Positions 1 through 64,000 of a stretch of DNA of 64,000 nucleotides are shown piece after piece; within the stretch, counting starts at the first letter, position 1; the number at the start of each line of letters is the position of its first letter. Position numbers and translations under genes: made by a program. This stretch comes from Sphingomonas aliaeris (GTDB lineage Bacteria > Pseudomonadota > Alphaproteobacteria > Sphingomonadales > Sphingomonadaceae): positions 622,501 through 686,500 of the forward strand of contig NZ_CP061035.1 of assembly GCF_016743815.1 (NCBI RefSeq). Reading direction: 5' to 3'. The notes beneath the pieces are model-generated. The model was not told the DNA's origin and made no database searches. It saw only the letters and a program-made list of their open reading frames with translations.

Positions 1-20
1 CAATCTAAGGCCACTTGCTC

Positions 21-39
21 GATACCGTCGACTGGTATC
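21..39. promoter_or_regulatory. Inverted repeat upstream of the nag operon, candidate operator
   Basis: GATACC at 21-26 is mirrored by GGTATC at 34-39 with a 7-base spacer. It ends 33 bases before the ATG of the first amino-sugar gene. The TGGTAT half-site resembles those bound by GntR-type regulators of GlcNAc genes, but the arms are arranged differently from the classic site. The operator role is inference. It could also be part of a terminator of an upstream gene outside the window. Confidence 0.35.
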
Positions 40-71
40 TAGTGTCTCGGATGGTTGCGAAGGGTGACTCG

Positions 72-1139
72 ATGACGGGTTCGGGCAGCGGGGCGACGCC
101 TCGACCGGAAACGCTGATGGCGCGCGAGGCCCGCGAGGCGCCGGCGCGGTGTGTCGAGCAGCTTCGATCGAATGCCGATCTCGTGCGCGAGGCCGGGCGG
201 CAATTGCGCGCGCTGGCGCCCCCGTTCGCCGCGACGCTGGCGCGGGGCAGTTCGGATCAGGCGGCGGCGTTCGCCAAGTTCCTGTTCGAGACCCATGGCG
301 GGATGCCGACCCTGAGCCATGCGCCGTCCACCGGATCGCTGTACCACGCGACCTCGCCAAACTTTCGGGGCGTGCCGCTGATCGCGATCTCGCAATCGGG
401 TCGCAGCCCGGATCTGCTGGCCGCGGCGGACGATGCGCGGGCGAAGGGGGCGGTGATCGTCGCCTTGGTCAACGATGCGTCGTCGCCGCTGGCCGAGCGC
501 GCGCAGATCTTCGTCCCGGTGCAGGCCGGCCCCGAAACCAGCGTGGCGGCGACGAAGAGCTTCATCTGTACATTGGTCGCCTCGCTGCATCTCGCCGCCG
601 AATGGAGCCAGGACGTCGGGCTGCTGGGGGCGCTGGGCGATGTGGGCGCGGTGCTGGAGGCGGCGGCGGGGGCGGATTGGACGGCGGCGGTCGAGCCGTT
701 GCGCGACGCGAGCGAGATGCTGGTGCTGGGGCGGGGGCCGACCTTGCCGATCGCGGGCGAGGCGGCGTTGAAGCTGAAGGAGACGTGCAACCTGCATGCC
801 GAGGCGTTCAGCAGTGCGGAAGTCGCGCATGGGCCGATGACGTTGGTTGGGCCGGGTGACCCGGTGCTGGCGCTGGCGCCGCTCGACATCGCGCGGACTG
901 GCCTTCGCGAACGGCTGGAGGATTTCGCGGCGCGCGGTGCGACGGTGATCGCGGCGGGATCGGCGGACGACGTGGCGCCAGCCGCGATCGTCCTGCCGAT
1001 GCGCACCGACGTGCATCCCGCGCTGGCCGCGATCGCGCAGATCCAGAGTTTCTACGGGCTGGCCAATGCGCTGTCGTTGGCGCGCGGCTACGATCCCGAT
1101 CGGCCGCCGCATCTGAACAAGGTGACGCGGACGTTATGA
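72..1139 (+). CDS. nagB-II: SIS-domain glucosamine-6-phosphate deaminase (NagB-II type)
   Basis: This is a cytoplasmic two-SIS-domain protein of about 355 residues, related to the isomerase half of GlmS. NagB-II enzymes convert glucosamine-6-phosphate to fructose-6-phosphate and ammonia and replace classical NagB in many proteobacteria. The phosphosugar-binding stretch with ARGSSDQAA appears early, AISQSGRSPD follows in the first SIS domain, and EAALKLKETCNLHAEAFSSA marks the second. The glutaminase domain of GlmS is absent, which argues against GlmS. The ATG at 72 is preferred over the TTG at 15 because GAAGGG lies just upstream. It overlaps nagA by 4 bases (ATGA), so the two are translationally coupled. 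AgaS-type isomerase activity is the main alternative; the nagA and kinase partners favour NagB-II. Confidence 0.85.
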   Translation: MTGSGSGATPRPETLMAREAREAPARCVEQLRSNADLVREAGRQLRALAPPFAATLARGSSDQAAAFAKFLFETHGGMPTLSHAPSTGSLYHATSPNFRGVPLIAISQSGRSPDLLAAADDARAKGAVIVALVNDASSPLAERAQIFVPVQAGPETSVAATKSFICTLVASLHLAAEWSQDVGLLGALGDVGAVLEAAAGADWTAAVEPLRDASEMLVLGRGPTLPIAGEAALKLKETCNLHAEAFSSAEVAHGPMTLVGPGDPVLALAPLDIARTGLRERLEDFAARGATVIAAGSADDVAPAAIVLPMRTDVHPALAAIAQIQSFYGLANALSLARGYDPDRPPHLNKVTRTL

Positions 1140-2287
1140 CGGTTCGGGCTCTTTCCGGCGCGCGGATCGTGCTGGCCGACCGGGTCGTCGAGGGGCAGGC
1201 GCTGGTGGTCGACGGCGACCGTATCGTCGGTTGTGTCGCGGCGGATGCGATCCCGGAGGACGCTACGGTCCGCGATCTGGGTGGCGGCTGGCTGCTGCCG
1301 GGCTTTATCGACACGCAGGTCAATGGCGGCGGCGACGTGCTGTTCAACGACCGGCCGGACATCGAGGGGATCACCGCGATCGCGGCGGCGCATCGGCGGT
1401 TCGGGACGACCGGTATCCTGCCGACGTTGATCAGCGACTATCCCGATATCGTCGATGCGGCGATCGCGGCGGGAGAGGCGGCGATCGCCGCGTGCGTGCC
1501 GGGCGTGCTGGGCGTGCATATCGAGGGGCCGCACCTCAACGCCCAGAAGAAAGGCATTCACGATCCGACCCGCTTCGCACCGATCGACGATGCGGTGATC
1601 GCGCGGCTCGGTGCGCCGACCGCCGGCCGGCGGATCGTCACGCTGGCGCCCGAACTGGCACCCGAGGGCACGGTGCATGCGCTGGCCAAGGCCGGCATAC
1701 TGGTCTGCGCCGGGCATAGTATGGCCGGATATGACGAAACGCGTGGGGCGCTTGCCGAAGGATTGGCGGGGTTCACGCACCTGTTCAACGCGATGACGCA
1801 ATTCCTCAGCCGCGAGCCAGGTATGGTCGGTGCGGCGCTGGAGGACCGGGCGAGTCATTTCGGGCTGATCGTCGACGGCCTGCATGTCCACCCGGCGGCG
1901 TTGCGCGTCGCGATCCAGGCGCGGGGCATTGAGGGTGCGATGCTGGTGACCGATGCGATGCCGCCGGTCGGCGGGCAACGCGACCGTTTCACGCTGATGG
2001 GACAGGAAATACGCGTCGTGGACGGCACGTGTCGCGGTCCTAACGGCACGCTCGCCGGATCGGCATTGTCGATGGTGCAGGCGCTGCGCAATGCGATGGA
2101 CCTGTTAGGCTGCGACATCGTCACCGCGTCACGCATGGCAAGCGGCAATCCGGCGGCGTTCCTGCGGCTGGCCGATCGAACCGGTGCGATCGCGCCGGGT
2201 CTGCTCGCCGATCTGGTGCATCTCGACAGCGATCGGAACGTCACCGCGACGTGGATCGGCGGCGCGCATCAGGATCACCGCGCGTGA
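1136..2287 (+). CDS. nagA: N-acetylglucosamine-6-phosphate deacetylase
   Basis: The enzyme removes the acetyl group from GlcNAc-6-phosphate, the step before deamination by the preceding gene. It is an amidohydrolase-fold protein of 383 residues, a normal length for NagA. Visible motifs are HIEGPHLN (metal-binding Glu), AGHSMAG and THLFNAM (metal-binding His residues), and TDAMPP near the catalytic Asp. There is no signal peptide, so it is cytoplasmic. It starts inside the stop of the deaminase gene and is followed 43 bases later by a sugar kinase, making a three-gene amino-sugar operon. The order deaminase-deacetylase-kinase is typical of sphingomonad and xanthomonad nag clusters. Confidence 0.93.
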   Translation: MTVRALSGARIVLADRVVEGQALVVDGDRIVGCVAADAIPEDATVRDLGGGWLLPGFIDTQVNGGGDVLFNDRPDIEGITAIAAAHRRFGTTGILPTLISDYPDIVDAAIAAGEAAIAACVPGVLGVHIEGPHLNAQKKGIHDPTRFAPIDDAVIARLGAPTAGRRIVTLAPELAPEGTVHALAKAGILVCAGHSMAGYDETRGALAEGLAGFTHLFNAMTQFLSREPGMVGAALEDRASHFGLIVDGLHVHPAALRVAIQARGIEGAMLVTDAMPPVGGQRDRFTLMGQEIRVVDGTCRGPNGTLAGSALSMVQALRNAMDLLGCDIVTASRMASGNPAAFLRLADRTGAIAPGLLADLVHLDSDRNVTATWIGGAHQDHRA

Positions 2288-2330
2288 CGCCGGCATCGCC
2301 AGCAAACCTGTGGATGAGCGGAGTTCGGCA

Positions 2331-3197
2331 ATGAGCTATTTCCTCGGGATCGATGCAGGCGGCAGCAATTGCCGTGCCCGGCTGATCGACGCCGGAGGCG
2401 TGGTGATCGGGGAGGGGCATTCCGGCCCGGCCAATGCGCGCATGGGTGTCGAACCGCTTTATGCGACGTTGATGGAAACCGCACGCCAGGCCTTGGCCGA
2501 GGCAGGATTGACCGACACCCACCGGGCGACGATCCGTGCAGGCATGGGCATTGCCGGGATCACGCGGCTGGGCATGCGTGAATCGCTGGAGGCGCACGAT
2601 TTCGGCTTCGCATCCGTCGAATTCGCGACCGATGCGCAGATCGCCAATATCGGCGCGCATGGCGGGCGGGACGGCGCGATCCTGATCATCGGTACGGGCA
2701 GCGCGGCCAAGCTGCGGATCGATGGGCAGGACTATACGATCGGCGGATACGGTTTTCCGATTTCGGACGAAGGCAGCGCCGCCGCGCTGGGATTGAGCGC
2801 GATGCGCCACGCGTTGCGCGCGCTGGACGGGCGGACGCGCAAGACCCCGCTCAGCGCTGCGGTGACGGAGCGGTTCGATCACGATACGGCGCAGGCGATC
2901 GCGTGGATGGATACGGCGACGCCTCGCGATTACGGCATGTTCGCCCCCCTGGTGATGGACTATGCCGAGGCGAACGATCCGATCGCGCGGTCGATCGTGG
3001 AACATGCGGCCAACCATATCGAACGGTTTATCGAGACGATCTTCGAACGCGGAGTCGCTCGCTGCACCTTGGTCGGCGGGCTCGCGCCGCGGATCAGCCC
3101 GTGGCTGCGCGCGCGTACCGTCGAGCGGCTTAGCCCGCCGATGGGCGATGCGCTTGACGGCGCGCTGCGGCTTGCGGGATATGAGCCTTTAGTTTGA
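2331..3197 (+). CDS. BadF/BadG-type ATPase, probable N-acetylglucosamine kinase
   Basis: This 288-residue protein belongs to the ASKHA fold. The N-terminal FLGIDAGGSNCRARLIDAGG is the phosphate-1 loop and IGTGSAAKL is the second phosphate loop. BadF/BadG-family members in nag operons phosphorylate GlcNAc (or glucosamine) with ATP, feeding NagA and NagB-II. The ATG at 2331 begins exactly at the canonical MSYFLGIDAGG start; a longer reading from 2184 would run through the end of nagA and is unlikely. The kinase sits last in the operon. Substrate assignment comes from context, since the fold does not by itself separate GlcNAc from glucosamine or from activators of 2-hydroxyacyl-CoA dehydratases. 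Confidence 0.82.
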   Translation: MSYFLGIDAGGSNCRARLIDAGGVVIGEGHSGPANARMGVEPLYATLMETARQALAEAGLTDTHRATIRAGMGIAGITRLGMRESLEAHDFGFASVEFATDAQIANIGAHGGRDGAILIIGTGSAAKLRIDGQDYTIGGYGFPISDEGSAAALGLSAMRHALRALDGRTRKTPLSAAVTERFDHDTAQAIAWMDTATPRDYGMFAPLVMDYAEANDPIARSIVEHAANHIERFIETIFERGVARCTLVGGLAPRISPWLRARTVERLSPPMGDALDGALRLAGYEPLV

Positions 3198-3372
3198 GCG
3201 CCTAATCCCTTGGCCATTCTGGACAGATGCTTCGACGTGCCCGGCACGAACGGGATGTCAGGACGTCCAACCCGGACATAGTCGCAAGTTATGCCACGGC
3301 TATGCAATCGAACGCGCGACGCGCTTGACCGCAGATCATAAACTTCATCCTCACGTGCCAAGAGGTTTTTGA

Positions 3373-4406
3373 ATGATCCGCAGTCCGTACCTGTTGTACC
3401 TGGGCCATTCCAACGACGAAGTCGGCATCAAGACCTCGCGCGGGCTGGCGGTGTTCCGGCCGGACGATTGCGTCGGCGAGTTCCGGTACGACGATTGCGG
3501 GCTGACGCTCGGGTTGCCTCGCATGACGCTGACCGAAGCGGTTGCCGCGGGGGCGAAGACTATAGTGCTCGGCATCGCCAATGCCGGGGGAAACTGGGCG
3601 ACGATCTGGTCCGGGATGCGCTGGCGGCGATCGAGGCCGGGCTGGACGTCGCGTCCGGGCTGCACAACCGGCTGCGTGACGAGCCGCAGCTCGTCGCGGC
3701 GGCGGAGCGACACGGCCTGGCGCTGCACGACGTACGCGATCCGCGCCCCGACATTCCGATCGGCAACGGCAAGAAGCGCGCGGGCAAAAGATTGCTGACG
3801 GTCGGCACCGATTGTTCGGTCGGCAAGATGTATGCGACGCTGTGTCTGGAACGCGGCATGCGTGCGCGCGGCATTCACGCCAATTTCCGCGCCACCGGAC
3901 AGACCGGGATCCTGATCGCCGGGGACGGCGTACCGCTGGACGCGGTCGTCGCCGACTTCATTTCCGGCGCGATCGAGCAGATCTCGCCCGACCGCGGCGA
4001 GGGCTGGGACCTGATCGAGGGGCAGGGGTCGCTGTTCCATCCCTCCTTCGCCGGCGTCTCGACCGGCCTGCTGCACGGCGCGCAGCCCGATGCGCTGGTG
4101 CTGTGCCACGATTCGGTGCGCGAGCATATGCGCGGCCTGCCGCATTACGCCATGCCCGGCCTGCGCGAGACGCTGGAGGCGAACCTGTCCGTCGCGCGGC
4201 TGACCAATCCGGACGTCCGGGCGGTCGGCGTCGCGCTAAACACGTCGAAGCTTTCGCCCACGGAGGCGGAGCGGTTGTGCGGTACGACGTCGGACCTGCT
4301 CGGGCTTCCTTGCACCGACCCCTTCTCAATGGGCGTGGACCCGATCATCGACTGGATCGACGAATGCTTCGAACCCTCTCCGCGCGTCGCGACGCTTTCC
4401 CTCTAG
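3373..4406 (+). CDS. dgcN: DUF1611 protein, D-glutamate N-acetyltransferase DgcN (frameshifted)
   Basis: DgcN acetylates D-glutamate to N-acetyl-D-glutamate in the DgcN-DgcA route of D-glutamate use. The ATG at 3373 follows AGAGG. The first part reads RSPYLLYLGHSNDEVGIKTS and runs to IANAGG; the rest of the protein (KLGDDLVRDALAAIEAGLDV, then the P-loop GTDCSVGKMYATL) lies one frame back. The break is in the G5 run at 3586-3590. A sixth G gives IANAGGKLGDDLV and an uninterrupted protein of 344 residues, the usual family length. It overlaps dgcA by 43 bases. A sequencing error is more likely than true inactivation because four other genes here show the same type of break. The enzymatic name follows the published family assignment. 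Confidence 0.8.
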
Positions 4407-5368
4407 CGACACCGTTCCGCATTTCGCGCGGGGTGAAGACCGTGGCGGATGTGGTGACGGTCGAGATCGCCGCGAACGGCGTCGTGGGGCGTGGCGAGGG
4501 CGTGCCCTATGCGCGTTACGGAGAGACGATGGAGAGCGTGCTCGCCGAGATCAAGGCGGTGCGCGCGGCGATCGACGACGGTGCGACGCGAGACGATCTG
4601 CAGCAGATGATGACGGCAGGCGCTGCGCGCAACGCAGTGGATTGCGCGCTGTGGGATCTCGACGCGAAGCTGTCCGGGCGCGGGGTGACCGATACGCTGG
4701 GGCTGCCGAGGATCGCATCGACGGCGACGGCGATGACGGTCGGACTCGATACGCCCGATGCGATGGCGCTGGCGGCACGCGCGCTGGCGAACGTGCCGCT
4801 GATCAAGATCAAGGTCGATCGCAGCGATCCGGAAGCGCAGATCCGTGCCGTACGCGCCGAAGCGCCGGGGCCGCGCATCATCGTCGATCCCAATGAAAGC
4901 TGGACGATGGATGAGGTCGAACGGTTGCAGCCGATGCTGGCAGACTTGCGGATCGACCTGCTGGAGCAGCCCCTGCCGGCCGATGACGATGCCGCATTGG
5001 ACGGCTTCGCCCCGCTCGTGCCGATCGCCGCGGACGAATCCGCGCATGTCGCCGAGGACATATCTTCGCTGCGCGGCAAATATCAGGTGATCAACATCAA
5101 GCTCGACAAGACGGGCGGGCTGACGGGGGCTTTGGCGCTGCTGGATGCGGCGCGGTCGGCCGGGCTCGGCGTGATGACGGGCAGCATGATCTGCTCATCA
5201 CTGTCGATCGCACCGGCTTTGATCATTGCCGTCCAATCCAGCTTCGTCGATCTGGATGGGCCGTTATGGCTGTCCGCCGATCGCACGGGCGGGGTGCGCG
5301 GCACGGACGGAATACTCTCGCCGCCCGATCCCGGCTTTTGGGGAACGCCGGCCCCGGGGGGCGGATGA
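4364..5368 (+). CDS. dgcA: Enolase-superfamily N-acetyl-D-glutamate racemase DgcA / dipeptide epimerase family
   Basis: This 334-residue protein belongs to the muconate-lactonizing subgroup of the enolase superfamily. The KxK catalytic motif is IKIKVDR, metal ligands are in IIVDPNESW, LLEQPL and AADES, and the second catalytic Lys is in INIKLDKTGG. Such proteins are often named L-Ala-D/L-Glu epimerases, but members next to dgcN racemize N-acetyl-D-glutamate to the L form. The adjacent, overlapping dgcN decides the call here. The ATG at 4364 lies within the end of dgcN; the long reading from 3812 is an artefact of an open frame through dgcN. The neighbouring symporter could import the amino acid. 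Confidence 0.83.
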   Translation: MLRTLSARRDAFPLATPFRISRGVKTVADVVTVEIAANGVVGRGEGVPYARYGETMESVLAEIKAVRAAIDDGATRDDLQQMMTAGAARNAVDCALWDLDAKLSGRGVTDTLGLPRIASTATAMTVGLDTPDAMALAARALANVPLIKIKVDRSDPEAQIRAVRAEAPGPRIIVDPNESWTMDEVERLQPMLADLRIDLLEQPLPADDDAALDGFAPLVPIAADESAHVAEDISSLRGKYQVINIKLDKTGGLTGALALLDAARSAGLGVMTGSMICSSLSIAPALIIAVQSSFVDLDGPLWLSADRTGGVRGTDGILSPPDPGFWGTPAPGGG

Positions 5369-5602
5369 CGGTTTGCGACGGGCGGGATACGGGAAGCGGG
5401 CGAGAGTTTGTCGCCGGTATTCCGTGTCACCTGCTACCCATCGATCGCCGTTCACCCTATCGTGCCGCGCTGCGCCTCGGAATGCAGGGCGTTGCGGTGG
5501 CTGGATAAGATGCCGGGCAGGGGGATAGGGTTTGACGATGGGTAAGGCCGGTCCGGCATTCGACAGGGCGCTGGACGCGGTGTTCCGCGAACACCGGCGG
5601 TG
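5369..5602 (+). other. Interval with two tiny ORFs, possible gene remnants
   Basis: No convincing full gene lies here. An ATG at 5366 overlapping the dgcA stop opens a 47-codon frame ending at 5509. A second frame from 5538 encodes about 21 residues ending AFDRALDAVFREHRR and stops at the symporter start. The latter resembles the first residues of penicillin-binding-type serine hydrolases, a family sometimes found beside D-amino-acid genes. That resemblance is weak and unproven. The stretch may be a decayed gene or ordinary spacer. Confidence 0.3.
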
Positions 5603-6826
5603 ATGCACGGCTGGTTCGCCATTCCCCTGTGGCAGCGGGTGCTGGGCGGGTTGGTGCTCGGCCTCGTGCTGGCATTGGTCTGGCCGGAGGCAGCACCGAA
5701 GGTCGCCTTCCTGGGCGATCTGTTCATCCGCGCGATCCGGATGCTGGTCGCGCCGATCGTATTGGTGACGATCGCGGCCGGTATTACCTCGCTGGCCGAC
5801 CCGAAGCGGCTGGGGACGCTGGGGGGACGCGCCGTCGGGCTGTTCGCAGCGATGACGTTCGTCGCGGTCACGGTCGGTATGGGCGTGGCGATGCTGGTGC
5901 GGCCGGGCGTCGGTGCGCCGATTGGTTCCGCCGTGCCCAAGCCGCTCGGCCCGCCCGTCGCGATGTACGACCAGCTGATCGGCATCGTGCCGCTGAACAT
6001 CGTCGATGCGCTGGCCAAGGGCGACATGCTCGCACTAATCTTCGTCGCGATCCTGTTCGGCATCGGCACGGTGTTGAGCGGGGATGCGGGCAAGCCGTTT
6101 GCCGCTTCTCTGCAATCATTGTCCGCGGTGCTGTTGAAGATCGTCGGACTGGTGATGGAATTGACTCCGTTCGGCGTGTTCGCGCTGATCGCCAATGCAG
6201 TGGCGACGAACGGCGCGGGCGTGTTCCTCAATATTGGCTGGCTGGCGCTGGCGGTCGTGATCGGATCGCTGGTGCAGATCGTCGTCGTCCACAGCCTGGT
6301 GCTGAAATTCGTCGCGCGCGTGCCGGTCCTCCGGTTCTTCCGCGGGATCATCGATGCGCTGGTGGTGGCGTTCTCGACGGCATCGTCGTCCGCTACGTTG
6401 CCGGTCGCGATGACCGTCGCGGGCAGGAATCTCGGCATCGGCAAGCCGGTCTATTCGACGGTCCTTCCGCTGGGCGCCACGATCGGGAAGGACGGAACGG
6501 CGATGTATGTCGGGCTGCTGAGTGTGTTCAGCCTTCAGGCGTTCGGCGTGCCGATGGATCCCGGCGTCTACGGAATCGTGCTGGTCACGGGCGCGCTCGC
6601 TGCGTTCGGCACCGCGCCCGTGCCGTCCGCATCTTTGTTCATGCTGGCCGCCGTATTGTCCGCGGTCGGGGTCGCGCCCGAACAGACCGCGCTGATCGTC
6701 GGGTTCGTCCTGCCGTTCGACCGGTTGCTGGACATGACGCGGACCGTGCCGAGCGCCAGCGCGAACCTGACCGTCGCGACCGTCGTCGCGCGGTGGGAGA
6801 ACGAGCTGGACCAGACGGCGCGGTGA
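5603..6826 (+). CDS. Dicarboxylate/amino acid:cation symporter (DAACS family)
   Basis: This inner-membrane secondary transporter of about 407 residues has eight or more hydrophobic segments. The segment around residues 240-265 (VAFSTASSSATLPVAM) is the serine-rich re-entrant hairpin HP1 of the GltPh/GltP/DctA family, and LGATIGKDGTAMYVG matches the conserved NMDGTA-type substrate and cation site. Members take up glutamate, aspartate or C4-dicarboxylates with sodium ions or protons. Its position after dgcNA suggests D- or L-glutamate as cargo, which is inference. A GTG at 5600 directly before the ATG is an alternative start. Its stop overlaps the next gene by GTGA. Confidence 0.88.
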   Translation: MHGWFAIPLWQRVLGGLVLGLVLALVWPEAAPKVAFLGDLFIRAIRMLVAPIVLVTIAAGITSLADPKRLGTLGGRAVGLFAAMTFVAVTVGMGVAMLVRPGVGAPIGSAVPKPLGPPVAMYDQLIGIVPLNIVDALAKGDMLALIFVAILFGIGTVLSGDAGKPFAASLQSLSAVLLKIVGLVMELTPFGVFALIANAVATNGAGVFLNIGWLALAVVIGSLVQIVVVHSLVLKFVARVPVLRFFRGIIDALVVAFSTASSSATLPVAMTVAGRNLGIGKPVYSTVLPLGATIGKDGTAMYVGLLSVFSLQAFGVPMDPGVYGIVLVTGALAAFGTAPVPSASLFMLAAVLSAVGVAPEQTALIVGFVLPFDRLLDMTRTVPSASANLTVATVVARWENELDQTAR

Positions 6827-7314
6827 GCGACCCGGTTCGGAAATTCGTGGTCGAGACGGTGTTGTTTCTCGTCGGGCTGATCGTCACGATCGGGCTGCCG
6901 TGGCTGGTAATGCGCGCGCTGCGATCCGGTCGGCCGTCGACGACGCCACGCCCGATCACCGACGACGGTGCCGGCGGGAAAGTCATTCCGGTGATCGCCA
7001 CCTTCAGCGGGCTGCGCGGCCTGCCGTGGATCGGGTTCGCCAGCAACTCGCTCAACCCGCGTCTGGTGATTACCGCGGATGGCATCACGTACCGGGTGAT
7101 GGCCCAGCGAACCCGACGCTGGAGCGAGGTGGAGGCGATCGACGTGCGCAGTTTCGGGGCGACGGTGAACCTCGGCTTCGTCTTCCGCGGCACGCCCGTC
7201 ACGCTGGATGCAAATGTGGGTAGCACAATACTGGCGGCGCAGACATTGGCGCTGGTGCCGGATCATGTCGCTTTGACGGATCGTGCGCGATCATTGCCCG
7301 CCGACACGCGCTGA
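6823..7314 (+). CDS. Hypothetical membrane-anchored protein
   Basis: I do not recognise the family. The 163-residue product begins with one hydrophobic helix (roughly residues 9-30, VETVLFLVGLIVTIGLPWLV) followed by a proline-rich linker and a soluble domain with alternating beta-rich segments. The domain has the feel of a PH-like or bPH fold (GITYRVMAQRTRRWSEVEAIDV), in which the basic-Trp stretch commonly occurs. The GTG start overlaps the TGA of the symporter gene, so it is cotranscribed with it. Its role there is unknown. Confidence 0.6.
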   Translation: MSDPVRKFVVETVLFLVGLIVTIGLPWLVMRALRSGRPSTTPRPITDDGAGGKVIPVIATFSGLRGLPWIGFASNSLNPRLVITADGITYRVMAQRTRRWSEVEAIDVRSFGATVNLGFVFRGTPVTLDANVGSTILAAQTLALVPDHVALTDRARSLPADTR

Positions 7315-7348
7315 GATCCCCGCGGCGCCGAAACCGGCCGTGGGCCCT

Positions 7349-7726
7349 TTACTTCTGCTCGACAACCTCGCCAGGCGCTTCGCCGGGCTGAACGGTGCCG
7401 CGCGTGCTGCGTGCGGTCATGCCGGATGCACTGGCATCGTCGAGCACCTGCTGGTCGGGACCGGCGGTCTCTTCGTCATCCGGCTCCGGCTCGTCGCTGA
7501 GTTCGCCGATGGCGTTCGACTGGATGCTGGCATCGGGCGCCGGGACGGCCGGCGCATCTTCGACGTCGCTCATGTTACCGGGCGTTTCGGACGCATCGGG
7601 CTCGGGCTGGTCCATATTGGCGACCGGCCGTTCGGGCTCGTCGCGCGAGCAACCGGCAAGCGCGGGCGAGAGCAAAGCGAAGGCCAGCACGGCGGCGGCG
7701 GATTTGATGGAGAGGGTGGATTTCAT
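7349..7726 (-). CDS. Hypothetical acidic lipoprotein
   Basis: The 125-residue product starts with MKST and a hydrophobic signal (AAAVLAFALLSPALAGC) ending in a lipobox, so it should be lipidated at the Cys. The mature part is disordered, rich in Pro, Glu, Asp and Ala, and has no visible domain. The ATG at 7726 is chosen over the TTG at 7741 because it gives a normal signal peptide. It lies 11 bases after the L,D-transpeptidase gene on the same strand and is probably cotranscribed with it. A wall-associated role is only contextual. Confidence 0.6.
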   Translation of the reverse strand: MKSTLSIKSAAAVLAFALLSPALAGCSRDEPERPVANMDQPEPDASETPGNMSDVEDAPAVPAPDASIQSNAIGELSDEPEPDDEETAGPDQQVLDDASASGMTARSTRGTVQPGEAPGEVVEQK

Positions 7727-7737
7727 CGGTCGGTCTT

Positions 7738-9195
7738 TCAAATCGATGCCGGAACCTGACGCGTCTGGCGCGTCACGATCTTGGCGGCGAGCGTCTTATC
7801 CCAGCCATAGGGATCGCTGCGGAAGCTCACCATACCGTTGGGGCTGGCGAATGCGGTCCAGTATAACAGATAGACGGCCTCGCGATCGGCAAGAGTTGCG
7901 CGCACCGTCTTGCCGCCCGCGATCGTAGAGTCGATCTGTGTCGGAGACCACTCCGCGGTCGTCTTGAGCAACAGCTTCGCGAGATCGTCCGGCCTTTCGA
8001 GCCGGACGCATCCGTGGCTCGACAGCCGATCGAACCGCGCGAAGCCCGCCTGCGCGGGGGTATCGTGCAGATAGACGGCGAAGCGATTGTCGAAGTCGAA
8101 CTTGTACTTTCCAAGCGCGCTGAGTTCCGACGATTGTTGCAGGCGTTTGCCGCCGTTGCCATCCTCGATCACGCGGAAGCCGTTGCGTTTCAGATAGCCG
8201 GGCTTGGCTTTCTCCTTCGGCCACAATTCCCGGTTGGCGATCGATGCCGGCACGTTCCAGGGCGGATTGAGGACGATGCTGTGGATCTGTGAGACGAGCA
8301 TCGGGGTCTCGGCACCCGGCTTGCCCGTGACAACCTTCATCGACATGACCGGCGTATCGCCCTCGAACACGGTAAGGACGGCCGCGGCGATGTTCACCTG
8401 GATCCGGTTCTTGGGAAGATCGGTCGGCAGCCAGCGCCAGCGTTCCATGTTCGCCATGATCTGCAGGATCCGCGCCTCTACCGGCACGTTGAGCGCGGCG
8501 ATCGTTTGTGCGCCGACTGCGCCGGTCGGGTTGAGACCGTAGCGCTGTTGCGCCCGCCGCACCGCCGCCACCAGATTCGCGTCGTAGCGGTCGCCGGTCG
8601 CGACGAGCGCCGAATCCTCCAGCGCGATGCGCCGGCGCAATGCGGCGACCGCGGCCCCCTTGCTGTCCGGTTTCACATCGGCCTTGGCCAATGCGGCCCA
8701 GCCGCCGGCCGCCGCGATCGAGCGATAGCGGGCCAATCCCGTGACGAGCGTATCATACCCCGCATAAGGCGGCGGCAGCGACGCCACCCATTCGGCCAGC
8801 CTGTCGCGCGCCACGGCATCGGCAAAGCCGGGCAATGGATCGTAGGGCTGGGGCCGGATCCCCCATTCCAACTGGAAATCGCTTTCGATCAATCGCCCGG
8901 CATGCACCGCGCGGGCATGATCCAGCGCCGCCCGCACGAGCGTATCGCCGTCCAGATTCATCGCCACCGGCGCGGCACCTTCCTGCAGCCCCTGAGCGAT
9001 CGAATCGGCTGCGATCAGCTTCGCGAGCACTGTCGCCTGCGCCGGCGTCAGGGTGGGAAGGGTCGCCGGAGCCGGATTTACGATCGCGGGGTCGAGCACC
9101 AGTTGCTGTGCCGCAATCGGAAACGAACATGCGCACGCCATGAGCGCCAGCGCGGTCCGGATCCGAAGCCTTTTGATCCCCCTAGTCTCTATCAT
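7738..9195 (-). CDS. L,D-transpeptidase of the YcbB type with peptidoglycan-binding domain
   Basis: This periplasmic enzyme forms 3-3 cross-links in peptidoglycan or attaches proteins to it. The 485-residue protein has a signal peptide ending near PIAAQ, a large N-terminal region, a helical peptidoglycan-binding motif (AQQRYGLNPTGAVGAQTIAA) near residues 215-240, and a C-terminal YkuD domain with catalytic His and Cys in SSHGCVRLE. The length and domain order match YcbB/LdtD rather than the short ErfK-type enzymes. It is divergent from the beta-lactamase-like gene across about 290 bases that should carry both promoters; I found no clear consensus there. Confidence 0.88.
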   Translation of the reverse strand: MIETRGIKRLRIRTALALMACACSFPIAAQQLVLDPAIVNPAPATLPTLTPAQATVLAKLIAADSIAQGLQEGAAPVAMNLDGDTLVRAALDHARAVHAGRLIESDFQLEWGIRPQPYDPLPGFADAVARDRLAEWVASLPPPYAGYDTLVTGLARYRSIAAAGGWAALAKADVKPDSKGAAVAALRRRIALEDSALVATGDRYDANLVAAVRRAQQRYGLNPTGAVGAQTIAALNVPVEARILQIMANMERWRWLPTDLPKNRIQVNIAAAVLTVFEGDTPVMSMKVVTGKPGAETPMLVSQIHSIVLNPPWNVPASIANRELWPKEKAKPGYLKRNGFRVIEDGNGGKRLQQSSELSALGKYKFDFDNRFAVYLHDTPAQAGFARFDRLSSHGCVRLERPDDLAKLLLKTTAEWSPTQIDSTIAGGKTVRATLADREAVYLLYWTAFASPNGMVSFRSDPYGWDKTLAAKIVTRQTRQVPASI

Positions 9196-9482
9196 TCAAT
9201 CCAGTTCCAAAGCTTGTCGCGTCACGGTGGACCGAGGGTTCATAACCCTCGAACCTGAACGCGCTCTGATGAAGGTCGGGCGTGATCGCATGCCTCATAA
9301 CAAACGAGCGCCGCGTTGGGATGCCCATCCTTAGCATTTTACCGCCATATTGTGCCCTTACAGGAGGTTGGCGGGCCGATCGCAACCCGGGATCGACCGA
9401 ATCACGGCCAGCGGACACGATCCGTTCAGGTCCGCAGTGTAGCTTGAACCCGTCGTTGAAAGACAATATCCCAGGATTATCG

Positions 9483-10339
9483 ATGCGTGTGACCCTGATA
9501 TCCCGTGTGCTTCTGTCCGGCATCGCCGCGAGCCTGATGGTTCCGGCAGCCTCGGCGACCAGCTCGACCGAAATGATCGGTTTCGAGCGTGAGCTGCGCG
9601 CGCTGGTCGCCACACGCTCGGGGAATACGGCATCGCTGCGCTCGATCTGCGCGATGGCTCGACGGTCTCCGTCAATGGCGACGTTCCATTCCCGATGGCG
9701 AGCACGATCAAGATCGCGATCGCGGCGGCATATCTCGCCGAGATCGATCAGGGCCGGCGCGGTTTCGGCGACCTGATCGCCGGCCGTCCCGCGACGAAAG
9801 TGCTGGAATTGATGATCATCCGCAGTGACAATCTGGCGGCCGATCAGGTGCTGGCGAGTATCGGCGGCCCCGCCGCACTTCAGCAATGGCTGTCCGCGCA
9901 CAAGATACCGGGCATCCGGGCCGACCGGACGATCGCCCAGTTGCTTCGCGACCGTGGCCATCTTGCCGACAGGAAGGATGTCGCCACCCCGATCGCCATG
10001 GTCACGCTGCTGCAAAAGCTCGACAGTGGCTCCGTATTGTCGGCGCAGAGCCGGACCTTCCTGTTCTCTCTGATGAGCCGGTGCGCGACGGGCACGCGCC
10101 GCATTCGCGGGCTGCTGCCGGCCGGCACGCCGGTCGAGGACAAGACGGGCACGCTGGACGGTATCACCAACGATGTCGGGTTCATCACGATGCCCGACGG
10201 CCGTCGCCTGGCGGTGGCGGTGTTCGCTCGCGGGGGGCGCGGTCATTCGCCCGTCATCGCCGAGGTGTCTCGCGCGATCTACGATCGCTTCGCCGATACG
10301 GCCCGAAACGCGCTCGCCTTCTTCATGCGGATGCGATGA
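9483..10339 (+). CDS. Class A-type serine beta-lactamase family protein (frameshifted)
   Basis: After repair the protein is about 285 residues with a signal peptide (MRVTLISRVLLSGIAASLM, ending near ASA). Active-site motifs are complete: STIK (SxxK) just after the break, SDN in IRSDNLAADQ, and KTG in EDKTGTLDG. The typical ExxxN omega-loop Glu is not evident, so hydrolysis of beta-lactams is uncertain; it could act on wall peptides. The reading frame breaks at the G4 run 9620-9623. One added G gives TRSGEYGIAALDLRDG and links the signal peptide to the catalytic domain. AGGA lies before the ATG. It is transcribed away from the L,D-transpeptidase. Confidence 0.78.
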
Positions 10340-10379
10340 CCCGCTCGCCGGGTTGAGGTGCCACTATTTTCGTCAATCC

Positions 10380-10427
10380 CCCGCCTCACGCCACGGCCCC
10401 TCCAACGGAGAGAAGGGCCGAGGCGGG
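10380..10427. terminator. Nested hairpin after the beta-lactamase-like gene
   Basis: CCCGCCTC (10380-10387) pairs with GAGGCGGG (10420-10427), and an inner GGCCC pairs with GGGCC. It lies 40 bases after the stop codon. No T run follows on the plus strand, so it may be a weak or Rho-assisted terminator or an mRNA-end stabiliser. Confidence 0.45.
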
Positions 10428-10496
10428 CGTGTCCGGCAAGGCGGTGCGCAACCGCGATCGACCAACGTCTCTTAATCTAAGTCACTGAAATTGCAC

Positions 10497-10521
10497 GGAA
10501 CGGTGGTCGGCATCGGCCGTT
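10497..10521 (+). promoter_or_regulatory. EcfG-type general stress promoter for the DUF892 gene
   Basis: GGAAC at 10497-10501 and CGTT at 10518-10521 are separated by exactly 16 bases, which matches the consensus of the alphaproteobacterial general stress sigma factor EcfG. Transcription would begin near 10530, leaving a leader of about 105 bases before the ferritin-like gene. The target being a stress protein supports the call. Confidence 0.75.
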
Positions 10522-10636
10522 CTTCTGATTGATCGCCATCGGTCGAGGGTCGATATCGGGGGGTACGGATCTCCTCCTGCGACCGTTCCCGCCAGCCGCG
10601 CATGCGAGTGCAAATTTCAGTACGAGGTGTTGAGAC

Positions 10637-11161
10637 ATGGCTACCGAGCAGAACATTCTCCGCGAGCTTTTCGTCACCGGCTTGAAGAATGCCCATGCCG
10701 TCGAAAAACAGGCATTGTCGATCATGACCCCGCAAGTGTCTCGGATCGAAAACTACCCCGAGGTGGCTGACCGGCTGCGTCTGCATATCGATGAGACGAA
10801 CGGGCAGATCGGGCGACTGGACGAGATACTGGCCGAATTCGACACCAGCGGTTCCGCGCTCAAGGATCTTGGGTTGAGCATGTCGGGTGGCATGGCGGCG
10901 ATGGCGCATACCGTCGCCGGCGACGAGATCATCAAGAACAGCTTCGCCAATTACGCGTTCGAGCATTTCGAGATCGCGTCGTACAAATCCCTGCTCGTTC
11001 TGGCGCAGGATGGCGGCTTCAGCCGCGCCGTACCGTTGCTCGAACAATCGCTCGGGGAAGAGGTGAGCATGGCGCAGTGGATCGATGAAAGCCTGCCGCT
11101 CGTAACCCGACGCTATGCCTCGCTCTATGCCGAAAGCGGATCGTTCGGCGCCAAGGTTTGA
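10637..11161 (+). CDS. Ferritin-like DUF892 (YciE/YciF family) stress protein
   Basis: The 174-residue cytoplasmic protein is a four-helix ferritin-like domain of the DUF892 group (YciF). Members are induced by osmotic, desiccation or oxidative stress; the fold can carry a di-iron site, and carboxylate/His-rich pieces such as RLHIDETNGQIGRLDEIL and NYAFEHFEIASYKSL fit this. The C-terminal helix contains EEVSMAQWIDESLP. It stands alone behind an EcfG-type promoter, so stress control is likely. The physiological substrate is not known for the family. Confidence 0.87.
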   Translation: MATEQNILRELFVTGLKNAHAVEKQALSIMTPQVSRIENYPEVADRLRLHIDETNGQIGRLDEILAEFDTSGSALKDLGLSMSGGMAAMAHTVAGDEIIKNSFANYAFEHFEIASYKSLLVLAQDGGFSRAVPLLEQSLGEEVSMAQWIDESLPLVTRRYASLYAESGSFGAKV

Positions 11162-11186
11162 GCGTCGATCCGGGGCGCGGGCGACG

Positions 11187-11660
11187 CTATCCGGCGCGCC
11201 CGACGCCGCGGATCATCGACCATCCCGCCAGCATCAGCGCGACGCCGGACGCCAGAAACACGTAATCCCAGATCGATTGCCCGGCCCGTTCGTAGACGTG
11301 GTGAAGGTTGAGGATGTGGTGGTTCACCAGCCCCTCGATCGCGTTGAACAGCCCGAAGCCGAGCAGTGTCGATCCGAAGAGCGCCCTGCCTGAAAGGAGC
11401 GTGCCGGGGCATTTGACGGCGCGCCACAGCAAGACGATCCCGACGGCCGTCGCGCTCCACACAACGACGTGGAACAGCCCGTCCCACACCATGTTGATCT
11501 TGGCCCCGACCAACGTGTCGGTGGGTATCCGCGCGGACAGCATATTGTGGATCTGCAGGATCTGGTGGAACACGATGCCGTCGATGAAGCCGCCCATGCC
11601 GATGCCGATCGCGATGCCGGCGGTCGTGAGCGGTCGGGTCGTGCCGGCGGGCGCAGTCAT
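11187..11660 (-). CDS. DUF2243 family membrane protein
   Basis: The 157-residue protein has four predicted membrane helices and the DUF2243 hallmarks GGFIDGIVFHQILQIHNML and the C-terminal FNAIEGLVNHHILNLHHVYE. The conserved His residues near the membrane surface suggest metal or haem binding, although no function is established for the family. The ATG at 11660 is chosen to remove a non-conserved extension. It starts 10 bases after the stop of a small membrane protein gene on the same strand, so the pair is probably one operon. It converges on the DUF892 gene. Confidence 0.8.
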   Translation of the reverse strand: MTAPAGTTRPLTTAGIAIGIGMGGFIDGIVFHQILQIHNMLSARIPTDTLVGAKINMVWDGLFHVVVWSATAVGIVLLWRAVKCPGTLLSGRALFGSTLLGFGLFNAIEGLVNHHILNLHHVYERAGQSIWDYVFLASGVALMLAGWSMIRGVGRAG

Positions 11661-11670
11661 CCTCCGGGCC

Positions 11671-11877
11671 TCAGGGCAGAAGCTTGCGGATGAGGCATGT
11701 TGCCGCGACGAGCAGCGGTACCGGCGCAAGCAACGCCGCGAGATTGCCCAGGAAGTCCGGTCCGAAGACTATGGCGCGGACTTCCTCGCCGATCTCACTG
11801 TGACACAGCGTACAGGCCCAAGCCGGTGCCGCCGACATTCCAGTGAAACCGGCGGATGAAAGCGCAACGAGCCTCAC
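11671..11877 (-). CDS. Small exported membrane protein with CxxC motif
   Basis: A GTG at 11877 gives a 68-residue product with an N-terminal signal-like segment, ACTLCHSEIGEEVRAIVFGPDF, and a C-terminal membrane helix (NLAALLAPVPLLVAATCLI). The Cys-x-x-Cys-His right after the signal resembles a haem- or metal-binding site in the periplasm. Small proteins of this pattern often accompany DUF2243 genes, and here the two are 10 bases apart. The longer open frame upstream (to 12276) overlaps another gene and is not used. Confidence 0.55.
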   Translation of the reverse strand: MRLVALSSAGFTGMSAAPAWACTLCHSEIGEEVRAIVFGPDFLGNLAALLAPVPLLVAATCLIRKLLP

Positions 11878-11914
11878 CCGCAATCGACGACGCGTGTTAC
11901 GATCGGTCGCGGGG

Positions 11915-12349
11915 CTAGGCATCTCCGTCGGGTGCCGCCGTGCCGGCAGGGCCGGGGCCGCCATGCTGGCCGAGTGGCCCGCCGCCGCCAAGCTCGCCGT
12001 GTGGCGGTGGCGTACCGCTGCCCACATTCCGTCCGGCATCGCCACCAACGCTCTCGCCGCCGGTCGGTCCGGCGGCGGGGACGGGCGGTCCATCACCCTG
12101 TCGCGCGGCATCGGCAAGACTCCCGTCGGACGTGCCGAGCAGCGCGGCATCCGTGGCGACATCGTTCCCCGTCCGTGCGGCGAGCGTATCCGCCGGTACG
12201 CCTGCGCCATCGGTGGCGCCGCCGGACGGGTCGCCGGCACCGGCAATCGTTCCGCCGCCGCTTCCGCCACCCGCATCGCCGCCGCTTTCCTGATCGATCC
12301 CGCTCATCGCGGACTCGTTCAGACCGTCGCCTGCCGTGTCGTCCTGCAT
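11915..12349 (-). CDS. Hypothetical glycine-rich low-complexity protein
   Basis: The 144-residue product is almost entirely Gly, Ala, Asp, Pro and Ser with repeated GG and GGG stretches, so it is probably disordered. A GGAG ribosome binding site lies 8 bases before the ATG at 12349. No known domain is visible. Because the stretch is GC-rich, an antisense frame of 193 codons is open on the other strand (11843-12424); the minus frame is preferred for its ribosome binding site and for continuity with the two genes downstream. Confidence 0.45.
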   Translation of the reverse strand: MQDDTAGDGLNESAMSGIDQESGGDAGGGSGGGTIAGAGDPSGGATDGAGVPADTLAARTGNDVATDAALLGTSDGSLADAARQGDGPPVPAAGPTGGESVGGDAGRNVGSGTPPPHGELGGGGPLGQHGGPGPAGTAAPDGDA

Positions 12350-12551
12350 GATGATCATCTCCGCACATTCGCCCGACGCGAGGTTGGGGCTGCCTGCATG
12401 CCGGTGCTTCGGGATTGTTACTAAAGCGGCGGCAAGACCTCGTCCCTGATCCAGGCTAACGGCACGTCACGTCGCCTCCGCTTCGCGTCCGGCATAGGCA
12501 TGAAACTGCCTAATCTCTGTTTGCTTACAGTACGTTAGGCCAGTGTCTCCC

Positions 12552-12576
12552 GGAACCGCGCAAAAATGACATCGTT
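12552..12576 (+). promoter_or_regulatory. EcfG-type general stress promoter for the SDR gene
   Basis: GGAAC at 12552-12556 and CGTT at 12573-12576 are 16 bases apart, the EcfG spacing. The expected start of transcription is near 12585. The upstream ATG at 12566 would lie inside the promoter, which fixes the SDR start at the downstream GTG. Confidence 0.75.
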
Positions 12577-12604
12577 TCTATCGCTCCCAACCGGAGCACG
12601 CGCC

Positions 12605-13861
12605 GTGGCGATCAAACTGAAACCCCTTTCGGAACAAGTAATGGTAGTCCTGGGCGCGTCGAGCGGCATCGGGCGCGAGACGGCGCTCAGGGCCGCACGG
12701 CAAGGCGCACGGGTGGTCGTCGCCTCGCGCAACGAGGCGGGGCTCGCGTCGCTGGTGGACGAGATCACGGCGGCGGGCGGCAAGGCGGCCTATGTCGCGT
12801 GCGATGTCACCAACGAGGCGCAGGTGCATCACGTCGCGCGCGATGCGGCGGCCCGGTTTGGCTGGATCGATACATGGGTCAATGTCGCGGGCGTGTCCGT
12901 CTACGCGCTGTTCGAAGATACGACCCCCGACGAATTCCGCCAGATCATGGAGGTGAACTTCATCGGCCAGGTGCACGGAGCACAGGCTGCATTGCCGTTC
13001 CTGCGCGAACGCGGCGGCGCGCTGATCTCGATCTCCTCGGTCGAGAGCATCGTCTCGCTGCCGCTGCACAGCGCGTATAGCGCGTCGAAACATGCCGTCG
13101 AAGGCATGATGGATGCGCTGCGCCGCGAAATGATGGCGGCGGGCGCCCCGGTATCGGTGACGAGCATCAAGCCCGCTACGATCGACACGCCATTCTTCCG
13201 CAACGCGCGAAACAAGCTGGACGTGATGCCAAAGGGACCGCCGCCGGTCTACGAACCCGGCACCGTGGCGGAGTGCGTGCTGTACGCGGCGACGCATCCG
13301 GTCCGCGATCTTTTCGCAGGCGGCGCGGGCAAGACGATGGCGTTGAACCAGATGGTCGCCCCGAAACTGATGGACGCGGTCCTGGCGAAGGTCGGCATCC
13401 CTGCCTCGAAGACGGACCGTCCCGCAGCGAACGGCCATGACGGCACGATCTATTCGACCCAGGGCGATGCCTGCACGCAGGGTGACCTGAAACGGCGTGC
13501 CCGGCCCAGCCTGTACACCTGGCTGGAGCTTCATCCGGCGGCGCGAGCCGTGGCGGGCGGGGCGCTGGCCGTCGGGGCGGCGGCATTGTTGCGGCGAAGG
13601 GGCGGCGATGCGGCGCAACCCGTTGTCGATCCGATTGACGATGCCGAGGACGCCGACGACGGCGATGCGACCGTCAGCGTGTTCGTCGCCGAAGCCGCCT
13701 TCGCCGATCGCGAACCGGCCTCAGGCGATACGATCGTCGGGTATCAACCGGTCCGCCCCGCGGGCCCAGATGCGATGCGCGATCCTCCGCAGCGCGAATG
13801 GACGAAGGTGGATCAGGCGTCGGACGAATCGTTCCCGGCGAGCGATCCTCCTTCCTATTGA
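12605..13861 (+). CDS. SDR family oxidoreductase with C-terminal extension, stress-linked
   Basis: The 418-residue protein starts with a classical short-chain dehydrogenase domain: cofactor loop GASSGIGRETAL, the catalytic Ser in SISSVES and YSASK. About 120 extra residues follow, with a hydrophobic helix (AVAGGALAVGAAALL) that may anchor it to the inner membrane. The tail ends in SDESFPASDPPSY, a short motif seen at the ends of many alphaproteobacterial stress proteins. The GTG at 12605 has GGAG 8 bases upstream and lies after the EcfG promoter. The substrate is unknown. A 63-residue protein gene follows 23 bases later. Confidence 0.85.
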   Translation: MAIKLKPLSEQVMVVLGASSGIGRETALRAARQGARVVVASRNEAGLASLVDEITAAGGKAAYVACDVTNEAQVHHVARDAAARFGWIDTWVNVAGVSVYALFEDTTPDEFRQIMEVNFIGQVHGAQAALPFLRERGGALISISSVESIVSLPLHSAYSASKHAVEGMMDALRREMMAAGAPVSVTSIKPATIDTPFFRNARNKLDVMPKGPPPVYEPGTVAECVLYAATHPVRDLFAGGAGKTMALNQMVAPKLMDAVLAKVGIPASKTDRPAANGHDGTIYSTQGDACTQGDLKRRARPSLYTWLELHPAARAVAGGALAVGAAALLRRRGGDAAQPVVDPIDDAEDADDGDATVSVFVAEAAFADREPASGDTIVGYQPVRPAGPDAMRDPPQREWTKVDQASDESFPASDPPSY

Positions 13862-13884
13862 CGCGCCCGGTGACGGAGGACGCC

Positions 13885-14076
13885 ATGACGACGCCAGAAA
13901 AGATCACGACCGGACCGAATGATCGCGCGATCGGACAAAGCATCGCGGGGACCGGACCCGGCATACCCGACGAGGCGCGCGGCCCCGGCGAAGAACTGCC
14001 CGAGCCACCCAGCGACGAGGATGTCGCGCGGATCGCACGCCTGCTGGACGCGCCGGTTACTGAAGCGGATTCGTAG
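13885..14076 (+). CDS. Small hypothetical hydrophilic protein
   Basis: A 63-residue product rich in Pro, Glu, Asp and Gly begins at an ATG preceded by GGAGG. It has no signal peptide, no membrane segment and no recognised domain; the end (DEDVARIARLLDAPV) may form a short helix. It follows the SDR gene closely and is likely cotranscribed under the same stress promoter. The function is unknown. Confidence 0.55.
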   Translation: MTTPEKITTGPNDRAIGQSIAGTGPGIPDEARGPGEELPEPPSDEDVARIARLLDAPVTEADS

Positions 14077-14207
14077 CTTGCGACAGAAGGCATCCCCGCC
14101 GATCGAGGCCGCCCTGCGCTTAACGGTCCGGACGGCGCGATGGCGGTCCGACATACCGGACCCGCCCCTACACGCGTAAGATCCTGATCCGCCCCTCTAT
14201 CGGCGGT

Positions 14208-15194
<987 letters not shown>

Positions 15195-15275
15195 CGTTCA
15201 TTCTCCGTATCGTCGGGGCGCGAACGAGCGGGCGTGCCTGTCCGTTGCGAGACCCTCAAATAATCGGCAGGACTA

Positions 15276-15557
15276 TCAGCGGAAATTGTCGGCATAGCTT
15301 TGCAGCAGCAGCTTGCGGCGCGTCGGTTCGATGACCGTGAATTCGTGGCCCTCGCGCCGGCAATAGTCGATCGCGGACTCGCGGCTGGGGAATTGCACCT
15401 GGACCTGCGATACCGGATCGGCGCCGCCGGCCCATCCGGTCAGCGGATCGGCATGTTGCGGCCGATCGGTGTCGAACTGGACGACCCAGCCCGGCCGCCC
15501 CCGCTGAAGGATCGGACTGGCCAGCGACGGACGCTGGAAGATCAACGCGCGTGGCAT
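15276..15557 (-). CDS. NADH dehydrogenase-associated NDUFA4/NDUFS4-like subunit
   Basis: The 93-residue protein belongs to the ETC complex I subunit family (related to the mitochondrial 18 kDa subunit NDUFS4). Recognisable parts are the N-terminal ARALIFQRP-type start (here PRALIFQRPSLASPILQRG), WVVQFDTDRP, DPLTGWAGGADP and the C-terminal SRESAIDYCRREGHEF. In alphaproteobacteria this accessory subunit binds complex I at the inner membrane. It starts 21 bases after a small helical protein gene and probably shares its transcript. It is not near other nuo genes, as is usual for this subunit. Confidence 0.85.
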   Translation of the reverse strand: MPRALIFQRPSLASPILQRGRPGWVVQFDTDRPQHADPLTGWAGGADPVSQVQVQFPSRESAIDYCRREGHEFTVIEPTRRKLLLQSYADNFR

Positions 15558-15578
15558 CGGGCTCTCCCTGGTTTGCGA

Positions 15579-15728
15579 TCAGGTACGTGCAGCCGTCAGG
15601 CGCGCTTCGGCGAGCGCGAGGCGCCGCTCGAGCGTCCGGCGTTCCGCGTCCTGCGGATCGTTCCGGAGCGCTTTCTTCAGGCGATAGATATCTGCCTCGA
15701 TGATCCAACGGTACATATCGGCCTCCAT
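15579..15728 (-). CDS. Small helical hypothetical protein
   Basis: A 49-residue ORF (or 45 residues from the internal ATG at 15716) reads YRWIIEADIYRLKKAL and then a charged helix of Arg, Leu, Glu and Ala. It has no signal or membrane segment and looks like one or two amphipathic helices. It lies 21 bases upstream of the complex I accessory subunit gene on the same strand. No family is recognised; a regulatory or assembly role is speculative. Confidence 0.5.
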   Translation of the reverse strand: MEADMYRWIIEADIYRLKKALRNDPQDAERRTLERRLALAEARLTAART

Positions 15729-16034
15729 GGGGAAGACGAACGCTATTCAAATCACTGTGTGGGCTGCAATCAGCTAGGTTGTTACAGTGGGTTAATGGGC
15801 ATTTCATCGCCACGGCCTGATCGTCCAAATCCGGGGCGGGGGATGCCAACGGTGGCGGTGGCGTGGGCCAAACAGGCTGCCGTTCCCGTTTCGGAACGCC
15901 TGCACGCCAATCGTATGAAAAGTATGGCGTAAACACTTTATAGCAGGTTCATCGAACCTTATGCGCAGTCCGGAGTTTGGCGGAGCGGTAGGTGGTCTTC
16001 CCGCTGATTCCGGACAGCGAGGTCAAGACACGAC
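15729..16034. other. Divergent intergenic region
   Basis: About 300 bases separate the leftward small-protein/NDUFA4-like pair from the rightward LOV kinase. It is more AT-rich than its surroundings around 15740-15800 and 15910-15960, as expected of promoters. TTTATAG near 15940 could be a -10 element for the kinase. I found no EcfG motif with correct spacing, RNA gene or repeat. Confidence 0.4.
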
Positions 16035-17780
16035 GTGGACGATAACGAACGAGACGAACACCGGGATGTCGAGGGCGGCGGGCAGAGTTCCGGCGTTCCG
16101 GCGAAGGGAAGCGCGGACGTGGGGGCGCGCGAGCCGATAGAGACGCGCGGCCTACATCACTGGCGCGAGGCGACGATCACGAAGCCGGGGCTGGACGATC
16201 GCGGCGACGTGTTCTTCGCGGCGATCGAGATGACGCGGATGCCGATGATCCTGACCGACCCGCATCAGCCCGACAATCCGATCGTTTTCGCCAACAAGGC
16301 GTTCCTGGATCTGACTCTGTACGAGGAGTCCGAGGTTCTCGGGCGCAACTGCCGCTTCCTGCAAGGCGCGAAGACGGACCGCGAGATGGTTGGTCAATTG
16401 CGCGATGCGGTGGCCGAGGAGGAATCGGTCGCGCTCGAGATATTGAACTATCGCCGGGACGGGACACCGTTCTGGAATGCGGTGTTCATCGGTCCGATCT
16501 ACGATACGTCGGGCAAATTACTGTATTTCTTCGCCAGCCAGCTGGACGTCACGCGCCGCCGGGAAAGCGAGAAGGCGTCGGCCAAGGCGCAGAAGATGGA
16601 AGCCGTCGGGCAATTGACCGCGGGGCTTGCGCACGATTTCAACAATCTGCTGCAGGTCGTGAACGGCAATCTCGAACTCGCCGGCGGGCGCGTCGAGGAC
16701 GAACGCACGCGGCGCTATCTGGAACGCGCCAAGGCGGCGGCCGAACGGGGTGCGCGGCTGACCGGGCAGTTGCTGGCCTTCGCGCGCAAGACCCGGCTCG
16801 ACCCTCGCCCAGTGGATGTCAGCGCGTGCATCAACGGCTTTGCCGACATGATGGAAACGGCGATCGGCAAGCAGGTGGATCTGCACCTCAGCCTGCGTCG
16901 CAACCTGCCCAGGGCGATCCTAGATTCCGAACAGTTCGAGATGGCGGTACTGAACATCGCCATCAACGCGCGCGACGCGATGCCCGATGGAGGTGTGGTC
17001 GAGCTGGCCACGGGGAAACTGCACCTCAACGGCGATGCCGCGGCGCGTGGACTGGCGCCGGGCGACTATATCTTCATCGAAGTGAAGGATGAAGGCCACG
17101 GCATGCCCGCCCACGTCGCCGAACGCGCGACCGAGCCGTTCTTCACGACCAAACCGACCGGCAAGGGCACCGGGCTCGGCCTGGCGATGGCCTCGGGCTT
17201 CGTACAGCAGTCGCGCGGGCGGCTGGAGATCGAGAGCGATCTGGATAGCGGCACGACGGTGCGGATGCTGTTTCCCGTCGCCGATGCCGATGCCGAAGCC
17301 GAGCCCGCTATGCTGCCCGACCGTAGACCGGTGGTCGCCACGCCCGGGCAAGGCACGCCAAGCGAACATATTCTCGTCGTGGAAGACAGCCCCGACGTGC
17401 TGGCCTTGTCGCGCGAGATACTGGAGGAGGCGGGATACCGCGTCTCCACCGCTGAAAACGGGGAAGCTGCGCTCCAGCTTTTCGAGGGCCAGCCCGCCGG
17501 GACGACCGACCTGCTCTTCACCGATCTCGTCATGCCCGGCGGGATAAACGGTATCGTCCTGGCCGAGCGGCTCGCCGCGATCGACCCGGCCCTGCCGGTG
17601 CTGATGACGACGGGCTATAACGAGGATCTGGTCGCCGATGGTCCCAAGGCATCCGAACTCGATATTCTGGGCAAGCCCTATCGGCGCACCGATTTGCTGG
17701 ACCGTGTCCGGCAGGCGCTGGACAGGGGCGGCATCACCCAGCGGCGCCGCCGTTCGGAATACGGATCGGCCGAGGAGTGA
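16035..17780 (+). CDS. LOV-domain blue-light hybrid histidine kinase
   Basis: The 581-residue soluble protein senses blue light through flavin. The LOV domain spans about residues 58-170, with GRNCRFLQG at 103-111 and the photo-adduct Cys at 106. A helical linker leads to a kinase with phospho-acceptor His200 (LAHDFNNLL), N box NIAINARDAM near 308-317, DEGHGMP, and GKGTGLGLAMA. A receiver domain (445-560) has the acceptor Asp497 in LLFTDLVMP and Lys547. It has no membrane helices or DNA-binding output, so it must signal to another protein. The GTG at 16035 has GCGAGG upstream. Its partner is not encoded next door. Confidence 0.92.
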   Translation: MDDNERDEHRDVEGGGQSSGVPAKGSADVGAREPIETRGLHHWREATITKPGLDDRGDVFFAAIEMTRMPMILTDPHQPDNPIVFANKAFLDLTLYEESEVLGRNCRFLQGAKTDREMVGQLRDAVAEEESVALEILNYRRDGTPFWNAVFIGPIYDTSGKLLYFFASQLDVTRRRESEKASAKAQKMEAVGQLTAGLAHDFNNLLQVVNGNLELAGGRVEDERTRRYLERAKAAAERGARLTGQLLAFARKTRLDPRPVDVSACINGFADMMETAIGKQVDLHLSLRRNLPRAILDSEQFEMAVLNIAINARDAMPDGGVVELATGKLHLNGDAAARGLAPGDYIFIEVKDEGHGMPAHVAERATEPFFTTKPTGKGTGLGLAMASGFVQQSRGRLEIESDLDSGTTVRMLFPVADADAEAEPAMLPDRRPVVATPGQGTPSEHILVVEDSPDVLALSREILEEAGYRVSTAENGEAALQLFEGQPAGTTDLLFTDLVMPGGINGIVLAERLAAIDPALPVLMTTGYNEDLVADGPKASELDILGKPYRRTDLLDRVRQALDRGGITQRRRRSEYGSAEE

Positions 17781-17930
17781 TCGGCAGGGCCGTCCTACCG
17801 GCGCGAGACCCGTATAGCCGCCATCTTCGATAGTCGGCCTTAGGTCCGGCGAAGCGATCGTGATTGGTCATCGCGGCCACCATATGCCAGGCGCCGTCCA
17901 GACCGACATCAAGTTCGAAGCGAGTGAATC

Positions 17931-18598
17931 TTGCCCCTTTTCAAACCGATCCTCGCCGGTGCCACGCTGTGGAACCGGCTCGTCGCATGCCTGTGCGCCA
18001 CGGTCGCGATCGCGCTGACGATCGTCATCTGCCGTGAACTGCCGTTCGATGCCGTGGACCTGCCCGTCATCGTCGCGCCACTTGGGGCATCGGCGGTGCT
18101 GGTCTTCGCCGTGCCCGCCAGCCCATTGGCGCAGCCGTGGCCGGTCGTCGGCGGTAACATCATCTCGACGCTGGTGGGTGTCACGGCCGTTCGCCTCGTC
18201 CCGGACCCGACCCTCGCGGCGGGGCTTGCGGTCGGCGGTGCGATCCTGATCATGTCGCTGCTGCGATGCCTGCATCCCCCGGCGGGGCGGCGGCGCTGAC
18301 CGCGGTGATCGGGGGCCACGGCATCCAGGCCGCGGGATACGGGTTCGCCTTCGCACCGATCGGGATCAATTCTATCGCTCTGGTGTCGATCGCGATGTTC
18401 CTGCACCGCGCGACCGGCCACACCTATCCGCACGTCAGCGTTCCCGCATTGCCGTCGGCCGCGCCTTCCGGCCTGCACGCGGCGGATATCGATGCGGCGC
18501 TGGAGGACATGCACGAAACGTTCGATATCAGCCGCGACGATCTGGATATGCTGCTGACGCATGCCGAACGCCACGCCGCGACGCGCCGGGGAACATAG
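17931..18598 (+). CDS. HPP family inner-membrane protein (frameshifted)
   Basis: HPP proteins are four-helix membrane proteins; some family members carry nitrite. The first part (LFKPILAGATLWNRLVACL through MSLLRCLHPP) and the second (GGAAALTAVIGGHG onwards) are in different frames. The break is the C5 run at 18276-18280; a sixth C restores CLHPPGGAAALTAV, the family signature that names it. The repaired length is about 222 residues. The tail after the membrane part (GLHAADIDAALEDMHETFDI) is typical of the longer HPP proteins. The start is a TTG at 17931 with a purine-rich GAAGCGAG upstream. It follows the LOV kinase by 150 bases. Confidence 0.8.
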
Positions 18599-18656
18599 CT
18601 TCACCGCTCGAAACCGCCCGCCGTCGCGCCTTCGCGGACGACGGCAGGCGACGTGG

Positions 18657-20663
18657 TCAGTTGCCCGTAGGCGTCGCGGTTCCGGGCGTCGCGCCGTCGA
18701 CCTGCCCCGCCTTGACCTGAGCGGTCGAGGCCTTCAGCGCATCGCCGACCGGCTCCGCACGTCCGCCAAGGCATTTGGACAGGAAATTCTCCGCCACCGC
18801 GTTGAACGCGATGTTGTTCACTGGCCGGGCGAAACCATGCCCCTCGTCCGGAAAGACGACATAGGTGACGGGGATGTTCTTCGCCTTCATCGCAGCGACG
18901 ATCTGGTCGCTTTCCGCCACGTTGACGCGCGGGTCGTTCGCACCCTGGCCGATCAGCAGCGGCTTCTTGATCGCATCGGCATAGGTCAACGGGCTGCGTT
19001 CCTTCAGCAGCGCCTGTCCCTCGGGCGTGCCGGGATCGCCCATGCGACGATACATCTGCTGCTTGCCTGCCTCCCAATATGGCGGAATCGTCTTCAGCAG
19101 CGTGAACAGGTTCGACGGCCCGACGATATCGACGCCGCAGGCGAAAGCATCCGGCGTCATCGTCAATCCGGCGAGCGTCGCATAGCCGCCATAGCTGCCG
19201 CCCATGATCGCGACCTTGTCCTTCGCCGTCACGCCGCGCTTCACCGCCCAGTCCACCGCGTCGAGCAGATCGTCGTGCATCTTGCGGCCCCATTGCCGGT
19301 CGCCGGCCTGGACGAACTTCTTACCGAAGCCGGTCGAGCTGCGATAATTGACCGACAGAACCGCATAGCCGCGATTGGCGAGCCACTGGTGATATCCGTT
19401 GAAGCCGTAACCATCGCGCGCCCACGGCCCGCCGTGGACCAGCAGCACCATCGGCACCGGACCCGTCGCACCCTTCGGCTTGGTCAGATAGCTGACCATC
19501 GACAGACCGTCGCGCGTCGGGATGTCGATCGATTCCATCGCCAACAAAGGCGCGCCGACGAGCTGCGGGCGCGGCGTATACAATTCGCTCAGCGCCTTCG
19601 CCTTTCGATCGTACAGCCAGGTGGAGGCGGGGGCGGTGACGGGGTCGAACGTGACCAGCCACTTGTCGTCCGCATCGGTGCGGCTGCCGACGAAGAACTC
19701 GCCCTTGTTCTGGCTCTTCAGGAAAGCGAGGTCGGCCTTCACCGCATCCCCCACCGGGACATATTCGTTGCGGTGGAAATATACCGAATAGGCCTCGACC
19801 TGACCCGTCTTCGGATTGGTCAGCCCGTTGCCGACATCGGCGCGGTCATCGCTGCCGATCGTCGTGAACTTGCCCGTCGCCATGTCCTGCGCGAGCAGCG
19901 CCCGCGTGTCGCGGCCGCGCGCATCGGTCCAGTACAAGGTCTTGCCGTCCTGCGTGAAACCGATCGGCGCGGTCGAGGATGCATCCTCGTAATCCACTTT
20001 CGTGAACGGCGTCGGCTCGACCTTGTTGGCGACGACGCGGTAATAGTCGATTCCGCTGTCGGGGCGCGATTTCTCCGCGATCCGGATCTTCAGCTGATCG
20101 TCCACGACGAACCCGGCATAGCCGTCATTCTGGAAGACGGGCGTCAGCGCGCCGGTGGCCAAATTGAGTTCATGGACGTCGTGCCAGCGCGGGTCGCGAT
20201 TGTTGACGCCGACCAGGATGCGATCCTTGATCGTGTTCGATACCCCGATGATCTGGACGCGCGTCTTCTCGAACGGGGTCAGCGCCTTCTGCTGGCCGCT
20301 CGTCAGATCAACACCGTACAGCAGGAAATTCTCGTCGCCGCCCTTGTCGTTGACGAACAGGATCTGCCGCGAATCCGGCGACCAGAAGTATGTACGGATC
20401 GGTCGGGTCTTCTCGGCGGTCAGCGGGCGTGCCTGATCCGGCTTGTCCACGGGGGCGATCCAGACGTTGAGCACGCCGTCGCGCGGCGCGATGAAGCCCA
20501 GCCATTTTCCGTCCGGCGACAATTGCCCGGCGGTGCGGGTAGGATTGCCGAACAGCTTGGCCCGCTCGATCAGCGGCACACCCGAAGCCGCGCTTTGCGC
20601 ACCTGCATTCGCCGTCATCATTGCCGCTCCCGTCATGGCCGCCAGCCAGAGTCTCTTGCGCAT
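18657..20663 (-). CDS. S9 family prolyl oligopeptidase-type peptidase
   Basis: This exported serine peptidase of 668 residues cleaves peptides, often dipeptides, in the periplasm. A signal peptide ends near ANAGAQS. A beta-propeller region fills roughly residues 40-390, with blades such as FWSPDSRQILFVND. The C-terminal alpha/beta hydrolase has Ser in GGSYGGYATL, Asp in GANDPRVN and His in DEGHGF. It is DPP4/acylaminoacyl-peptidase-like. The ATG at 20663 is chosen because AGGGG sits 9 bases upstream. Long open frames on the opposite strand are antisense shadows of this GC-rich gene. Confidence 0.92.
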   Translation of the reverse strand: MRKRLWLAAMTGAAMMTANAGAQSAASGVPLIERAKLFGNPTRTAGQLSPDGKWLGFIAPRDGVLNVWIAPVDKPDQARPLTAEKTRPIRTYFWSPDSRQILFVNDKGGDENFLLYGVDLTSGQQKALTPFEKTRVQIIGVSNTIKDRILVGVNNRDPRWHDVHELNLATGALTPVFQNDGYAGFVVDDQLKIRIAEKSRPDSGIDYYRVVANKVEPTPFTKVDYEDASSTAPIGFTQDGKTLYWTDARGRDTRALLAQDMATGKFTTIGSDDRADVGNGLTNPKTGQVEAYSVYFHRNEYVPVGDAVKADLAFLKSQNKGEFFVGSRTDADDKWLVTFDPVTAPASTWLYDRKAKALSELYTPRPQLVGAPLLAMESIDIPTRDGLSMVSYLTKPKGATGPVPMVLLVHGGPWARDGYGFNGYHQWLANRGYAVLSVNYRSSTGFGKKFVQAGDRQWGRKMHDDLLDAVDWAVKRGVTAKDKVAIMGGSYGGYATLAGLTMTPDAFACGVDIVGPSNLFTLLKTIPPYWEAGKQQMYRRMGDPGTPEGQALLKERSPLTYADAIKKPLLIGQGANDPRVNVAESDQIVAAMKAKNIPVTYVVFPDEGHGFARPVNNIAFNAVAENFLSKCLGGRAEPVGDALKASTAQVKAGQVDGATPGTATPTGN

Positions 20664-20849
20664 CGTCACCATCCCCTGATTACGTGTGTTAGCAATACAT
20701 CACGCTTCTCGGGAGTCGGCAAGCCCATTCCGGGCCTTTCGATACCGCATTCCCCGTGTATCCTTGGGGCCGTACCGAAACGCCAAACCCAGGTTAGTGT
20801 GACGGAATGTCCAAGTGACAGGCACGGCGAACCGCGATAGTCGCGGGGT

Positions 20850-21305
20850 GTGCAGTACGTCCGGCTCCTGATCGCGCAACGCCATATCGCCGTTGCGATC
20901 TGCGTGGCGGCGCTGCTGCTGAAACTGATCGTCCCTACCGGATACATGATCGACGCCAGTCGCGGTCATTTCGCGATCATCGCCTGTCCGGGGACGATCA
21001 CCGCGCCGGCCGCGAACGCGATGACGGGCATGTCCGGCATGCATGCGGCGATGCCCGATCATGGCATGCAGTCCGATCAGGGCGGCGCGAAAGACCACGA
21101 TCCATCCGGCGGTCACGCCAAGGTCGAATTGCCGTGCGCCTTTGCCGGCCTGTCCGCCGCGGCGCTCGGCGCGGTCGATCCGATCCTCCTCGCGACGTTT
21201 GTCGCCTTCGTCATGCTGCTCGGATACCGCGCCGGATACTCCCCGCCGGTCGTCCAGCGCAGCTTCCTGCGCCCGCCGCTCAGGGGCCCGCCAGCCCTGC
21301 CTTGA
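20850..21305 (+). CDS. DUF2946 family protein, possibly metal-related
   Basis: The 151-residue protein has an N-terminal hydrophobic segment, a central Met/His/Asp-rich stretch (MTGMSGMHAAMPDHGM) and a C-terminal membrane helix followed by FLRPPLRGPP. DUF2946 proteins often sit in copper or iron acquisition loci, and the Met- and His-rich loop would suit metal binding in the periplasm. A GTG is used as start. It lies 84 bases upstream of a TonB-dependent receptor and a PepSY protein, so the three likely form one metal-uptake operon. The metal is unknown. Confidence 0.75.
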   Translation: MQYVRLLIAQRHIAVAICVAALLLKLIVPTGYMIDASRGHFAIIACPGTITAPAANAMTGMSGMHAAMPDHGMQSDQGGAKDHDPSGGHAKVELPCAFAGLSAAALGAVDPILLATFVAFVMLLGYRAGYSPPVVQRSFLRPPLRGPPALP

Positions 21306-21389
21306 CCGACCCGTACGCGTCCCGGCCTTCCGGGACGAACTTGTCCACGGTTCCGGCCTGTGTCGCCGGATGCCGGTCGAAGGTATTCC

Positions 21390-23609
21390 ATGTCCCGTTC
21401 CCATGTGATGGCGTGTCTCGCCATGCCGTGCCTGACGTTTGCCGCCCCGGCAGCGGCGCAGGCGAAGTCCGAACCCACGTCCGCCCGCCCGGCCGACGCG
21501 GCGATCGTCGTCACCGGCCAGCGCGATCCGCTGAAGCTCGACGATAGTGCGCAGGCGAGCAGCCGGCTCGGCCTGTCTGTCCGCGAGACGCCGGCCAGCG
21601 TCGAAATCCTGACCCAGGCGGATCTGCAGGCCCGCGGCCTGCGCACCGCGCGCGAGACGTTCAATGACGTCGTCGGCGCCGTCGCCGGCAACGTGCCCGG
21701 CAATCCCGCCGTCGTCAGCCTGCGCGGGTTCGCCGGCAATACCGTGTCGATCCTGCAGGACGGCGTCCGCATCTCGACCTCGACCGTCGTTCAGCGCGAT
21801 ACCAACACCTGGCATTACGACCGGATCGAGGTACTGAAAGGCCCCGCCTCCGTGCTGTACGGCGAAGGCGCATTGGCGGGCGTGATCAACAAGGTCACGC
21901 GCAAGCCGGTGATCGGGGAACGCCGGCTCGATACGTTCCTTTCGGGCGGCAGTTTCGATACGGTCTCGGCGGCGGGCGGGGTCAATCTGCCCGTATCCCG
22001 GACGATCGCGGTACGCGCCGATGCCAGCTATCTACGGTCGAACAGCCTGTACGATGTCGATAACAACCGCACGACGTCCTCCGGCCTGACCGCCAGCGCG
22101 CTGTGGCGACCGAGCGATGCTTTGTCCGTGCTGGTCGCGGTCGATCATTTCGAGGATCGCTACGACGCGACCTATCAGGGGTTGCCGCTGATCCCCGGGC
22201 AATATGCGTTGCGACCGTCCGATGCGGTGCGATCGTCCACGGGGCTGGTCGCGGACCGGGCGTTGCGCCGCCGCAACTACAATCCGTCCGGCGCCTATTC
22301 GAACGCGATCGAGACGACAGTGCGCTCGCGGATCGACTGGGCGATCGGGAATGGCTGGACCGCGGCGCTCGACCTGACCGGCTATACCGCGGATCGTGCG
22401 TTCCTGTTGGCGGACAGCCAGACGTTCGTCGCGCCGCGACCGGCCTTCCCGATCGGCAGCTTCCGCCAGAGCTATCAGGATTTCCGCCACGACCACCGCT
22501 TCTGGAATGCGCGCGGCGTGCTGGGAAACGACCGGCGGATCGCGGGCCTGCGCAACCGGTTCAGCATCGGCATCGAACATAACGACACGGATTTCGAAAG
22601 CCTGCGCCAACAGGCACCCACGTCCGCCTTGCCCGAGATCGACGTCCGCAATCCGGTCGCGACGCCGCGGCCGACATCGGCGGCGATCTTTACGACGACC
22701 AACGTGACGTTCGATTCGAAACTGAGACAAAGCTCGATCTTCGCGGAGGATGCGCTGAACCTGACGCCCGGATGGCTGCTGGTCGGTGGCATCCGCTGGG
22801 ATCACATCGCGCTGGACCGCGCGACGATCCAGAACGCGACCGGGTCGGTGGATCGCAACCGTCCGACATTCGATCCCGTGTCGTGGCGTGCCGGTACGAC
22901 CTGGGATGTCGCGCCGGGGCTGACGCTCTACGCGCAATATACGACCGCCGTGTCGCCGGTCTCCTCGATCCTGCTCGCATCGATCGCCAACAGCCGCTTC
23001 CGCCTGACCAAGGGCCGATCGTACGAGGCCGGGTTCAAGGCGAGCGTCTGGAACGGCCGCCTCAGTCTGACCGGGGCCGGCTATCATATCGCGCAAAGCG
23101 ATATCCTCACGCGCGATCCGACCAATCCGGCGGTATCGGTGCAGGGCGGGCGTCAGTCATCGCGCGGGGTCGAACTGACGGCGGCGATCGTTCCGGTAAA
23201 GGCGCTGCGCCTGTCGGGCGGCGCTTCCTATACCGATGCGCGCTACGACGATTTGTCCGAACTCGTCGGCGGCGTGCGGATCGATCGCAGCGGCAACCGC
23301 CCGATCAATATCCCGTCGACCACGCTCAACGCATCGGCCCTGTACACGATCGGCGGCACCGTGACGCTCGGCGGGTTCGCGCGACATGCGGGCGCGTTCT
23401 ACACCGACACCGGCAACACGATTCGCGTTGCCGGCCATACCGTGTACGATGCCAGCATCGCCTTCCCGGTGGCGGGGAAGGCGACCGTCACGATCCGCGG
23501 GCGCAACCTCTCGGACGCCTTTTACGGCGAATATTCCGGCTATCCCACGACCAACGTCTATATCGGCGCACCCCGTTCGTTCGAGATCGCACTGGCGACC
23601 CGATTTTGA
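21390..23609 (+). CDS. TonB-dependent siderophore receptor
   Basis: This outer-membrane receptor of 739 residues imports a metal chelate with TonB energy. It has a signal peptide (ending near APAAAQA), a TonB box-like AAIVVTGQRD, a plug domain (SVRETPASVEILTQADL, VSLRGFAGNTVSILQDG, RIEVLKGPASVLYGEGALAG) and a 22-strand barrel ending in a C-terminal Phe. The plug matches the FhuA/FpvA siderophore subgroup. The ATG at 21390 has GAAGG upstream. It is followed with a 4-base overlap by a PepSY membrane protein, the usual partner for reducing ferric siderophores. Confidence 0.9.
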   Translation: MSRSHVMACLAMPCLTFAAPAAAQAKSEPTSARPADAAIVVTGQRDPLKLDDSAQASSRLGLSVRETPASVEILTQADLQARGLRTARETFNDVVGAVAGNVPGNPAVVSLRGFAGNTVSILQDGVRISTSTVVQRDTNTWHYDRIEVLKGPASVLYGEGALAGVINKVTRKPVIGERRLDTFLSGGSFDTVSAAGGVNLPVSRTIAVRADASYLRSNSLYDVDNNRTTSSGLTASALWRPSDALSVLVAVDHFEDRYDATYQGLPLIPGQYALRPSDAVRSSTGLVADRALRRRNYNPSGAYSNAIETTVRSRIDWAIGNGWTAALDLTGYTADRAFLLADSQTFVAPRPAFPIGSFRQSYQDFRHDHRFWNARGVLGNDRRIAGLRNRFSIGIEHNDTDFESLRQQAPTSALPEIDVRNPVATPRPTSAAIFTTTNVTFDSKLRQSSIFAEDALNLTPGWLLVGGIRWDHIALDRATIQNATGSVDRNRPTFDPVSWRAGTTWDVAPGLTLYAQYTTAVSPVSSILLASIANSRFRLTKGRSYEAGFKASVWNGRLSLTGAGYHIAQSDILTRDPTNPAVSVQGGRQSSRGVELTAAIVPVKALRLSGGASYTDARYDDLSELVGGVRIDRSGNRPINIPSTTLNASALYTIGGTVTLGGFARHAGAFYTDTGNTIRVAGHTVYDASIAFPVAGKATVTIRGRNLSDAFYGEYSGYPTTNVYIGAPRSFEIALATRF

Positions 23610-24778
23610 ACGGCGGGGCGGCAATCGAGTCCCGGCCCGTGCCGCGGACGAGGGCACGGCAGGTCGTGCGCCGCATTCATCTGTGGCTCGGCCTCGGCAT
23701 AGGCCTGCTGTTCGCCGTGCTCGGCCTCACCGGTTCCGCTTTGGTCTATTATACCGAGGTGGATTCTGCGCTGCATCCCGTGCTGCAATCGGATGCCGAA
23801 ACACCGGCACCCGATTGGCGGTCGCCGGTCTGGGATCGCGCGCTCGCGACCGGTCGGGCGCGCTGGCATGCCGGCGGCGGTAAATGGACGCTGGAAGTGA
23901 CCGGTCACGGCGGCGCGATCCCGGCGCGCTATTATGCGATGCAAGGCCACCACGCCGACCGCACGATGATCTGGTTCTCGCCCGACGGGGCGCGGGTCGT
24001 GCGCGCGGAACCGTGGGGCGGATATCTGATGACGTGGATCTACCAGCTTCACATGCAGATACTCGCAGGCGATCCGGGCATGCAGATCGTCGGCTGGTCC
24101 GGCGTCGCGATGCTGCTGCTGCTGATCAGCGGCATAGTCGCCTGGTGGCCACGCGGAAGCTGGCGAAAGGCGCTGATGTTCAAGCGCGACGCCGCACCGA
24201 TCCGCCGCATGCACGATCTGCACAAGCTGTCCGGGCTGATCAGTTCGGTACTGCTCCTGATCGTCGTCGCGACCGGCGTCCTGCTCGCCTTGCCAAAGGT
24301 CGCGCAGGTCCTGATCGCGCCCGCGCCGGTGCCGACGGTGAAGCCCCAGCCTTCGGGCCAAGACCGGTTGACGATCGCACGCGCGCTCGGCATCGCGCAC
24401 CGGGCGATGCCGGACGGGCGCCTGACGTTTATCGACATACCAGACAGCGCTACCGCCCCGTTCAGGATGCGCTTCCAGGTGCCGGGCGATCCGCACCCGC
24501 GCTTCCCCGGCAGCTTCGTGTTCGTCGACCAGTCGTCCGGACACGTCCTCGCCGTCCACGACGTGCGTCGCCTCGGCGCGCGGACGACGATTTCCAGCTG
24601 GATACGCACGCTGCACGACGGCACGGTGGGCGGAACGACGACGCGTATCCTTGCGATCCTGTTGGGGTTCGTCCCGGCATTCCTGTTCTGCACCGGGTTG
24701 ATCCACTGGCGTCATCGCCGCAGGGGCGTCGCCACCGCCAAAGCCCGGGACGCTGTGTCACGCTTGGCCTTGTCCTGA
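23606..24778 (+). CDS. PepSY-associated membrane protein, putative ferric-siderophore reductase
   Basis: The 390-residue inner-membrane protein has a PepSY_TM layout: a first helix (LWLGLGIGLLFAVLGLTGSAL) around residues 30-50, a periplasmic PepSY region, helices near MLLLLISGIVAWWP and LLLIVVATGVLLA, a second periplasmic region and a last helix near LLGFVPAFLFCTGLIHW. Conserved His residues next to the helices (RRIHLWLG, DLHKLSG) are likely haem ligands. Such proteins beside siderophore receptors are thought to reduce imported ferric complexes. The start is a TTG overlapping the receptor stop, or a GTG at 23639. Confidence 0.82.
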   Translation: MNGGAAIESRPVPRTRARQVVRRIHLWLGLGIGLLFAVLGLTGSALVYYTEVDSALHPVLQSDAETPAPDWRSPVWDRALATGRARWHAGGGKWTLEVTGHGGAIPARYYAMQGHHADRTMIWFSPDGARVVRAEPWGGYLMTWIYQLHMQILAGDPGMQIVGWSGVAMLLLLISGIVAWWPRGSWRKALMFKRDAAPIRRMHDLHKLSGLISSVLLLIVVATGVLLALPKVAQVLIAPAPVPTVKPQPSGQDRLTIARALGIAHRAMPDGRLTFIDIPDSATAPFRMRFQVPGDPHPRFPGSFVFVDQSSGHVLAVHDVRRLGARTTISSWIRTLHDGTVGGTTTRILAILLGFVPAFLFCTGLIHWRHRRRGVATAKARDAVSRLALS

Positions 24779-24896
24779 GCGCGCACTGTCGCCATCCAAT
24801 TTTGTAAGGAACTGCTTCCGACGGATCGTTTCCCTTTGGCTTTGCGTATCTTAACCGCGATGTCGTCAGGTCCTAGGCGACACGAGGAGAGCGAAG

Positions 24897-25346
24897 ATGG
24901 CCTATTTTCTCGCCGCCGGACTGGCGGTGGCCGCCGCCGGCGCGGCCTTGTCGATGACGGTGGATCACCAGCACAGGGTCGATCATCACAGCGGGCCGGT
25001 CGATGTGAAATATCGCGGCGACGTCGTCGTCACGCACAAGCAGGTCGGCACCGTGGCACCCGGCGGCCGAGCCTCGACGCTGCGCTGCGACTGGTCGGCG
25101 AGCATGTCGGTGGAGCGGCATGCCGTCGCCGCATCGGGCACGCGGCTGGTCCGCAGCATCGATAGCGAACCGGCGATATCGGGTACGCGACCCGGCTGGT
25201 GCGTGACCAACCGCCACGCCATCCGGACGGAGATCGCAAGCCGATCGGGCGATATGCGCACGCATCTCCAGGCGCTGGCACAGCAGGATTCCGATACGCT
25301 GCGGGCCGAACTCGATCGCATCCACGGCGCCCAGCGCGCCGGATGA
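24897..25346 (+). CDS. Hypothetical exported protein
   Basis: The 149-residue protein begins with a signal peptide (AYFLAAGLAVAAAGAALSM). The rest is soluble with two Cys residues (LRCDWSA and GWCVTNRH) that may form a disulfide. No family is recognised. GAGGAGAG precedes the ATG. Its stop overlaps the ATG of a TorF-type porin gene, so the two are translationally coupled and may work together at the outer membrane. Confidence 0.6.
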   Translation: MAYFLAAGLAVAAAGAALSMTVDHQHRVDHHSGPVDVKYRGDVVVTHKQVGTVAPGGRASTLRCDWSASMSVERHAVAASGTRLVRSIDSEPAISGTRPGWCVTNRHAIRTEIASRSGDMRTHLQALAQQDSDTLRAELDRIHGAQRAG

Positions 25347-26086
25347 GAGATGCAGTTCGACTGATCGGCACGATCGCGACGGCGACGCTCGGCACCATCA
25401 CGCCCGCATTCGCGCAGGACAATCGCTCCGCGACCGTGGAACTCGCGACTGAGGAAGAACGCCGCGGCCTGAGCTGGAGCGAGGGGAGGGCCGCCATTTC
25501 CGGAGACGTCCGCGCCTCGATCGGGCGGCTCGACCTGTCGGCGCGTGCCGTCTCGACCCGCAACAGCGTGCGGCATGACGGTGCCGATGCCGTCGTCGAT
25601 CTGTCGGTCGGGACGGGGTGGGACCTCGGCGCCGTTCGCGTCCAGACCGACGTGACGGGCCACGCCTTTGTCGGCGCCCGCGGTCGCAGGGATTATGTCG
25701 AGGGCGGTGTATCGGCGGGCTATACCTATGGCCCGCTCAACGCGATGCTCGGCGTGATCGCCGCGCCATCGCAAAAGGCGATCGGCGGCAGCAACGTCTA
25801 TGCCTATGCCTATGCCAATGCCGGGATCCCCGGCACGCCACTTACTGCAGTCGCGGAGGTCGGGCACTCGTCCGGAAGCGTTCGGAACGCCGACCGGGCC
25901 GACCGGCTTCGCCCCGGCGGAAGCTACAGCAATTGGCGGCTCGGGCTCGAGCATCGTCGCGACCGGTTGACGATCGGCGTCGATTATATCGGCACGAACA
26001 TATCCGAAAACCGCGCGGCCAGCCGCTATGCGGACCTATCCAACGCGACCGACCGGATCGTCGGCCGCGTGCAATATTCCTTCTAA
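25343..26086 (+). CDS. TorF family putative outer-membrane porin
   Basis: The 247-residue protein has a signal peptide ending at TPAFAQ. Its mature start RRGLSWSEGRAAISGDV matches the RGxSxSxxxPAxQG pattern of the TorF/TIGR02001 family. Alternating amphipathic segments and a C-terminal Phe (RVQYSF) fit an outer-membrane beta barrel. Members are poorly characterised putative channels, often small and in gene groups with exported proteins. It overlaps the preceding gene by ATGA. Confidence 0.72.
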   Translation: MRDAVRLIGTIATATLGTITPAFAQDNRSATVELATEEERRGLSWSEGRAAISGDVRASIGRLDLSARAVSTRNSVRHDGADAVVDLSVGTGWDLGAVRVQTDVTGHAFVGARGRRDYVEGGVSAGYTYGPLNAMLGVIAAPSQKAIGGSNVYAYAYANAGIPGTPLTAVAEVGHSSGSVRNADRADRLRPGGSYSNWRLGLEHRRDRLTIGVDYIGTNISENRAASRYADLSNATDRIVGRVQYSF

Positions 26087-26126
26087 TATAGGCACGTCAT
26101 CCCGGCGTGGCAGGCCGATCGACCGG

Positions 26127-27479
26127 TCACACCGCGGCGCTGATATCCGCCGCGAAGCGCGCGATATCGAACCGCGCGGCCCCCGGATCCTCGCCGCGGC
26201 GGACGACGACCAGCTTTCTCGCCGGGATGACCATCACATATTGCCCGCGGTTGCCCTGCGCGGCGAAGCTTCCCTCGGGCAGGCCCTGTTTCGGCCCGAA
26301 CAACCATAAGGTCGCGCCATATCCGGGGCCGGTTGCGGGTTGCGGGCCGCTCGGCGTCGTCATCGTGCGGACCCAGCCCGCCGGCAGCATCCGCTTGCCC
26401 GCCCAAACCCCGTCCTGCATCCAGAACAGCCCCAGCCGCGCGAGATCGCGCGCGGTCGACCAGACCTGGCTGGAAAGCACGTAATTGCCGTGCCAGTCGG
26501 CTTCCGCGACGGTATGCGACATGCCCAGCGGGCCGAACAAAGCGTCCGGCATCGCCCGATATCTCTGCTCTCCCACCGTCTGCCGCGTGGCATAGATGGC
26601 GAGCAGGATATCGTTATTGGCATAGCGAAAGCGCGTACCGGGCGCCGCTTCCAGCGGCCAGGACACAGCCTGCTCGTCGACCGTGGTGCCGCCGAAATAG
26701 ATCGCATCGGTGCGGTTCCCGGCGGTGTCGCTGTGCAGCCCGGATGCCATGCGCAACAGATGATTCATCGTGATCGTCCGCCGGGGATCGCCGCCCTTCC
26801 ATTGCGCGATCGCTGCCGGCGCGTTCAGCGCAGCGGGGTTGGCGAGCCCGATCATCGTGCCCGCGATCGACTTGCCTACCGACCAGGTGCGATTGGAAAC
26901 GAACGGGCCGAAGCCGCTGCCGTACCGCTCCGCCAGAACGCGGCCGTCCTTGATCACCAGCACGCCGACCGTTTTGGTACCGGCACCATATGCGTCCTTG
27001 AACGCATTTTCGACGATACCGTTCATCGCGGCGGACGGTCGCGGCGCGATACCCGCGTCGCCCATCGGCCAGGGGCGGGGGTCCGCTCCTGCGATGGACG
27101 GCGGCGCCTTGCCAGCTCGGCTCGGGGCTTGCCTGCTCCCGATCGGCAAGGTCGTGCAGCCGCGCCCCTTGCTCCATACAGCCCGCCGCGGCGGCAACGT
27201 CGCATCGAACGGCACCGTCACCGAAGCGGAAGACCGGTCCACCGTCGCGGTCAGGCTCGGCACGATCCTGTCATATTCGGAATAGATGCCGCGCAGTTCG
27301 TCGGCGTCGATCTGCGCGGAGGAGCGCCCCGCATTGAAGATCCCGGCGCAATAGATCGCCGCCTTGTACCCCGCCGCCACCGCACGCTGATACGTGCCGG
27401 CCGAAGATTGCGGAACGACCTGCGCCTGTGCAGGAAGCGCGAGAGCTATGCCGATGCAAATCGTCTTGAAAATACGCAT
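26127..27479 (-). CDS. Serine hydrolase, beta-lactamase class C/EstB family
   Basis: The 450-residue protein is exported (signal RIFKTICIGIALALPAQAQ). The nucleophile motif is SVGK (SxxK) in RTWSVGKSIAG and the second motif YxN is in RFRYANNDILLA. The length and order fit penicillin-binding-like class C hydrolases, including 6-aminohexanoate-dimer hydrolase and EstB esterases. GLHSDTAGN and GQYVMVIPARKLVVVRRG are typical of that subgroup. Activity may be on amides, esters or wall peptides. The ATG at 27479 is preferred because upstream codons add a non-signal extension. Confidence 0.85.
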   Translation of the reverse strand: MRIFKTICIGIALALPAQAQVVPQSSAGTYQRAVAAGYKAAIYCAGIFNAGRSSAQIDADELRGIYSEYDRIVPSLTATVDRSSASVTVPFDATLPPRRAVWSKGRGCTTLPIGSRQAPSRAGKAPPSIAGADPRPWPMGDAGIAPRPSAAMNGIVENAFKDAYGAGTKTVGVLVIKDGRVLAERYGSGFGPFVSNRTWSVGKSIAGTMIGLANPAALNAPAAIAQWKGGDPRRTITMNHLLRMASGLHSDTAGNRTDAIYFGGTTVDEQAVSWPLEAAPGTRFRYANNDILLAIYATRQTVGEQRYRAMPDALFGPLGMSHTVAEADWHGNYVLSSQVWSTARDLARLGLFWMQDGVWAGKRMLPAGWVRTMTTPSGPQPATGPGYGATLWLFGPKQGLPEGSFAAQGNRGQYVMVIPARKLVVVRRGEDPGAARFDIARFAADISAAV

Positions 27480-27562
27480 CCCGGCTTCATTCCACCACCA
27501 CGGTGCATCCGCAATGCGTTTCGACTGTCGGGCAGGTCGCCTGCCCGGCATCACCGCCGCGT

Positions 27563-28156
27563 CTAGTCCGCCCCGCCCGCCGCACGCGCCAACCGAAGAC
27601 CCTTGGCCGACAGGCTACGGAACGTGATCGACCAGCGCCGCGCCGCCATTTCGGCGATGCTATGTTCCCAGTCATGGCGAGCCTCGCCGCTCAGATGATA
27701 GATGCCCCGCGGCGGAAGCGGCACGGTCGTCCGTTCGAACCGGTCTCCGGCACGGCGCCGGAACCGCATCGCCGCCGGGTGACCGAGCGAAATCCCGATC
27801 ACATGCTCGAAATGCGGGCGATCGCGGTGCCAGCCGATCCCCGCGCCGATATCATACCGGATCAGCAGCGCCTGAACGAGCGCTTCGGCGTCGACACCGG
27901 CGAACGTCGCGGCACGAAGGCGGATGGTGTCCAGCCATGGGGGCATCGGCTCGGCCGTGCCCAGGTGACCGCGATCGAAATCGTAATGCCAGCCGAAACT
28001 GTGCGTCAGGCGCTTTCCGATCCACCCCTGAAACCGGAACGGCGACAGGTCGACCCGGTCGATCATCGCCGTCAGCGCGGCCTCTTCCGCGCTCGTGACG
28101 AAGTCCTCGCCCGTCTTCAGGCCCGGCAGAACCGGAGTATCGAACAAATCCCGCAT
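27563..28156 (-). CDS. AlkB-like alpha-ketoglutarate-dependent dioxygenase
   Basis: This 197-residue Fe(II)/2-oxoglutarate oxygenase resembles the AlkB demethylases that repair alkylated bases. Iron ligands are His and Asp in WHRDRPHF and a distal His in IYHLSGEARHDWEHS; the 2-oxoglutarate-binding Arg lies in RWSITFRSLS. FGWHYDF and LIRYDIGAGIGWH are conserved. The start is set to the ATG at 28156 since upstream codons run through a terminator. It is transcribed on its own. Confidence 0.87.
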   Translation of the reverse strand: MRDLFDTPVLPGLKTGEDFVTSAEEAALTAMIDRVDLSPFRFQGWIGKRLTHSFGWHYDFDRGHLGTAEPMPPWLDTIRLRAATFAGVDAEALVQALLIRYDIGAGIGWHRDRPHFEHVIGISLGHPAAMRFRRRAGDRFERTTVPLPPRGIYHLSGEARHDWEHSIAEMAARRWSITFRSLSAKGLRLARAAGGAD

Positions 28157-28177
28157 CACGATCCAGCTTGAAAAGCG

Positions 28178-28205
28178 AAAGGCCGCCCCTTTCGGGACGG
28201 CCTTT
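28178..28205 (-). terminator. Intrinsic terminator of a small transcript
   Basis: AAAGGCCG at 28178-28185 pairs with CGGCCTTT at 28198-28205, with a CCC/GGG extension and a TTTC loop. On the minus strand it is followed by CGCTTTTC. It ends the 24-residue ORF 26 bases upstream and separates it from alkB. Confidence 0.75.
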
Positions 28206-28231
28206 CCATTGTCGGCCTTGGACGACAATCC

Positions 28232-28306
28232 TTACGCGGAGACGCTCTCCGACAGGAAGGTCTTGCTCGCGTTCAGTGTCGCCAATGGCGTTTGACAATG
28301 AGACAT
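28232..28306 (-). CDS. 24-residue peptide ORF with very strong ribosome binding site
   Basis: The ATG at 28306 is preceded by AAGGAGGTGG, almost a full match to the anti-Shine-Dalgarno sequence and the strongest site in the window. The product starts MSHCQTPLATLNASKTF and ends ESVSA; it has one Cys, no membrane helix and no family that I recognise. A terminator hairpin follows 26 bases after the stop, so this is a small monocistronic transcript of perhaps 150 bases. It could be a real highly expressed small protein, a leader peptide or a dual-function small RNA. I cannot tell which. Confidence 0.6.
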   Translation of the reverse strand: MSHCQTPLATLNASKTFLSESVSA

Positions 28307-28583
28307 TGGACCACCTCCTTTCCGTTGTTGAACAGTGATCATTAACTGGGGTTCGGGTGCGGCGGTTTCAAGAGGCGCGGCGTATCTGCGGTGCGGCCCA
28401 AGACGATCATAAGCTGTTTCGATCATGTGGAAATTCCCCGGTCGGCTCCCCATTTCAGGCGCATCCCCGAGGAGACAGAATGCTCGATCTTTCAGCGCGG
28501 GTCGGTCGCGGCCCGCACACAGGTTCGGCCCTGATGACCGACCGCCGCGACGCCGCCTTCCACACGCCGCGGCGCGGTTCGCG

Positions 28584-29183
28584 ATGACGATGGCGAACAC
28601 GGCCTATCCCCATGTTCTGGCATTCGGCGACAGCCTGACCGCGGGCTATGGCCTTCCGGCGTCGCAGTCGTTCCCGGCGCAATTGCAGGCGCTGCTCCGT
28701 CAGTCCTTCCCGACGGCACAGGTCCGGAATGCCGGTGTATCCGGCGATACGACGCGCAGCGGCCTGGCCCGGTTGCCGCGCCTGCTGTCCGGATTGCGAG
28801 CGAAACCCGATCTGGCGATCGTCGAACTGGGCGCGAACGATATGCTGCGCTTCGTCGATCCCGCCGCGACCCGGCGAAATCTCGATGCCATCCTTGCGGA
28901 ATTCGAGTCCTGCGGGATTAGCGTGCTGCTCGCCGGGATGGTCGCGCCTGCGTTCCTCGGCGCCGTGGCCACGCGGTTCAACGCCATCTATCCCGGTCTG
29001 GCGGCGAAGCACGGTGTCCCGCTCTACCCGTTCTTCCTGAACGGCGCGATCGGGGCGGCGGACCTCACGATCGCCGATCGCATCCATCCGAGTGCGAAGG
29101 CGGTCGGCATCGTCGCACGCAATATCCTGCCGTCCGTGGTCGCCGCGTTGGGAGGTTCGACACGGGCCGCGTCGGTCGCCTGA
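28584..29183 (+). CDS. Arylesterase, GDSL/SGNH hydrolase (TesA-like)
   Basis: The 199-residue SGNH hydrolase cleaves esters or thioesters. Block I is LAFGDSLTAGYG, block III is LGANDMLR and block V is DRIHPSAKA, giving Ser, Asn, Asp and His. The length matches TesA, but no clear signal peptide follows the ATG at 28584 (or 28590), so it is probably cytoplasmic. An upstream open extension has no family match. It stands alone. Confidence 0.87.
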   Translation: MTMANTAYPHVLAFGDSLTAGYGLPASQSFPAQLQALLRQSFPTAQVRNAGVSGDTTRSGLARLPRLLSGLRAKPDLAIVELGANDMLRFVDPAATRRNLDAILAEFESCGISVLLAGMVAPAFLGAVATRFNAIYPGLAAKHGVPLYPFFLNGAIGAADLTIADRIHPSAKAVGIVARNILPSVVAALGGSTRAASVA

Positions 29184-29186
29184 CCG

Positions 29187-29300
29187 TCAGCGGGGGTCGG
29201 TCGCCAGGGCGATGATCACGATCAGGATGAGCAACGCGATAAGCGCACCCACGACGATCTTGAGAAACCGGCGGTCCTTGGGCTGGGTCTGTTTCTGCAT
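29187..29300 (-). CDS. Small single-helix membrane protein
   Basis: A 37-residue ORF from the ATG at 29300 (or 29306) has a charged N-terminus (QKQTQPKDRRFLK) followed by one membrane helix (IVVGALIALLILIVIIALA). A GGA sits 6 bases before the ATG. It points towards the esterase gene and ends 3 bases from it. The family is unknown. Confidence 0.5.
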   Translation of the reverse strand: MQKQTQPKDRRFLKIVVGALIALLILIVIIALATDPR

Positions 29301-29436
29301 AACCATTCCGCGACTGTTTCCCGACCAACGAAAAGCCGCCTGAACCGCTCCGTTTTTGGCCCGCCTTTTCTCGCTGACCTGGATTAGTTCCGGCGGAAAC
29401 ATTGCCAATGACGGCCGCCTCGTCGATGATGACGCC

Positions 29437-29757
29437 ATGCAGACATCGCCTCCCGCCGACACGATTGAAGCGAGGATCCTCGCCGATCCCCGATATGCAG
29501 CGTTGGTGCGGGATCGTCAGCGTTTCTCCTGGCTGCTGACGGCGATTACGGTGATCGTATATAGCGCGTTCATATCGTTGATCGCGTTCGATAAACCCCT
29601 GATGGCGCAACCCATCGGCGGGGGCACGATCAGTCTGGCCGTGGTGCTGGGCGCGGCGATGCTGGTCGGGACGATCGCGATCTGCGCGGTCTATGTCGTG
29701 CGCGCGAACGGCGAATTCGATTCGCGGCTGGCCGAGATATTGGACAAGGCGAAATGA
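29437..29757 (+). CDS. DUF485 membrane protein of the acetate permease operon
   Basis: The 106-residue protein has a soluble start ([21 protein letters not shown]) typical of DUF485 (YjcH) and two membrane helices. DUF485 genes usually precede actP, as here, where its stop overlaps the ActP start by ATGA. The role may be to help transporter assembly or activity. Confidence 0.86.
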
Positions 29758-31457
29758 TGCGGAGCATGTGGCGGTGTGCGGCATTGCTGGTCCTGCTCGG
29801 CTGGGCGAGCGGCGCGACCGCCGCGATCACCGGCGCGATCCAGCGTCAGCCGACCAACTGGACGGCGATCCTGATGTTCGGCGGCTTCGTCGGCATAACC
29901 TTGTGGATCACGGGCGCCGCCGCGCGGCGAACGCGCACCGTGTCGGATTTCTACACCGGCGGCGGCATCACCGGCTTTCAGAACGGGCTGGCGATGGCGG
30001 GCGACTATTGCTCGGCCGCCTCCTTCCTCGGCATCACGTCGCAGATCTTCAACGATGGCTATGACGGGCTGATCTACGCGATCGGCTTCCTCGTCGGCTG
30101 GCCGATCGTGCTGTTCCTCGTCGCGGAAAAGCTGCGCAATCTCGGCCGCTTCACCTTCGCCGACGTCGCCTCCTACCGCTTCCTGCAGGGCCCGGTGCGC
30201 AGTTTCGCGGCGGTCAGCACGCTGCTCGTCGTCACCTTCTACCTGATCGCGCAGATGGTCGGGGCGGGGCAGCTCATCCAGCTGCTGTTCGGCCTGCCCT
30301 ATCTCTACGCGATCACCGTCGTTGGCGGGCTGATGATGGTCTACGTCCTGTTCGGCGGGATGCGCGCGACGTCCTGGGTGCAGATCATCAAGGCGGTGAT
30401 GCTGCTGTCCGGCGCGACGTTCCTCGTCCTGGGGGTCATGGCGCAGGTCGGTTTCTCGTTCGAAACGCTGTTCGCGCGCGCCGTCGCGGTGAAGACGAAA
30501 CTTGCGCTGGAAAGCGGCCTGTCGCCGGGCGATGCCGCGACGAAGGGCCGTGCGATCATGGGGCCGGGCGGGTTCATCAAGGATCCGATCTCCGCTTTGT
30601 CGTTCGGCTTCGCGCTGATGCTGGGGACGGCGGGCCTGCCGCACATCCTCATGCGCTTCTTCACCGTCCCCAACGCACGCGAGGCGCGCAAGTCGATCAT
30701 GTGGGCGACGGTGTGGATCGGCTATTTCTACGCGCTGACCTTCGTCCTCGGTTTCGGCGCGATCGTCATGATCTCGTTCAACCCGGACTATGTCGGCGTC
30801 GGCGGCGCGCTGCGCGGCGGCAACAACATGGCCGTGATGCACCTGGCGCACGCGATCGGCGGCAACCTGTTCCTCGGTTTCATCTCCGCGGTGGCCTTCG
30901 CGACGATTCTCGCCGTGGTCGCGGGACTGACCCTGTCGGCGGCCTCGGCGATATCGCACGACGTCTATGCCAGCGTGATGCGAAAGGGGAATGCCGACCC
31001 GGTCAAGGAACTGCGCGTATCGCGGATCACGACGATCCTGCTCGGGATCGCCGCGATCATCCTGGGCGTCGTCTTCGAAAAGCAGAACGTCGCCTTTATG
31101 GTCAGCCTCGCCTTCGCGCTCGCTGCATCGGGCAATTTCCCGGTGCTGGTCATGTCGCTGCTGTGGAAGGGCTGCACAACCAACGGCGCCGCATGGGGCG
31201 GGGCGATCGGGCTTCTCGCGGCATTCGGGCTGACGGTGTTGTCACCCGTCATCTGGGTCGCGGTGTTCGGCTTCGATCAGGCGATCTTCCCGTACAGCTC
31301 GCCCGCCTTGTTCTCGGTACCCGCCGGGTTCCTGGCGATCTGGCTGATCTCGCTACTCGACCGTTCGCCCCGCGCCGCGCTCGACAAGGCGGGATATCCC
31401 GACCAGCGCCTGCGGTCCGAAACCGGCTTCGGCGTGCACGAAGCGGCAGCGCATTAG
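29754..31457 (+). CDS. actP: Cation/acetate symporter ActP
   Basis: This sodium/solute symporter of 567 residues has an N-terminal signal-like helix and about 13 membrane segments. ActP features are [31 protein letters not shown] and [15 protein letters not shown]. It imports acetate and similar short carboxylates into the cytoplasm. Coupling to the DUF485 gene supports the call. The extra loop around residues 230-280 is normal for this subgroup. Confidence 0.9.
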
Positions 31458-31705
31458 TTCAGGCGCCGCTATCGAAGGACACCGGCGTACCGGCGGCGTA
31501 CCGGCGGCGGGCCGACCGCCGTCCCGGTCGTTCGCCCGGAGCGGTAAGCGCTGATCGGCGGACACCGACCAGCGCGTCCCGCCTTTTCAAGAAACCAATG
31601 CAACTTCCTCTATGGCTTGCCGAACCGATACGGCTAAGCTTCCCGATGCGAGGCACGACGCGGTTCAACGCGCGGTCGATCGCATCCGCGTTGGAGAGGA
31701 TCGAC

Positions 31706-33109
31706 ATGATCGATGATGGTGCCCGGCTGTCCCCCGCCCGGCTGATCGGTTTCACAAGTCCCGCCGTACCGGTGGCGGCGATCGGCCTGCCGTTCATCGT
31801 CCACCTGCCGCCATATTATGTCAGCGAACTGGGGCTGGGGCTCGGCACCGTCGGGCTGATCTTCCTGCTCGTCCGCGCGATCGATTTGCCGCTCGATCCG
31901 CTGCTCGGTCATTTCATCGATCGCACCGACGGCCGGATCGGGCGCTTCCGTCCGTGGCTGCTCGGCGGTGGGCTGATCATGATCGTCGCTGCCTATCTGG
32001 TGTTCATGGCCCGTCCGGGCATTACCCCGGTGACGGCCTTCGCCGCGCTGATGATGCTGTATGCCGGCCTGTCGAGCTTCCAGCTAAGCCACTTCGCCTG
32101 GGCAAGCACCCTGTCGGCCGATTATGACCAGCGCTCCCGCATCTTCGGATGGCTCCAGACGATGGCGGTGTTCGGCATGATCCTCGTGCTGCTGCTTCCA
32201 CCGCTCGCAAGCTGGGCGCTGGGCACGAAAAGCGCCGCGTCGGGCGTGCACGCAATGGGCTGGTTCGTCATCGCGACGGTCCCGGTCAGCGTGCTTCTGG
32301 TGATCGCCACGACCCGCGAGCCGTCGCGCAAGGTCACACACAGAGAGCCGCGATTGCGCGACGTCACCGAACTGTTTCGAAACCCGCTGATGATGCGCCT
32401 GCTGCTGGCGGATATGCTCGCCGGGATCGCGCCGGGCATCACGGGATCGCTGTTCATCTTCTATTTCGAACATCGCCTCGGTTTCGGCGCCAGCGTCGCC
32501 AGCCTGTTGCTGCTGGTATATTTCGTCGCGGGCATGATCGCCGCGCCCCTGTGGATGCGGCTCGCGGTACGGATCGGGAAACATCAGGCGGCGACCGCGG
32601 CGGCACTGACCTTCTGCGTCACCAACGGCGCGGTCGTGCTGCTCCCGACCAACGACATGGCCAGCGCGGTGGTCGGCATGGCGTTTGCCGGGCTACCCTA
32701 TGCCGCTTTCCCCTTCCTGATGCGCGCGATGCTGGCCGATGTGATCGATGTTGATCGGCTGGCGACGGGGATGGACCGGACCGGTTTGTTCTCCGCTGTC
32801 CTGACGACGACGTCGAAGGTGGCCCATGCCGTGCCGATCGGGATCATCTACCCGATACTCGGCCTGATCGGCTTCAACGGAAAGACAGGTACGACCAATA
32901 CGCCGGAGGCTATTGCCGGGCTGGTCGTCCTGTTCGTCGGCGCCCCCGTGCTGGTGATGCTGGCCGCCGCCTGGGTCGTCTCGCGATGGCCGCATGGCGC
33001 AAGGGAACATGCGGCGGTGCAGGCGGCCCTTGCGGAGCGCGCCGCCTCCGCCGAAATGCCATCCGCCCAATATTCCTCCGCCGCGCCGAACGCCGCCTAT
33101 GCGACGTAA
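31706..33109 (+). CDS. MFS transporter, glycoside-pentoside-hexuronide (GPH) type
   Basis: The 467-residue protein has 12 membrane segments. FIDRTDGRIGRFRPWLLGG is the GPH/MelB signature (DRTxxxxGRxRPW). The family brings in sugars or glycosides with sodium ions or protons. GGAGAGG precedes the ATG at 31706. It stands after actP with no other sugar gene beside it, so the substrate cannot be named. Confidence 0.86.
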   Translation: MIDDGARLSPARLIGFTSPAVPVAAIGLPFIVHLPPYYVSELGLGLGTVGLIFLLVRAIDLPLDPLLGHFIDRTDGRIGRFRPWLLGGGLIMIVAAYLVFMARPGITPVTAFAALMMLYAGLSSFQLSHFAWASTLSADYDQRSRIFGWLQTMAVFGMILVLLLPPLASWALGTKSAASGVHAMGWFVIATVPVSVLLVIATTREPSRKVTHREPRLRDVTELFRNPLMMRLLLADMLAGIAPGITGSLFIFYFEHRLGFGASVASLLLLVYFVAGMIAAPLWMRLAVRIGKHQAATAAALTFCVTNGAVVLLPTNDMASAVVGMAFAGLPYAAFPFLMRAMLADVIDVDRLATGMDRTGLFSAVLTTTSKVAHAVPIGIIYPILGLIGFNGKTGTTNTPEAIAGLVVLFVGAPVLVMLAAAWVVSRWPHGAREHAAVQAALAERAASAEMPSAQYSSAAPNAAYAT

Positions 33110-33183
33110 ACGATAAGCATCCAATCGCTGCTTTACATTGGCAACACACTGGGTAGGATCGCCGCACGCGGGGGAGAATCCAG

Positions 33184-34095
33184 ATGCTACAGCTTGCCAA
33201 CGTCACCCATGTCTATGCCAATGGCACGCGCGCGCTCGACGATGTCAGCCTGACGATTCCAAAGGGCATGTTCGGGCTGCTCGGGCCGAACGGTGCGGGC
33301 AAATCGACGTTGATGCGCACCGTCGCGACGTTGCAGACGCCGACCGGCGGCACGATCCGCTTCGGGGATATCGACGTGATCGCGAACCCGGAGGCGCTGC
33401 GCGAGACGCTCGGCTATCTGCCGCAGGATTTCGGCGTCTATCCCCGGGTCTCCGCCTACGACATGCTCGACCACATGGCGGTGCTGAAAGGCATCGCCTC
33501 GGCCGGTGAGCGCAAGGCGACGGTCGAGACGTTGCTCAACCAGACCAATTTGTGGGCGGTGCGCAAGAAAGCGATTGCCGGCTTTTCGGGCGGCATGCGG
33601 CAGCGTTTCGGCATCGCGCAGGCGCTGATCGGCAATCCCGGCCTGATCATCGTCGACGAACCGACCGCCGGTCTCGATCCGGAAGAACGCAACCGCTTCC
33701 TCAATTTGCTCGCGGAGATCGGCGAGAACGTCGTCGTTATCCTGTCCACGCACATCGTCGAGGATGTCGCCGATCTGTGCCCGCGCATGGCGGTGCTGGC
33801 GGCGGGACGCATCCAGCTGGAGGGCGCTCCGCTCGACCTGATCGATCGGACGCGCGGCCATGTCTGGGCGAAGACGATCGCGCGCGAGGATCTCGACGAA
33901 AGCCGCCAGCGCTACGAGGTCATTTCCACCCGGTTGTTCGCCGGACGGACGATCATCCATATCCTGTCGAACGACGATCCGGGCGACGGGTTCGCCGCCG
34001 CGCATGGCGGGCTGGAGGATGTCTATTTCTCCACGCTCGCCCGGTCGCGGCGCGTTCCCGCGGCGGAAGCCACTTCCTCCACCGTCGCGGCCTGA
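33184..34095 (+). CDS. ABC transporter ATP-binding protein
   Basis: The 303-residue ATPase powers the permease encoded next. Walker A is GPNGAGKST, the signature is FSGGMRQR, Walker B is LIIVDEPTAGLD and the switch His is in STHIVED. The C-terminal extension resembles ABC-2 type exporters. The ATG at 33184 lies 5 bases upstream of nothing else coding, and the gene ends 5 bases before the permease/peptidase gene, so the two are one operon. Confidence 0.9.
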   Translation: MLQLANVTHVYANGTRALDDVSLTIPKGMFGLLGPNGAGKSTLMRTVATLQTPTGGTIRFGDIDVIANPEALRETLGYLPQDFGVYPRVSAYDMLDHMAVLKGIASAGERKATVETLLNQTNLWAVRKKAIAGFSGGMRQRFGIAQALIGNPGLIIVDEPTAGLDPEERNRFLNLLAEIGENVVVILSTHIVEDVADLCPRMAVLAAGRIQLEGAPLDLIDRTRGHVWAKTIAREDLDESRQRYEVISTRLFAGRTIIHILSNDDPGDGFAAAHGGLEDVYFSTLARSRRVPAAEATSSTVAA

Positions 34096-34100
34096 CCCGC

Positions 34101-37100
34101 ATGTTCGGTCAGATCGCGCGCTTCGAACTGCGCTACCAGCTTCGCAACCCGGTCTTCTGGACCGTGGCGATCCTGTTCTTCCTGCTCACCTTCGGGTCGA
34201 TGACGATCGACCAGATCCAGATCGGCAGCGGCGCGAACATCCACAAGAACGCACCGGTCGCGATCGCGCAGGTGCACATGATCATGTCGCTATTCTTCAT
34301 GTTCGTGACGACCGCCTTCGTCGCCAACGTGATCGTCCGCGACGACGAAAGCGGCTTCGGGCCGATGGTGCGCGTCACCCGCGTGGCGAAATTCGATTAT
34401 CTCATGGCGCGCTTCCTCGGCGCGTTCGGCGCGGCGGCCTTGGCCTTCGCGGCGATCCCGCTGGCGATCTGGCTGGGAACGCAGATGCCGTGGGTGGATG
34501 CAGAGACGTTGGGGCCGAACCGGCTGAAGGATTACGCCTACGCCTATTTCCTGCTCGCCTTGCCGAACCTGTTCCTGACGTCCGCGATCTTCTTCGCGGT
34601 GGCGACGATGACCCGGTCGATGATGTATTCCTATCTCGGCGTGGTCGTGTTCCTCATGCTGTATCTCGCGATCAACGCGGTGCTGCGCGCGAAGCCCGAA
34701 CTGCGCGCCACGGGCAGCTATTTCGAACTGTTCGGCCTGGGGGCGTTCAGCACCACGACGCGCTACTGGACGGCGAGCGAATCCAATGCCGGCCTGCCCG
34801 TATTTGCCGGCGTGCTGCTGTGGAACCGGGTGATCGGCATCGCGATCGGGCTGGTCGCGGTGGCGATCGCCTATTGGCGCTTTTCCTTCACCGAACGCGG
34901 CGTGTCGCAACGCCGGTTGCGCAAGCAGAAACGTGTCGCGGACAAACTTGCCGCCACCGCGCCGATGCTGGTCGATCGGCTTCCCGCCGCCCGCCCGGCG
35001 GCGTCCAACTGGACCCGGTTGGTCCAGCGCTGCCGGTTCGAAATGGCGCTCGTCTTCCGCAGCCCCGCTTTCATCATCCTGATGCTCGTCGGCCTGTTCA
35101 ACGCACTCGGCGGGCTGCTGTTCGCGGGCGAGATGTTCGGCACGTCGATCCGCCAGCTGACCTTCGCCGTGATCGGTACGCTTCAGGGCAGCTTCAGCAT
35201 CATCCCCTTGATCATCGCGATCTACTACTCGGGCGAACTCGTCTGGCGCGATCGCGAACGCGGGATGCACGAAATCGTCGATGCGACGTCGCTACCCAAT
35301 TGGGCGTATCTCGTGCCCAAGGTGCTGGCGGTAACGGGCGTGCTGTTCGCGACGTTGGTGATGTCGGTCGTCACTGCCTGCGTGGTGCAGCTGTTCCGCG
35401 GCCAGACCGATCTCGCGCTGGGCCAGTATTTCGCCTGGTGGGTGCTGCCGATGACGGTCGATGCGCTGATCCTCGCCATCCTCGCCGTGTTCGTCCAGGC
35501 GCTGTCGCCTAACAAATATGTCGGCTGGGCGATCATGGTGATCTACCTCGTCGCGACGATCACGCTCATCACGATGGGGTTCGAACACCCGCTCTATCAA
35601 TATGGCAGCACGGGGATCGGCGAGCTGTCCGACATGAACGGCGACCAGGTCGGCGGCGCACGTGGCTGGTGGCTGCGGCTCTATTGGGGATCGGTCGCGC
35701 TCGCGCTGTGCGTGTTCGCGCATCTACTGTGGCGACGCGGCACGGAAACGCGGCTGAAGGTGCGGCTGGCGCAGGTTCCGCGGCGCTTGCTGGGCATGCC
35801 GGGTGCCGTGCTTGCCGGCGCGCTGGTCGTGACGGCCGCCAGCGGCGCATACCTGTACCGCGACATGAACGTCCTCAACCGCTACCGCACCGCGACGGAG
35901 GGCGAGGAGCGGCTGGCGACCTATGAGAAGAAGTATCTGAAATACGCCGCGCTGAAGCAGCCGACCGTCACCGACATGCGGCTCGACGTCGCATTGTATC
36001 CGGGCCAGCGCCGTCTGGAGGCCAACGGTACGTATGATTTCGTCAACGATACCGGGGCGCCCGTGCGCGACCTGCACGTCCGCTTGTTCGACGATCATAC
36101 GCGGCTCGGGACGGTGACGATTCCCGGCGCGCGGCTCGTTTCCGACGACAGCGATCTGCAATATCGCATCTATCGCTTCGCCACCCCCCTCGCGCCGGGC
36201 GCGCGCGGCACCCTGTCCTTCGCCTCGACGCGATGGCAGCGCGGCATCGTCGCCAATAACGACGACACCCGCGTCGTCGGCAATGGCAGCTTCCTTCAGA
36301 ATGCCGAATTCGCCCCGCAACTCGGCATGAGCCGCGACGGACTGCTGCAGGATCGTGCCAAGCGCCGGAAATACGGCCTCCCGCCCGAACAGCGCATGGC
36401 CAAGCTGGAGGACCGCTCGGCCCAGTCGCGCAACATGCTGGGCAACGCGCCCTGGGTCCGGTCCGACATCACCGTCTCGACGGTCGCGGGGCAGACTCCC
36501 GTCGCGCCGGGCCGCAAGGTCAGCGACGTGACGACCAATGGGCGCCGCACCGCACGGTTCGTCTCGACCGCACCGATCCTCGCCTTCTTCTCGGTCCAGT
36601 CGGCCGCCTATGCGGAGAAGTCGCGCCGGGTGGACGGCACCGACCTGACCGTATTCTACGACCGGAAACACGATTATAACGTCGATCGCATGCTCGACGC
36701 GATGCAGCGCTCGCTACGCTATTACCGCGCCAACTTCGGCCCGTATCAATTTGACTACGCCCGCATTCTCGAATTCCCCGGCTATGCCAGCTTCGCACAG
36801 GCCTTCGCAGGTACGATTCCCTACTCCGAAAGAATAGGCTTCCTCGCCGACACGCGCGATTCGACCAAGATCGATTATGTCAGCTACGTAACGGCGCACG
36901 AACTCGGCCATCAGTACTGGGGGCACCAACTGGTCAGCGCCGACATGCAGGGCGGCACCATGCTGATCGAGACGATGGCGCAATATTCCGCGCTGATGGT
37001 GATGAAGCACCAATATGGCGAGGACAAGATTCGCCGGTTCCTGAAGTACGAACTCGATTCCTACCTTCGCTCGCGCGGCGGAGAAGTGATCGAGGAAGTC

Positions 37101-37691
37101 CCGCTCGATCGTGTCGAGAACCAGGGCTATATCCATTACCGCAAGGGTTCGCTGGTCATGTACCTGTTGCAGGACCGGCTGGGCGAGGCGCGGGTCAACG
37201 CTATGCTCCGCGGCTTGCTCGACCGCTATCGTTTCAAGGGCAAGCCATACCCGCGCTCGCTGGATCTCGTCGGAGGTCTGCTGACGCTGGCACGCACGCC
37301 GGCCGAACGCGAACTCATCCTCGATCTCACCGACCGGATCACGATATACGACCTGAAGGCCAAAGCCGCGAAGACGCGCAAGCTGCCTAATGACACGTAC
37401 GAAACGACGCTGACGATCGACGCCGCGAAATCCTACGCCAACGGAACCGGCGTCGAAAAGGCGGCCCCGCTGAACGACACGATCGACGTCGGCCTGTTCG
37501 ACCAACGGCCGGGCCTCGGGAGCTTTGCCGCCCGCGATGTCATCCTGAAGGAGCGCCGCCCGGTGGTTTCGGGCGTGCAGACCGTTCGGATCGTAACGAA
37601 GCGCAAGCCCGCTTTCGCTGGAATCGACCCGTACAACATGTACGTGGACCGAAACGGCGAGGATAATCTGGTCGCAGTCACGTCGGACTGA
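34101..37691 (+). CDS. ABC-2 permease fused to an M1-family metallopeptidase
   Basis: The 1196-residue protein combines two functions. Residues 1 to about 590 hold two ABC-2 permease-like blocks of membrane helices. From about 620 on, a periplasm-side M1 (aminopeptidase N-type) domain follows, with zinc site HELGH at 933-937 and the third ligand in MLIETMAQYSA 19 residues later, one more than in canonical M1 enzymes. The usual GxMEN motif is replaced by EFPGYASFAQ. This layout is seen in a known subfamily of transporter-peptidase fusions, probably coupling export or membrane extraction with peptide cleavage. It works with the preceding ATPase. Confidence 0.88.
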   Translation: MFGQIARFELRYQLRNPVFWTVAILFFLLTFGSMTIDQIQIGSGANIHKNAPVAIAQVHMIMSLFFMFVTTAFVANVIVRDDESGFGPMVRVTRVAKFDYLMARFLGAFGAAALAFAAIPLAIWLGTQMPWVDAETLGPNRLKDYAYAYFLLALPNLFLTSAIFFAVATMTRSMMYSYLGVVVFLMLYLAINAVLRAKPELRATGSYFELFGLGAFSTTTRYWTASESNAGLPVFAGVLLWNRVIGIAIGLVAVAIAYWRFSFTERGVSQRRLRKQKRVADKLAATAPMLVDRLPAARPAASNWTRLVQRCRFEMALVFRSPAFIILMLVGLFNALGGLLFAGEMFGTSIRQLTFAVIGTLQGSFSIIPLIIAIYYSGELVWRDRERGMHEIVDATSLPNWAYLVPKVLAVTGVLFATLVMSVVTACVVQLFRGQTDLALGQYFAWWVLPMTVDALILAILAVFVQALSPNKYVGWAIMVIYLVATITLITMGFEHPLYQYGSTGIGELSDMNGDQVGGARGWWLRLYWGSVALALCVFAHLLWRRGTETRLKVRLAQVPRRLLGMPGAVLAGALVVTAASGAYLYRDMNVLNRYRTATEGEERLATYEKKYLKYAALKQPTVTDMRLDVALYPGQRRLEANGTYDFVNDTGAPVRDLHVRLFDDHTRLGTVTIPGARLVSDDSDLQYRIYRFATPLAPGARGTLSFASTRWQRGIVANNDDTRVVGNGSFLQNAEFAPQLGMSRDGLLQDRAKRRKYGLPPEQRMAKLEDRSAQSRNMLGNAPWVRSDITVSTVAGQTPVAPGRKVSDVTTNGRRTARFVSTAPILAFFSVQSAAYAEKSRRVDGTDLTVFYDRKHDYNVDRMLDAMQRSLRYYRANFGPYQFDYARILEFPGYASFAQAFAGTIPYSERIGFLADTRDSTKIDYVSYVTAHELGHQYWGHQLVSADMQGGTMLIETMAQYSALMVMKHQYGEDKIRRFLKYELDSYLRSRGGEVIEEVPLDRVENQGYIHYRKGSLVMYLLQDRLGEARVNAMLRGLLDRYRFKGKPYPRSLDLVGGLLTLARTPAERELILDLTDRITIYDLKAKAAKTRKLPNDTYETTLTIDAAKSYANGTGVEKAAPLNDTIDVGLFDQRPGLGSFAARDVILKERRPVVSGVQTVRIVTKRKPAFAGIDPYNMYVDRNGEDNLVAVTSD

Positions 37692-37805
37692 TGCGATCGT
37701 CTTAAGCCCGGCTCCAGCCTGATTTGGACTAAAGCGTCTTCGTCCGGCATACGCGACTGCGCACCAATCGATGTCGACCAGCATCGAAGCGTGCCACCCC
37801 TATGT

Positions 37806-39341
37806 TCAGCTTCCCGGTTGGACGTAGGGGGCGGTCGCGAACAGTTCGCGTTGCCAACCGCGCGGGTCGTCCGCGACCCGACTCTCGACATCGACGATCA
37901 ACGTCGCGCGCCCGGGCAGCGTGTATGTCGGCCATTCGACCGCGCCGCGCACGGCCGGGTTGCCGGTCCGCGCGAACGCGATGAAGCGATCCTGCAAGGC
38001 GCGGGATACGGCACGCACGTCCGCGGTGTCGCCGACGCCCGCACCCTTTGCATCGACCGTACCGAAGACGAGCGGCACGTCGATGCAGTGGAATGCGCCT
38101 CGGCGTGAATCCTCGCGCGACGTGAAGTCGGTCTGGTACAGCCACGCCGGGGTACCGGCCCGCGCGCGCGCCTCCGCCACCTCGATCTGCCCGCGCCAGC
38201 TTCGCCCGGCCGTCGTTGCCGCGAAGAATATGTCCGCTGCCTTGGATTGCGGCATTTTGCGGCGATATTCTTCGACGATCCGTTCGGACAGAACATCAAC
38301 CGGCAATTCGTCGGCGATCCGGGACGCGACGTTGCTCCAGTCCATCGTCCGCACGAAGTCGCTGTCGGGATCGTAAAATGCGCGCATCTCGTCGCGTGCG
38401 TTGCCCGACAGCATCGGCAGCGATTGCGGCGGGGCGTCAGGCCAGAACGGATGCCGCGACAGTGCGCGCATGTCGAGCACCGGGCCGGTGTACAGCGCAC
38501 CGCCGGACACCGGGTCCTCCGTATCCAGCGCCTCGATCAGCTTTTCGACGGGTACCGCTGCGGCCCGGGTCGGATCCATCTTCAGCCGCGCGAGAAAGGC
38601 TTCGGCCCGGCGGGTCGCGTGAAGTGGTCCGGATGCGGTCACCTGCTGGCCGCTCATCGTCGCGACGCGGTGGAACAGCCCGGTCGCCGATGGCATCGCA
38701 AGCAACGTTGTCACCTTGCCGCCGCCCCCGGAATCGCCGAACGCGGTAACGAGCCCCGGATCGCCCCCGAAGGCCGCGATATTCTCGCGTATCCAGCGCA
38801 GCGCGAGCACTAGGTCGGCCTGTCCCGCATTGCCGCTGTCCGGGAATTCCGCCGACAGGCGCGCGAGATATAGATAGCCGAGCACGTTCAACCGGTGGTT
38901 GATGGTGACGACCACGACGCCGCGCGCGGCAAGCTGTCGTCCGTCGCTCACCGGGTCGTTCCCGCTGCCGAACGCATATCCGCCGCCATGCACGTAGACC
39001 ATCACCGGCAATTTGGCCCCCGGATGCGCATCGGGCGTCCAGATGTTCAGCGTCAGGCAATCCTCGGATTGCGGCCCGCGCCTGGTGTGTTGCGGACAGA
39101 CGGGGCCGAACGACACGGCGCGAATCTCGTCCCGCATTTTCTGCTCGAGTGTCGCCGCTCGGAAGCGGCTCGCCCGGCCGTAGCGGATGCCCAGAAAGCT
39201 GGATACGTTACCGCTTCGTAGGCCCAGATATCGTCCGGCAGGGCAGGCGACCCGCGGCTCCGGTGATTTGGCCAGAACACGCCCCGGCACTGCCAGCGAC
39301 AAGCCCGCTGCGAGCAACAGGCGTCGCGTCTCGTCCGTCAC
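37806..39341 (-). CDS. Type-B carboxylesterase
   Basis: The 511-residue exported esterase has a twin-Arg-like signal (TRRLLLAAGLSLAVPGRVLA). Family motifs are SEDCLTLNIWTP, YVHGGGYAFGSG (oxyanion hole) and the nucleophile elbow FGDSGGGGKV, in which the usual GESAGG Glu is Asp and the Ala is Gly. The His region is FHCIDVPLVFG. It would release an acyl or alcohol part from an imported ester. The GTG start overlaps the stop of the LysR gene by 4 bases, making it the last gene of the leftward operon. Confidence 0.88.
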   Translation of the reverse strand: MTDETRRLLLAAGLSLAVPGRVLAKSPEPRVACPAGRYLGLRSGNVSSFLGIRYGRASRFRAATLEQKMRDEIRAVSFGPVCPQHTRRGPQSEDCLTLNIWTPDAHPGAKLPVMVYVHGGGYAFGSGNDPVSDGRQLAARGVVVVTINHRLNVLGYLYLARLSAEFPDSGNAGQADLVLALRWIRENIAAFGGDPGLVTAFGDSGGGGKVTTLLAMPSATGLFHRVATMSGQQVTASGPLHATRRAEAFLARLKMDPTRAAAVPVEKLIEALDTEDPVSGGALYTGPVLDMRALSRHPFWPDAPPQSLPMLSGNARDEMRAFYDPDSDFVRTMDWSNVASRIADELPVDVLSERIVEEYRRKMPQSKAADIFFAATTAGRSWRGQIEVAEARARAGTPAWLYQTDFTSREDSRRGAFHCIDVPLVFGTVDAKGAGVGDTADVRAVSRALQDRFIAFARTGNPAVRGAVEWPTYTLPGRATLIVDVESRVADDPRGWQRELFATAPYVQPGS

Positions 39342-40222
39342 GGCCGCGCCACTGCGCGCGACGCCGCCTGCGCCTCGGACAGCAGGATATTGACCAGCCG
39401 CAAGCGTACCGTGCTGCGCGACCAGACCACGCCGATCCTGCGCCCGATTTCGGGCAGTGGCAGGGGCAGGCGCGCGACGTTGATCCCTTCGGGCCAGGGT
39501 GGGGACCAGTCGGGGACCAAGGACACCCCAAGTCCCCGATCGACCATCACGGCGATCGCATTCAATGCGTTGAGCTCGAAACGTTCGTGCGGAACGATCC
39601 CCGCGCGCCGCATATATTCGTCGGCATGGCGGCCGCCCCATTGGTTGCGGTCGTACCGGATCAACGGTTCGTTGGTCAGCAGGTCGTGCACGTCGCGGTG
39701 TGCCTGCGCGGCAGGCGCTAACACGATCAACGGTTCTTCGCGCAGCACCATCCAGTCGCTGGTCTTGGGCAGTGGATAGGGCGCCTCCAGCACGAACGCG
39801 GCATCGAGATTGCCGGCTTCGACCTGCGCGTAAAGCTGCGCCGAATTGCCGGATTCGATATGCACGGTGATGTCGGGAAAACGAGCGCTGACCCGCGCCA
39901 GAATCTCGGGCAGCATCGACATCAACGGCGTCGTACAGGCGCCGAGGTGCAATTCTCCGCTGAAAGCATCGTCATTGGCCAGGCTGCGCAGATCGGCCGC
40001 ATCACGCAGCAACTGGCGGGCATGCGTCAGGATGCGCCCGCCCTGTTCCGTCATCCGCACCGTCCGCCCGACGCGTATGATCAGCGGCGCGCCCAGCTCG
40101 CGCTCCAGCGTGTGCAATTGCTGTGCGATCGCTGACGGGCTGACGTTCAGCGACCGTGCGGCGGCGGCCATCGATCCCTGATCGACGACTGCGACGAACG
40201 TCCTCAGGAACTGGATGTCGAT
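39338..40222 (-). CDS. LysR-family transcriptional regulator with apparent ATC start
   Basis: LysR regulators bind DNA with an N-terminal winged helix-turn-helix and sense an effector in the C-terminal domain. From codon 18 the protein reads MAAAARSLNVSPSAIAQQL, the recognition helix region, but the preceding helix (DIQFLRTFVAVVDQGS) is also in frame and is required for the fold. It begins at an ATC codon at 40222, with GGAG 8 bases upstream and no ATG, GTG or TTG in frame. Either it uses a rare start, or the ATG carries a C for G. The start at ATG 40171 would lack part of the domain. It lies between the symporter and esterase genes and likely controls this locus. Confidence 0.8.
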   Translation of the reverse strand: MDIQFLRTFVAVVDQGSMAAAARSLNVSPSAIAQQLHTLERELGAPLIIRVGRTVRMTEQGGRILTHARQLLRDAADLRSLANDDAFSGELHLGACTTPLMSMLPEILARVSARFPDITVHIESGNSAQLYAQVEAGNLDAAFVLEAPYPLPKTSDWMVLREEPLIVLAPAAQAHRDVHDLLTNEPLIRYDRNQWGGRHADEYMRRAGIVPHERFELNALNAIAVMVDRGLGVSLVPDWSPPWPEGINVARLPLPLPEIGRRIGVVWSRSTVRLRLVNILLSEAQAASRAVARP

Positions 40223-40280
40223 GACAGCCGCTCCGGTTCGATATCGCGCCGTCCGCGCCGTCCACCCCCGGTGAAGACCG

Positions 40281-42629
40281 TCAGCCCGTCGAGCTGTTGA
40301 GCGGTCGGCGGGGGAACAGGAAACTGGCGAGATAGCCGATCACGATCGATGCGACGATTGCGATCGCAAGGTAGAAATACGGATGCACCAGCGCGAAGAT
40401 CCACGCGATCAGCGTGATGAGCGACGCGGCGACGATCCCGATCGCCGTGCCCTGCCAGTTGGCGCGGCGGGTGAACATGCCAAGCGTATAGGCGCCCGCG
40501 CAACTCCCTCCAAGCAAACCGAAAAGTTCGATCGTCAGGTCGAGCAGCGACCGAATCTCCATCCGCGACAGGATGATCGCGATGCCCACGCCGACCAGCC
40601 CGACGAGCACCGTCATCCATTCCGCGAAGCGCACTGCCTGTTTCTGTGTCGGCGGAACGCGGCGCAGCTTTTCGTAGAAATCGACGGACAGCAATGTCGC
40701 GACCGAATTGATCGTCCCGCTCAACGTCCCCATCGCGGCGGCGAAAAGCCCTGCGATGATGATGCCCGTGACGCCATGCGGCAGTTCGGTACCGATGAAG
40801 CTGGGGAACACCGCATCGATTGGCAGTAGCGGATCGAGCCGTCCGGGGTTCGCCCGGTAATAGGCGAACAAGGTCGTGCCGATGATGTAGAACAGGATGC
40901 CCGCAGGCAGCAGGATCACGGCGAAGAACCAGACCGACCGACTGGCCTGTTTCTCGGACGAGGTCGACAATACGCGCTGCATCAGCACCTGATCCTTGGG
41001 GAAGGTCAAGACGGTGTCGAACGTGTACAGGATGATGAAACCCCAGATCGTCGGGGTGGTGAAGTCGAAGCTGACATTGACCAGCTTCGTCTTGTCGAAC
41101 TGCATCGCCGTATCGTATATTTGGGCGAAGCCGATCGAGTGGATGATGAACCCGATCGCGAAGATCGCACCCGACATCAACACGATTACCTGGAAAACGT
41201 CGGTCCAGATTACCGCCTTCATCCCGCCGAGTGCGGTATAGACGATCGTGCACAGTCCGATCACGAGAATGCACAGGATGACATTCGTGCCGGTGATCGT
41301 GCCAATCGCGAGCGCGGGCAGGAACAGCACAACGCCCATGCGCCCGCCGACATGCATCAGGATGGCGAGCCCCGATGACAGCATGCGGATCGCGGGGTGG
41401 AAACGCGTCTCGAGATAGCTGAACACGGATACGAGGTTGAGCCGGCGGAACAGGGGGATCACCCAGAACGCGACCGCCATCAGCGCGACGACGGTGACGA
41501 TCTTCGACATCAGATATTGCCAGTCGGTGTCGAACGCCTTGGCCGGAACCGCGAGATAGCTGATCGAGCTGGTATTGGTGGCAAACATGCTGATCCCCGC
41601 CGCCCAGAACGGGATCGAGCGCGATCCGAGGAAGAACTCGCTCGTGGATCCCATCCGCGACCGCTGCCAGAAATAGAATCCGATCCCCAGCATCCCGGCC
41701 AGATAGACCAGGATGATCGTCCAATCGAGCCAGCCGAGCGGCCTGCGCTGCAACTCCAGTTCGGCGGAGGAGGTCGTTCCGTCGGCGCGGACCGCGACGA
41801 TGCCGTTGCGGTACGGCGTCGTCGCCGCGCCTGCCGCAAGGCTGTAGCCGAGCGGTGCCCAGGCGTCGGTGATCGTGCTGTAGCTATACCAGGTCGACTG
41901 CGCCCCGTCGCCGAGCAGGTACAGCAGATAGGCCTGTCCGATCGCGCGCGACGATCCGGCGACGACGGGTGCGGGCGCGGGTGTCCGCGCGAGCCATCCT
42001 TCCTTTGCGGTCCAGCGCCACTGACGATCGCCGCCATTGCCTCGTACGGTCAGGAACATGGTGGATCCACGCGCCGCCAGTGCGACCGGTACGCCGCCGC
42101 CCGGCCATGCCGCGATCGCCAGCCAGTCACCGCCGGTCGTCGCGCGGGACAGTATGTGCGGCGTTCCGTCGGATGCGCTGCCCGCGATGACGAACGCGTC
42201 CGGCAACAGCGCGGCCTGCGGACGGGTAAGACGCATCGGGAGGGCAAACGGCTGCGCGACCCGCAGCTTGTCGCCATCGATCGCAACGAGCGCCGCCCGG
42301 TCCACGCCCTGCGCAGAACCGAACAGCAGGGCGGCACGCTGGCCGTCCGTGACGCCGCCGATCGCTGCGGATAGATCGTCGGTTTCGAGCGATTGCCAGC
42401 GGCCATCGTCGCGCAGCACCGCCGCGCCGCCGCCCCGGATGGCGACGGGCTGCCCTCCTATGCTCACCGCCACGGGCAGTCCCGACCCGGGCAGTTCGGC
42501 GATCTTCGCACCGTCATGCGAGCGGACGACGGTGACGCCGCCTTCCGCCGCAGCCGCCGGGAACGCCAGCATCGCGCACATCGCAAGCAAGCATGCCGCC
42601 AGCCACCGCAGGATCGTGGCAGGCGTCAT
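40281..42629 (-). CDS. Sodium/solute symporter with N-terminal periplasmic beta-propeller-like domain
   Basis: The 782-residue protein has a signal peptide (ending near AAAAEGG), a domain of about 260 residues with kelch-like repeats (GRWQSLETDD, TWYSYSTITDAWAPLG), and then an SSS transporter of about 13 helices starting near residue 297 (LDWTIILVYLAGMLGIGFYF). FFLGSRSIPFWAAGISMFATNTSS fits the SSS sugar and sialic-acid type group. The extra domain may bind or present the substrate. The gene is between the lyase and LysR genes and overlaps the lyase gene by 4 bases. The substrate is unknown. Confidence 0.87.
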   Translation of the reverse strand: MTPATILRWLAACLLAMCAMLAFPAAAAEGGVTVVRSHDGAKIAELPGSGLPVAVSIGGQPVAIRGGGAAVLRDDGRWQSLETDDLSAAIGGVTDGQRAALLFGSAQGVDRAALVAIDGDKLRVAQPFALPMRLTRPQAALLPDAFVIAGSASDGTPHILSRATTGGDWLAIAAWPGGGVPVALAARGSTMFLTVRGNGGDRQWRWTAKEGWLARTPAPAPVVAGSSRAIGQAYLLYLLGDGAQSTWYSYSTITDAWAPLGYSLAAGAATTPYRNGIVAVRADGTTSSAELELQRRPLGWLDWTIILVYLAGMLGIGFYFWQRSRMGSTSEFFLGSRSIPFWAAGISMFATNTSSISYLAVPAKAFDTDWQYLMSKIVTVVALMAVAFWVIPLFRRLNLVSVFSYLETRFHPAIRMLSSGLAILMHVGGRMGVVLFLPALAIGTITGTNVILCILVIGLCTIVYTALGGMKAVIWTDVFQVIVLMSGAIFAIGFIIHSIGFAQIYDTAMQFDKTKLVNVSFDFTTPTIWGFIILYTFDTVLTFPKDQVLMQRVLSTSSEKQASRSVWFFAVILLPAGILFYIIGTTLFAYYRANPGRLDPLLPIDAVFPSFIGTELPHGVTGIIIAGLFAAAMGTLSGTINSVATLLSVDFYEKLRRVPPTQKQAVRFAEWMTVLVGLVGVGIAIILSRMEIRSLLDLTIELFGLLGGSCAGAYTLGMFTRRANWQGTAIGIVAASLITLIAWIFALVHPYFYLAIAIVASIVIGYLASFLFPRRPLNSSTG

Positions 42630-43441
42630 CGTTTCGTCTCCAGCAACGCACGTGCCTGATCGATCATCGGGCGGTCGATCATCGCGCCGTCCAGCGTGAA
42701 GGCACCACGCCCTGCCGCTGCCGCTGCATCCGCCGCCGCGACGATCCGGCGGGCGCGCGCCACCGTCGCTTCATCCGTCCCGAAAATCGCGTTCGCCAGG
42801 CCGACCTGCCGGGGATGGATGCAGCTCTTGCCGAGATAGCCCATACTCCGTGCGAGTTCGGCCTCGGCCTCGAAACCTGCGGCGTCGGCGATATCGGGCC
42901 AGGCGCCGTCATATGCGAAGCGACTGGATTCACCTGCGCCCAACCGGATCGTCCATAGTGCAGCATGGACGTGCCGCGGCGATCGCCGGTCCATGCCGAG
43001 CGTTGCGAACAAGTCGTTCAAGCCCACTTGCAGCCCGGCCACCGCGGGATGCGCCGCGATCTCGGCCACGCGGGCAAGCGCGCGCGGCGTTTCGATGGTG
43101 GGCAACAGGCGGGCGCCGTCGATATGCCGTGCGGCGGCATCGACAGTCGCGGCATCCTCGCATTTGGGCAGGTTGATCAGGTCGACGCGGACCGCCGTCA
43201 ATGCGGCAACGTCGCCGGCGAAATGTGGCGTATCCATGCCGTTGACGCGTACGATGATCGTCTTGCTGCTGGCCCGTACCGCGTCCGAGCCAAGAAAGTC
43301 CGCCAGCCGCGTTCGCGCCGCCGCCTTGCCGTCGCCAGGTACCGCATCTTCCAGATCGAAGGACAGGGCGTCGGCATCACCCGATAGCGCCTTGTCGAAG
43401 AAGTCGGGACGCGCGCCGGGCACGAATAACTTGCTGCGCAT
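42626..43441 (-). CDS. HpcH/HpaI aldolase/citrate lyase family protein (CitE-like)
   Basis: The 271-residue TIM-barrel lyase matches citrate lyase beta/malyl-CoA lyase. Motifs are RSKLFVPGARPDFFDKAL, SFDLEDAVPGDGK, metal-binding LPTIETPRAL and LQVGLNDLFATLG, and GKSCIHPRQV. Such enzymes cleave malyl-CoA, citramalyl-CoA and similar beta-hydroxyacyl-CoA esters. A class III CoA-transferase gene on the other arm of the locus could supply the CoA ester. The start is one of two adjacent ATG codons (43441 or 43444). It is the first gene of the leftward operon. Confidence 0.87.
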   Translation of the reverse strand: MRSKLFVPGARPDFFDKALSGDADALSFDLEDAVPGDGKAAARTRLADFLGSDAVRASSKTIIVRVNGMDTPHFAGDVAALTAVRVDLINLPKCEDAATVDAAARHIDGARLLPTIETPRALARVAEIAAHPAVAGLQVGLNDLFATLGMDRRSPRHVHAALWTIRLGAGESSRFAYDGAWPDIADAAGFEAEAELARSMGYLGKSCIHPRQVGLANAIFGTDEATVARARRIVAAADAAAAAGRGAFTLDGAMIDRPMIDQARALLETKR

Positions 43442-43627
43442 CATCCCCCCTGTTCTCGTCCATCCGCTACCACGCCGGACCGCAGGAAATCTATCGTGTA
43501 CGCCGACGAACACGCAAGTGTGATTGCGACACGGCAGAAAATGTGTGGAGTGAACCAAGCGCTGCCCGTTTTATTCGCGGTCTAACTAACGGTACAGTCG
43601 GTGAAAATAAGCGAATGGGAGGGGACT

Positions 43628-45826
43628 ATGATTACTTTCGCGCGCGCCACGATCGGCACGCTGATGCTGTCCGCAGCATGGACCGGCGCCACGGCTCAAC
43701 AGGCCGGGCCGCAACCCGCAGAACCGACCGCCGCGCAGGAAGCGGCAACCGCGACGACAGAGGAGCCCGCGCGCGACGACGATCGCGGCGTCATCGTCAC
43801 GGGCAGCCGCGCGCCGAAGGCGGTGGACAAGATCCCTGGCGCGATCACCATCATCACGCCCGCGGAAGTCCAGCGTTCGCTTGCGATCACCGAGGACAAT
43901 ACGGCGGTGCTGGCGAAGACCGTTCCTGGCTATTCGGAATCGAACCAGACGCTGAACACGCTGGGCGAAACATTGCGTGGACGTACCGCTTTGTACCTGT
44001 TCGACAGCATTCCGCAGTCGACCCCCCTGCGCGACGGTAGCCGCAACGCGACCTTCACCGACATGGCGGTGGTCGAGCGGATCGAGGTTATCGGCGGCGC
44101 TTCCGCATCGGAAGGCATCGGCGCGGCAGGCGGCGTCATCAACTTCATCTCGAAGCGCGCGACGCTGGACGGTACGCACTTTAACGTCGGTGGCCGGCTC
44201 GGCTCGCAGTTCCGCGACGACAGCACCGTCTGGAAACTGAACGGCGACATCTCGCACAAATCCGGCAGCTTCGACGTCTTCGCGGCCGCGGCCTATGTCG
44301 ATCGCGGTGCGACCTATGACGCGCGCGGTCGCCGGATCGGTCTCAGTTCGTCCAGCTCGCTGGCAGATTCGACGCAGAAGAACCTGTTCCTCAAGGTCGG
44401 AACCGATTTCGGTGCCGATCAGAACCAGCGCCTCGAGGCGACGGGCAGCTATTTCAAGCTCGCGAGCAAGGGCAACTACCATTACGTCGCGGGCAGCCGC
44501 GCAGGCGGGTTGCCCGACACATCCGAACCAGGGCCATTGCTGGTCAACGGCGTGGACGTGACGCGCGAGGAATATAACGAGTTCATCCAGGGCGCGCTGA
44601 ACTACAAGAACAAGGATCTGTTCGGCGGCAATCTGGTCGCGACCTTCTATTGGGCCAAGCAGGCGATGCGCTTTGCGGGCGAAAACGGCACGGACCGTCA
44701 GGACCCGCTGATCGCGCCGCTCGGCACCTTGGTCGACCAGTCGGAGATCAATTCGAAGAAATACGGCATCCGCACGTCCTATTCGCGGCCGGATTTCCTT
44801 ATCGACGGGCTGGAACTCCGCTTCGGCATCGACGCCGTGCGCGACGACACGCAACAGAAGCTGGCATTGACCAACCGCATCTGGGTCCCGCCGCTGAAAT
44901 ATACCAGCTTCGGTCCGTACGTTCAGTTGTCCTGGGATATCGGTCCGGTCACGTTGGCCGGCGGCCTGCGCCACGAGGATGGTCGCGTGAAGGTCGACGA
45001 TTACACGACCACTTTCTTCCGCAATCGCGTGTTCGTGCAGGGCGGTACGTTGAAGTACAAAAACGACCTGCTCAACGCGGGTGCGGTGTGGCGCATCGGT
45101 GGCGGCTTCTCGGCATTCGCATCGTATAGCGAAGGCTTCACGCTGCCGAACGTCGGCATCCCGCTGCGCAACATCAACTATCCCGGCCAGACGGTGGCGG
45201 GCATCCTCGATCTGCAGGCCGTGATCTTCAAGAACCGCGAATTCGGTGCGAACTGGCGCGGCAGCTGGGGCAGCTTCGGCGCGTCCTACTACAACTCCTA
45301 TTCGCGGCTGGGTTCGACGCTGGCGGTCGATCCGGTCACGCTCGATTTCGTGCTCAACCGCCGCCCGGTTCGTATCAAGGGTATCGATGCGACTGCCGAA
45401 ATCCGGCCGACCAGCACTTTGCGCGTCAACCTGCTGTACAGTCATGTCGATGGGCGGACGAGCGCTGCGAACAACATCGTCGAACCGTTGAACGTCCGTC
45501 TGGGCATCACCAACATCGCGCCCGACAAGCTGAATGCGACCGTCACCTATTCACCCACGCAGCAGGCGTCGGTATCGTTCGGGATGGACAAGACGTTCAC
45601 GCGCAGCATCAATCAGGGGATGAGCACGGCCGAACGGACGACCGGCCGGACGCTGTTCGATGCGACCGCACGGTACAAGATCGACGGGGTCGGCACGATC
45701 TCGCTCGCATCCGAAAACCTGTTCAACAAATACTATTTCCTGGCCTTCTCCCAGATCGACTTCTTCCAGAACTATTTCGCCGGGCGTGGTCGCACGGTGA
45801 CGCTGTCGCTGCGTAGCGACTTCTGA
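43628..45826 (+). CDS. TonB-dependent receptor of the catabolic locus
   Basis: This 732-residue outer-membrane receptor has a signal peptide (ending near GATAQQ), a plug with VIVTGSRAPKAVDKIPGAIT and VERIEVIGGASASEGIGAAG, and a barrel ending RTVTLSLRSDF. It lacks the siderophore-type plug of the other receptor. Placement in a locus with hydrolases and a symporter suggests a carbohydrate or glycoside as ligand. GGAGG precedes the ATG at 43628. It starts the rightward operon, divergent from the lyase gene across 186 bases. Confidence 0.9.
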   Translation: MITFARATIGTLMLSAAWTGATAQQAGPQPAEPTAAQEAATATTEEPARDDDRGVIVTGSRAPKAVDKIPGAITIITPAEVQRSLAITEDNTAVLAKTVPGYSESNQTLNTLGETLRGRTALYLFDSIPQSTPLRDGSRNATFTDMAVVERIEVIGGASASEGIGAAGGVINFISKRATLDGTHFNVGGRLGSQFRDDSTVWKLNGDISHKSGSFDVFAAAAYVDRGATYDARGRRIGLSSSSSLADSTQKNLFLKVGTDFGADQNQRLEATGSYFKLASKGNYHYVAGSRAGGLPDTSEPGPLLVNGVDVTREEYNEFIQGALNYKNKDLFGGNLVATFYWAKQAMRFAGENGTDRQDPLIAPLGTLVDQSEINSKKYGIRTSYSRPDFLIDGLELRFGIDAVRDDTQQKLALTNRIWVPPLKYTSFGPYVQLSWDIGPVTLAGGLRHEDGRVKVDDYTTTFFRNRVFVQGGTLKYKNDLLNAGAVWRIGGGFSAFASYSEGFTLPNVGIPLRNINYPGQTVAGILDLQAVIFKNREFGANWRGSWGSFGASYYNSYSRLGSTLAVDPVTLDFVLNRRPVRIKGIDATAEIRPTSTLRVNLLYSHVDGRTSAANNIVEPLNVRLGITNIAPDKLNATVTYSPTQQASVSFGMDKTFTRSINQGMSTAERTTGRTLFDATARYKIDGVGTISLASENLFNKYYFLAFSQIDFFQNYFAGRGRTVTLSLRSDF

Positions 45827-45851
45827 CGACGTCGCGGCACGGGGAACGGAT

Positions 45852-46823
45852 GTGACGATATCGACGCACGGCGGGCATATTCTGGTCGCCGGGTCCGCCA
45901 ACGCCGATTTCGTCGTCCGTGCCGCGCATATCCCGGCCCCCGGCGAGACTGTGATGGGCGGCGACCTGTCGATCGTTCCGGGTGGCAAGGGCGCCAACCA
46001 GGCGGTCGCCGCCGCCCGTGCCGGGGGGTGTTGCACGACGATGCTGCTCGCGTTGGGCGACGATGCATCTGGTGCGATCCTCGAACGGTCGCTGTCGGAT
46101 GCGGGGGTCGAGGCCCGCGTCGTGCGCAGCGCTCGCGCCACCGGGGCTGCGTTGATCACCGTTTCCGACACCGCGGAAAACGCGATCACCGTCGCGCCGG
46201 GCGCCAATGCGACGTTGCTGCCCGAACACCTGCCCGATCTGGCGGGGATCGACTGGCTGGTCCTGCAACTCGAAACGCCGATCGCCACCGTCACCGCTTA
46301 CGCGCAGGCGGCGCGGGCGGCGGGCGTCAAGGTCATGTTGAACGTCGCGCCGGCGCAGGCCGTCCCCGACGCCTTGCTGTCGGCGGTCGATGTGCTCGTC
46401 GCGAATGAGGAGGAACTGGCGGTGCTCGTCGGCTCGGACGGATCGATCCTCGATCGCCTGTCGCGATTGCCCGTGCCGTTGGGGATCGTAACGCTCGGCG
46501 CACGCGGCAGTTGTGCGCTGGCCGGCGGCGATGCGATCTTCCAGCCCGCCTTTCTCGTGCAGGCGATCGATACCACCGCAGCCGGCGACACGTTCTGCGG
46601 CGCGCTTGCCGCGGCGCTGGCGCAGGGCGCTGCCCCCGAGGATGCGCTGCGTTCGGCAAGCGCCGCCGCCGCGCTCGCCACGACTGCCGCCGGTGCGCAG
46701 GCCAGCATTCCGACGCAAGCCGATGTCGCACGACTGCTGGCCGGATCCGGCAACGACTTTAAGTCGGACGACGCGCTCGCCACATATTGCCGCGCCGCCC
46801 CGGCCCCCGATCGAGTATCCTGA
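45852..46823 (+). CDS. PfkB family sugar kinase, ribokinase-like
   Basis: The 323-residue cytoplasmic kinase has the ribokinase substrate motifs AGSANADFVV and GGKGANQAVAAAR, the PfkB signature 2 region DTTAAGDTFCGAL with the catalytic Asp, and NEEELAVL. It would phosphorylate a pentose or furanose. The substrate may be ribose, arabinofuranose or another furanose released by the GH127 enzyme; this is inference. The GTG start at 45852 has GGGGAACGGA upstream. Its stop overlaps the ATG of the next gene. Confidence 0.85.
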   Translation: MTISTHGGHILVAGSANADFVVRAAHIPAPGETVMGGDLSIVPGGKGANQAVAAARAGGCCTTMLLALGDDASGAILERSLSDAGVEARVVRSARATGAALITVSDTAENAITVAPGANATLLPEHLPDLAGIDWLVLQLETPIATVTAYAQAARAAGVKVMLNVAPAQAVPDALLSAVDVLVANEEELAVLVGSDGSILDRLSRLPVPLGIVTLGARGSCALAGGDAIFQPAFLVQAIDTTAAGDTFCGALAAALAQGAAPEDALRSASAAAALATTAAGAQASIPTQADVARLLAGSGNDFKSDDALATYCRAAPAPDRVS

Positions 46824-48980
46824 TGACCTCTCCACGCAATGCCGGCCCCCACCGCACGACGAGCGACGTCAAGTTCAGCCACGCGCTGACCGGGCCATAT
46901 CTGCCGACCCCGGGCAAGGTGCCGGGTTGGCCGTTCCAGGACATGGGGCGCTGGACGATCGACGTCGCCGGCGCGGCGGACGAATGGCTGACGGGCCTGC
47001 GCGAATGGCGTCGCGAACACCGGCTGCGCATCGGGCTGGACGACAGCCTGTACCGCCACCCCGATCTGCTCTGGTCGCAAACCAATTTCGTCCATGCGCT
47101 GACGATGGTCGAAGACCTGTATTTCTTCGATCCCGAGACAGGGAAATATACCGTCGATCGATATCTCGACGATCTCGAGGAACGCTTCGGTGGCGTGGAC
47201 AGCGTGCTGCTATGGTACATCTATCCCAATATCGGCGTGGACGATCGCGGGCAGTTCGATCTGGTCTACGATCTCCCGGGCGGGCTGGACGGGTTGAAGC
47301 GGGTCGTCGCCGATTTCCACGCACGTGGGGTGAAGGTGTTCCTGCCAACGATGCCGTGGGATCATGGCACGCGCGAGGGCGACGCGCCGGATTGGGAGCG
47401 GATGGCAGATATCGTCGCGGCGGTCGGCGCGGACGGAATCAACGGCGATACCTATTCGGGCGTGCCGCGCGCTTTCCATGTGGCGTGCGAGGCGCGCGGG
47501 CGCCCGGTCGTGCTGCAACCGGAATCGACCGCGCAGGCCGGCGACCATATCCTCAGCTGGAACCTGCAAAGCTGGACGAAGCGCGTCCCCAATGAATCGA
47601 TCCCCACCGTCGTCAAGCTGAAATGGGTCGAGCCACGCCACATCGTGCAGATCGAGAATCGCTGGAGCCGGGAACGCTGGAGCGACTTGCAACACGCCTT
47701 CTTCAACGGCATCGGCTATGTCGCGTGGGAAAACGTGTTCGGCTTCGTCAACATGCTGACGGACCGCGACGCCGCGACGCTGCGCCGGGTCGCCATGATC
47801 CAGCGGTTCGCACCGATGTTCGCGACCGACGACTGGGTTCCCTATGACGCGACGCTCCAGTCCGGCGTCTTCGCCAGCCGCTGGCCGGGCGCGGACCGCA
47901 CGCTTTGGGCGCTGATCAACCGCCAGGATTATGGTGTGTCAGGCGACCAGATCGCCGTGCGACATGTCGATGGCGCGGGCTATTTCGACCTGTGGAACGG
48001 GCGTGAGGTGTCGCCCCGCATCGCGAACGGGCAGGCGATCTTCGACGTGGACATCGAGGCACGCGGCTTCGGCACTCTTCTGCAAGTGCTGCCGGGGGGC
48101 CGATCGATCGGGCATCGAGGAATTCCTGACCGAGATGGCGCGCCATGCCGCGACGCCGCTCGCCAGCCTGTCCGCGACTTGGTCCTCCGCGCAGCAGCAG
48201 ATCGTACCGATCGAACCGACGAATACCCATGACGCGGTACCCGACGACATGGTGTCGATTCCTTCCGCCGACTTCGACTTTGCGGTGCACGGTATCGTGA
48301 TCGAAGGGTACAATGCCGAGGGCGTGGACGTGCAATATCCGTGGGAGCCGAACGCGCGCCGGTTCCACCGCCACCGCATGACGATCCCGGCCTTCGCGAT
48401 CGATCGCTATCCCGTCACCAATGCCGACTACAAGACGTTCATCGACGCCAGCGGGTATATGCCGGCCGATCCGCACAGCTTCCTCCGCCACTGGGTGGGC
48501 GGCGCCCCCGAACCGGGCACCGACCGCCAGCCGGTCGTGTGGATCGGGATCGAGGATGCGCGCGCCTATGCCGCATGGGCCGGCAAGCGCCTGCCCCGCG
48601 AATGGGAATGGCAATATGCCGCCCAAGGCACGGATGGCCGTCGGTATCCTTGGGGCGACGATTGGCGCGCGGATGCCGCGCCGCCCGCATCGGTCGAGCG
48701 GACGATGCCCGCTTTGTCCGATGTCGATGCCTATCCCCAGGGCGCCAGCCCGTTCGGGGTGATGGCGATGACCGGCCATGTCTGGCAGTGGAGCGACGAA
48801 TATCGCGACCGGCACGTCCGCGCCGCCGTCGTCCGGGGCGGCAGCCCGTATCAACCGCACAGCTCGCACTGGTATTTCCCGCAAGGCTATACGCTCGACC
48901 AGCACGGCAAATACCTGTTGATGGCTCCGTCCAAGGATCGATCCGGCGGGATCGGGTTCCGGTGCGCGCTTGACCTCTGA
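46823..48980 (+). CDS. Sugar-hydrolase-like domain fused to SUMF1/FGE-fold domain (frameshifted)
   Basis: After repair the protein is 718 residues. The first 430 residues read like a TIM-barrel glycosidase-like domain (DSVLLWYIYPNIGVDD, RGVKVFLPTMPWD, GADGINGDTYSGVP, FNGIGYVAWENVFGF), with several acidic residues in strand-end positions. The rest (AFAIDRYPVTNADYKTFID, GIEDARAYAAWAGKRLP, EWEWQYAAQG, GIGFRCALDL) is a SUMF1 domain. The catalytic Cys pair of true formylglycine-generating enzymes is not seen, so sulfatase maturation is unlikely. The frame shifts at the G6 run 48094-48099; removing one G gives LLQVLPGADRSGIEEFL. The activity is unknown. The ATG overlaps the kinase stop. Confidence 0.7.
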
Positions 48981-48987
48981 TCGCGCC

Positions 48988-50781
48988 ATGATCTTCGCGG
49001 AACCGAATGCGGTCACGCTCGGCGGACCGCTGGGCGATGCGGTCGCGGCCAATCGCGCGGGTCGCCTGTCGACCTTCGTCACTGGCCCGGGCAGCCCCGC
49101 CATCGCAATCTTCGATCCCGAAACCGTCGCCGCGAACGAAGGTGGCGACTGGTATGGCGAACATGCCGGCAAGTGGCTCTACGCCGCCGCCCGGTCGCGC
49201 GATCCGGCACTCCTTCCCCGCGTACTCGAAGTGGCGGACCACCTTGTCTCGCTCCAGGACGCGGATGGCTATCTCGGCAACTATCCACCGGCCCGGCGCT
49301 TCATGGTCAAGCAGCCGCCCAAGCCGTTCAGCTGGAACGGCGAGCCTGCGCTACGAACCTGGGATATCTGGACGCATGCCTATCTGATTCTCGGGCTGGT
49401 CGAGGCATGGAAGGCGACGGGTCAAGAAAATGGCGACGATCACTTGCTCGACGCCGCGGCACGGATCGGCGATCTGGTCCTGCGCACGCTGCGCGCCGGC
49501 GATGTCCGCATCACCGATCTCGGCAACCATTTCGGCTTGTCCGCGACGGTGCTGATCGACCCGGCCTGCGAGCTCTATTTCGCGACGGGCAACCGCGACT
49601 ATCTCGAACTCGCCACTTTGGTCCTCGATCAGGCAGAGGCCGATCCGCATAGCGCGTTCCTGTCCGCGGCTCTGCGCGGCGACGATCCGTCGGCGATCGC
49701 GACGGGCAAGGCGTACCAATTGTTGTGGAACCTCGTCGGCCTGGCGAAGCTGTACCGCGCCACCGCCGAGCCACGCTATCTGGACGCGCTACATCTGATA
49801 TGGGCCAATGTGCGGGATCATCATCTGACGATCGGCGGCGGGCCGTGGGGCGGCGTCGCGCATCGGTCGCGCGAGGTATTCAACGCGCCCGGCACCTTCC
49901 ATCCGCATGGCTATGTCGAGACTTGCTCGACGATGTCGTGGATCCAGCTCAATCGCGAACTGCTCGGCATCCTTGGCGAGGCGAAGTTCGCCCAGGCGAT
50001 CGAACGCAGCGCCTATAACGACCTGCTCGGCGCGCAGGGCGCGGACGGCGAGGCGTGGTGCTATTACAGCTTCCCCAATGGCAAGCGGGTCCACACCACC
50101 TATTGGCGATGCTGCAAATCCAGCGGCGCGATCGCAATCGAGGAACTGCCCGGTTTCGCTTATGGCGTAGCCGCGGACGGCAGCGTATCGGTCAATCTGC
50201 TGGGACCATCCGAAGCCACGCTCGACCTGCCCGGTATCGGCGCGGTCAAAGTCACGCAGACGACCGATTACCCCTTCGCCGACACGATCCGGATCGCGGT
50301 CGATGCGGGCGGTGCGAAGGTCGCGCTGAACGTGCGAATCCCCGACTGGGCCGAGGGTGCGACGCTGACCGGCGCGGACGGTCCGCTCGCCCCCGACAGC
50401 TTCTTTCGCGTCGAAACGTCGGACAGCGTCCTGCTCACGCTGCCGATGCCAGCCAGATTGCATCATGCAAGCTCGCGCAACGTGCAGGAATCGCTTGCCC
50501 CGGACGGTACCCCCGTCGCGCAGGAGGTGCTGCGTCACGATTACGTCGCGGTGTCGCGCGGCCCGCTGGTTTATGCGACCGGTTTGATCGATGGCTTCAA
50601 GGCGGAAGAGACGATCCGTCTCGGGCTGGACGCGCTGGCGGCCGACACTTCGGGCGACGTAACGCTGACGCCGCGCGATCGGGGGGCGATCCGCTTCGAA
50701 CCCTATTACCGCACCGGCAATCGCGATGATGGCGCGTGGCGGCTCACCTGGCTGCGCCTCGCACCCGAGCCGGCCGCATGA
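48988..50781 (+). CDS. GH127-family beta-L-arabinofuranosidase-like glycosidase (DUF1680)
   Basis: The 597-residue (alpha/alpha)6-barrel protein matches GH127. ETCSTMSW at 311-318 gives the Glu and Cys that bind zinc, and RCCKSSG at 374-380 gives the nucleophile Cys375 and zinc-binding Cys376. GH127 enzymes use a cysteine nucleophile to release beta-L-arabinofuranose; sequence-divergent members may act on other furanoses. It has no signal peptide, so it is likely cytoplasmic and acts after uptake. The ATG at 48988 or a TTG at 48970 can start it. It follows the fusion gene and overlaps the CoA-transferase start. Confidence 0.86.
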   Translation: MIFAEPNAVTLGGPLGDAVAANRAGRLSTFVTGPGSPAIAIFDPETVAANEGGDWYGEHAGKWLYAAARSRDPALLPRVLEVADHLVSLQDADGYLGNYPPARRFMVKQPPKPFSWNGEPALRTWDIWTHAYLILGLVEAWKATGQENGDDHLLDAAARIGDLVLRTLRAGDVRITDLGNHFGLSATVLIDPACELYFATGNRDYLELATLVLDQAEADPHSAFLSAALRGDDPSAIATGKAYQLLWNLVGLAKLYRATAEPRYLDALHLIWANVRDHHLTIGGGPWGGVAHRSREVFNAPGTFHPHGYVETCSTMSWIQLNRELLGILGEAKFAQAIERSAYNDLLGAQGADGEAWCYYSFPNGKRVHTTYWRCCKSSGAIAIEELPGFAYGVAADGSVSVNLLGPSEATLDLPGIGAVKVTQTTDYPFADTIRIAVDAGGAKVALNVRIPDWAEGATLTGADGPLAPDSFFRVETSDSVLLTLPMPARLHHASSRNVQESLAPDGTPVAQEVLRHDYVAVSRGPLVYATGLIDGFKAEETIRLGLDALAADTSGDVTLTPRDRGAIRFEPYYRTGNRDDGAWRLTWLRLAPEPAA

Positions 50782-51932
50782 CCGTGTTCCGTAACGCGAA
50801 GCGCAGCGGCCCGGCGGGGCCGCTCGACAGCGTGAAGGTGCTTGATCTCAGCGCCTATATCGCCGGCCCCTATGGCTGCACGATCCTTGCCGATCAGGGT
50901 GCTGACGTCATCAAGGTCGAACCGCCGATCGGGGACAATCTGCGCCATTACCCCTCGACGCTGGAGGGGGAGAATCGCGCGTTCCTCGGCGTCAACCGGT
51001 CCAAGAGCGGCGTCGTGCTCGACCTGAAACAGGCGGGCGACCACGCCATATTGCTGGATCTCGTGGCGCAGGCCGACGTGCTGGTGCACAATTTCCGGCC
51101 GGGCGTCGCGGAACGGCTGGGCATCGACTATCAGGCGCTGGATCGCCTCAATCCGCGACTGATCTATTGCACGGTGACGGGCTATGGCGAAGATGGCCCG
51201 ATGGCCGGCCGCGCCGGTTACGATCAGGTGCTTCAGGCGATGACCGGCATGACGCGGCTGCAGGGCAGGGCGGGCGGCCCGCCCGAACTCACCTACGGAT
51301 CGCCGGTCGACTATTACGCCGCCGCCCTCGTCGCGAGCGGCGTGGCTTCGGCCTTGTTCGAACGTGAGCGCAGCGGGGTCGGCCAATATGTCGGCGTGTC
51401 GCTGCTGCGCAGTGCGTTGGCGATGCAGTCCGCGCGGATGGTGCAGGGCGAGGGCGAACGGCACGACATCTCGCGCGACATGCGCTCCGGCGGCATTACC
51501 GGGTTGCATCCGACGGCGGACGGCTGGCTCTACGTCTCCGCCAATACGCCGCATTTTTGGCGCGCATTGTGCGCACATACCGGGCTCGACGCGCTCGCCG
51601 ACGATCCGCGTTACGACACGGTCAAGAAACGCGCCGCACATGCGGACGAACTGCTCCCCCGGCTGCGCGCGGTGCTGCTGACCCGGACCGCCGAGGAATG
51701 GGAGGAGGCGCTGGCCGGCGCAGTCCCCTGTTCGGTTGCGCGCGCGGTCGAGGAAATGTTCGACCATCCACAGGTCGCCGCGGAGGAGATGATGGCGACC
51801 ATCCCCCATCCGACGCTCGGCAGCTATCGCGGCGTCACCCGCCCGATCAAATTCTCCCGCACGCCCGGCCCCGACGCCTTCGCCGCGCCCCTGCTCGACG
51901 AGGATGGCGAGGCATTGCGGTCGGGGGAATAG
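50778..51932 (+). CDS. CaiB/BaiF class III CoA-transferase
   Basis: The 384-residue enzyme moves CoA from a donor thioester (often succinyl-CoA) to a carboxylic acid. Family motifs are VLDLSAYIAGPYG, ADVIKVEPP, VNRSKSGVVLDLK and VHNFRPG; the catalytic Asp is Asp149 in AGYDQVLQAMTG. Together with the CitE-like lyase of the leftward operon it could activate and cleave a hydroxy acid, as in malate or citramalate use. That pathway link is inference. It is the last gene of the rightward operon and overlaps the GH127 stop. Confidence 0.88.
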   Translation: MTVFRNAKRSGPAGPLDSVKVLDLSAYIAGPYGCTILADQGADVIKVEPPIGDNLRHYPSTLEGENRAFLGVNRSKSGVVLDLKQAGDHAILLDLVAQADVLVHNFRPGVAERLGIDYQALDRLNPRLIYCTVTGYGEDGPMAGRAGYDQVLQAMTGMTRLQGRAGGPPELTYGSPVDYYAAALVASGVASALFERERSGVGQYVGVSLLRSALAMQSARMVQGEGERHDISRDMRSGGITGLHPTADGWLYVSANTPHFWRALCAHTGLDALADDPRYDTVKKRAAHADELLPRLRAVLLTRTAEEWEEALAGAVPCSVARAVEEMFDHPQVAAEEMMATIPHPTLGSYRGVTRPIKFSRTPGPDAFAAPLLDEDGEALRSGE

Positions 51933-52008
51933 GATCCGGCTTCACCGCCCGCAGGAACAGATCGATGCATTCGAACGCTACCTCCTTCCCAATCGGAAGG
52001 AGTCGAAC

Positions 52009-52266
52009 ATGTTGCGGACCATTCTCATCGCGGCCGTTGCGGCGGCGGGCCTCGGCGCTCCCGCGTTGGCCGACGTGCCGGGCAAGAACTGGATCAGCAC
52101 CGCGAAGGTGAAGGCGATCCTCGCCAAACGCGGATATCAGGTGACCAAGCTGGAGGCCGATGACGGCCATTGGGAAGGCGAGGCGCGCAAGGCGAACGTT
52201 ACTTACGACTTCCACGTCGATCCGCGGTCGGGCGCGATCACGAAGATGGAACGCGACACCGACTGA
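52009..52266 (+). CDS. Small periplasmic PepSY-domain protein
   Basis: The 85-residue protein has a signal peptide (LRTILIAAVAAAGLGAPALA) and one PepSY domain (WISTAKVKAILAKRGYQV, TYDFHVDPRSGAITKMERD). Such proteins can inhibit peptidases or bind small ligands in the periplasm. AAGGAG lies 7 bases before the ATG at 52009. It stands alone and converges on the M20 peptidase gene. Confidence 0.8.
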   Translation: MLRTILIAAVAAAGLGAPALADVPGKNWISTAKVKAILAKRGYQVTKLEADDGHWEGEARKANVTYDFHVDPRSGAITKMERDTD

Positions 52267-52283
52267 CGGAGCGCCGCCGCCGC

Positions 52284-53750
52284 CTATTTCACCGAGGCGC
52301 GGCGATAGTCGAGCGGCGGCGATCGATCGCCCAGCATCGCGCGGTACGTGAAGTTCGGACCGCGACGTTGCTGGAACTCCGCCTTCGCCGCGGCGATTGC
52401 TTCCGGGTTGCGGAACAGGTCGGCGGCGGTCAGCGCGATCGTCTTCGCAGCGACCGTGCCGCCTTTCGCACCGATCGTGCTGCCCGATGCGGCGACCGCC
52501 TGCCAGCTATGCGCGGGCGTGCCGGGGACCCAGGTCGCCGCCCCCAGCCCGATCGTCGGCGTGGTCCAGGACACGTCGGCCACGTCCGTCGACCCACCCC
52601 CATCCGCGGTCGAGATCGCCGCAACCGATCCGGCGGACTCCATCGGCCGTTGTACGGGCAGGCCCGGCTGCATCGTCCTGGCCCAGGCGGTTTCCTCCGG
52701 CGTCCAGCGTGCGCCACCCACGGCGCGCAGATTGGCGTCCATCACCTTGGCAAGCGTATCGTTGGCGAGCATCGAATAGACGCCGCCCGTGGCCTCGAAC
52801 TCCACCGTCGTGCCCGTCGCCATCGCGGCGCCCTCCGCTGCCTTGCGCACGCGGTCCATCACCGACCGAACGACGGCGGGATCGGTATGGCGAACGTAAT
52901 AATAGCTTTCCGCGAAATCGGGGACGACGTTCGGGGCCACGCCGCCATTGGTCACGACGTAATGGATCCGGGTCGTCATCGGAATGTGTTCGCGCAGGTA
53001 ATTGACCGCGACGTTCATCACCTCGACCCCGTCCAGCGCAGACCGGCCCTTGTCGGGCAACGCGGAGGCGTGCGCGCTGACACCCTTGAAGCGGAACTTG
53101 CCCGAAATGTTCGCCTGGCTCGCGCCGTTGCTCACCTGGTTCGAATCGCCCGGATGCCAGTGCAGCACCGCGTCGACATCGTTGAACAAGCCGGCGCGGA
53201 CCAGATAGACCTTGCCCGACCCGCCTTCCTCGGCGGGCGAACCGAACACGCGGACCTCGCCGTCCACCTTGTTCGCGACCATCCAGTCCTTGACCGCGAT
53301 CGCGGCGGCGACCGATGCCGCGCCGAAGATGTTGTGCCCGCAACCATGGCCCGCCGCCTGCCCCTCGATCGGCGCGCGCGTCGGTTCGCTGCGCTGGGCG
53401 AGGCCCGGCAGCGCGTCATATTCGGCGAGGATCCCGATCACGGGTCCCTTGCCGCGACGAAAGCTGGCGACGAACGCGGTGGGCATGCCAGCGACACCCG
53501 GCGTGATCGCGAAGCCGGCCTTCTTCAGCGTGTCCTGCAACAGGTCGGAACTCTTCGTCTCCTGATACCCCACCTCGGCATAGTTCCAGACCGCCAGCGC
53601 GTTGCGCGCCAAAGCGGGAGACTGCGCATCCACGCCGTTCAGGATCGCCTGCCGATCCGCATCGCTCGCCCCCTGAGCCGCCGCTGTGTGCGGTACGAAA
53701 GCGGAAACCGTGGCGGCCGTCACGGCCCAGGCGAACGAACGCAGCATCAT
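52284..53750 (-). CDS. M20 family amidohydrolase (AbgB-like), exported
   Basis: The 488-residue protein has a signal peptide ending near PHTAAAQG. It has the M20 motifs ILAEYDALPG, GCGHNIFGA, SPAEEGGSGK and VLHWHPGD, giving di-metal ligands. The closest known group is the p-aminobenzoyl-glutamate hydrolase AbgB subfamily, so it cleaves an amide such as a peptide or N-acyl amino acid in the periplasm. AGGAG is upstream of the ATG pair at 53750/53747. It is transcribed on its own. Confidence 0.87.
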   Translation of the reverse strand: MMLRSFAWAVTAATVSAFVPHTAAAQGASDADRQAILNGVDAQSPALARNALAVWNYAEVGYQETKSSDLLQDTLKKAGFAITPGVAGMPTAFVASFRRGKGPVIGILAEYDALPGLAQRSEPTRAPIEGQAAGHGCGHNIFGAASVAAAIAVKDWMVANKVDGEVRVFGSPAEEGGSGKVYLVRAGLFNDVDAVLHWHPGDSNQVSNGASQANISGKFRFKGVSAHASALPDKGRSALDGVEVMNVAVNYLREHIPMTTRIHYVVTNGGVAPNVVPDFAESYYYVRHTDPAVVRSVMDRVRKAAEGAAMATGTTVEFEATGGVYSMLANDTLAKVMDANLRAVGGARWTPEETAWARTMQPGLPVQRPMESAGSVAAISTADGGGSTDVADVSWTTPTIGLGAATWVPGTPAHSWQAVAASGSTIGAKGGTVAAKTIALTAADLFRNPEAIAAAKAEFQQRRGPNFTYRAMLGDRSPPLDYRRASVK

Positions 53751-53807
53751 ATCTCTCCTCACCGTACCGAAACCGCCGCCGCCCCGCTTCACCCCGTCGT
53801 ACGAGGA

Positions 53808-54176
53808 TCAGAAATCGTAATAGCGCCGGGACGCCGGGATCCGCCGGCGTTTCCGGGTCGCGATCGCCCAGAATGTGCAGGATACGCCCGCCAGGACCAG
53901 CAGGACGATCGGGACCATGACGGTGACCTTCGATTCGACGCGTTGTGCGACGACGACGGCGGCGGCGACGGCGATCGAATAGGCGCCGCATGCGATCACG
54001 ACACGCCAGCGTTCCCGCGGGGAGGGCGCATCGAACGGGGCGACGACCGCAAGACACGCCGCGCCCAGCACCAGCGCGACCAACGTAATCCAGCTACCGC
54101 CCAGAAACCACGCGAGCAACGTCACGAGCAGCGTGAGTATCGATAGAGCCGACGCGAACATGCGAAGTCGTACCAT
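53808..54176 (-). CDS. Hypothetical membrane protein
   Basis: The 122-residue protein has four predicted membrane helices (ASALSILTLLVTLLAWFLGG, WITLVALVLGAACLAVV, VVIACGAYSIAVAAAVVV, VMVPIVLLVLAGVSCTFW) and a basic tail. No family is recognised. It begins one base after the stop of the phosphatase gene and so belongs to the same transcript. Confidence 0.6.
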   Translation of the reverse strand: MVRLRMFASALSILTLLVTLLAWFLGGSWITLVALVLGAACLAVVAPFDAPSPRERWRVVIACGAYSIAVAAAVVVAQRVESKVTVMVPIVLLVLAGVSCTFWAIATRKRRRIPASRRYYDF

Positions 54177-55037
54177 TCAGCAATTTTCCCCATCGCTCGT
54201 AACCGTCTGCATAGCATTGCCCGCCTGGATATCGCGCCGCGCCTGGAAAATCTCCACGGTCGCGCCCTCCAGACGGACAGCCGTAAGCACACCGGTCTGA
54301 TAGACGCCAGTGTCGATACCCATCCGGTCGGCGGTGATATCCGGTTCCGCGGAGGTCCAGCTGTGGCCATGCACGATGATTTTCTCGAACCTCTGTTTCG
54401 AATCGAGAAAATCCTCGCGAATCCACAGGCAATCTTCGTCGGTCTGCTTGTCGATCGGTACGCCCGGCCGAAGACCCGCATGAACGAACAGATAGTCGCC
54501 ATAGACCGCGCGGATCCGGAGCCGCTTGAGCAGATCGAGATGCGCCGCCGGCAGGCGATCCGTCAGCGCGTAGCTGAGGTTGCGGCAGTCGCTTTCCACC
54601 AGCGTCGAGAGATCGTCGGGCAGCGCCACGCCGTAAGATCGCAGCGTCCAATGTCCGTCCCGCTGCAACCAGCGCAATCCTTCGGCCGGATGGTCGAGGA
54701 AGTCGAGCAGCAACGCCTCGTGATTGCCTTTCAGCAGGAGGGTTTTGACACCCGCATTCCGTTCGAGCCAGACGAGCGCGGCCATCACGTCGCCCGATCG
54801 CGCACCGCGATCGATATAGTCGCCGCACAGGATGACGAGTGGAGCGGAATCGCCCACGCTGGAGGCGATGTCGGCGACGATCGCCTCCAGCAATGCGACG
54901 AACTGTTCGTAACAGCCGTGAATATCGCCGATCGCATAGATCAATCGCCCGCCGGTCGATCGCGCACGCGGCGTCGTCGGGACGCTCGGCCGGCGGACGA
55001 TCCGAATAGTCGATGCCACGGCCTCGGGGCGGTTCAT
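54177..55037 (-). CDS. Metallophosphoesterase, serine/threonine protein phosphatase family
   Basis: The 286-residue protein has the PPP-type metal motifs GDIHGCYEQ, CGDYIDRG and LLLKGNHEALL, plus HAGLRPG and IVHGHS for the second half of the site. Bacterial members include PrpA/PrpB and Ap4A hydrolase types. Substrate may be phosphoproteins or dinucleotides. The ATG at 55037 overlaps the stop of the next gene upstream, and a small membrane protein gene follows, so it is in a three-gene operon. Confidence 0.87.
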   Translation of the reverse strand: MNRPEAVASTIRIVRRPSVPTTPRARSTGGRLIYAIGDIHGCYEQFVALLEAIVADIASSVGDSAPLVILCGDYIDRGARSGDVMAALVWLERNAGVKTLLLKGNHEALLLDFLDHPAEGLRWLQRDGHWTLRSYGVALPDDLSTLVESDCRNLSYALTDRLPAAHLDLLKRLRIRAVYGDYLFVHAGLRPGVPIDKQTDEDCLWIREDFLDSKQRFEKIIVHGHSWTSAEPDITADRMGIDTGVYQTGVLTAVRLEGATVEIFQARRDIQAGNAMQTVTSDGENC

Positions 55038-55768
55038 TCCAGGGCCTCGCGTTCCTGATCCAGAATGTCCGCAAGGCGATCGTAGCGGCGGATCGTCCCG
55101 TCCGGATCGGCATCCGCGGAGTCGCGGGCCGATATCCATTGCCGCTGGATCGCCGTCAGCCGGCCGCTCGGCACACCCGTTCGTCGTGCGCGATCGAACG
55201 CCCGGCGCAACCGCCCGTCCGCGTTCAGCACGTCCTGATAGATGCACTGGTCGTCGAGGCTTCCCGGTTCGCACGCCCGGGACGGCACATCGCCGCTCTG
55301 CGCCTCCCCGTCCTCATTTGCCGCGTCTGAACGGTCGCGCCTGCGCTGCACGGCCGGGGCGGCGGGAAGCGGGGGCACGGCGGCGGCCACGTCCTGTGGA
55401 GCGGGGACGGACTGCGATACCCCGGTCTCCATTTCGCTACTGTCGGCCGGCATCGACGACTCGACCATATCCGCTTCGCCACCCGCTCCCGTATCCGTGG
55501 CGATCGTCGGCGCCGCGGCGACGCTACGGGCCACGGGAGCCGTCGGCGATCCGTCATTGCTGATATAGATCGACGCGAGCGCACCACCAGCGACGAGCAC
55601 GAGCAACGGCGCGACGTACAAAAGTCCTTTGCCCGCAGGGCGGGGCGGCGGCGCGTTGTCGCTCCGGACTATGACGGGGTTCGCCGTCGCCTGGCTCGAT
55701 CGACCGGCCAGCGGCGCGAATATCCGCTCCATGTCGGCGGCGACATCGGGGGTGCTGTCGGTTGGCAT
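55034..55768 (-). CDS. Membrane-anchored protein with LprI/DUF1311-like C-terminal domain
   Basis: The 244-residue protein has a cytosolic start, one membrane helix (LLYVAPLLVLVAGGALASIYI) near residues 50-70, a Pro/Ala-rich linker and a C-terminal domain with CEPGSLDDQCIYQDVLNADG and RQWISARD, a DUF1311 (LprI-like) pattern with two Cys. LprI-type proteins inhibit lysozymes; here this is only by similarity. It is first in the operon with the phosphatase. Confidence 0.65.
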   Translation of the reverse strand: MPTDSTPDVAADMERIFAPLAGRSSQATANPVIVRSDNAPPPRPAGKGLLYVAPLLVLVAGGALASIYISNDGSPTAPVARSVAAAPTIATDTGAGGEADMVESSMPADSSEMETGVSQSVPAPQDVAAAVPPLPAAPAVQRRRDRSDAANEDGEAQSGDVPSRACEPGSLDDQCIYQDVLNADGRLRRAFDRARRTGVPSGRLTAIQRQWISARDSADADPDGTIRRYDRLADILDQEREALE

Positions 55769-56022
55769 CTTCGGTCCTTCGGGATCCCTATCGCAGTCAT
55801 CGACTGTATTTTCGATTAATCGCCCTCCGCATCGGCGACGCTATCCTATAGCATCGTATTGTGCCGACGCACCTGTCGCTGCGCGCGTCGTCCGGCATGG
55901 CGGGATGCCGTCTTCCCCGGTGGTTACCAATCTGCCCGGCAATTGGGTCGCATCCTAAAGTAGGGCAAAAATCAGCGTCCGCGACCGACTTATGGAAAGG
56001 TCTGGCGTCATATCATCCTGCT

Positions 56023-56475
56023 CTAGCCGCCCGCGAGCGGCGTCAGTCCAGCCAGCTTCGCCCGCCACGCGTCGGGCAACGGCACCGGCCGCCGGTCGGC
56101 GCGGGCCACATAGACATGCGTGAACGCCGCCTCCGCCAGTGGTTCGTCCTCGCCCGGCCGGAACGCGGCAAGCTCGTACACCACGCTGGACGTGCCGATC
56201 CGGCCCAGCGCCAGCCCGATCTCCACCGGCTCCGGATACGCCACCGACCGGGCGTATCGGCAGCGCGTATCGACCACCAGTCCGATCGGGTCGCCATGCT
56301 CGATGTCCAGCAACCCGGCGGCGATCAGCCAGGCGTTCACCGCCGTGTCGAACCAGTGATAATATATGGCGTTGTTGACATGGCCGTACGCATCGTTGTC
56401 GCTCCAGCGCGTCGTGATCGCCTGCCATGCGACGTAATGGCCGCGCGGGCGCATGGGTGTCCTGGTCATCGTCAT
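56023..56475 (-). CDS. Acyl-CoA thioesterase (4HBT hotdog fold, YbgC-like)
   Basis: The 150-residue hotdog-fold protein has the catalytic-region motif RWSDNDAYGHVNNAIYYHWFD with the key Asp. It is of the YbgC/FcbC type and would hydrolyse acyl-CoA thioesters. VVDTRCRYARSVAYPEPVEIGLALG is a conserved strand region. Two early ATG codons exist (56475 and 56469). It is divergent from the alcohol dehydrogenase gene. Confidence 0.86.
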   Translation of the reverse strand: MTMTRTPMRPRGHYVAWQAITTRWSDNDAYGHVNNAIYYHWFDTAVNAWLIAAGLLDIEHGDPIGLVVDTRCRYARSVAYPEPVEIGLALGRIGTSSVVYELAAFRPGEDEPLAEAAFTHVYVARADRRPVPLPDAWRAKLAGLTPLAGG

Positions 56476-56567
56476 CCTGGGCTATCACGTTCTAACGACT
56501 TGCGTCCGACCGTCCCCGGCCACGCTTTGATCTTGCCCCACGGTGTCGAACAGGAAAAGGATATCCC

Positions 56568-57695
56568 ATGAAAATCGAAGCTGCGATCCTGCGCACCCGC
56601 GGTGCCCCCATGCCCTATGCAAACAGCATGCCGCTGCGGATCGAGACGATCGAACTCGATCCCCCGGGCAAGGGCGAAGTGCTGGTCCGCATCGCCGCGG
56701 CCGGCCTGTGTCATTCCGACCTGTCCGTCATCAATGGCGACCGGCCACGCCCGCTGCCGATGGCGCTTGGGCATGAAGCGGCCGGCGTGATCGAGGCGCT
56801 GGGCGAGGATGTCACCGATCTCGCGGTCGGCGATCACGTCGTCATGGTGTTCATGCCGAGCTGCGGCCACTGCCTGCCCTGCGCCGAAGGACGTCCTGCC
56901 TTGTGCGCACCGGGGGCGGTGGCGAACGGCGCGGGCACGTTGCTGGGCGACGGCGTGCGGCTGCACGATGCGGCGGGGACGGTGCATCATCACCTCGGCG
57001 TATCGGCCTTCGCGGCGCATGCCGTCGTCTCGCGCCGGTCGCTCGTCCGGGTCGACAAGGATCTGCCGCTGCACGAAGCCGCCTTGTTCGGATGCGCGGT
57101 GCTGACCGGCGTGGGCGCGGTGGTCAACACCGCCGACGTGAAGGCCGGGCAGACGGTCGCGGTGATCGGTCTGGGCGGCGTCGGCCTTGCATCCGTCCTT
57201 GGCGCGGTCGCGGCGGGCGCGGCGCAGGTCATCGCGGTCGACCTGTCCGACGATAAGCTTGCACTCGCCAGCGATATCGGTGCGACGGCCGTGGTCAAGG
57301 CGGGCGAGGATGCGGTCGCGACCGTGCGGGCGATGACCAATGGCGGATGCGACGTCGTGCTGGAAATGGCCGGATCGATCCGCGCGCTGGAAAGCGCGGT
57401 CGCGATGACGCGCCGGGGTGGCACCACCGTCACCGCCGGCCTGCCGCCGCCCGATGCTGCACTCGGCGTCAAAGTCGTCGCTCTGGTCGCGGAAGAACGG
57501 ACGCTGAAGGGCAGCTATATCGGTACGTGCGTGCCGACGCGCGATATCCCGCGCTATGTCGCCCTGTACCGTGCGGGGCGTTTGCCGGTCGATCGGCTGG
57601 TCAGCGGTTATCTGAAGCTGGAGGATATCAACGCCGGGTTCGACGCGTTGCATGCCGGCCATGCGGTGCGCCAGATCGTCCGCTTCGACGACTGA
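56568..57695 (+). CDS. Zinc-dependent alcohol dehydrogenase, class III-like MDR
   Basis: The 375-residue medium-chain dehydrogenase oxidises alcohols with NAD(P). Catalytic zinc ligands are Cys in GLCHSDLS and His-Glu in LGHEAAGVIE. The structural zinc loop is complete (CGHCLPCAEGRPALC), and the nucleotide fold has GLGGVGLASVLGAV. Length matches aryl or formaldehyde-type class III enzymes, though the substrate is not determined by sequence. A short spacer separates it from the thioesterase gene on the other strand. Confidence 0.9.
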   Translation: MKIEAAILRTRGAPMPYANSMPLRIETIELDPPGKGEVLVRIAAAGLCHSDLSVINGDRPRPLPMALGHEAAGVIEALGEDVTDLAVGDHVVMVFMPSCGHCLPCAEGRPALCAPGAVANGAGTLLGDGVRLHDAAGTVHHHLGVSAFAAHAVVSRRSLVRVDKDLPLHEAALFGCAVLTGVGAVVNTADVKAGQTVAVIGLGGVGLASVLGAVAAGAAQVIAVDLSDDKLALASDIGATAVVKAGEDAVATVRAMTNGGCDVVLEMAGSIRALESAVAMTRRGGTTVTAGLPPPDAALGVKVVALVAEERTLKGSYIGTCVPTRDIPRYVALYRAGRLPVDRLVSGYLKLEDINAGFDALHAGHAVRQIVRFDD

Positions 57696-57790
57696 TCAGC
57701 CGATGCGGCCTTGGTCGAGGGCACGGACATGACGGCTGAAACCGCCCTTCTGGATCTTGGCGACCAAATGTTCGAAACGCGGCCAGGATA

Positions 57791-58060
57791 TCACAGCGCG
57801 GGCGCCTGCGCCGTCCGCCTCAACTCCACGACCTCGAACTCATAGGACGTCCAGCCACGTTGTGCCGCCGCGTCCGCCGTCGCAGCCCGCTTCTTTCGCG
57901 CTTCGGCGAGCGTCTTGGTATGGCCCCAGAACACCTCCGTCCTGCCATTTTCCAGTATCGCAACGATCCGCCAATAGTGCGTGAAGTCGCTCGACGTGGG
58001 GCCGATCGTTTTCACATATCCGTCGGGCAACGTCGCGGTCAGGTAATGCTTCTTCGCCAT
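57791..58060 (-). CDS. Hypothetical protein
   Basis: An 89-residue soluble protein with mixed alpha/beta character (HYWRIVAILENGRTEVFWGHT, LAEARKKRAATADAAAQRGW, YEFEVVELRR). No signal, membrane segment or known domain is seen. It lies alone between the dehydrogenase and the DUF4403 gene. Confidence 0.55.
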   Translation of the reverse strand: MAKKHYLTATLPDGYVKTIGPTSSDFTHYWRIVAILENGRTEVFWGHTKTLAEARKKRAATADAAAQRGWTSYEFEVVELRRTAQAPAL

Positions 58061-58147
58061 CCGCCCTGATCGACGAACTGCGTCCGAAGCTCAAGCCGCG
58101 AGGCCGCCGTTCGCCGGGCGGATGCTATTACCACCTCTCCACGAACC

Positions 58148-58167
58148 GGCCGCCGTCGACGGCGGCC
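58148..58167. terminator. 20-base perfect palindrome, candidate terminator
   Basis: A perfect palindrome centred on TCGA, with arms GGCCGCCGTC and its complement, lies 29 bases past the stop of the DUF4403 gene on the minus strand. It can fold only as a tight hairpin and has no T run, so it may be a weak terminator or a protein site. Confidence 0.4.
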
Positions 58168-58196
58168 TGGGTTACGCCTTCATCCCCTGACCGCGG

Positions 58197-59681
58197 TCAG
58201 CGCGGACGATAGGTGATCGTCGCCTGCCCCTCCGCGCGGACGGGCATGAACAGGCCCTTGCCGGTCACCGCCAGCGTACCGTTCTCGACCTTCGTCACGT
58301 CGGCGGACAGCAGGAAGTCGCCCTCGCGCCGCTGTCCGATCGCCTTGCGGGCGGAGCGCAGCACCTTGTCGTAATCCGGCGCGAAATCGTGCGCGAGGCC
58401 CTGCGCGATGCTTTCGCGGATCGATACGTCCTTGAACAACGCGACCAGCAGGTTGGTGATCTGGCTGTCGGTATTGGTCGCCAGATCCAGGTCGCGCACC
58501 CGCACCAGTTGCGAATTCGGCACGTTATAGGGGATCGCGGTCAGCCAGACCTCGCCCTTGGTCGACAGCATCGAACTGCTCTTCGCCTTCGCCTCGGCCG
58601 CGATCCCGACCGCGAGGTGGCCGCCCGTCGTCGCATAGACCGTGACCTTGCCGAACTTTACATCGACCGGCCCGATCCCGGCGAGCGAAATGCCCTTCGC
58701 CGCGCGCTTCCTTAGCGCGCGTTCGACCACCGGTTCCAGCTGCGCATAATCCGCGAGCACGGGAATGAAGAAGTTCAGCCCGCGTTTCCCGATCGTCCGC
58801 GCCGGCGGGGGCAGGGGAGTCGCGACCGGATCGCTGGGCCGGTCGCCGACGAACGTCTCGGTCAACGCCTCGGCCGACAAGGTCAGTTCGATCCGGCGGC
58901 GCGCGATCCGGTAGCCGCCGAAACCCAATTGCTTCGGCGTGATGCGCATCCACGCCGGTGGCCGCTCGCGATTAAGCATGATCGACGTGAAACCCTGCGG
59001 CCACGCGCTGGCCAGCTTCTCGCGCAGCTTCAGTTTCGCCAGTTCGCGCGGCAAAGTGCGTTCCAGCCCGGCGATGACCGGTTTCAGGCGCGCATCCGCT
59101 TTCTGTACGAATTCGATCCTCTGGCCCAGGAACTCGATACCGGGCGGCGTGCGCCAGTCGTAATCGATCGAGACTTTCGCGGTCGGCGTCCAATTGCCCG
59201 CCACGGACAGCCGCGCGACGGCGCGAACCACGGCATCGCCCGTTGCGGTCTTCGACAGCACGCCGCCGACCTTCTGCGCCGCGATCGTCGCATGGACGGG
59301 GATCGTGATCGTCAACCGGTCCCCGCTGCCGCCCAGCACCAGCCTGCCGCGCGTGACCTGCCCGACCACGCGGCACCCGAGTTTCGGCACCAGCTTGACC
59401 TTCGCCAGCCCCAGATCGACGCGTTGCGCGGGAACGCAGGCATCGATCCGCTGGTCGATCTTCCACAATTGCCGCGGAAGCTCCGCCTCCAACGTGCGCT
59501 GAAGGTCGTCGAGCGATCCGGAAATCGGCACGACGATCGTAGATGTCTGCAAGGGGAAATCGGGTGCCGTATCCACCCTGATCGGCGCAGGAGAATCGAC
59601 CGACCGATTGCAGCCGGCAAGTGCCAAAGCCGTAAGCATCAGTAATCCGGCTGAATGTCTCACGCACTTCGCTTTCGGCAC
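58197..59681 (-). CDS. DUF4403 family lipoprotein
   Basis: The 494-residue protein has a lipobox (LMLTALALAGC) and a long beta-rich repeat-like region. DUF4403 has no known function, but its architecture of tandem BPI/TULIP-like halves suggests lipid binding at the cell envelope. A GTG at 59681 with GGAG 7 bases upstream is the best start; the longer reading from 59798 crosses the terminator of the efflux operon. The next GTG (59663) also gives a lipoprotein signal. Confidence 0.8.
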   Translation of the reverse strand: MPKAKCVRHSAGLLMLTALALAGCNRSVDSPAPIRVDTAPDFPLQTSTIVVPISGSLDDLQRTLEAELPRQLWKIDQRIDACVPAQRVDLGLAKVKLVPKLGCRVVGQVTRGRLVLGGSGDRLTITIPVHATIAAQKVGGVLSKTATGDAVVRAVARLSVAGNWTPTAKVSIDYDWRTPPGIEFLGQRIEFVQKADARLKPVIAGLERTLPRELAKLKLREKLASAWPQGFTSIMLNRERPPAWMRITPKQLGFGGYRIARRRIELTLSAEALTETFVGDRPSDPVATPLPPPARTIGKRGLNFFIPVLADYAQLEPVVERALRKRAAKGISLAGIGPVDVKFGKVTVYATTGGHLAVGIAAEAKAKSSSMLSTKGEVWLTAIPYNVPNSQLVRVRDLDLATNTDSQITNLLVALFKDVSIRESIAQGLAHDFAPDYDKVLRSARKAIGQRREGDFLLSADVTKVENGTLAVTGKGLFMPVRAEGQATITYRPR

Positions 59682-59735
59682 GCATCGTCTCCGACCGATC
59701 AATCGCGTCACTATGCCATGTACCGGAAAAAGATG

Positions 59736-59768
59736 AACCCGCCGGTCCAGGGGGGAGACCGGCGGGTT
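59736..59768 (-). terminator. Strong intrinsic terminator of the efflux operon
   Basis: A perfect 12-base-pair stem (AACCCGCCGGTC at 59736-59747 and its complement at 59757-59768) encloses a 9-base loop. On the minus strand it is followed by CATCTTTTTC. It lies 120 bases after the stop of the outer membrane factor gene. Confidence 0.85.
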
Positions 59769-59888
59769 CGAACTGGCGGGCCGCAGAGCGGGGGGCAAAT
59801 ACTGCGGCCTCGTTGTAATAAACCGTCCTTCGCGATGAAGGTTCCCGACATTCGGAATGATGTGCCGTCGAGACCGAATATCGACCGC

Positions 59889-61289
59889 CTAGCTTTGCCA
59901 ACCACCGCCCAGCGCACGAAACACATCGACTTGCCGGTCGATCAGCAGCGCGTCCGATGCGGCAAGGTTCGCCTGCGCGGTCGTCAACGCCGCTTGCGCG
60001 GTCAGCAGCGACAGGAAATCGGTGCGCCCGAACCGGTAGAGACGCCCCGCCTGATCCGCTGCCTGCGCCGCACTCTGCTGTGCCCGGCGCAACGCCGCGT
60101 TACGGTCGCCTTCGCGCGCATAAGCCGCCAGCGCCGTCTCCGTCTGGCGCAGTGCCTCCAGCGTGGTCGAATCGAATTGCGCCAGCGCCGCATCCGCCGC
60201 CGCCCCGGCCTGCGCGATCTGCGCGCGCACGACCGGCCGGTTGGGGAAGCTCCAACTGATCAGCGGTCCGAGCCCGAAACTGAACGAACTCCCGGATCCC
60301 AGCGAGGAAAGCGGCCCGGTCAAACCCGCCGATCCGCCCAGGCTCACCTGCGGATACAGGTTCGCGGTCGCCACGCCGATCCGCGCCGTCGCCGCGGCAA
60401 GCGAGCGTTCGGCGGCGCGGATATCGGGCCGCCGCCGCAACAATGCCGCACCGTCGCCGATCGGCAGCGGGCGCTGCATCGCCGGCGGCCGGGCACAACT
60501 TTCGACGTCCCGTGGATAGTCGGCGGGCGGCCGTCCCATCAACGTCGCCAGCCGGTACAAGGCGGCGGTGCGCGTCGCGATCTGCGCCGGGATCAGCGCC
60601 TCGCTCTGGTCGACGGCGGTGCGCGCGCGCGTGACGTCGAACGCGGTGCCGCGACCGCCGCGTTGTAGGCGCTGCGTGACGTTCAACGTCTGGCGTTGCA
60701 GCGTCAGGATGCGGGTATTCGCGGCAAGCACCATGTTCGCGGTGCAGGCGGCGGCGTAACTGCGCGCGGTTTCCGCCGCCACCGTCACGCGGACGTCGTC
60801 CCGCGCGGCGGCGACCGCCTCGGCATCGCCCTGCGCCGCCTCGATCGCCCGCGCGATCCGTCCCGACAGGTCCAGCGGATAGGCAAGCGCGATTCCGATA
60901 TCGTAGCCGACCTGGCCGGGCAGCGCCGTCCCCGTGCCCGATGGCCGCGACAGGCTGGCGCCGCCGCTAGCCGTCGTGGACAAGGTCCGCCCGGCGGCGA
61001 CTTCCGCCACGACCGCATCCGCGCGGCGCAGATTGGCGTCCGCCACGCGCAGATCGGCATTGGCCGACAGCGCCTCCGCAACGAACCCGTCCAGCCGCGC
61101 ATCGCCGTACAACTGCCACCAGCGATCGGGCAGCGGAATGTCGGCAAAGACTTTTTCGCGCCCGCTGACGAATGGCGCATTGGCCGACGGCCGATTGACC
61201 ACCGCGCCCGGCGGCACGGAAAAATCAGGGCCCGCCGTCGTACATCCGGCGAGCAGCAAGGCGGCCAGTGCGACGATCCTCGTACGCAT
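59889..61289 (-). CDS. NodT-family outer-membrane efflux lipoprotein
   Basis: The 466-residue TolC-like channel ends the efflux operon. Its signal ends in a lipobox (RIVALAALLLAGCTT). Two outer-membrane-factor repeats are seen, with RIGVATANLYPQVSLGGSAG and YRFGRTDFLSLLTAQAALTTAQANL. It would form the exit duct for a tripartite pump with the HlyD-like and FUSC proteins. The start is ATG 61289 (or GTG 61292), overlapping the HlyD stop. It is followed by the terminator at 59736. Confidence 0.9.
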   Translation of the reverse strand: MRTRIVALAALLLAGCTTAGPDFSVPPGAVVNRPSANAPFVSGREKVFADIPLPDRWWQLYGDARLDGFVAEALSANADLRVADANLRRADAVVAEVAAGRTLSTTASGGASLSRPSGTGTALPGQVGYDIGIALAYPLDLSGRIARAIEAAQGDAEAVAAARDDVRVTVAAETARSYAAACTANMVLAANTRILTLQRQTLNVTQRLQRGGRGTAFDVTRARTAVDQSEALIPAQIATRTAALYRLATLMGRPPADYPRDVESCARPPAMQRPLPIGDGAALLRRRPDIRAAERSLAAATARIGVATANLYPQVSLGGSAGLTGPLSSLGSGSSFSFGLGPLISWSFPNRPVVRAQIAQAGAAADAALAQFDSTTLEALRQTETALAAYAREGDRNAALRRAQQSAAQAADQAGRLYRFGRTDFLSLLTAQAALTTAQANLAASDALLIDRQVDVFRALGGGWQS

Positions 61290-62164
61290 CACCGCTGCAC
61301 CTGGGGCTGGATCGTCACCGTCGCGGTCCGCCCGACGATCAGCGCGACCCCCTTCGGCACCTGCGTCAGTTTGATGCGCACCGGAATGCGCTGCGCCAGC
61401 CGTACCCAGTTGAAGGTCGGATTGACGTTGGGCAACAGGTTGGACGTCGTGGTCCGCTCGCTGTCGTTGATCCCGGCGGAAATGCTGTCGACGCGCCCCG
61501 CCAGCGCGCGTGGCTCGCCCATCAGGTGAACCGTCACCGGCGCCCCGACATGAATTCCGCCAAGCTTCGTTTCCTCGAAATAGCCCTCCACCCGGATCGA
61601 ATCCGCATCGACCAGCGCCATCGCCTGCGCGCCCGCCGCGATGAAGTCGCCGGGGTGAAGATCCAGGTTGGTGACGGTCCCGCGTACGGGCGACCGCACC
61701 GTCGTCCGCTCCAGGTTCAGCGCCGCCGTGCCCCGGCTGCTCACCGCCTGCGCGAGTGCCGCGCTCTCGGTCGCGACGCGCGCGACATTCTGTTCGTGCG
61801 TTTCCTTCGCGACCAGATCGCCCAGCACCAGATCGCGCTGCGATTCACGCCGCGCCTGCAACAATGTGGCACGCGCGCTGGCGATCGCGGCATCGGCCTG
61901 CGCCAGCGTCAACTGGTATCGCGGCTTGTCCACCACGAACAAAATGTCGCCGGGCTTCACCACCTGATTGTCGCGCACCAGCACCTGCGTGACGAGGCCG
62001 GGCACGTCGGGCGTGATGCGCACGACGTCCGCGCGGATATGGCCGTCGCGCGTCCACGGATCGACTTCATACCGTCGCCACAACCAGATCGCGACCAGTA
62101 TGGCGAGCAGCACGATCACCGCAGTGGCGAGGTAGCGGGCAAGGGGTTTCAACGTGGCGGTCAT
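61289..62164 (-). CDS. HlyD family periplasmic adaptor (membrane fusion) protein
   Basis: The 291-residue protein has one N-terminal membrane helix (LATAVIVLLAILVAIWLW), a lipoyl-like half (ADVVRITPDVPGLVTQVLV, NQVVKPGDILFVVD), a helical hairpin, and ERTTVRSPVRGTVTNL. It matches AaeA/EmrA-type adaptors. It would bridge the FUSC pump and the NodT channel. It overlaps both the DUF1656 gene and the channel gene. Confidence 0.9.
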   Translation of the reverse strand: MTATLKPLARYLATAVIVLLAILVAIWLWRRYEVDPWTRDGHIRADVVRITPDVPGLVTQVLVRDNQVVKPGDILFVVDKPRYQLTLAQADAAIASARATLLQARRESQRDLVLGDLVAKETHEQNVARVATESAALAQAVSSRGTAALNLERTTVRSPVRGTVTNLDLHPGDFIAAGAQAMALVDADSIRVEGYFEETKLGGIHVGAPVTVHLMGEPRALAGRVDSISAGINDSERTTTSNLLPNVNPTFNWVRLAQRIPVRIKLTQVPKGVALIVGRTATVTIQPQVQR

Positions 62165-62367
62165 GCGGCGGGTCCGGTGAGCCAGGACAGAAGTCCCAGG
62201 ATGATGAAGAACAAGGCGAGGTCGACGAGCGGGCGATAGGCGATGAACCGGTACGCCCCGACGATGGAGAGCAGGCGCGTGACCAGCCCGGTCAGGATCA
62301 CCGCAAGAATGGCGATAATCAGGATGCTCGGCAGGAACACGCCGCCGATCGCAATCTCGCCGGTCAT
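62161..62367 (-). CDS. DUF1656 small membrane protein
   Basis: The 68-residue protein has two membrane helices and the DUF1656 start EIAIGGVFLPSILII. It is the usual small partner (AaeX-like) between FUSC and HlyD genes. Its start and stop overlap both neighbours by 4 bases. Confidence 0.88.
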   Translation of the reverse strand: MTGEIAIGGVFLPSILIIAILAVILTGLVTRLLSIVGAYRFIAYRPLVDLALFFIILGLLSWLTGPAA

Positions 62368-64000
62368 GCCGCCGCTCCATAGGCCGGCGCGGTCGGGAAC
62401 AGGTTGCGGCGGAGCGAGGTGAGCGCGAGCACGCCGGCGCGGCGGTGGTCCGCGCCGTCATCCTTCGCCACCTGCGTCAGCGCATGGTCCAGATCGCGGA
62501 GCAATTCGGGTTCGGGCGGGGCGGGCCGGTCGGGTCGGAGGCGACGATAATGCGTCCCCACGCCGTGCAGCACGGGCTGAATCGTCGCCGCGTCGTCGGC
62601 ATATCCGTCGATCCGCAATTGCCGCAACTCGCCCACCGAAACACCCACGCGCAGGTCGGTCAGCGCATCCAGCAGCGGCCGGCCCGGATCCGCACCGCTC
62701 AGCGCCAGCCTCGGCGCGAGCAGCCCGATCCGGTCGAGCATCCGCGCGACCCAGCCGGGCGCATCGGGCGGGCCCGGCGCCACGCTGCGCTGCGCCAGTT
62801 CGCGCCACCCCGCACGGATCAGCCGGCGCGCGGCGGTGTCCGCGCCGATCGTCTGGAACAGGCTGACCGTGACCACCGCGAACAACGTGCCGATCAACTG
62901 CGCGACGGCCCCGTTGAGAAACGCGTCGAAACTCGCCGCGTAACTCGCGTTCAGCCCGACCGTGTTGAGGAATCCCAGCAACGCGCCCAGCGTGATCAGC
63001 ATCGTCTTCGGATTGGCCAGGAACGTGCCGCCGATCAGCATCGCCGGCGCCAGCACCGCCGCCAGCGTGACGAAATCCGTCACGCCCGGCAGGATGGCGA
63101 AGGCATAGACCGCCGCCACGACGAGGCCCAGGATCGATCCGTAGAAGAACGTCCGGATCGCGGGGGGCCGGATCGTCGCTATTGCCGAACAAGGCGCAGC
63201 ACACGCCCGCGATCAGCACCGCGCCACCGCCATCTGCCCAGCCGGTTCCGATCCAGAATGCGCAGCCGAGCAGGATCGTCGCCACCGTGCCCGCCGCCGC
63301 ACGCAGCGCGATACCGCGGTCGCGGTGCAACGGCCGGCGCGCGCTCCGGGCGAGCAGGGCGGCCACGCTCGGCGTGACCGGCGCGGGGCCGGGCGCACGC
63401 ATTTGATCGCGCAGATTGCGCACGTTGCGGTGCGCGGCGATCAGTTCGGCAAGTCGCGCGAGCAGGCTCAGGCGCAGCGCATCGCGCCACAGCAACGGCT
63501 CGGTTGCGGGCGGCTCCAGCGCCCGCGCGCGTGCGATCAACGCATCCGCCATCTCGTCGCGCACCGGATTGGGCGGCGGATCGCGCAGCCATTCGCGCAC
63601 CTCCTCGATCAGCGCCAGCGCCTCGGGGCGGGGGGCGTCGGACCCGCGCAGCAATTCGCTCACCCGGTCGTCCACCGCGCTCGCCAGCGGCAGCAGCATC
63701 GACATTTCCGCCTGCAGCGCGCGCAACGTCCGCACGCGCGGCGCAAGGCGCGCGGTGTCGAACGGCAGGTGGATCGACAATTGGTGCAGCTCGTTGATAT
63801 CGAGCGCGAGCCGTCGCCGGTCGGCATCCAGCGTCGCGCCCTTCTCCCCGCCCAGTGAATCCCGCGACCAGCGTTCGGCATCCTTCAGGATCGCGTCGAT
63901 CCGCGCGAGCAACGTCGCGGTCACCGTCTGCGGAAAGACGAAACCGTGGATCAGGCTGCCGCACAGGATCCCGATCGTGATTTCCTGCACGCGCAGGATC
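62364..64000 (-). CDS. FUSC-family aromatic acid/fusaric acid efflux pump (partial, frameshifted)
   Basis: This inner-membrane pump of the FUSC/AaeB family is the engine of the operon. Its 5' end lies beyond the window. The upstream part reads from SLIHGFVFPQTVTATLLARI to CCALFGNSDDPAP, and the downstream part from AAVYAFAILPGVTDF to the stop. The frame breaks at the G6 run 63162-63167 (C6 on the coding strand). Removing one base gives PAPAIRTFFYGSILGLVVAAVYAF and joins the second membrane block. The family exports aromatic carboxylic acids such as fusaric acid or p-hydroxybenzoate; the cargo here is unknown. Confidence 0.82.

Follow-up and report, generated by a model that had tools for sequence, protein, structure and literature searches.

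We found that nine genes in a window of Sphingomonas aliaeris DNA (the whole 64,000-nucleotide stretch analysed, NZ_CP061035.1, positions 622,501 to 686,500) form one true unit (Table 1). We regard the chances as evenly balanced that this unit is a self-contained cassette, movable between replicons, which catabolizes one small ester-decorated, carboxylate-bearing furanoside by the steps proposed below. All nine genes named in an earlier note on this DNA were recovered in place by Pfam and NCBIfam profile matches. We computed gene linkage, joint presence and joint absence across genomes, fold predictions and active-site residues. Signal peptides and ThuA were called by eye, as were some start codons. 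The true start of the LysR-type regulator gene probably lies, with some uncertainty, about 12 codons upstream of the call listed.

Table 1. Genes and intergenic region of the nine-gene cassette (window coordinates).
Feature	Coordinates	Strand	Remarks
Carboxylesterase (PF00135)	37806..39341	-	262.7 bits; signal-like N-terminus; GTG start placed by eye, overlapping the LysR stop
LysR-type regulator	39338..40171	-	HTH profile match begins only at position 17
Na+/solute symporter (PF00474, SSF)	40281..42629	-	Signal-like start; propeller and membrane part
CitE-type CoA-ester lyase (PF03328)	42626..43444	-	ATG overlaps symporter gene
Divergent intergenic region	43445..43627	.	Blocks common to close relatives
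TonB-dependent receptor	43628..45826	+	Signal-like N-terminus; start placed by eye, ATG after conserved AGGGG
Ribokinase-type PfkB kinase	45852..46823	+	Best score as ribokinase
Fusion N-half, predicted GH13-like barrel domain	46823..48095	+	No Pfam match
Fusion C-half, FGE/SUMF1-like domain (PF03781)	48096..48980	+	Different frame from N-half
GH127 enzyme	48970..50781	+	Three Pfam domains; no signal-like start
Class III (CaiB-type) CoA-transferase (PF02515)	50778..51932	+	397 bits; ATG overlaps GH127

The gene set is kept together in two classes of Pseudomonadota

The gene set is clustered in 18 other Alphaproteobacterial records (19 cases with the window), one of which is a plasmid typed as mobilizable, and in 22 genomes from another class of Pseudomonadota, an assignment that rests on their kinship label 'same phylum'. 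Orthologues of the fusion protein, the GH127 enzyme, the CoA-transferase and the close CitE lyase were present in an identical 8 of 100 genomes, the window's own included, when the E-value limits for the CoA-transferase and GH127 were chosen to part orthologues from paralogues. Since the set is common to two classes and its orthologues fall in the identical 8 genomes, the arrangement is far beyond chance, and an origin as chance neighbours was ruled out. The pairwise distances of the nine proteins were also correlated (r 0.66-0.90). The earlier note had proposed a search for conserved synteny of GH127, SUMF1 fusion, CitE and CaiB and had named the splitting of the clusters in relatives as one observation that would count against a single locus; the synteny was found to be conserved, and no splitting was seen across the two classes. 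The cassette genes lie on one strand in 22/22 loci of the other class, whereas those of the Alphaproteobacteria form two divergent groups.

The boundaries proposed for the locus also hold, as the flanking M20 peptidase gene (52284-53792) had no match in 22 related stretches (tblastn, E up to 1e-8) and was rejected as a member. In G188, a transaldolase gene lies immediately downstream of the CoA-transferase gene, which favours the pathway proposed below. A homologue on a Spirosoma plasmid has different neighbours, and no CoA enzyme is annotated in that stretch.

Hydrolase, kinase, receptor and divergent region

The carboxylesterase was present in 15 of the 19 Alphaproteobacterial cases (in L021 as a short ORF only) and was not found in the other four, so that its membership is weaker than had been claimed. 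In the other class, a non-homologous PF00144 beta-lactamase-type hydrolase replaces it in 22/22 loci. Because an unrelated hydrolase takes the place of the carboxylesterase, we argue for an ester-bearing substrate, and this sequence-based replacement supports the earlier suggestion of an esterified compound.

The kinase carries GGKGANQ and GD in 35/35 loci having the gene; GGKGANQ and AAGD are ribokinase motifs. Its scores stayed below the NCBIfam ribokinase cut-offs (259.7 vs 299.65 and 227.7 vs 341 bits), and neither the kinase, the lyase nor the CoA-transferase reached the NCBIfam cut-off for any named function. The membership of the kinase is likewise weaker than had been claimed, as it is absent from 4/22 loci of the other class. 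Another ribokinase-like gene (42-43% identity) was observed elsewhere in these four genomes, and also in two controls. For the TonB receptor, the siderophore receptor models RhtA (135 bits) and TonB-siderophor (112 bits) gave the best named matches, each below its cut-off. No sigma-70-like or terminator-like site was detected in 43400-43700, and the divergent region of five loci contained no strong LysR-type palindrome.

The fusion protein joins a predicted GH13-like barrel to an FGE-like domain

In relatives, the fusion is a single protein, mostly of 705-727 aa, which bears out for the family the glycosidase-like/SUMF1 fusion described earlier. The window copy as sequenced does not follow this description, since it runs in two different frames (46823-48232 and 47931-48980) that switch near 48095 in a six-G run. 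The frame change is probably a sequence error.

The N-terminal half matched no Pfam family, even with E allowed up to 5, and is predicted to form an alpha-amylase-type (GH13-like) barrel. It carries invariant acidic residues in the alignment, as in a hydrolase. Of 7,996 candidates scored, 4,223 proteins match it at E up to 0.001, and homologues from S. koreensis and S. hylomeconis are named. The C-terminal half has the FGE fold, as indicated by the FGE-sulfatase profile (PF03781). FGE uses a cysteine pair, and the titles of FGE entries name the mutants C336S and C341S. In the fusion, this pair is not conserved; a single cysteine column is kept in 52/54 sequences, and a role in FGE activity or sulfatase maturation was rejected on this basis. 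In databases, the fusion goes under the names formylglycine-generating or nonheme iron enzyme.

Active-site residues of the GH127 enzyme, the CoA-transferase and the lyase are conserved

The GH127 enzyme scored above the curated cut-off for three Pfam domains (PF07944, 122.2 bits; PF20736, 39 bits; PF20737, 24 bits). Alignment with 3wre and 4qjy located the acid/base Glu, the E-x-C and the C-C residues, which are invariant in 39/39 loci; we take the Glu to be the acid/base and the Glu-x-Cys and Cys-Cys to be the zinc residues. The assignment as a cysteine glycosidase thus agrees with a fully kept set of predicted catalytic and zinc residues. Its sole NCBIfam match is aceric acid hydrolase, at 85 bits vs a cut-off of 950.

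The class III CoA-transferase, which is closest to dicarboxylate families, retains the active-site Asp in 36/36 loci with letters at that position. In the CitE-type lyase, the Arg, Glu and Asp of malyl-CoA lyases are each kept in 37/37 loci. The lyase is below the NCBIfam cut-offs for citE (150.5 vs 443.4 bits) and RipC (140.1 vs 375 bits). These full residue sets speak for the proposed arm of CoA activation followed by a lyase.

The symporter carries a predicted propeller and retains a SiaT-type carboxylate site

The symporter is predicted to consist of an N-terminal Kelch-type beta-propeller (residues 33-293) followed by the Na+/solute symporter part (residues ~300-773). Mean pLDDT of the model was 56.5 overall, and only the propeller was used because the membrane part was poorly modelled. 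The predicted propeller matches the periplasmic domain that had been ascribed to this protein. The symporter frame diverges from those of relatives towards its 3' end, next to a C-rich run.

The nearest solved structure is SiaT (5nv9; 269.7 bits vs 161.5 for the next), and the closest relatives of solved structure include the carboxylate carriers SiaT and SMCT1. In SiaT, the carboxylate of the ligand is contacted by Ser60, Thr63 and Arg135 (PMC5931594). The corresponding symporter residues are Ser354, Ser357 and Arg430, and Ser, Ser and Arg are found in 38/38 loci. The residues with which SiaT contacts the remainder of sialic acid are replaced (Thr58 by Asn/Ser, Gln82 by Lys/Asn, Asn247 by Thr/Val and Gln250 by Thr). 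A second basic pocket residue was rejected as a general rule, position 376 being Lys in 16/38 and Asn in 22/38 loci. The retained carboxylate site would fit the acid arm of the cassette.

Proposed pathway and alternatives

We infer every enzymatic step, the order of the steps, the compartments (from N-termini judged by eye) and the substrate class as follows. The TonB receptor would carry the compound across the outer membrane, and a periplasmic serine hydrolase, the carboxylesterase or in the other class the beta-lactamase-type enzyme, would strip the acyl group. The propeller-bearing SiaT-like Na+ symporter would then take in the acidic glycoside, holding its carboxylate, and the GH13-like/FGE-like protein and GH127 would cut glycosidic bonds in the cytosol. 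The freed ribose-like pentose may be phosphorylated by the ribokinase-type enzyme and enter the pentose-phosphate pathway, while the class III CoA-transferase would load CoA onto the freed hydroxy-dicarboxylic acid for retro-Claisen cleavage by the CitE-type lyase, which would release an acyl-CoA together with a 2-oxo acid. The LysR regulator may sense the compound or a product of it. The cassette has two glycosidase-type proteins, and these do not fix the number of sugars. Acylsucroses, hydroxymethylglutaryl esters, 2-alkylmalate esters, rhamnogalacturonan II acids and cobalamin ribose were considered as substrates, and none fits better than others.

Somewhat more tentatively, we propose that two classes of Pseudomonadota have an undescribed catabolic route in common. 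In it, an acylated hydroxy-dicarboxylic acid glycoside would be de-esterified, enter the cell by a propeller-SiaT-type symporter and be split by a GH127 furanosidase of new specificity and by a new GH family, in which the GH13-like barrel is joined to an FGE-like domain that is non-oxidative; CoA-dependent retro-Claisen cleavage of the acid would end the route. It is unlikely that the acid is instead the sugar itself, a carboxylated monosaccharide (an ulosonic acid or a branched furanose resembling aceric acid) carried on the side chain of a plant polymer, freed by GH127 and broken down by the CoA enzymes. Both the aceric acid hydrolase match of GH127 and the SiaT-type carboxylate site are consistent with such a sugar acid, but that match is far under cut-off, the ribokinase-type kinase would be left idle, and the conserved genes include no enzyme for a polymer backbone. 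Two modules under shared control, one for a sugar (receptor, fusion, GH127 and kinase) and one for an unrelated hydroxy acid (symporter, CoA-transferase and lyase), appear more doubtful still. The two divergent groups of the Alphaproteobacteria and the carboxylate carriers nearest to the symporter would suit this division; however, each of the two groups mixes both modules, with the CoA-transferase gene overlapping GH127 in the sugar group and the lyase gene overlapping that of the symporter in the other. Moreover, every locus of the other class has all these genes on a single strand, and the orthologues occur in the identical 8 of 100 genomes.

Scavenging of a glycosylated siderophore or a nucleoside-like metabolite through a siderophore-type receptor seems improbable: the receptor matches and the ribokinase-type kinase would agree with it, but the conserved set has O-glycosidase types and lacks a nucleosidase, a phosphorylase or an iron-handling gene. 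We give even less credence to the fusion acting as an oxidase or a protein-modifying enzyme, with the substrate opened oxidatively rather than hydrolysed, given the lone conserved cysteine column of its FGE-like half and the hydrolase-like acidic residues of its barrel.

The preferred reading, de-esterification, import and hydrolysis of one acidic furanoside, would make the cassette a discrete, testable pathway for a substrate that is perhaps common in the environment. If this reading is true, one more glycoside hydrolase family would be gained, along with a role for an FGE-like domain lacking the FGE cysteines, a new specificity for GH127 and a propeller symporter selective for carboxylates; names now used in databases, among them formylglycine-generating and nonheme iron enzyme, would need correcting. 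No description of the cassette was found in the literature searched, where the FGE-theme matches listed concerned human SUMF1 and FGE. Within those sources, the GH13-like prediction for one fusion half, the FGE-like half without the cysteine pair, and the symporter propeller with SiaT carboxylate contacts appear to be new.

Comparison with known systems

The barrel half of the fusion is only 11-14% identical to GH13 enzymes (neopullulanase, TVA II) and, unlike these, is fused to an FGE-like domain. GH13 enzymes have Arg two positions before the one matching Asp204, where the barrel half has Asn or Phe. In comparison with formylglycine-generating enzyme, SUMF1 and CalU17, the FGE-like half lacks the conserved cysteine pair and is placed C-terminal to a barrel. 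The symporter shares 34% identity with SiaT (5nv9) over the 303 positions counted, and differs from it by the added N-terminal propeller and by the replaced contacts beyond the carboxylate. The GH127 enzyme has Pfam domains and catalytic residues in common with the GH127 beta-L-arabinofuranosidases (4qjy, 3wre/3wkw, 5mqo, 6ex6), but it is divergent from the solved members (best PDB match 114 bits over residues 92-469) and, in contrast to known ones, is encoded beside CoA enzymes and a kinase and lacks a signal-like start. As in the CaiB and CitE pairs for mesaconate, itaconate and citramalate, a class III CoA-transferase adjoins a CitE-type lyase with conserved catalytic residues. Unlike those pairs, the cassette is coupled to glycosidases, has no conserved hydratase or itaconate/mesaconate gene, and scores far below cut-off with the RipC and Scnl_mescCoAtase models (140 vs 375 and 218 vs 700).

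Conservation of the gene set in Alphaproteobacteria

The earlier note had proposed nine genes in two divergent groups, and all nine were found in the window in that arrangement. Neighbouring genes overlap by a few bases, by their window coordinates, at lyase/symporter, LysR/esterase, kinase/fusion and GH127/CoA-transferase. A locus scan with each species represented by a single genome turned up 14 named loci; their sources are Sphingomonadales or bins labelled Proteobacteria, Alphaproteobacteria, Sphingomonas or Sphingosinicella. The lyase, receptor, kinase, fusion, GH127 and CoA-transferase occurred in all 14 with identical order and strands, the symporter in 13 and LysR in 12, the absences lying at contig ends. 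Synteny of the fusion, GH127, lyase and CoA-transferase, which the note had proposed as a check, held in all 14. Adding G033, G045, G047, plasmid pSFD01 of Sphingopyxis sp. FD7 and the window gave 19 distinct Alphaproteobacterial cases. The carboxylesterase was present in 15 of these (in locus L021 as a short ORF only), where it adjoins LysR or separates GH127 from the CoA-transferase; it was not found in genomes G033 and G047 or loci L025 and L027.

The entire locus on pSFD01 (NZ_AP017899.1; L073 and L074) spans the start of the record; this plasmid is typed mobilizable, and an IS6 transposase gene lies near the locus. In S. jinjuensis, a second propeller-symporter gene copy (50% identity) is divergent and beside LysR.

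Coordinates of the locus, its frame breaks and related features
Feature	Source	Position
Nine-gene locus	window	37806-51932
Fusion frame shift	window	near 48095, in a run of six G (region 48080-48100)
Symporter divergence	window	about 40290-40320
Second symporter copy	L029, S. jinjuensis	177-2552
Second GH127	G000:C1 (in L067), window's genome	85514-86605
Fusion paralogue with adjoining long ORF	L017 (G047)	8097-12911
Long ORF adjoining the paralogue	L017 (G047)	8097-10448
Fusion homologue region	L072, Spirosoma plasmid	18342-29562
ThuA-like and PQQ/cytochrome-like genes	L098	14800-17547
ThuA-like and PQQ/cytochrome-type genes	L015	12846-15765

Conservation beyond the class and joint presence

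In a second class of Pseudomonadota, assigned from a kinship of "same phylum", the fusion was nearly full length in 30 of 299 genomes of one order. The sample comprised 22 of those 30 (20 fetched, plus G188 and G382), and in all 22 loci the lyase, symporter, LysR, receptor, a beta-lactamase-type hydrolase, fusion, GH127 and CoA-transferase share one strand, with the kinase in 18. A domain scan of one hydrolase gave PF00144 at 233.9 bits, and the remaining ones were assigned through tblastn matches to it. When the phylum was sampled evenly, 3 genomes of 398, not counting the window's, gave a long fusion match, and 46 further genomes matched in the FGE-like part only.

Among 100 genomes, the fusion (E limit 1e-3), CoA-transferase (1e-100), GH127 (1e-60) and a close lyase orthologue occurred in the identical eight, the window's included. 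For the lyase, the eight best matches had E-values no higher than 1e-88 and the ninth 5.9e-42, and a looser limit admitted CitE-like paralogues in 94 genomes. Pairwise distances of nine proteins, taken over as many as 39 loci, gave correlations of r 0.66 to 0.90, a descriptive measure, as related loci are not independent.

Fusion homologues also occur in other settings. A paralogue (36% identity) lies beside the G047 locus and belongs to a clade found widely in Micromonospora, Jiangella and Devosia. A full-length homologue on a Spirosoma plasmid (Bacteroidota; 35% identity) adjoins a GH28 gene, with Gfo/Idh/MocA and ThuA genes near, a different sugar context.

Conserved residues and family scores

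The GH127 acid/base Glu, E-x-C and C-C were kept in 39/39 loci, the lyase Arg, Glu and Asp in 37/37, the CoA-transferase Asp in all 36 having letters at that position, and the ribokinase motifs in all 35 kinase-bearing loci. The lyase scored far below the NCBIfam citE and RipC cut-offs. The top NCBIfam models for the CoA-transferase were mesaconate and glutarate CoA-transferases, below cut-off, and the hydroxymethylglutarate enzyme ranked third against solved structures. The four genomes whose locus lacks the kinase each had one other kinase match elsewhere (42-43% identity); as the two control genomes with the locus kinase also carry a second match, this backs a ribose-like sugar weakly.

Outside the window, its genome encodes one more GH127, distantly related (26% identity), and some 8 kb away from it lies another CaiB-family gene (34%).

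Two frame breaks in the window

The fusion is frame-shifted relative to intact relatives, and the symporter diverges from its relatives near the 3' end, beside a C-rich run; unbroken relatives were found for both. Among the matches listed, 117 of 120 fusion relatives carry the FGE domain, and the other three are short proteins on contigs below 1.5 kb. As each break falls within or next to a homopolymer run, sequence error is likelier than real mutation, and the two changes suggest uncorrected errors in the window assembly.

Proposed route and comparison with known loci

An ester would be cleaved in the periplasm, the product imported by carboxylate-dependent uptake, the glycoside cleaved in the cytosol, the pentose salvaged by the kinase and the acid cleaved in a CoA-dependent manner. 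This order gives each conserved gene a task. By eye, signal-like starts were seen in the esterase, beta-lactamase-type hydrolase, receptor and symporter, and none in the fusion, GH127 or kinase.

Accessory genes fit sugar work. G188 has a transaldolase gene directly downstream of the CoA-transferase gene, and 4 of the 22 other-class loci carry a second PfkB kinase upstream of their lyase gene. ThuA-like and PQQ/cytochrome-like genes are inserted, as judged by eye, between the fusion and GH127 in L098; L096 and L107 show equally long gaps at this position, and in L015 ThuA-like and PQQ/cytochrome-type genes follow the CoA-transferase gene. The inserted genes could provide an accessory oxidation step in the periplasm.

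No description of this gene set was found in the mainly open-access literature searched. The locus is a glycoside-catabolic locus, and we can name none of that kind that resembles it; specialists would not expect the proposed pathway or its probable new hydrolase family.
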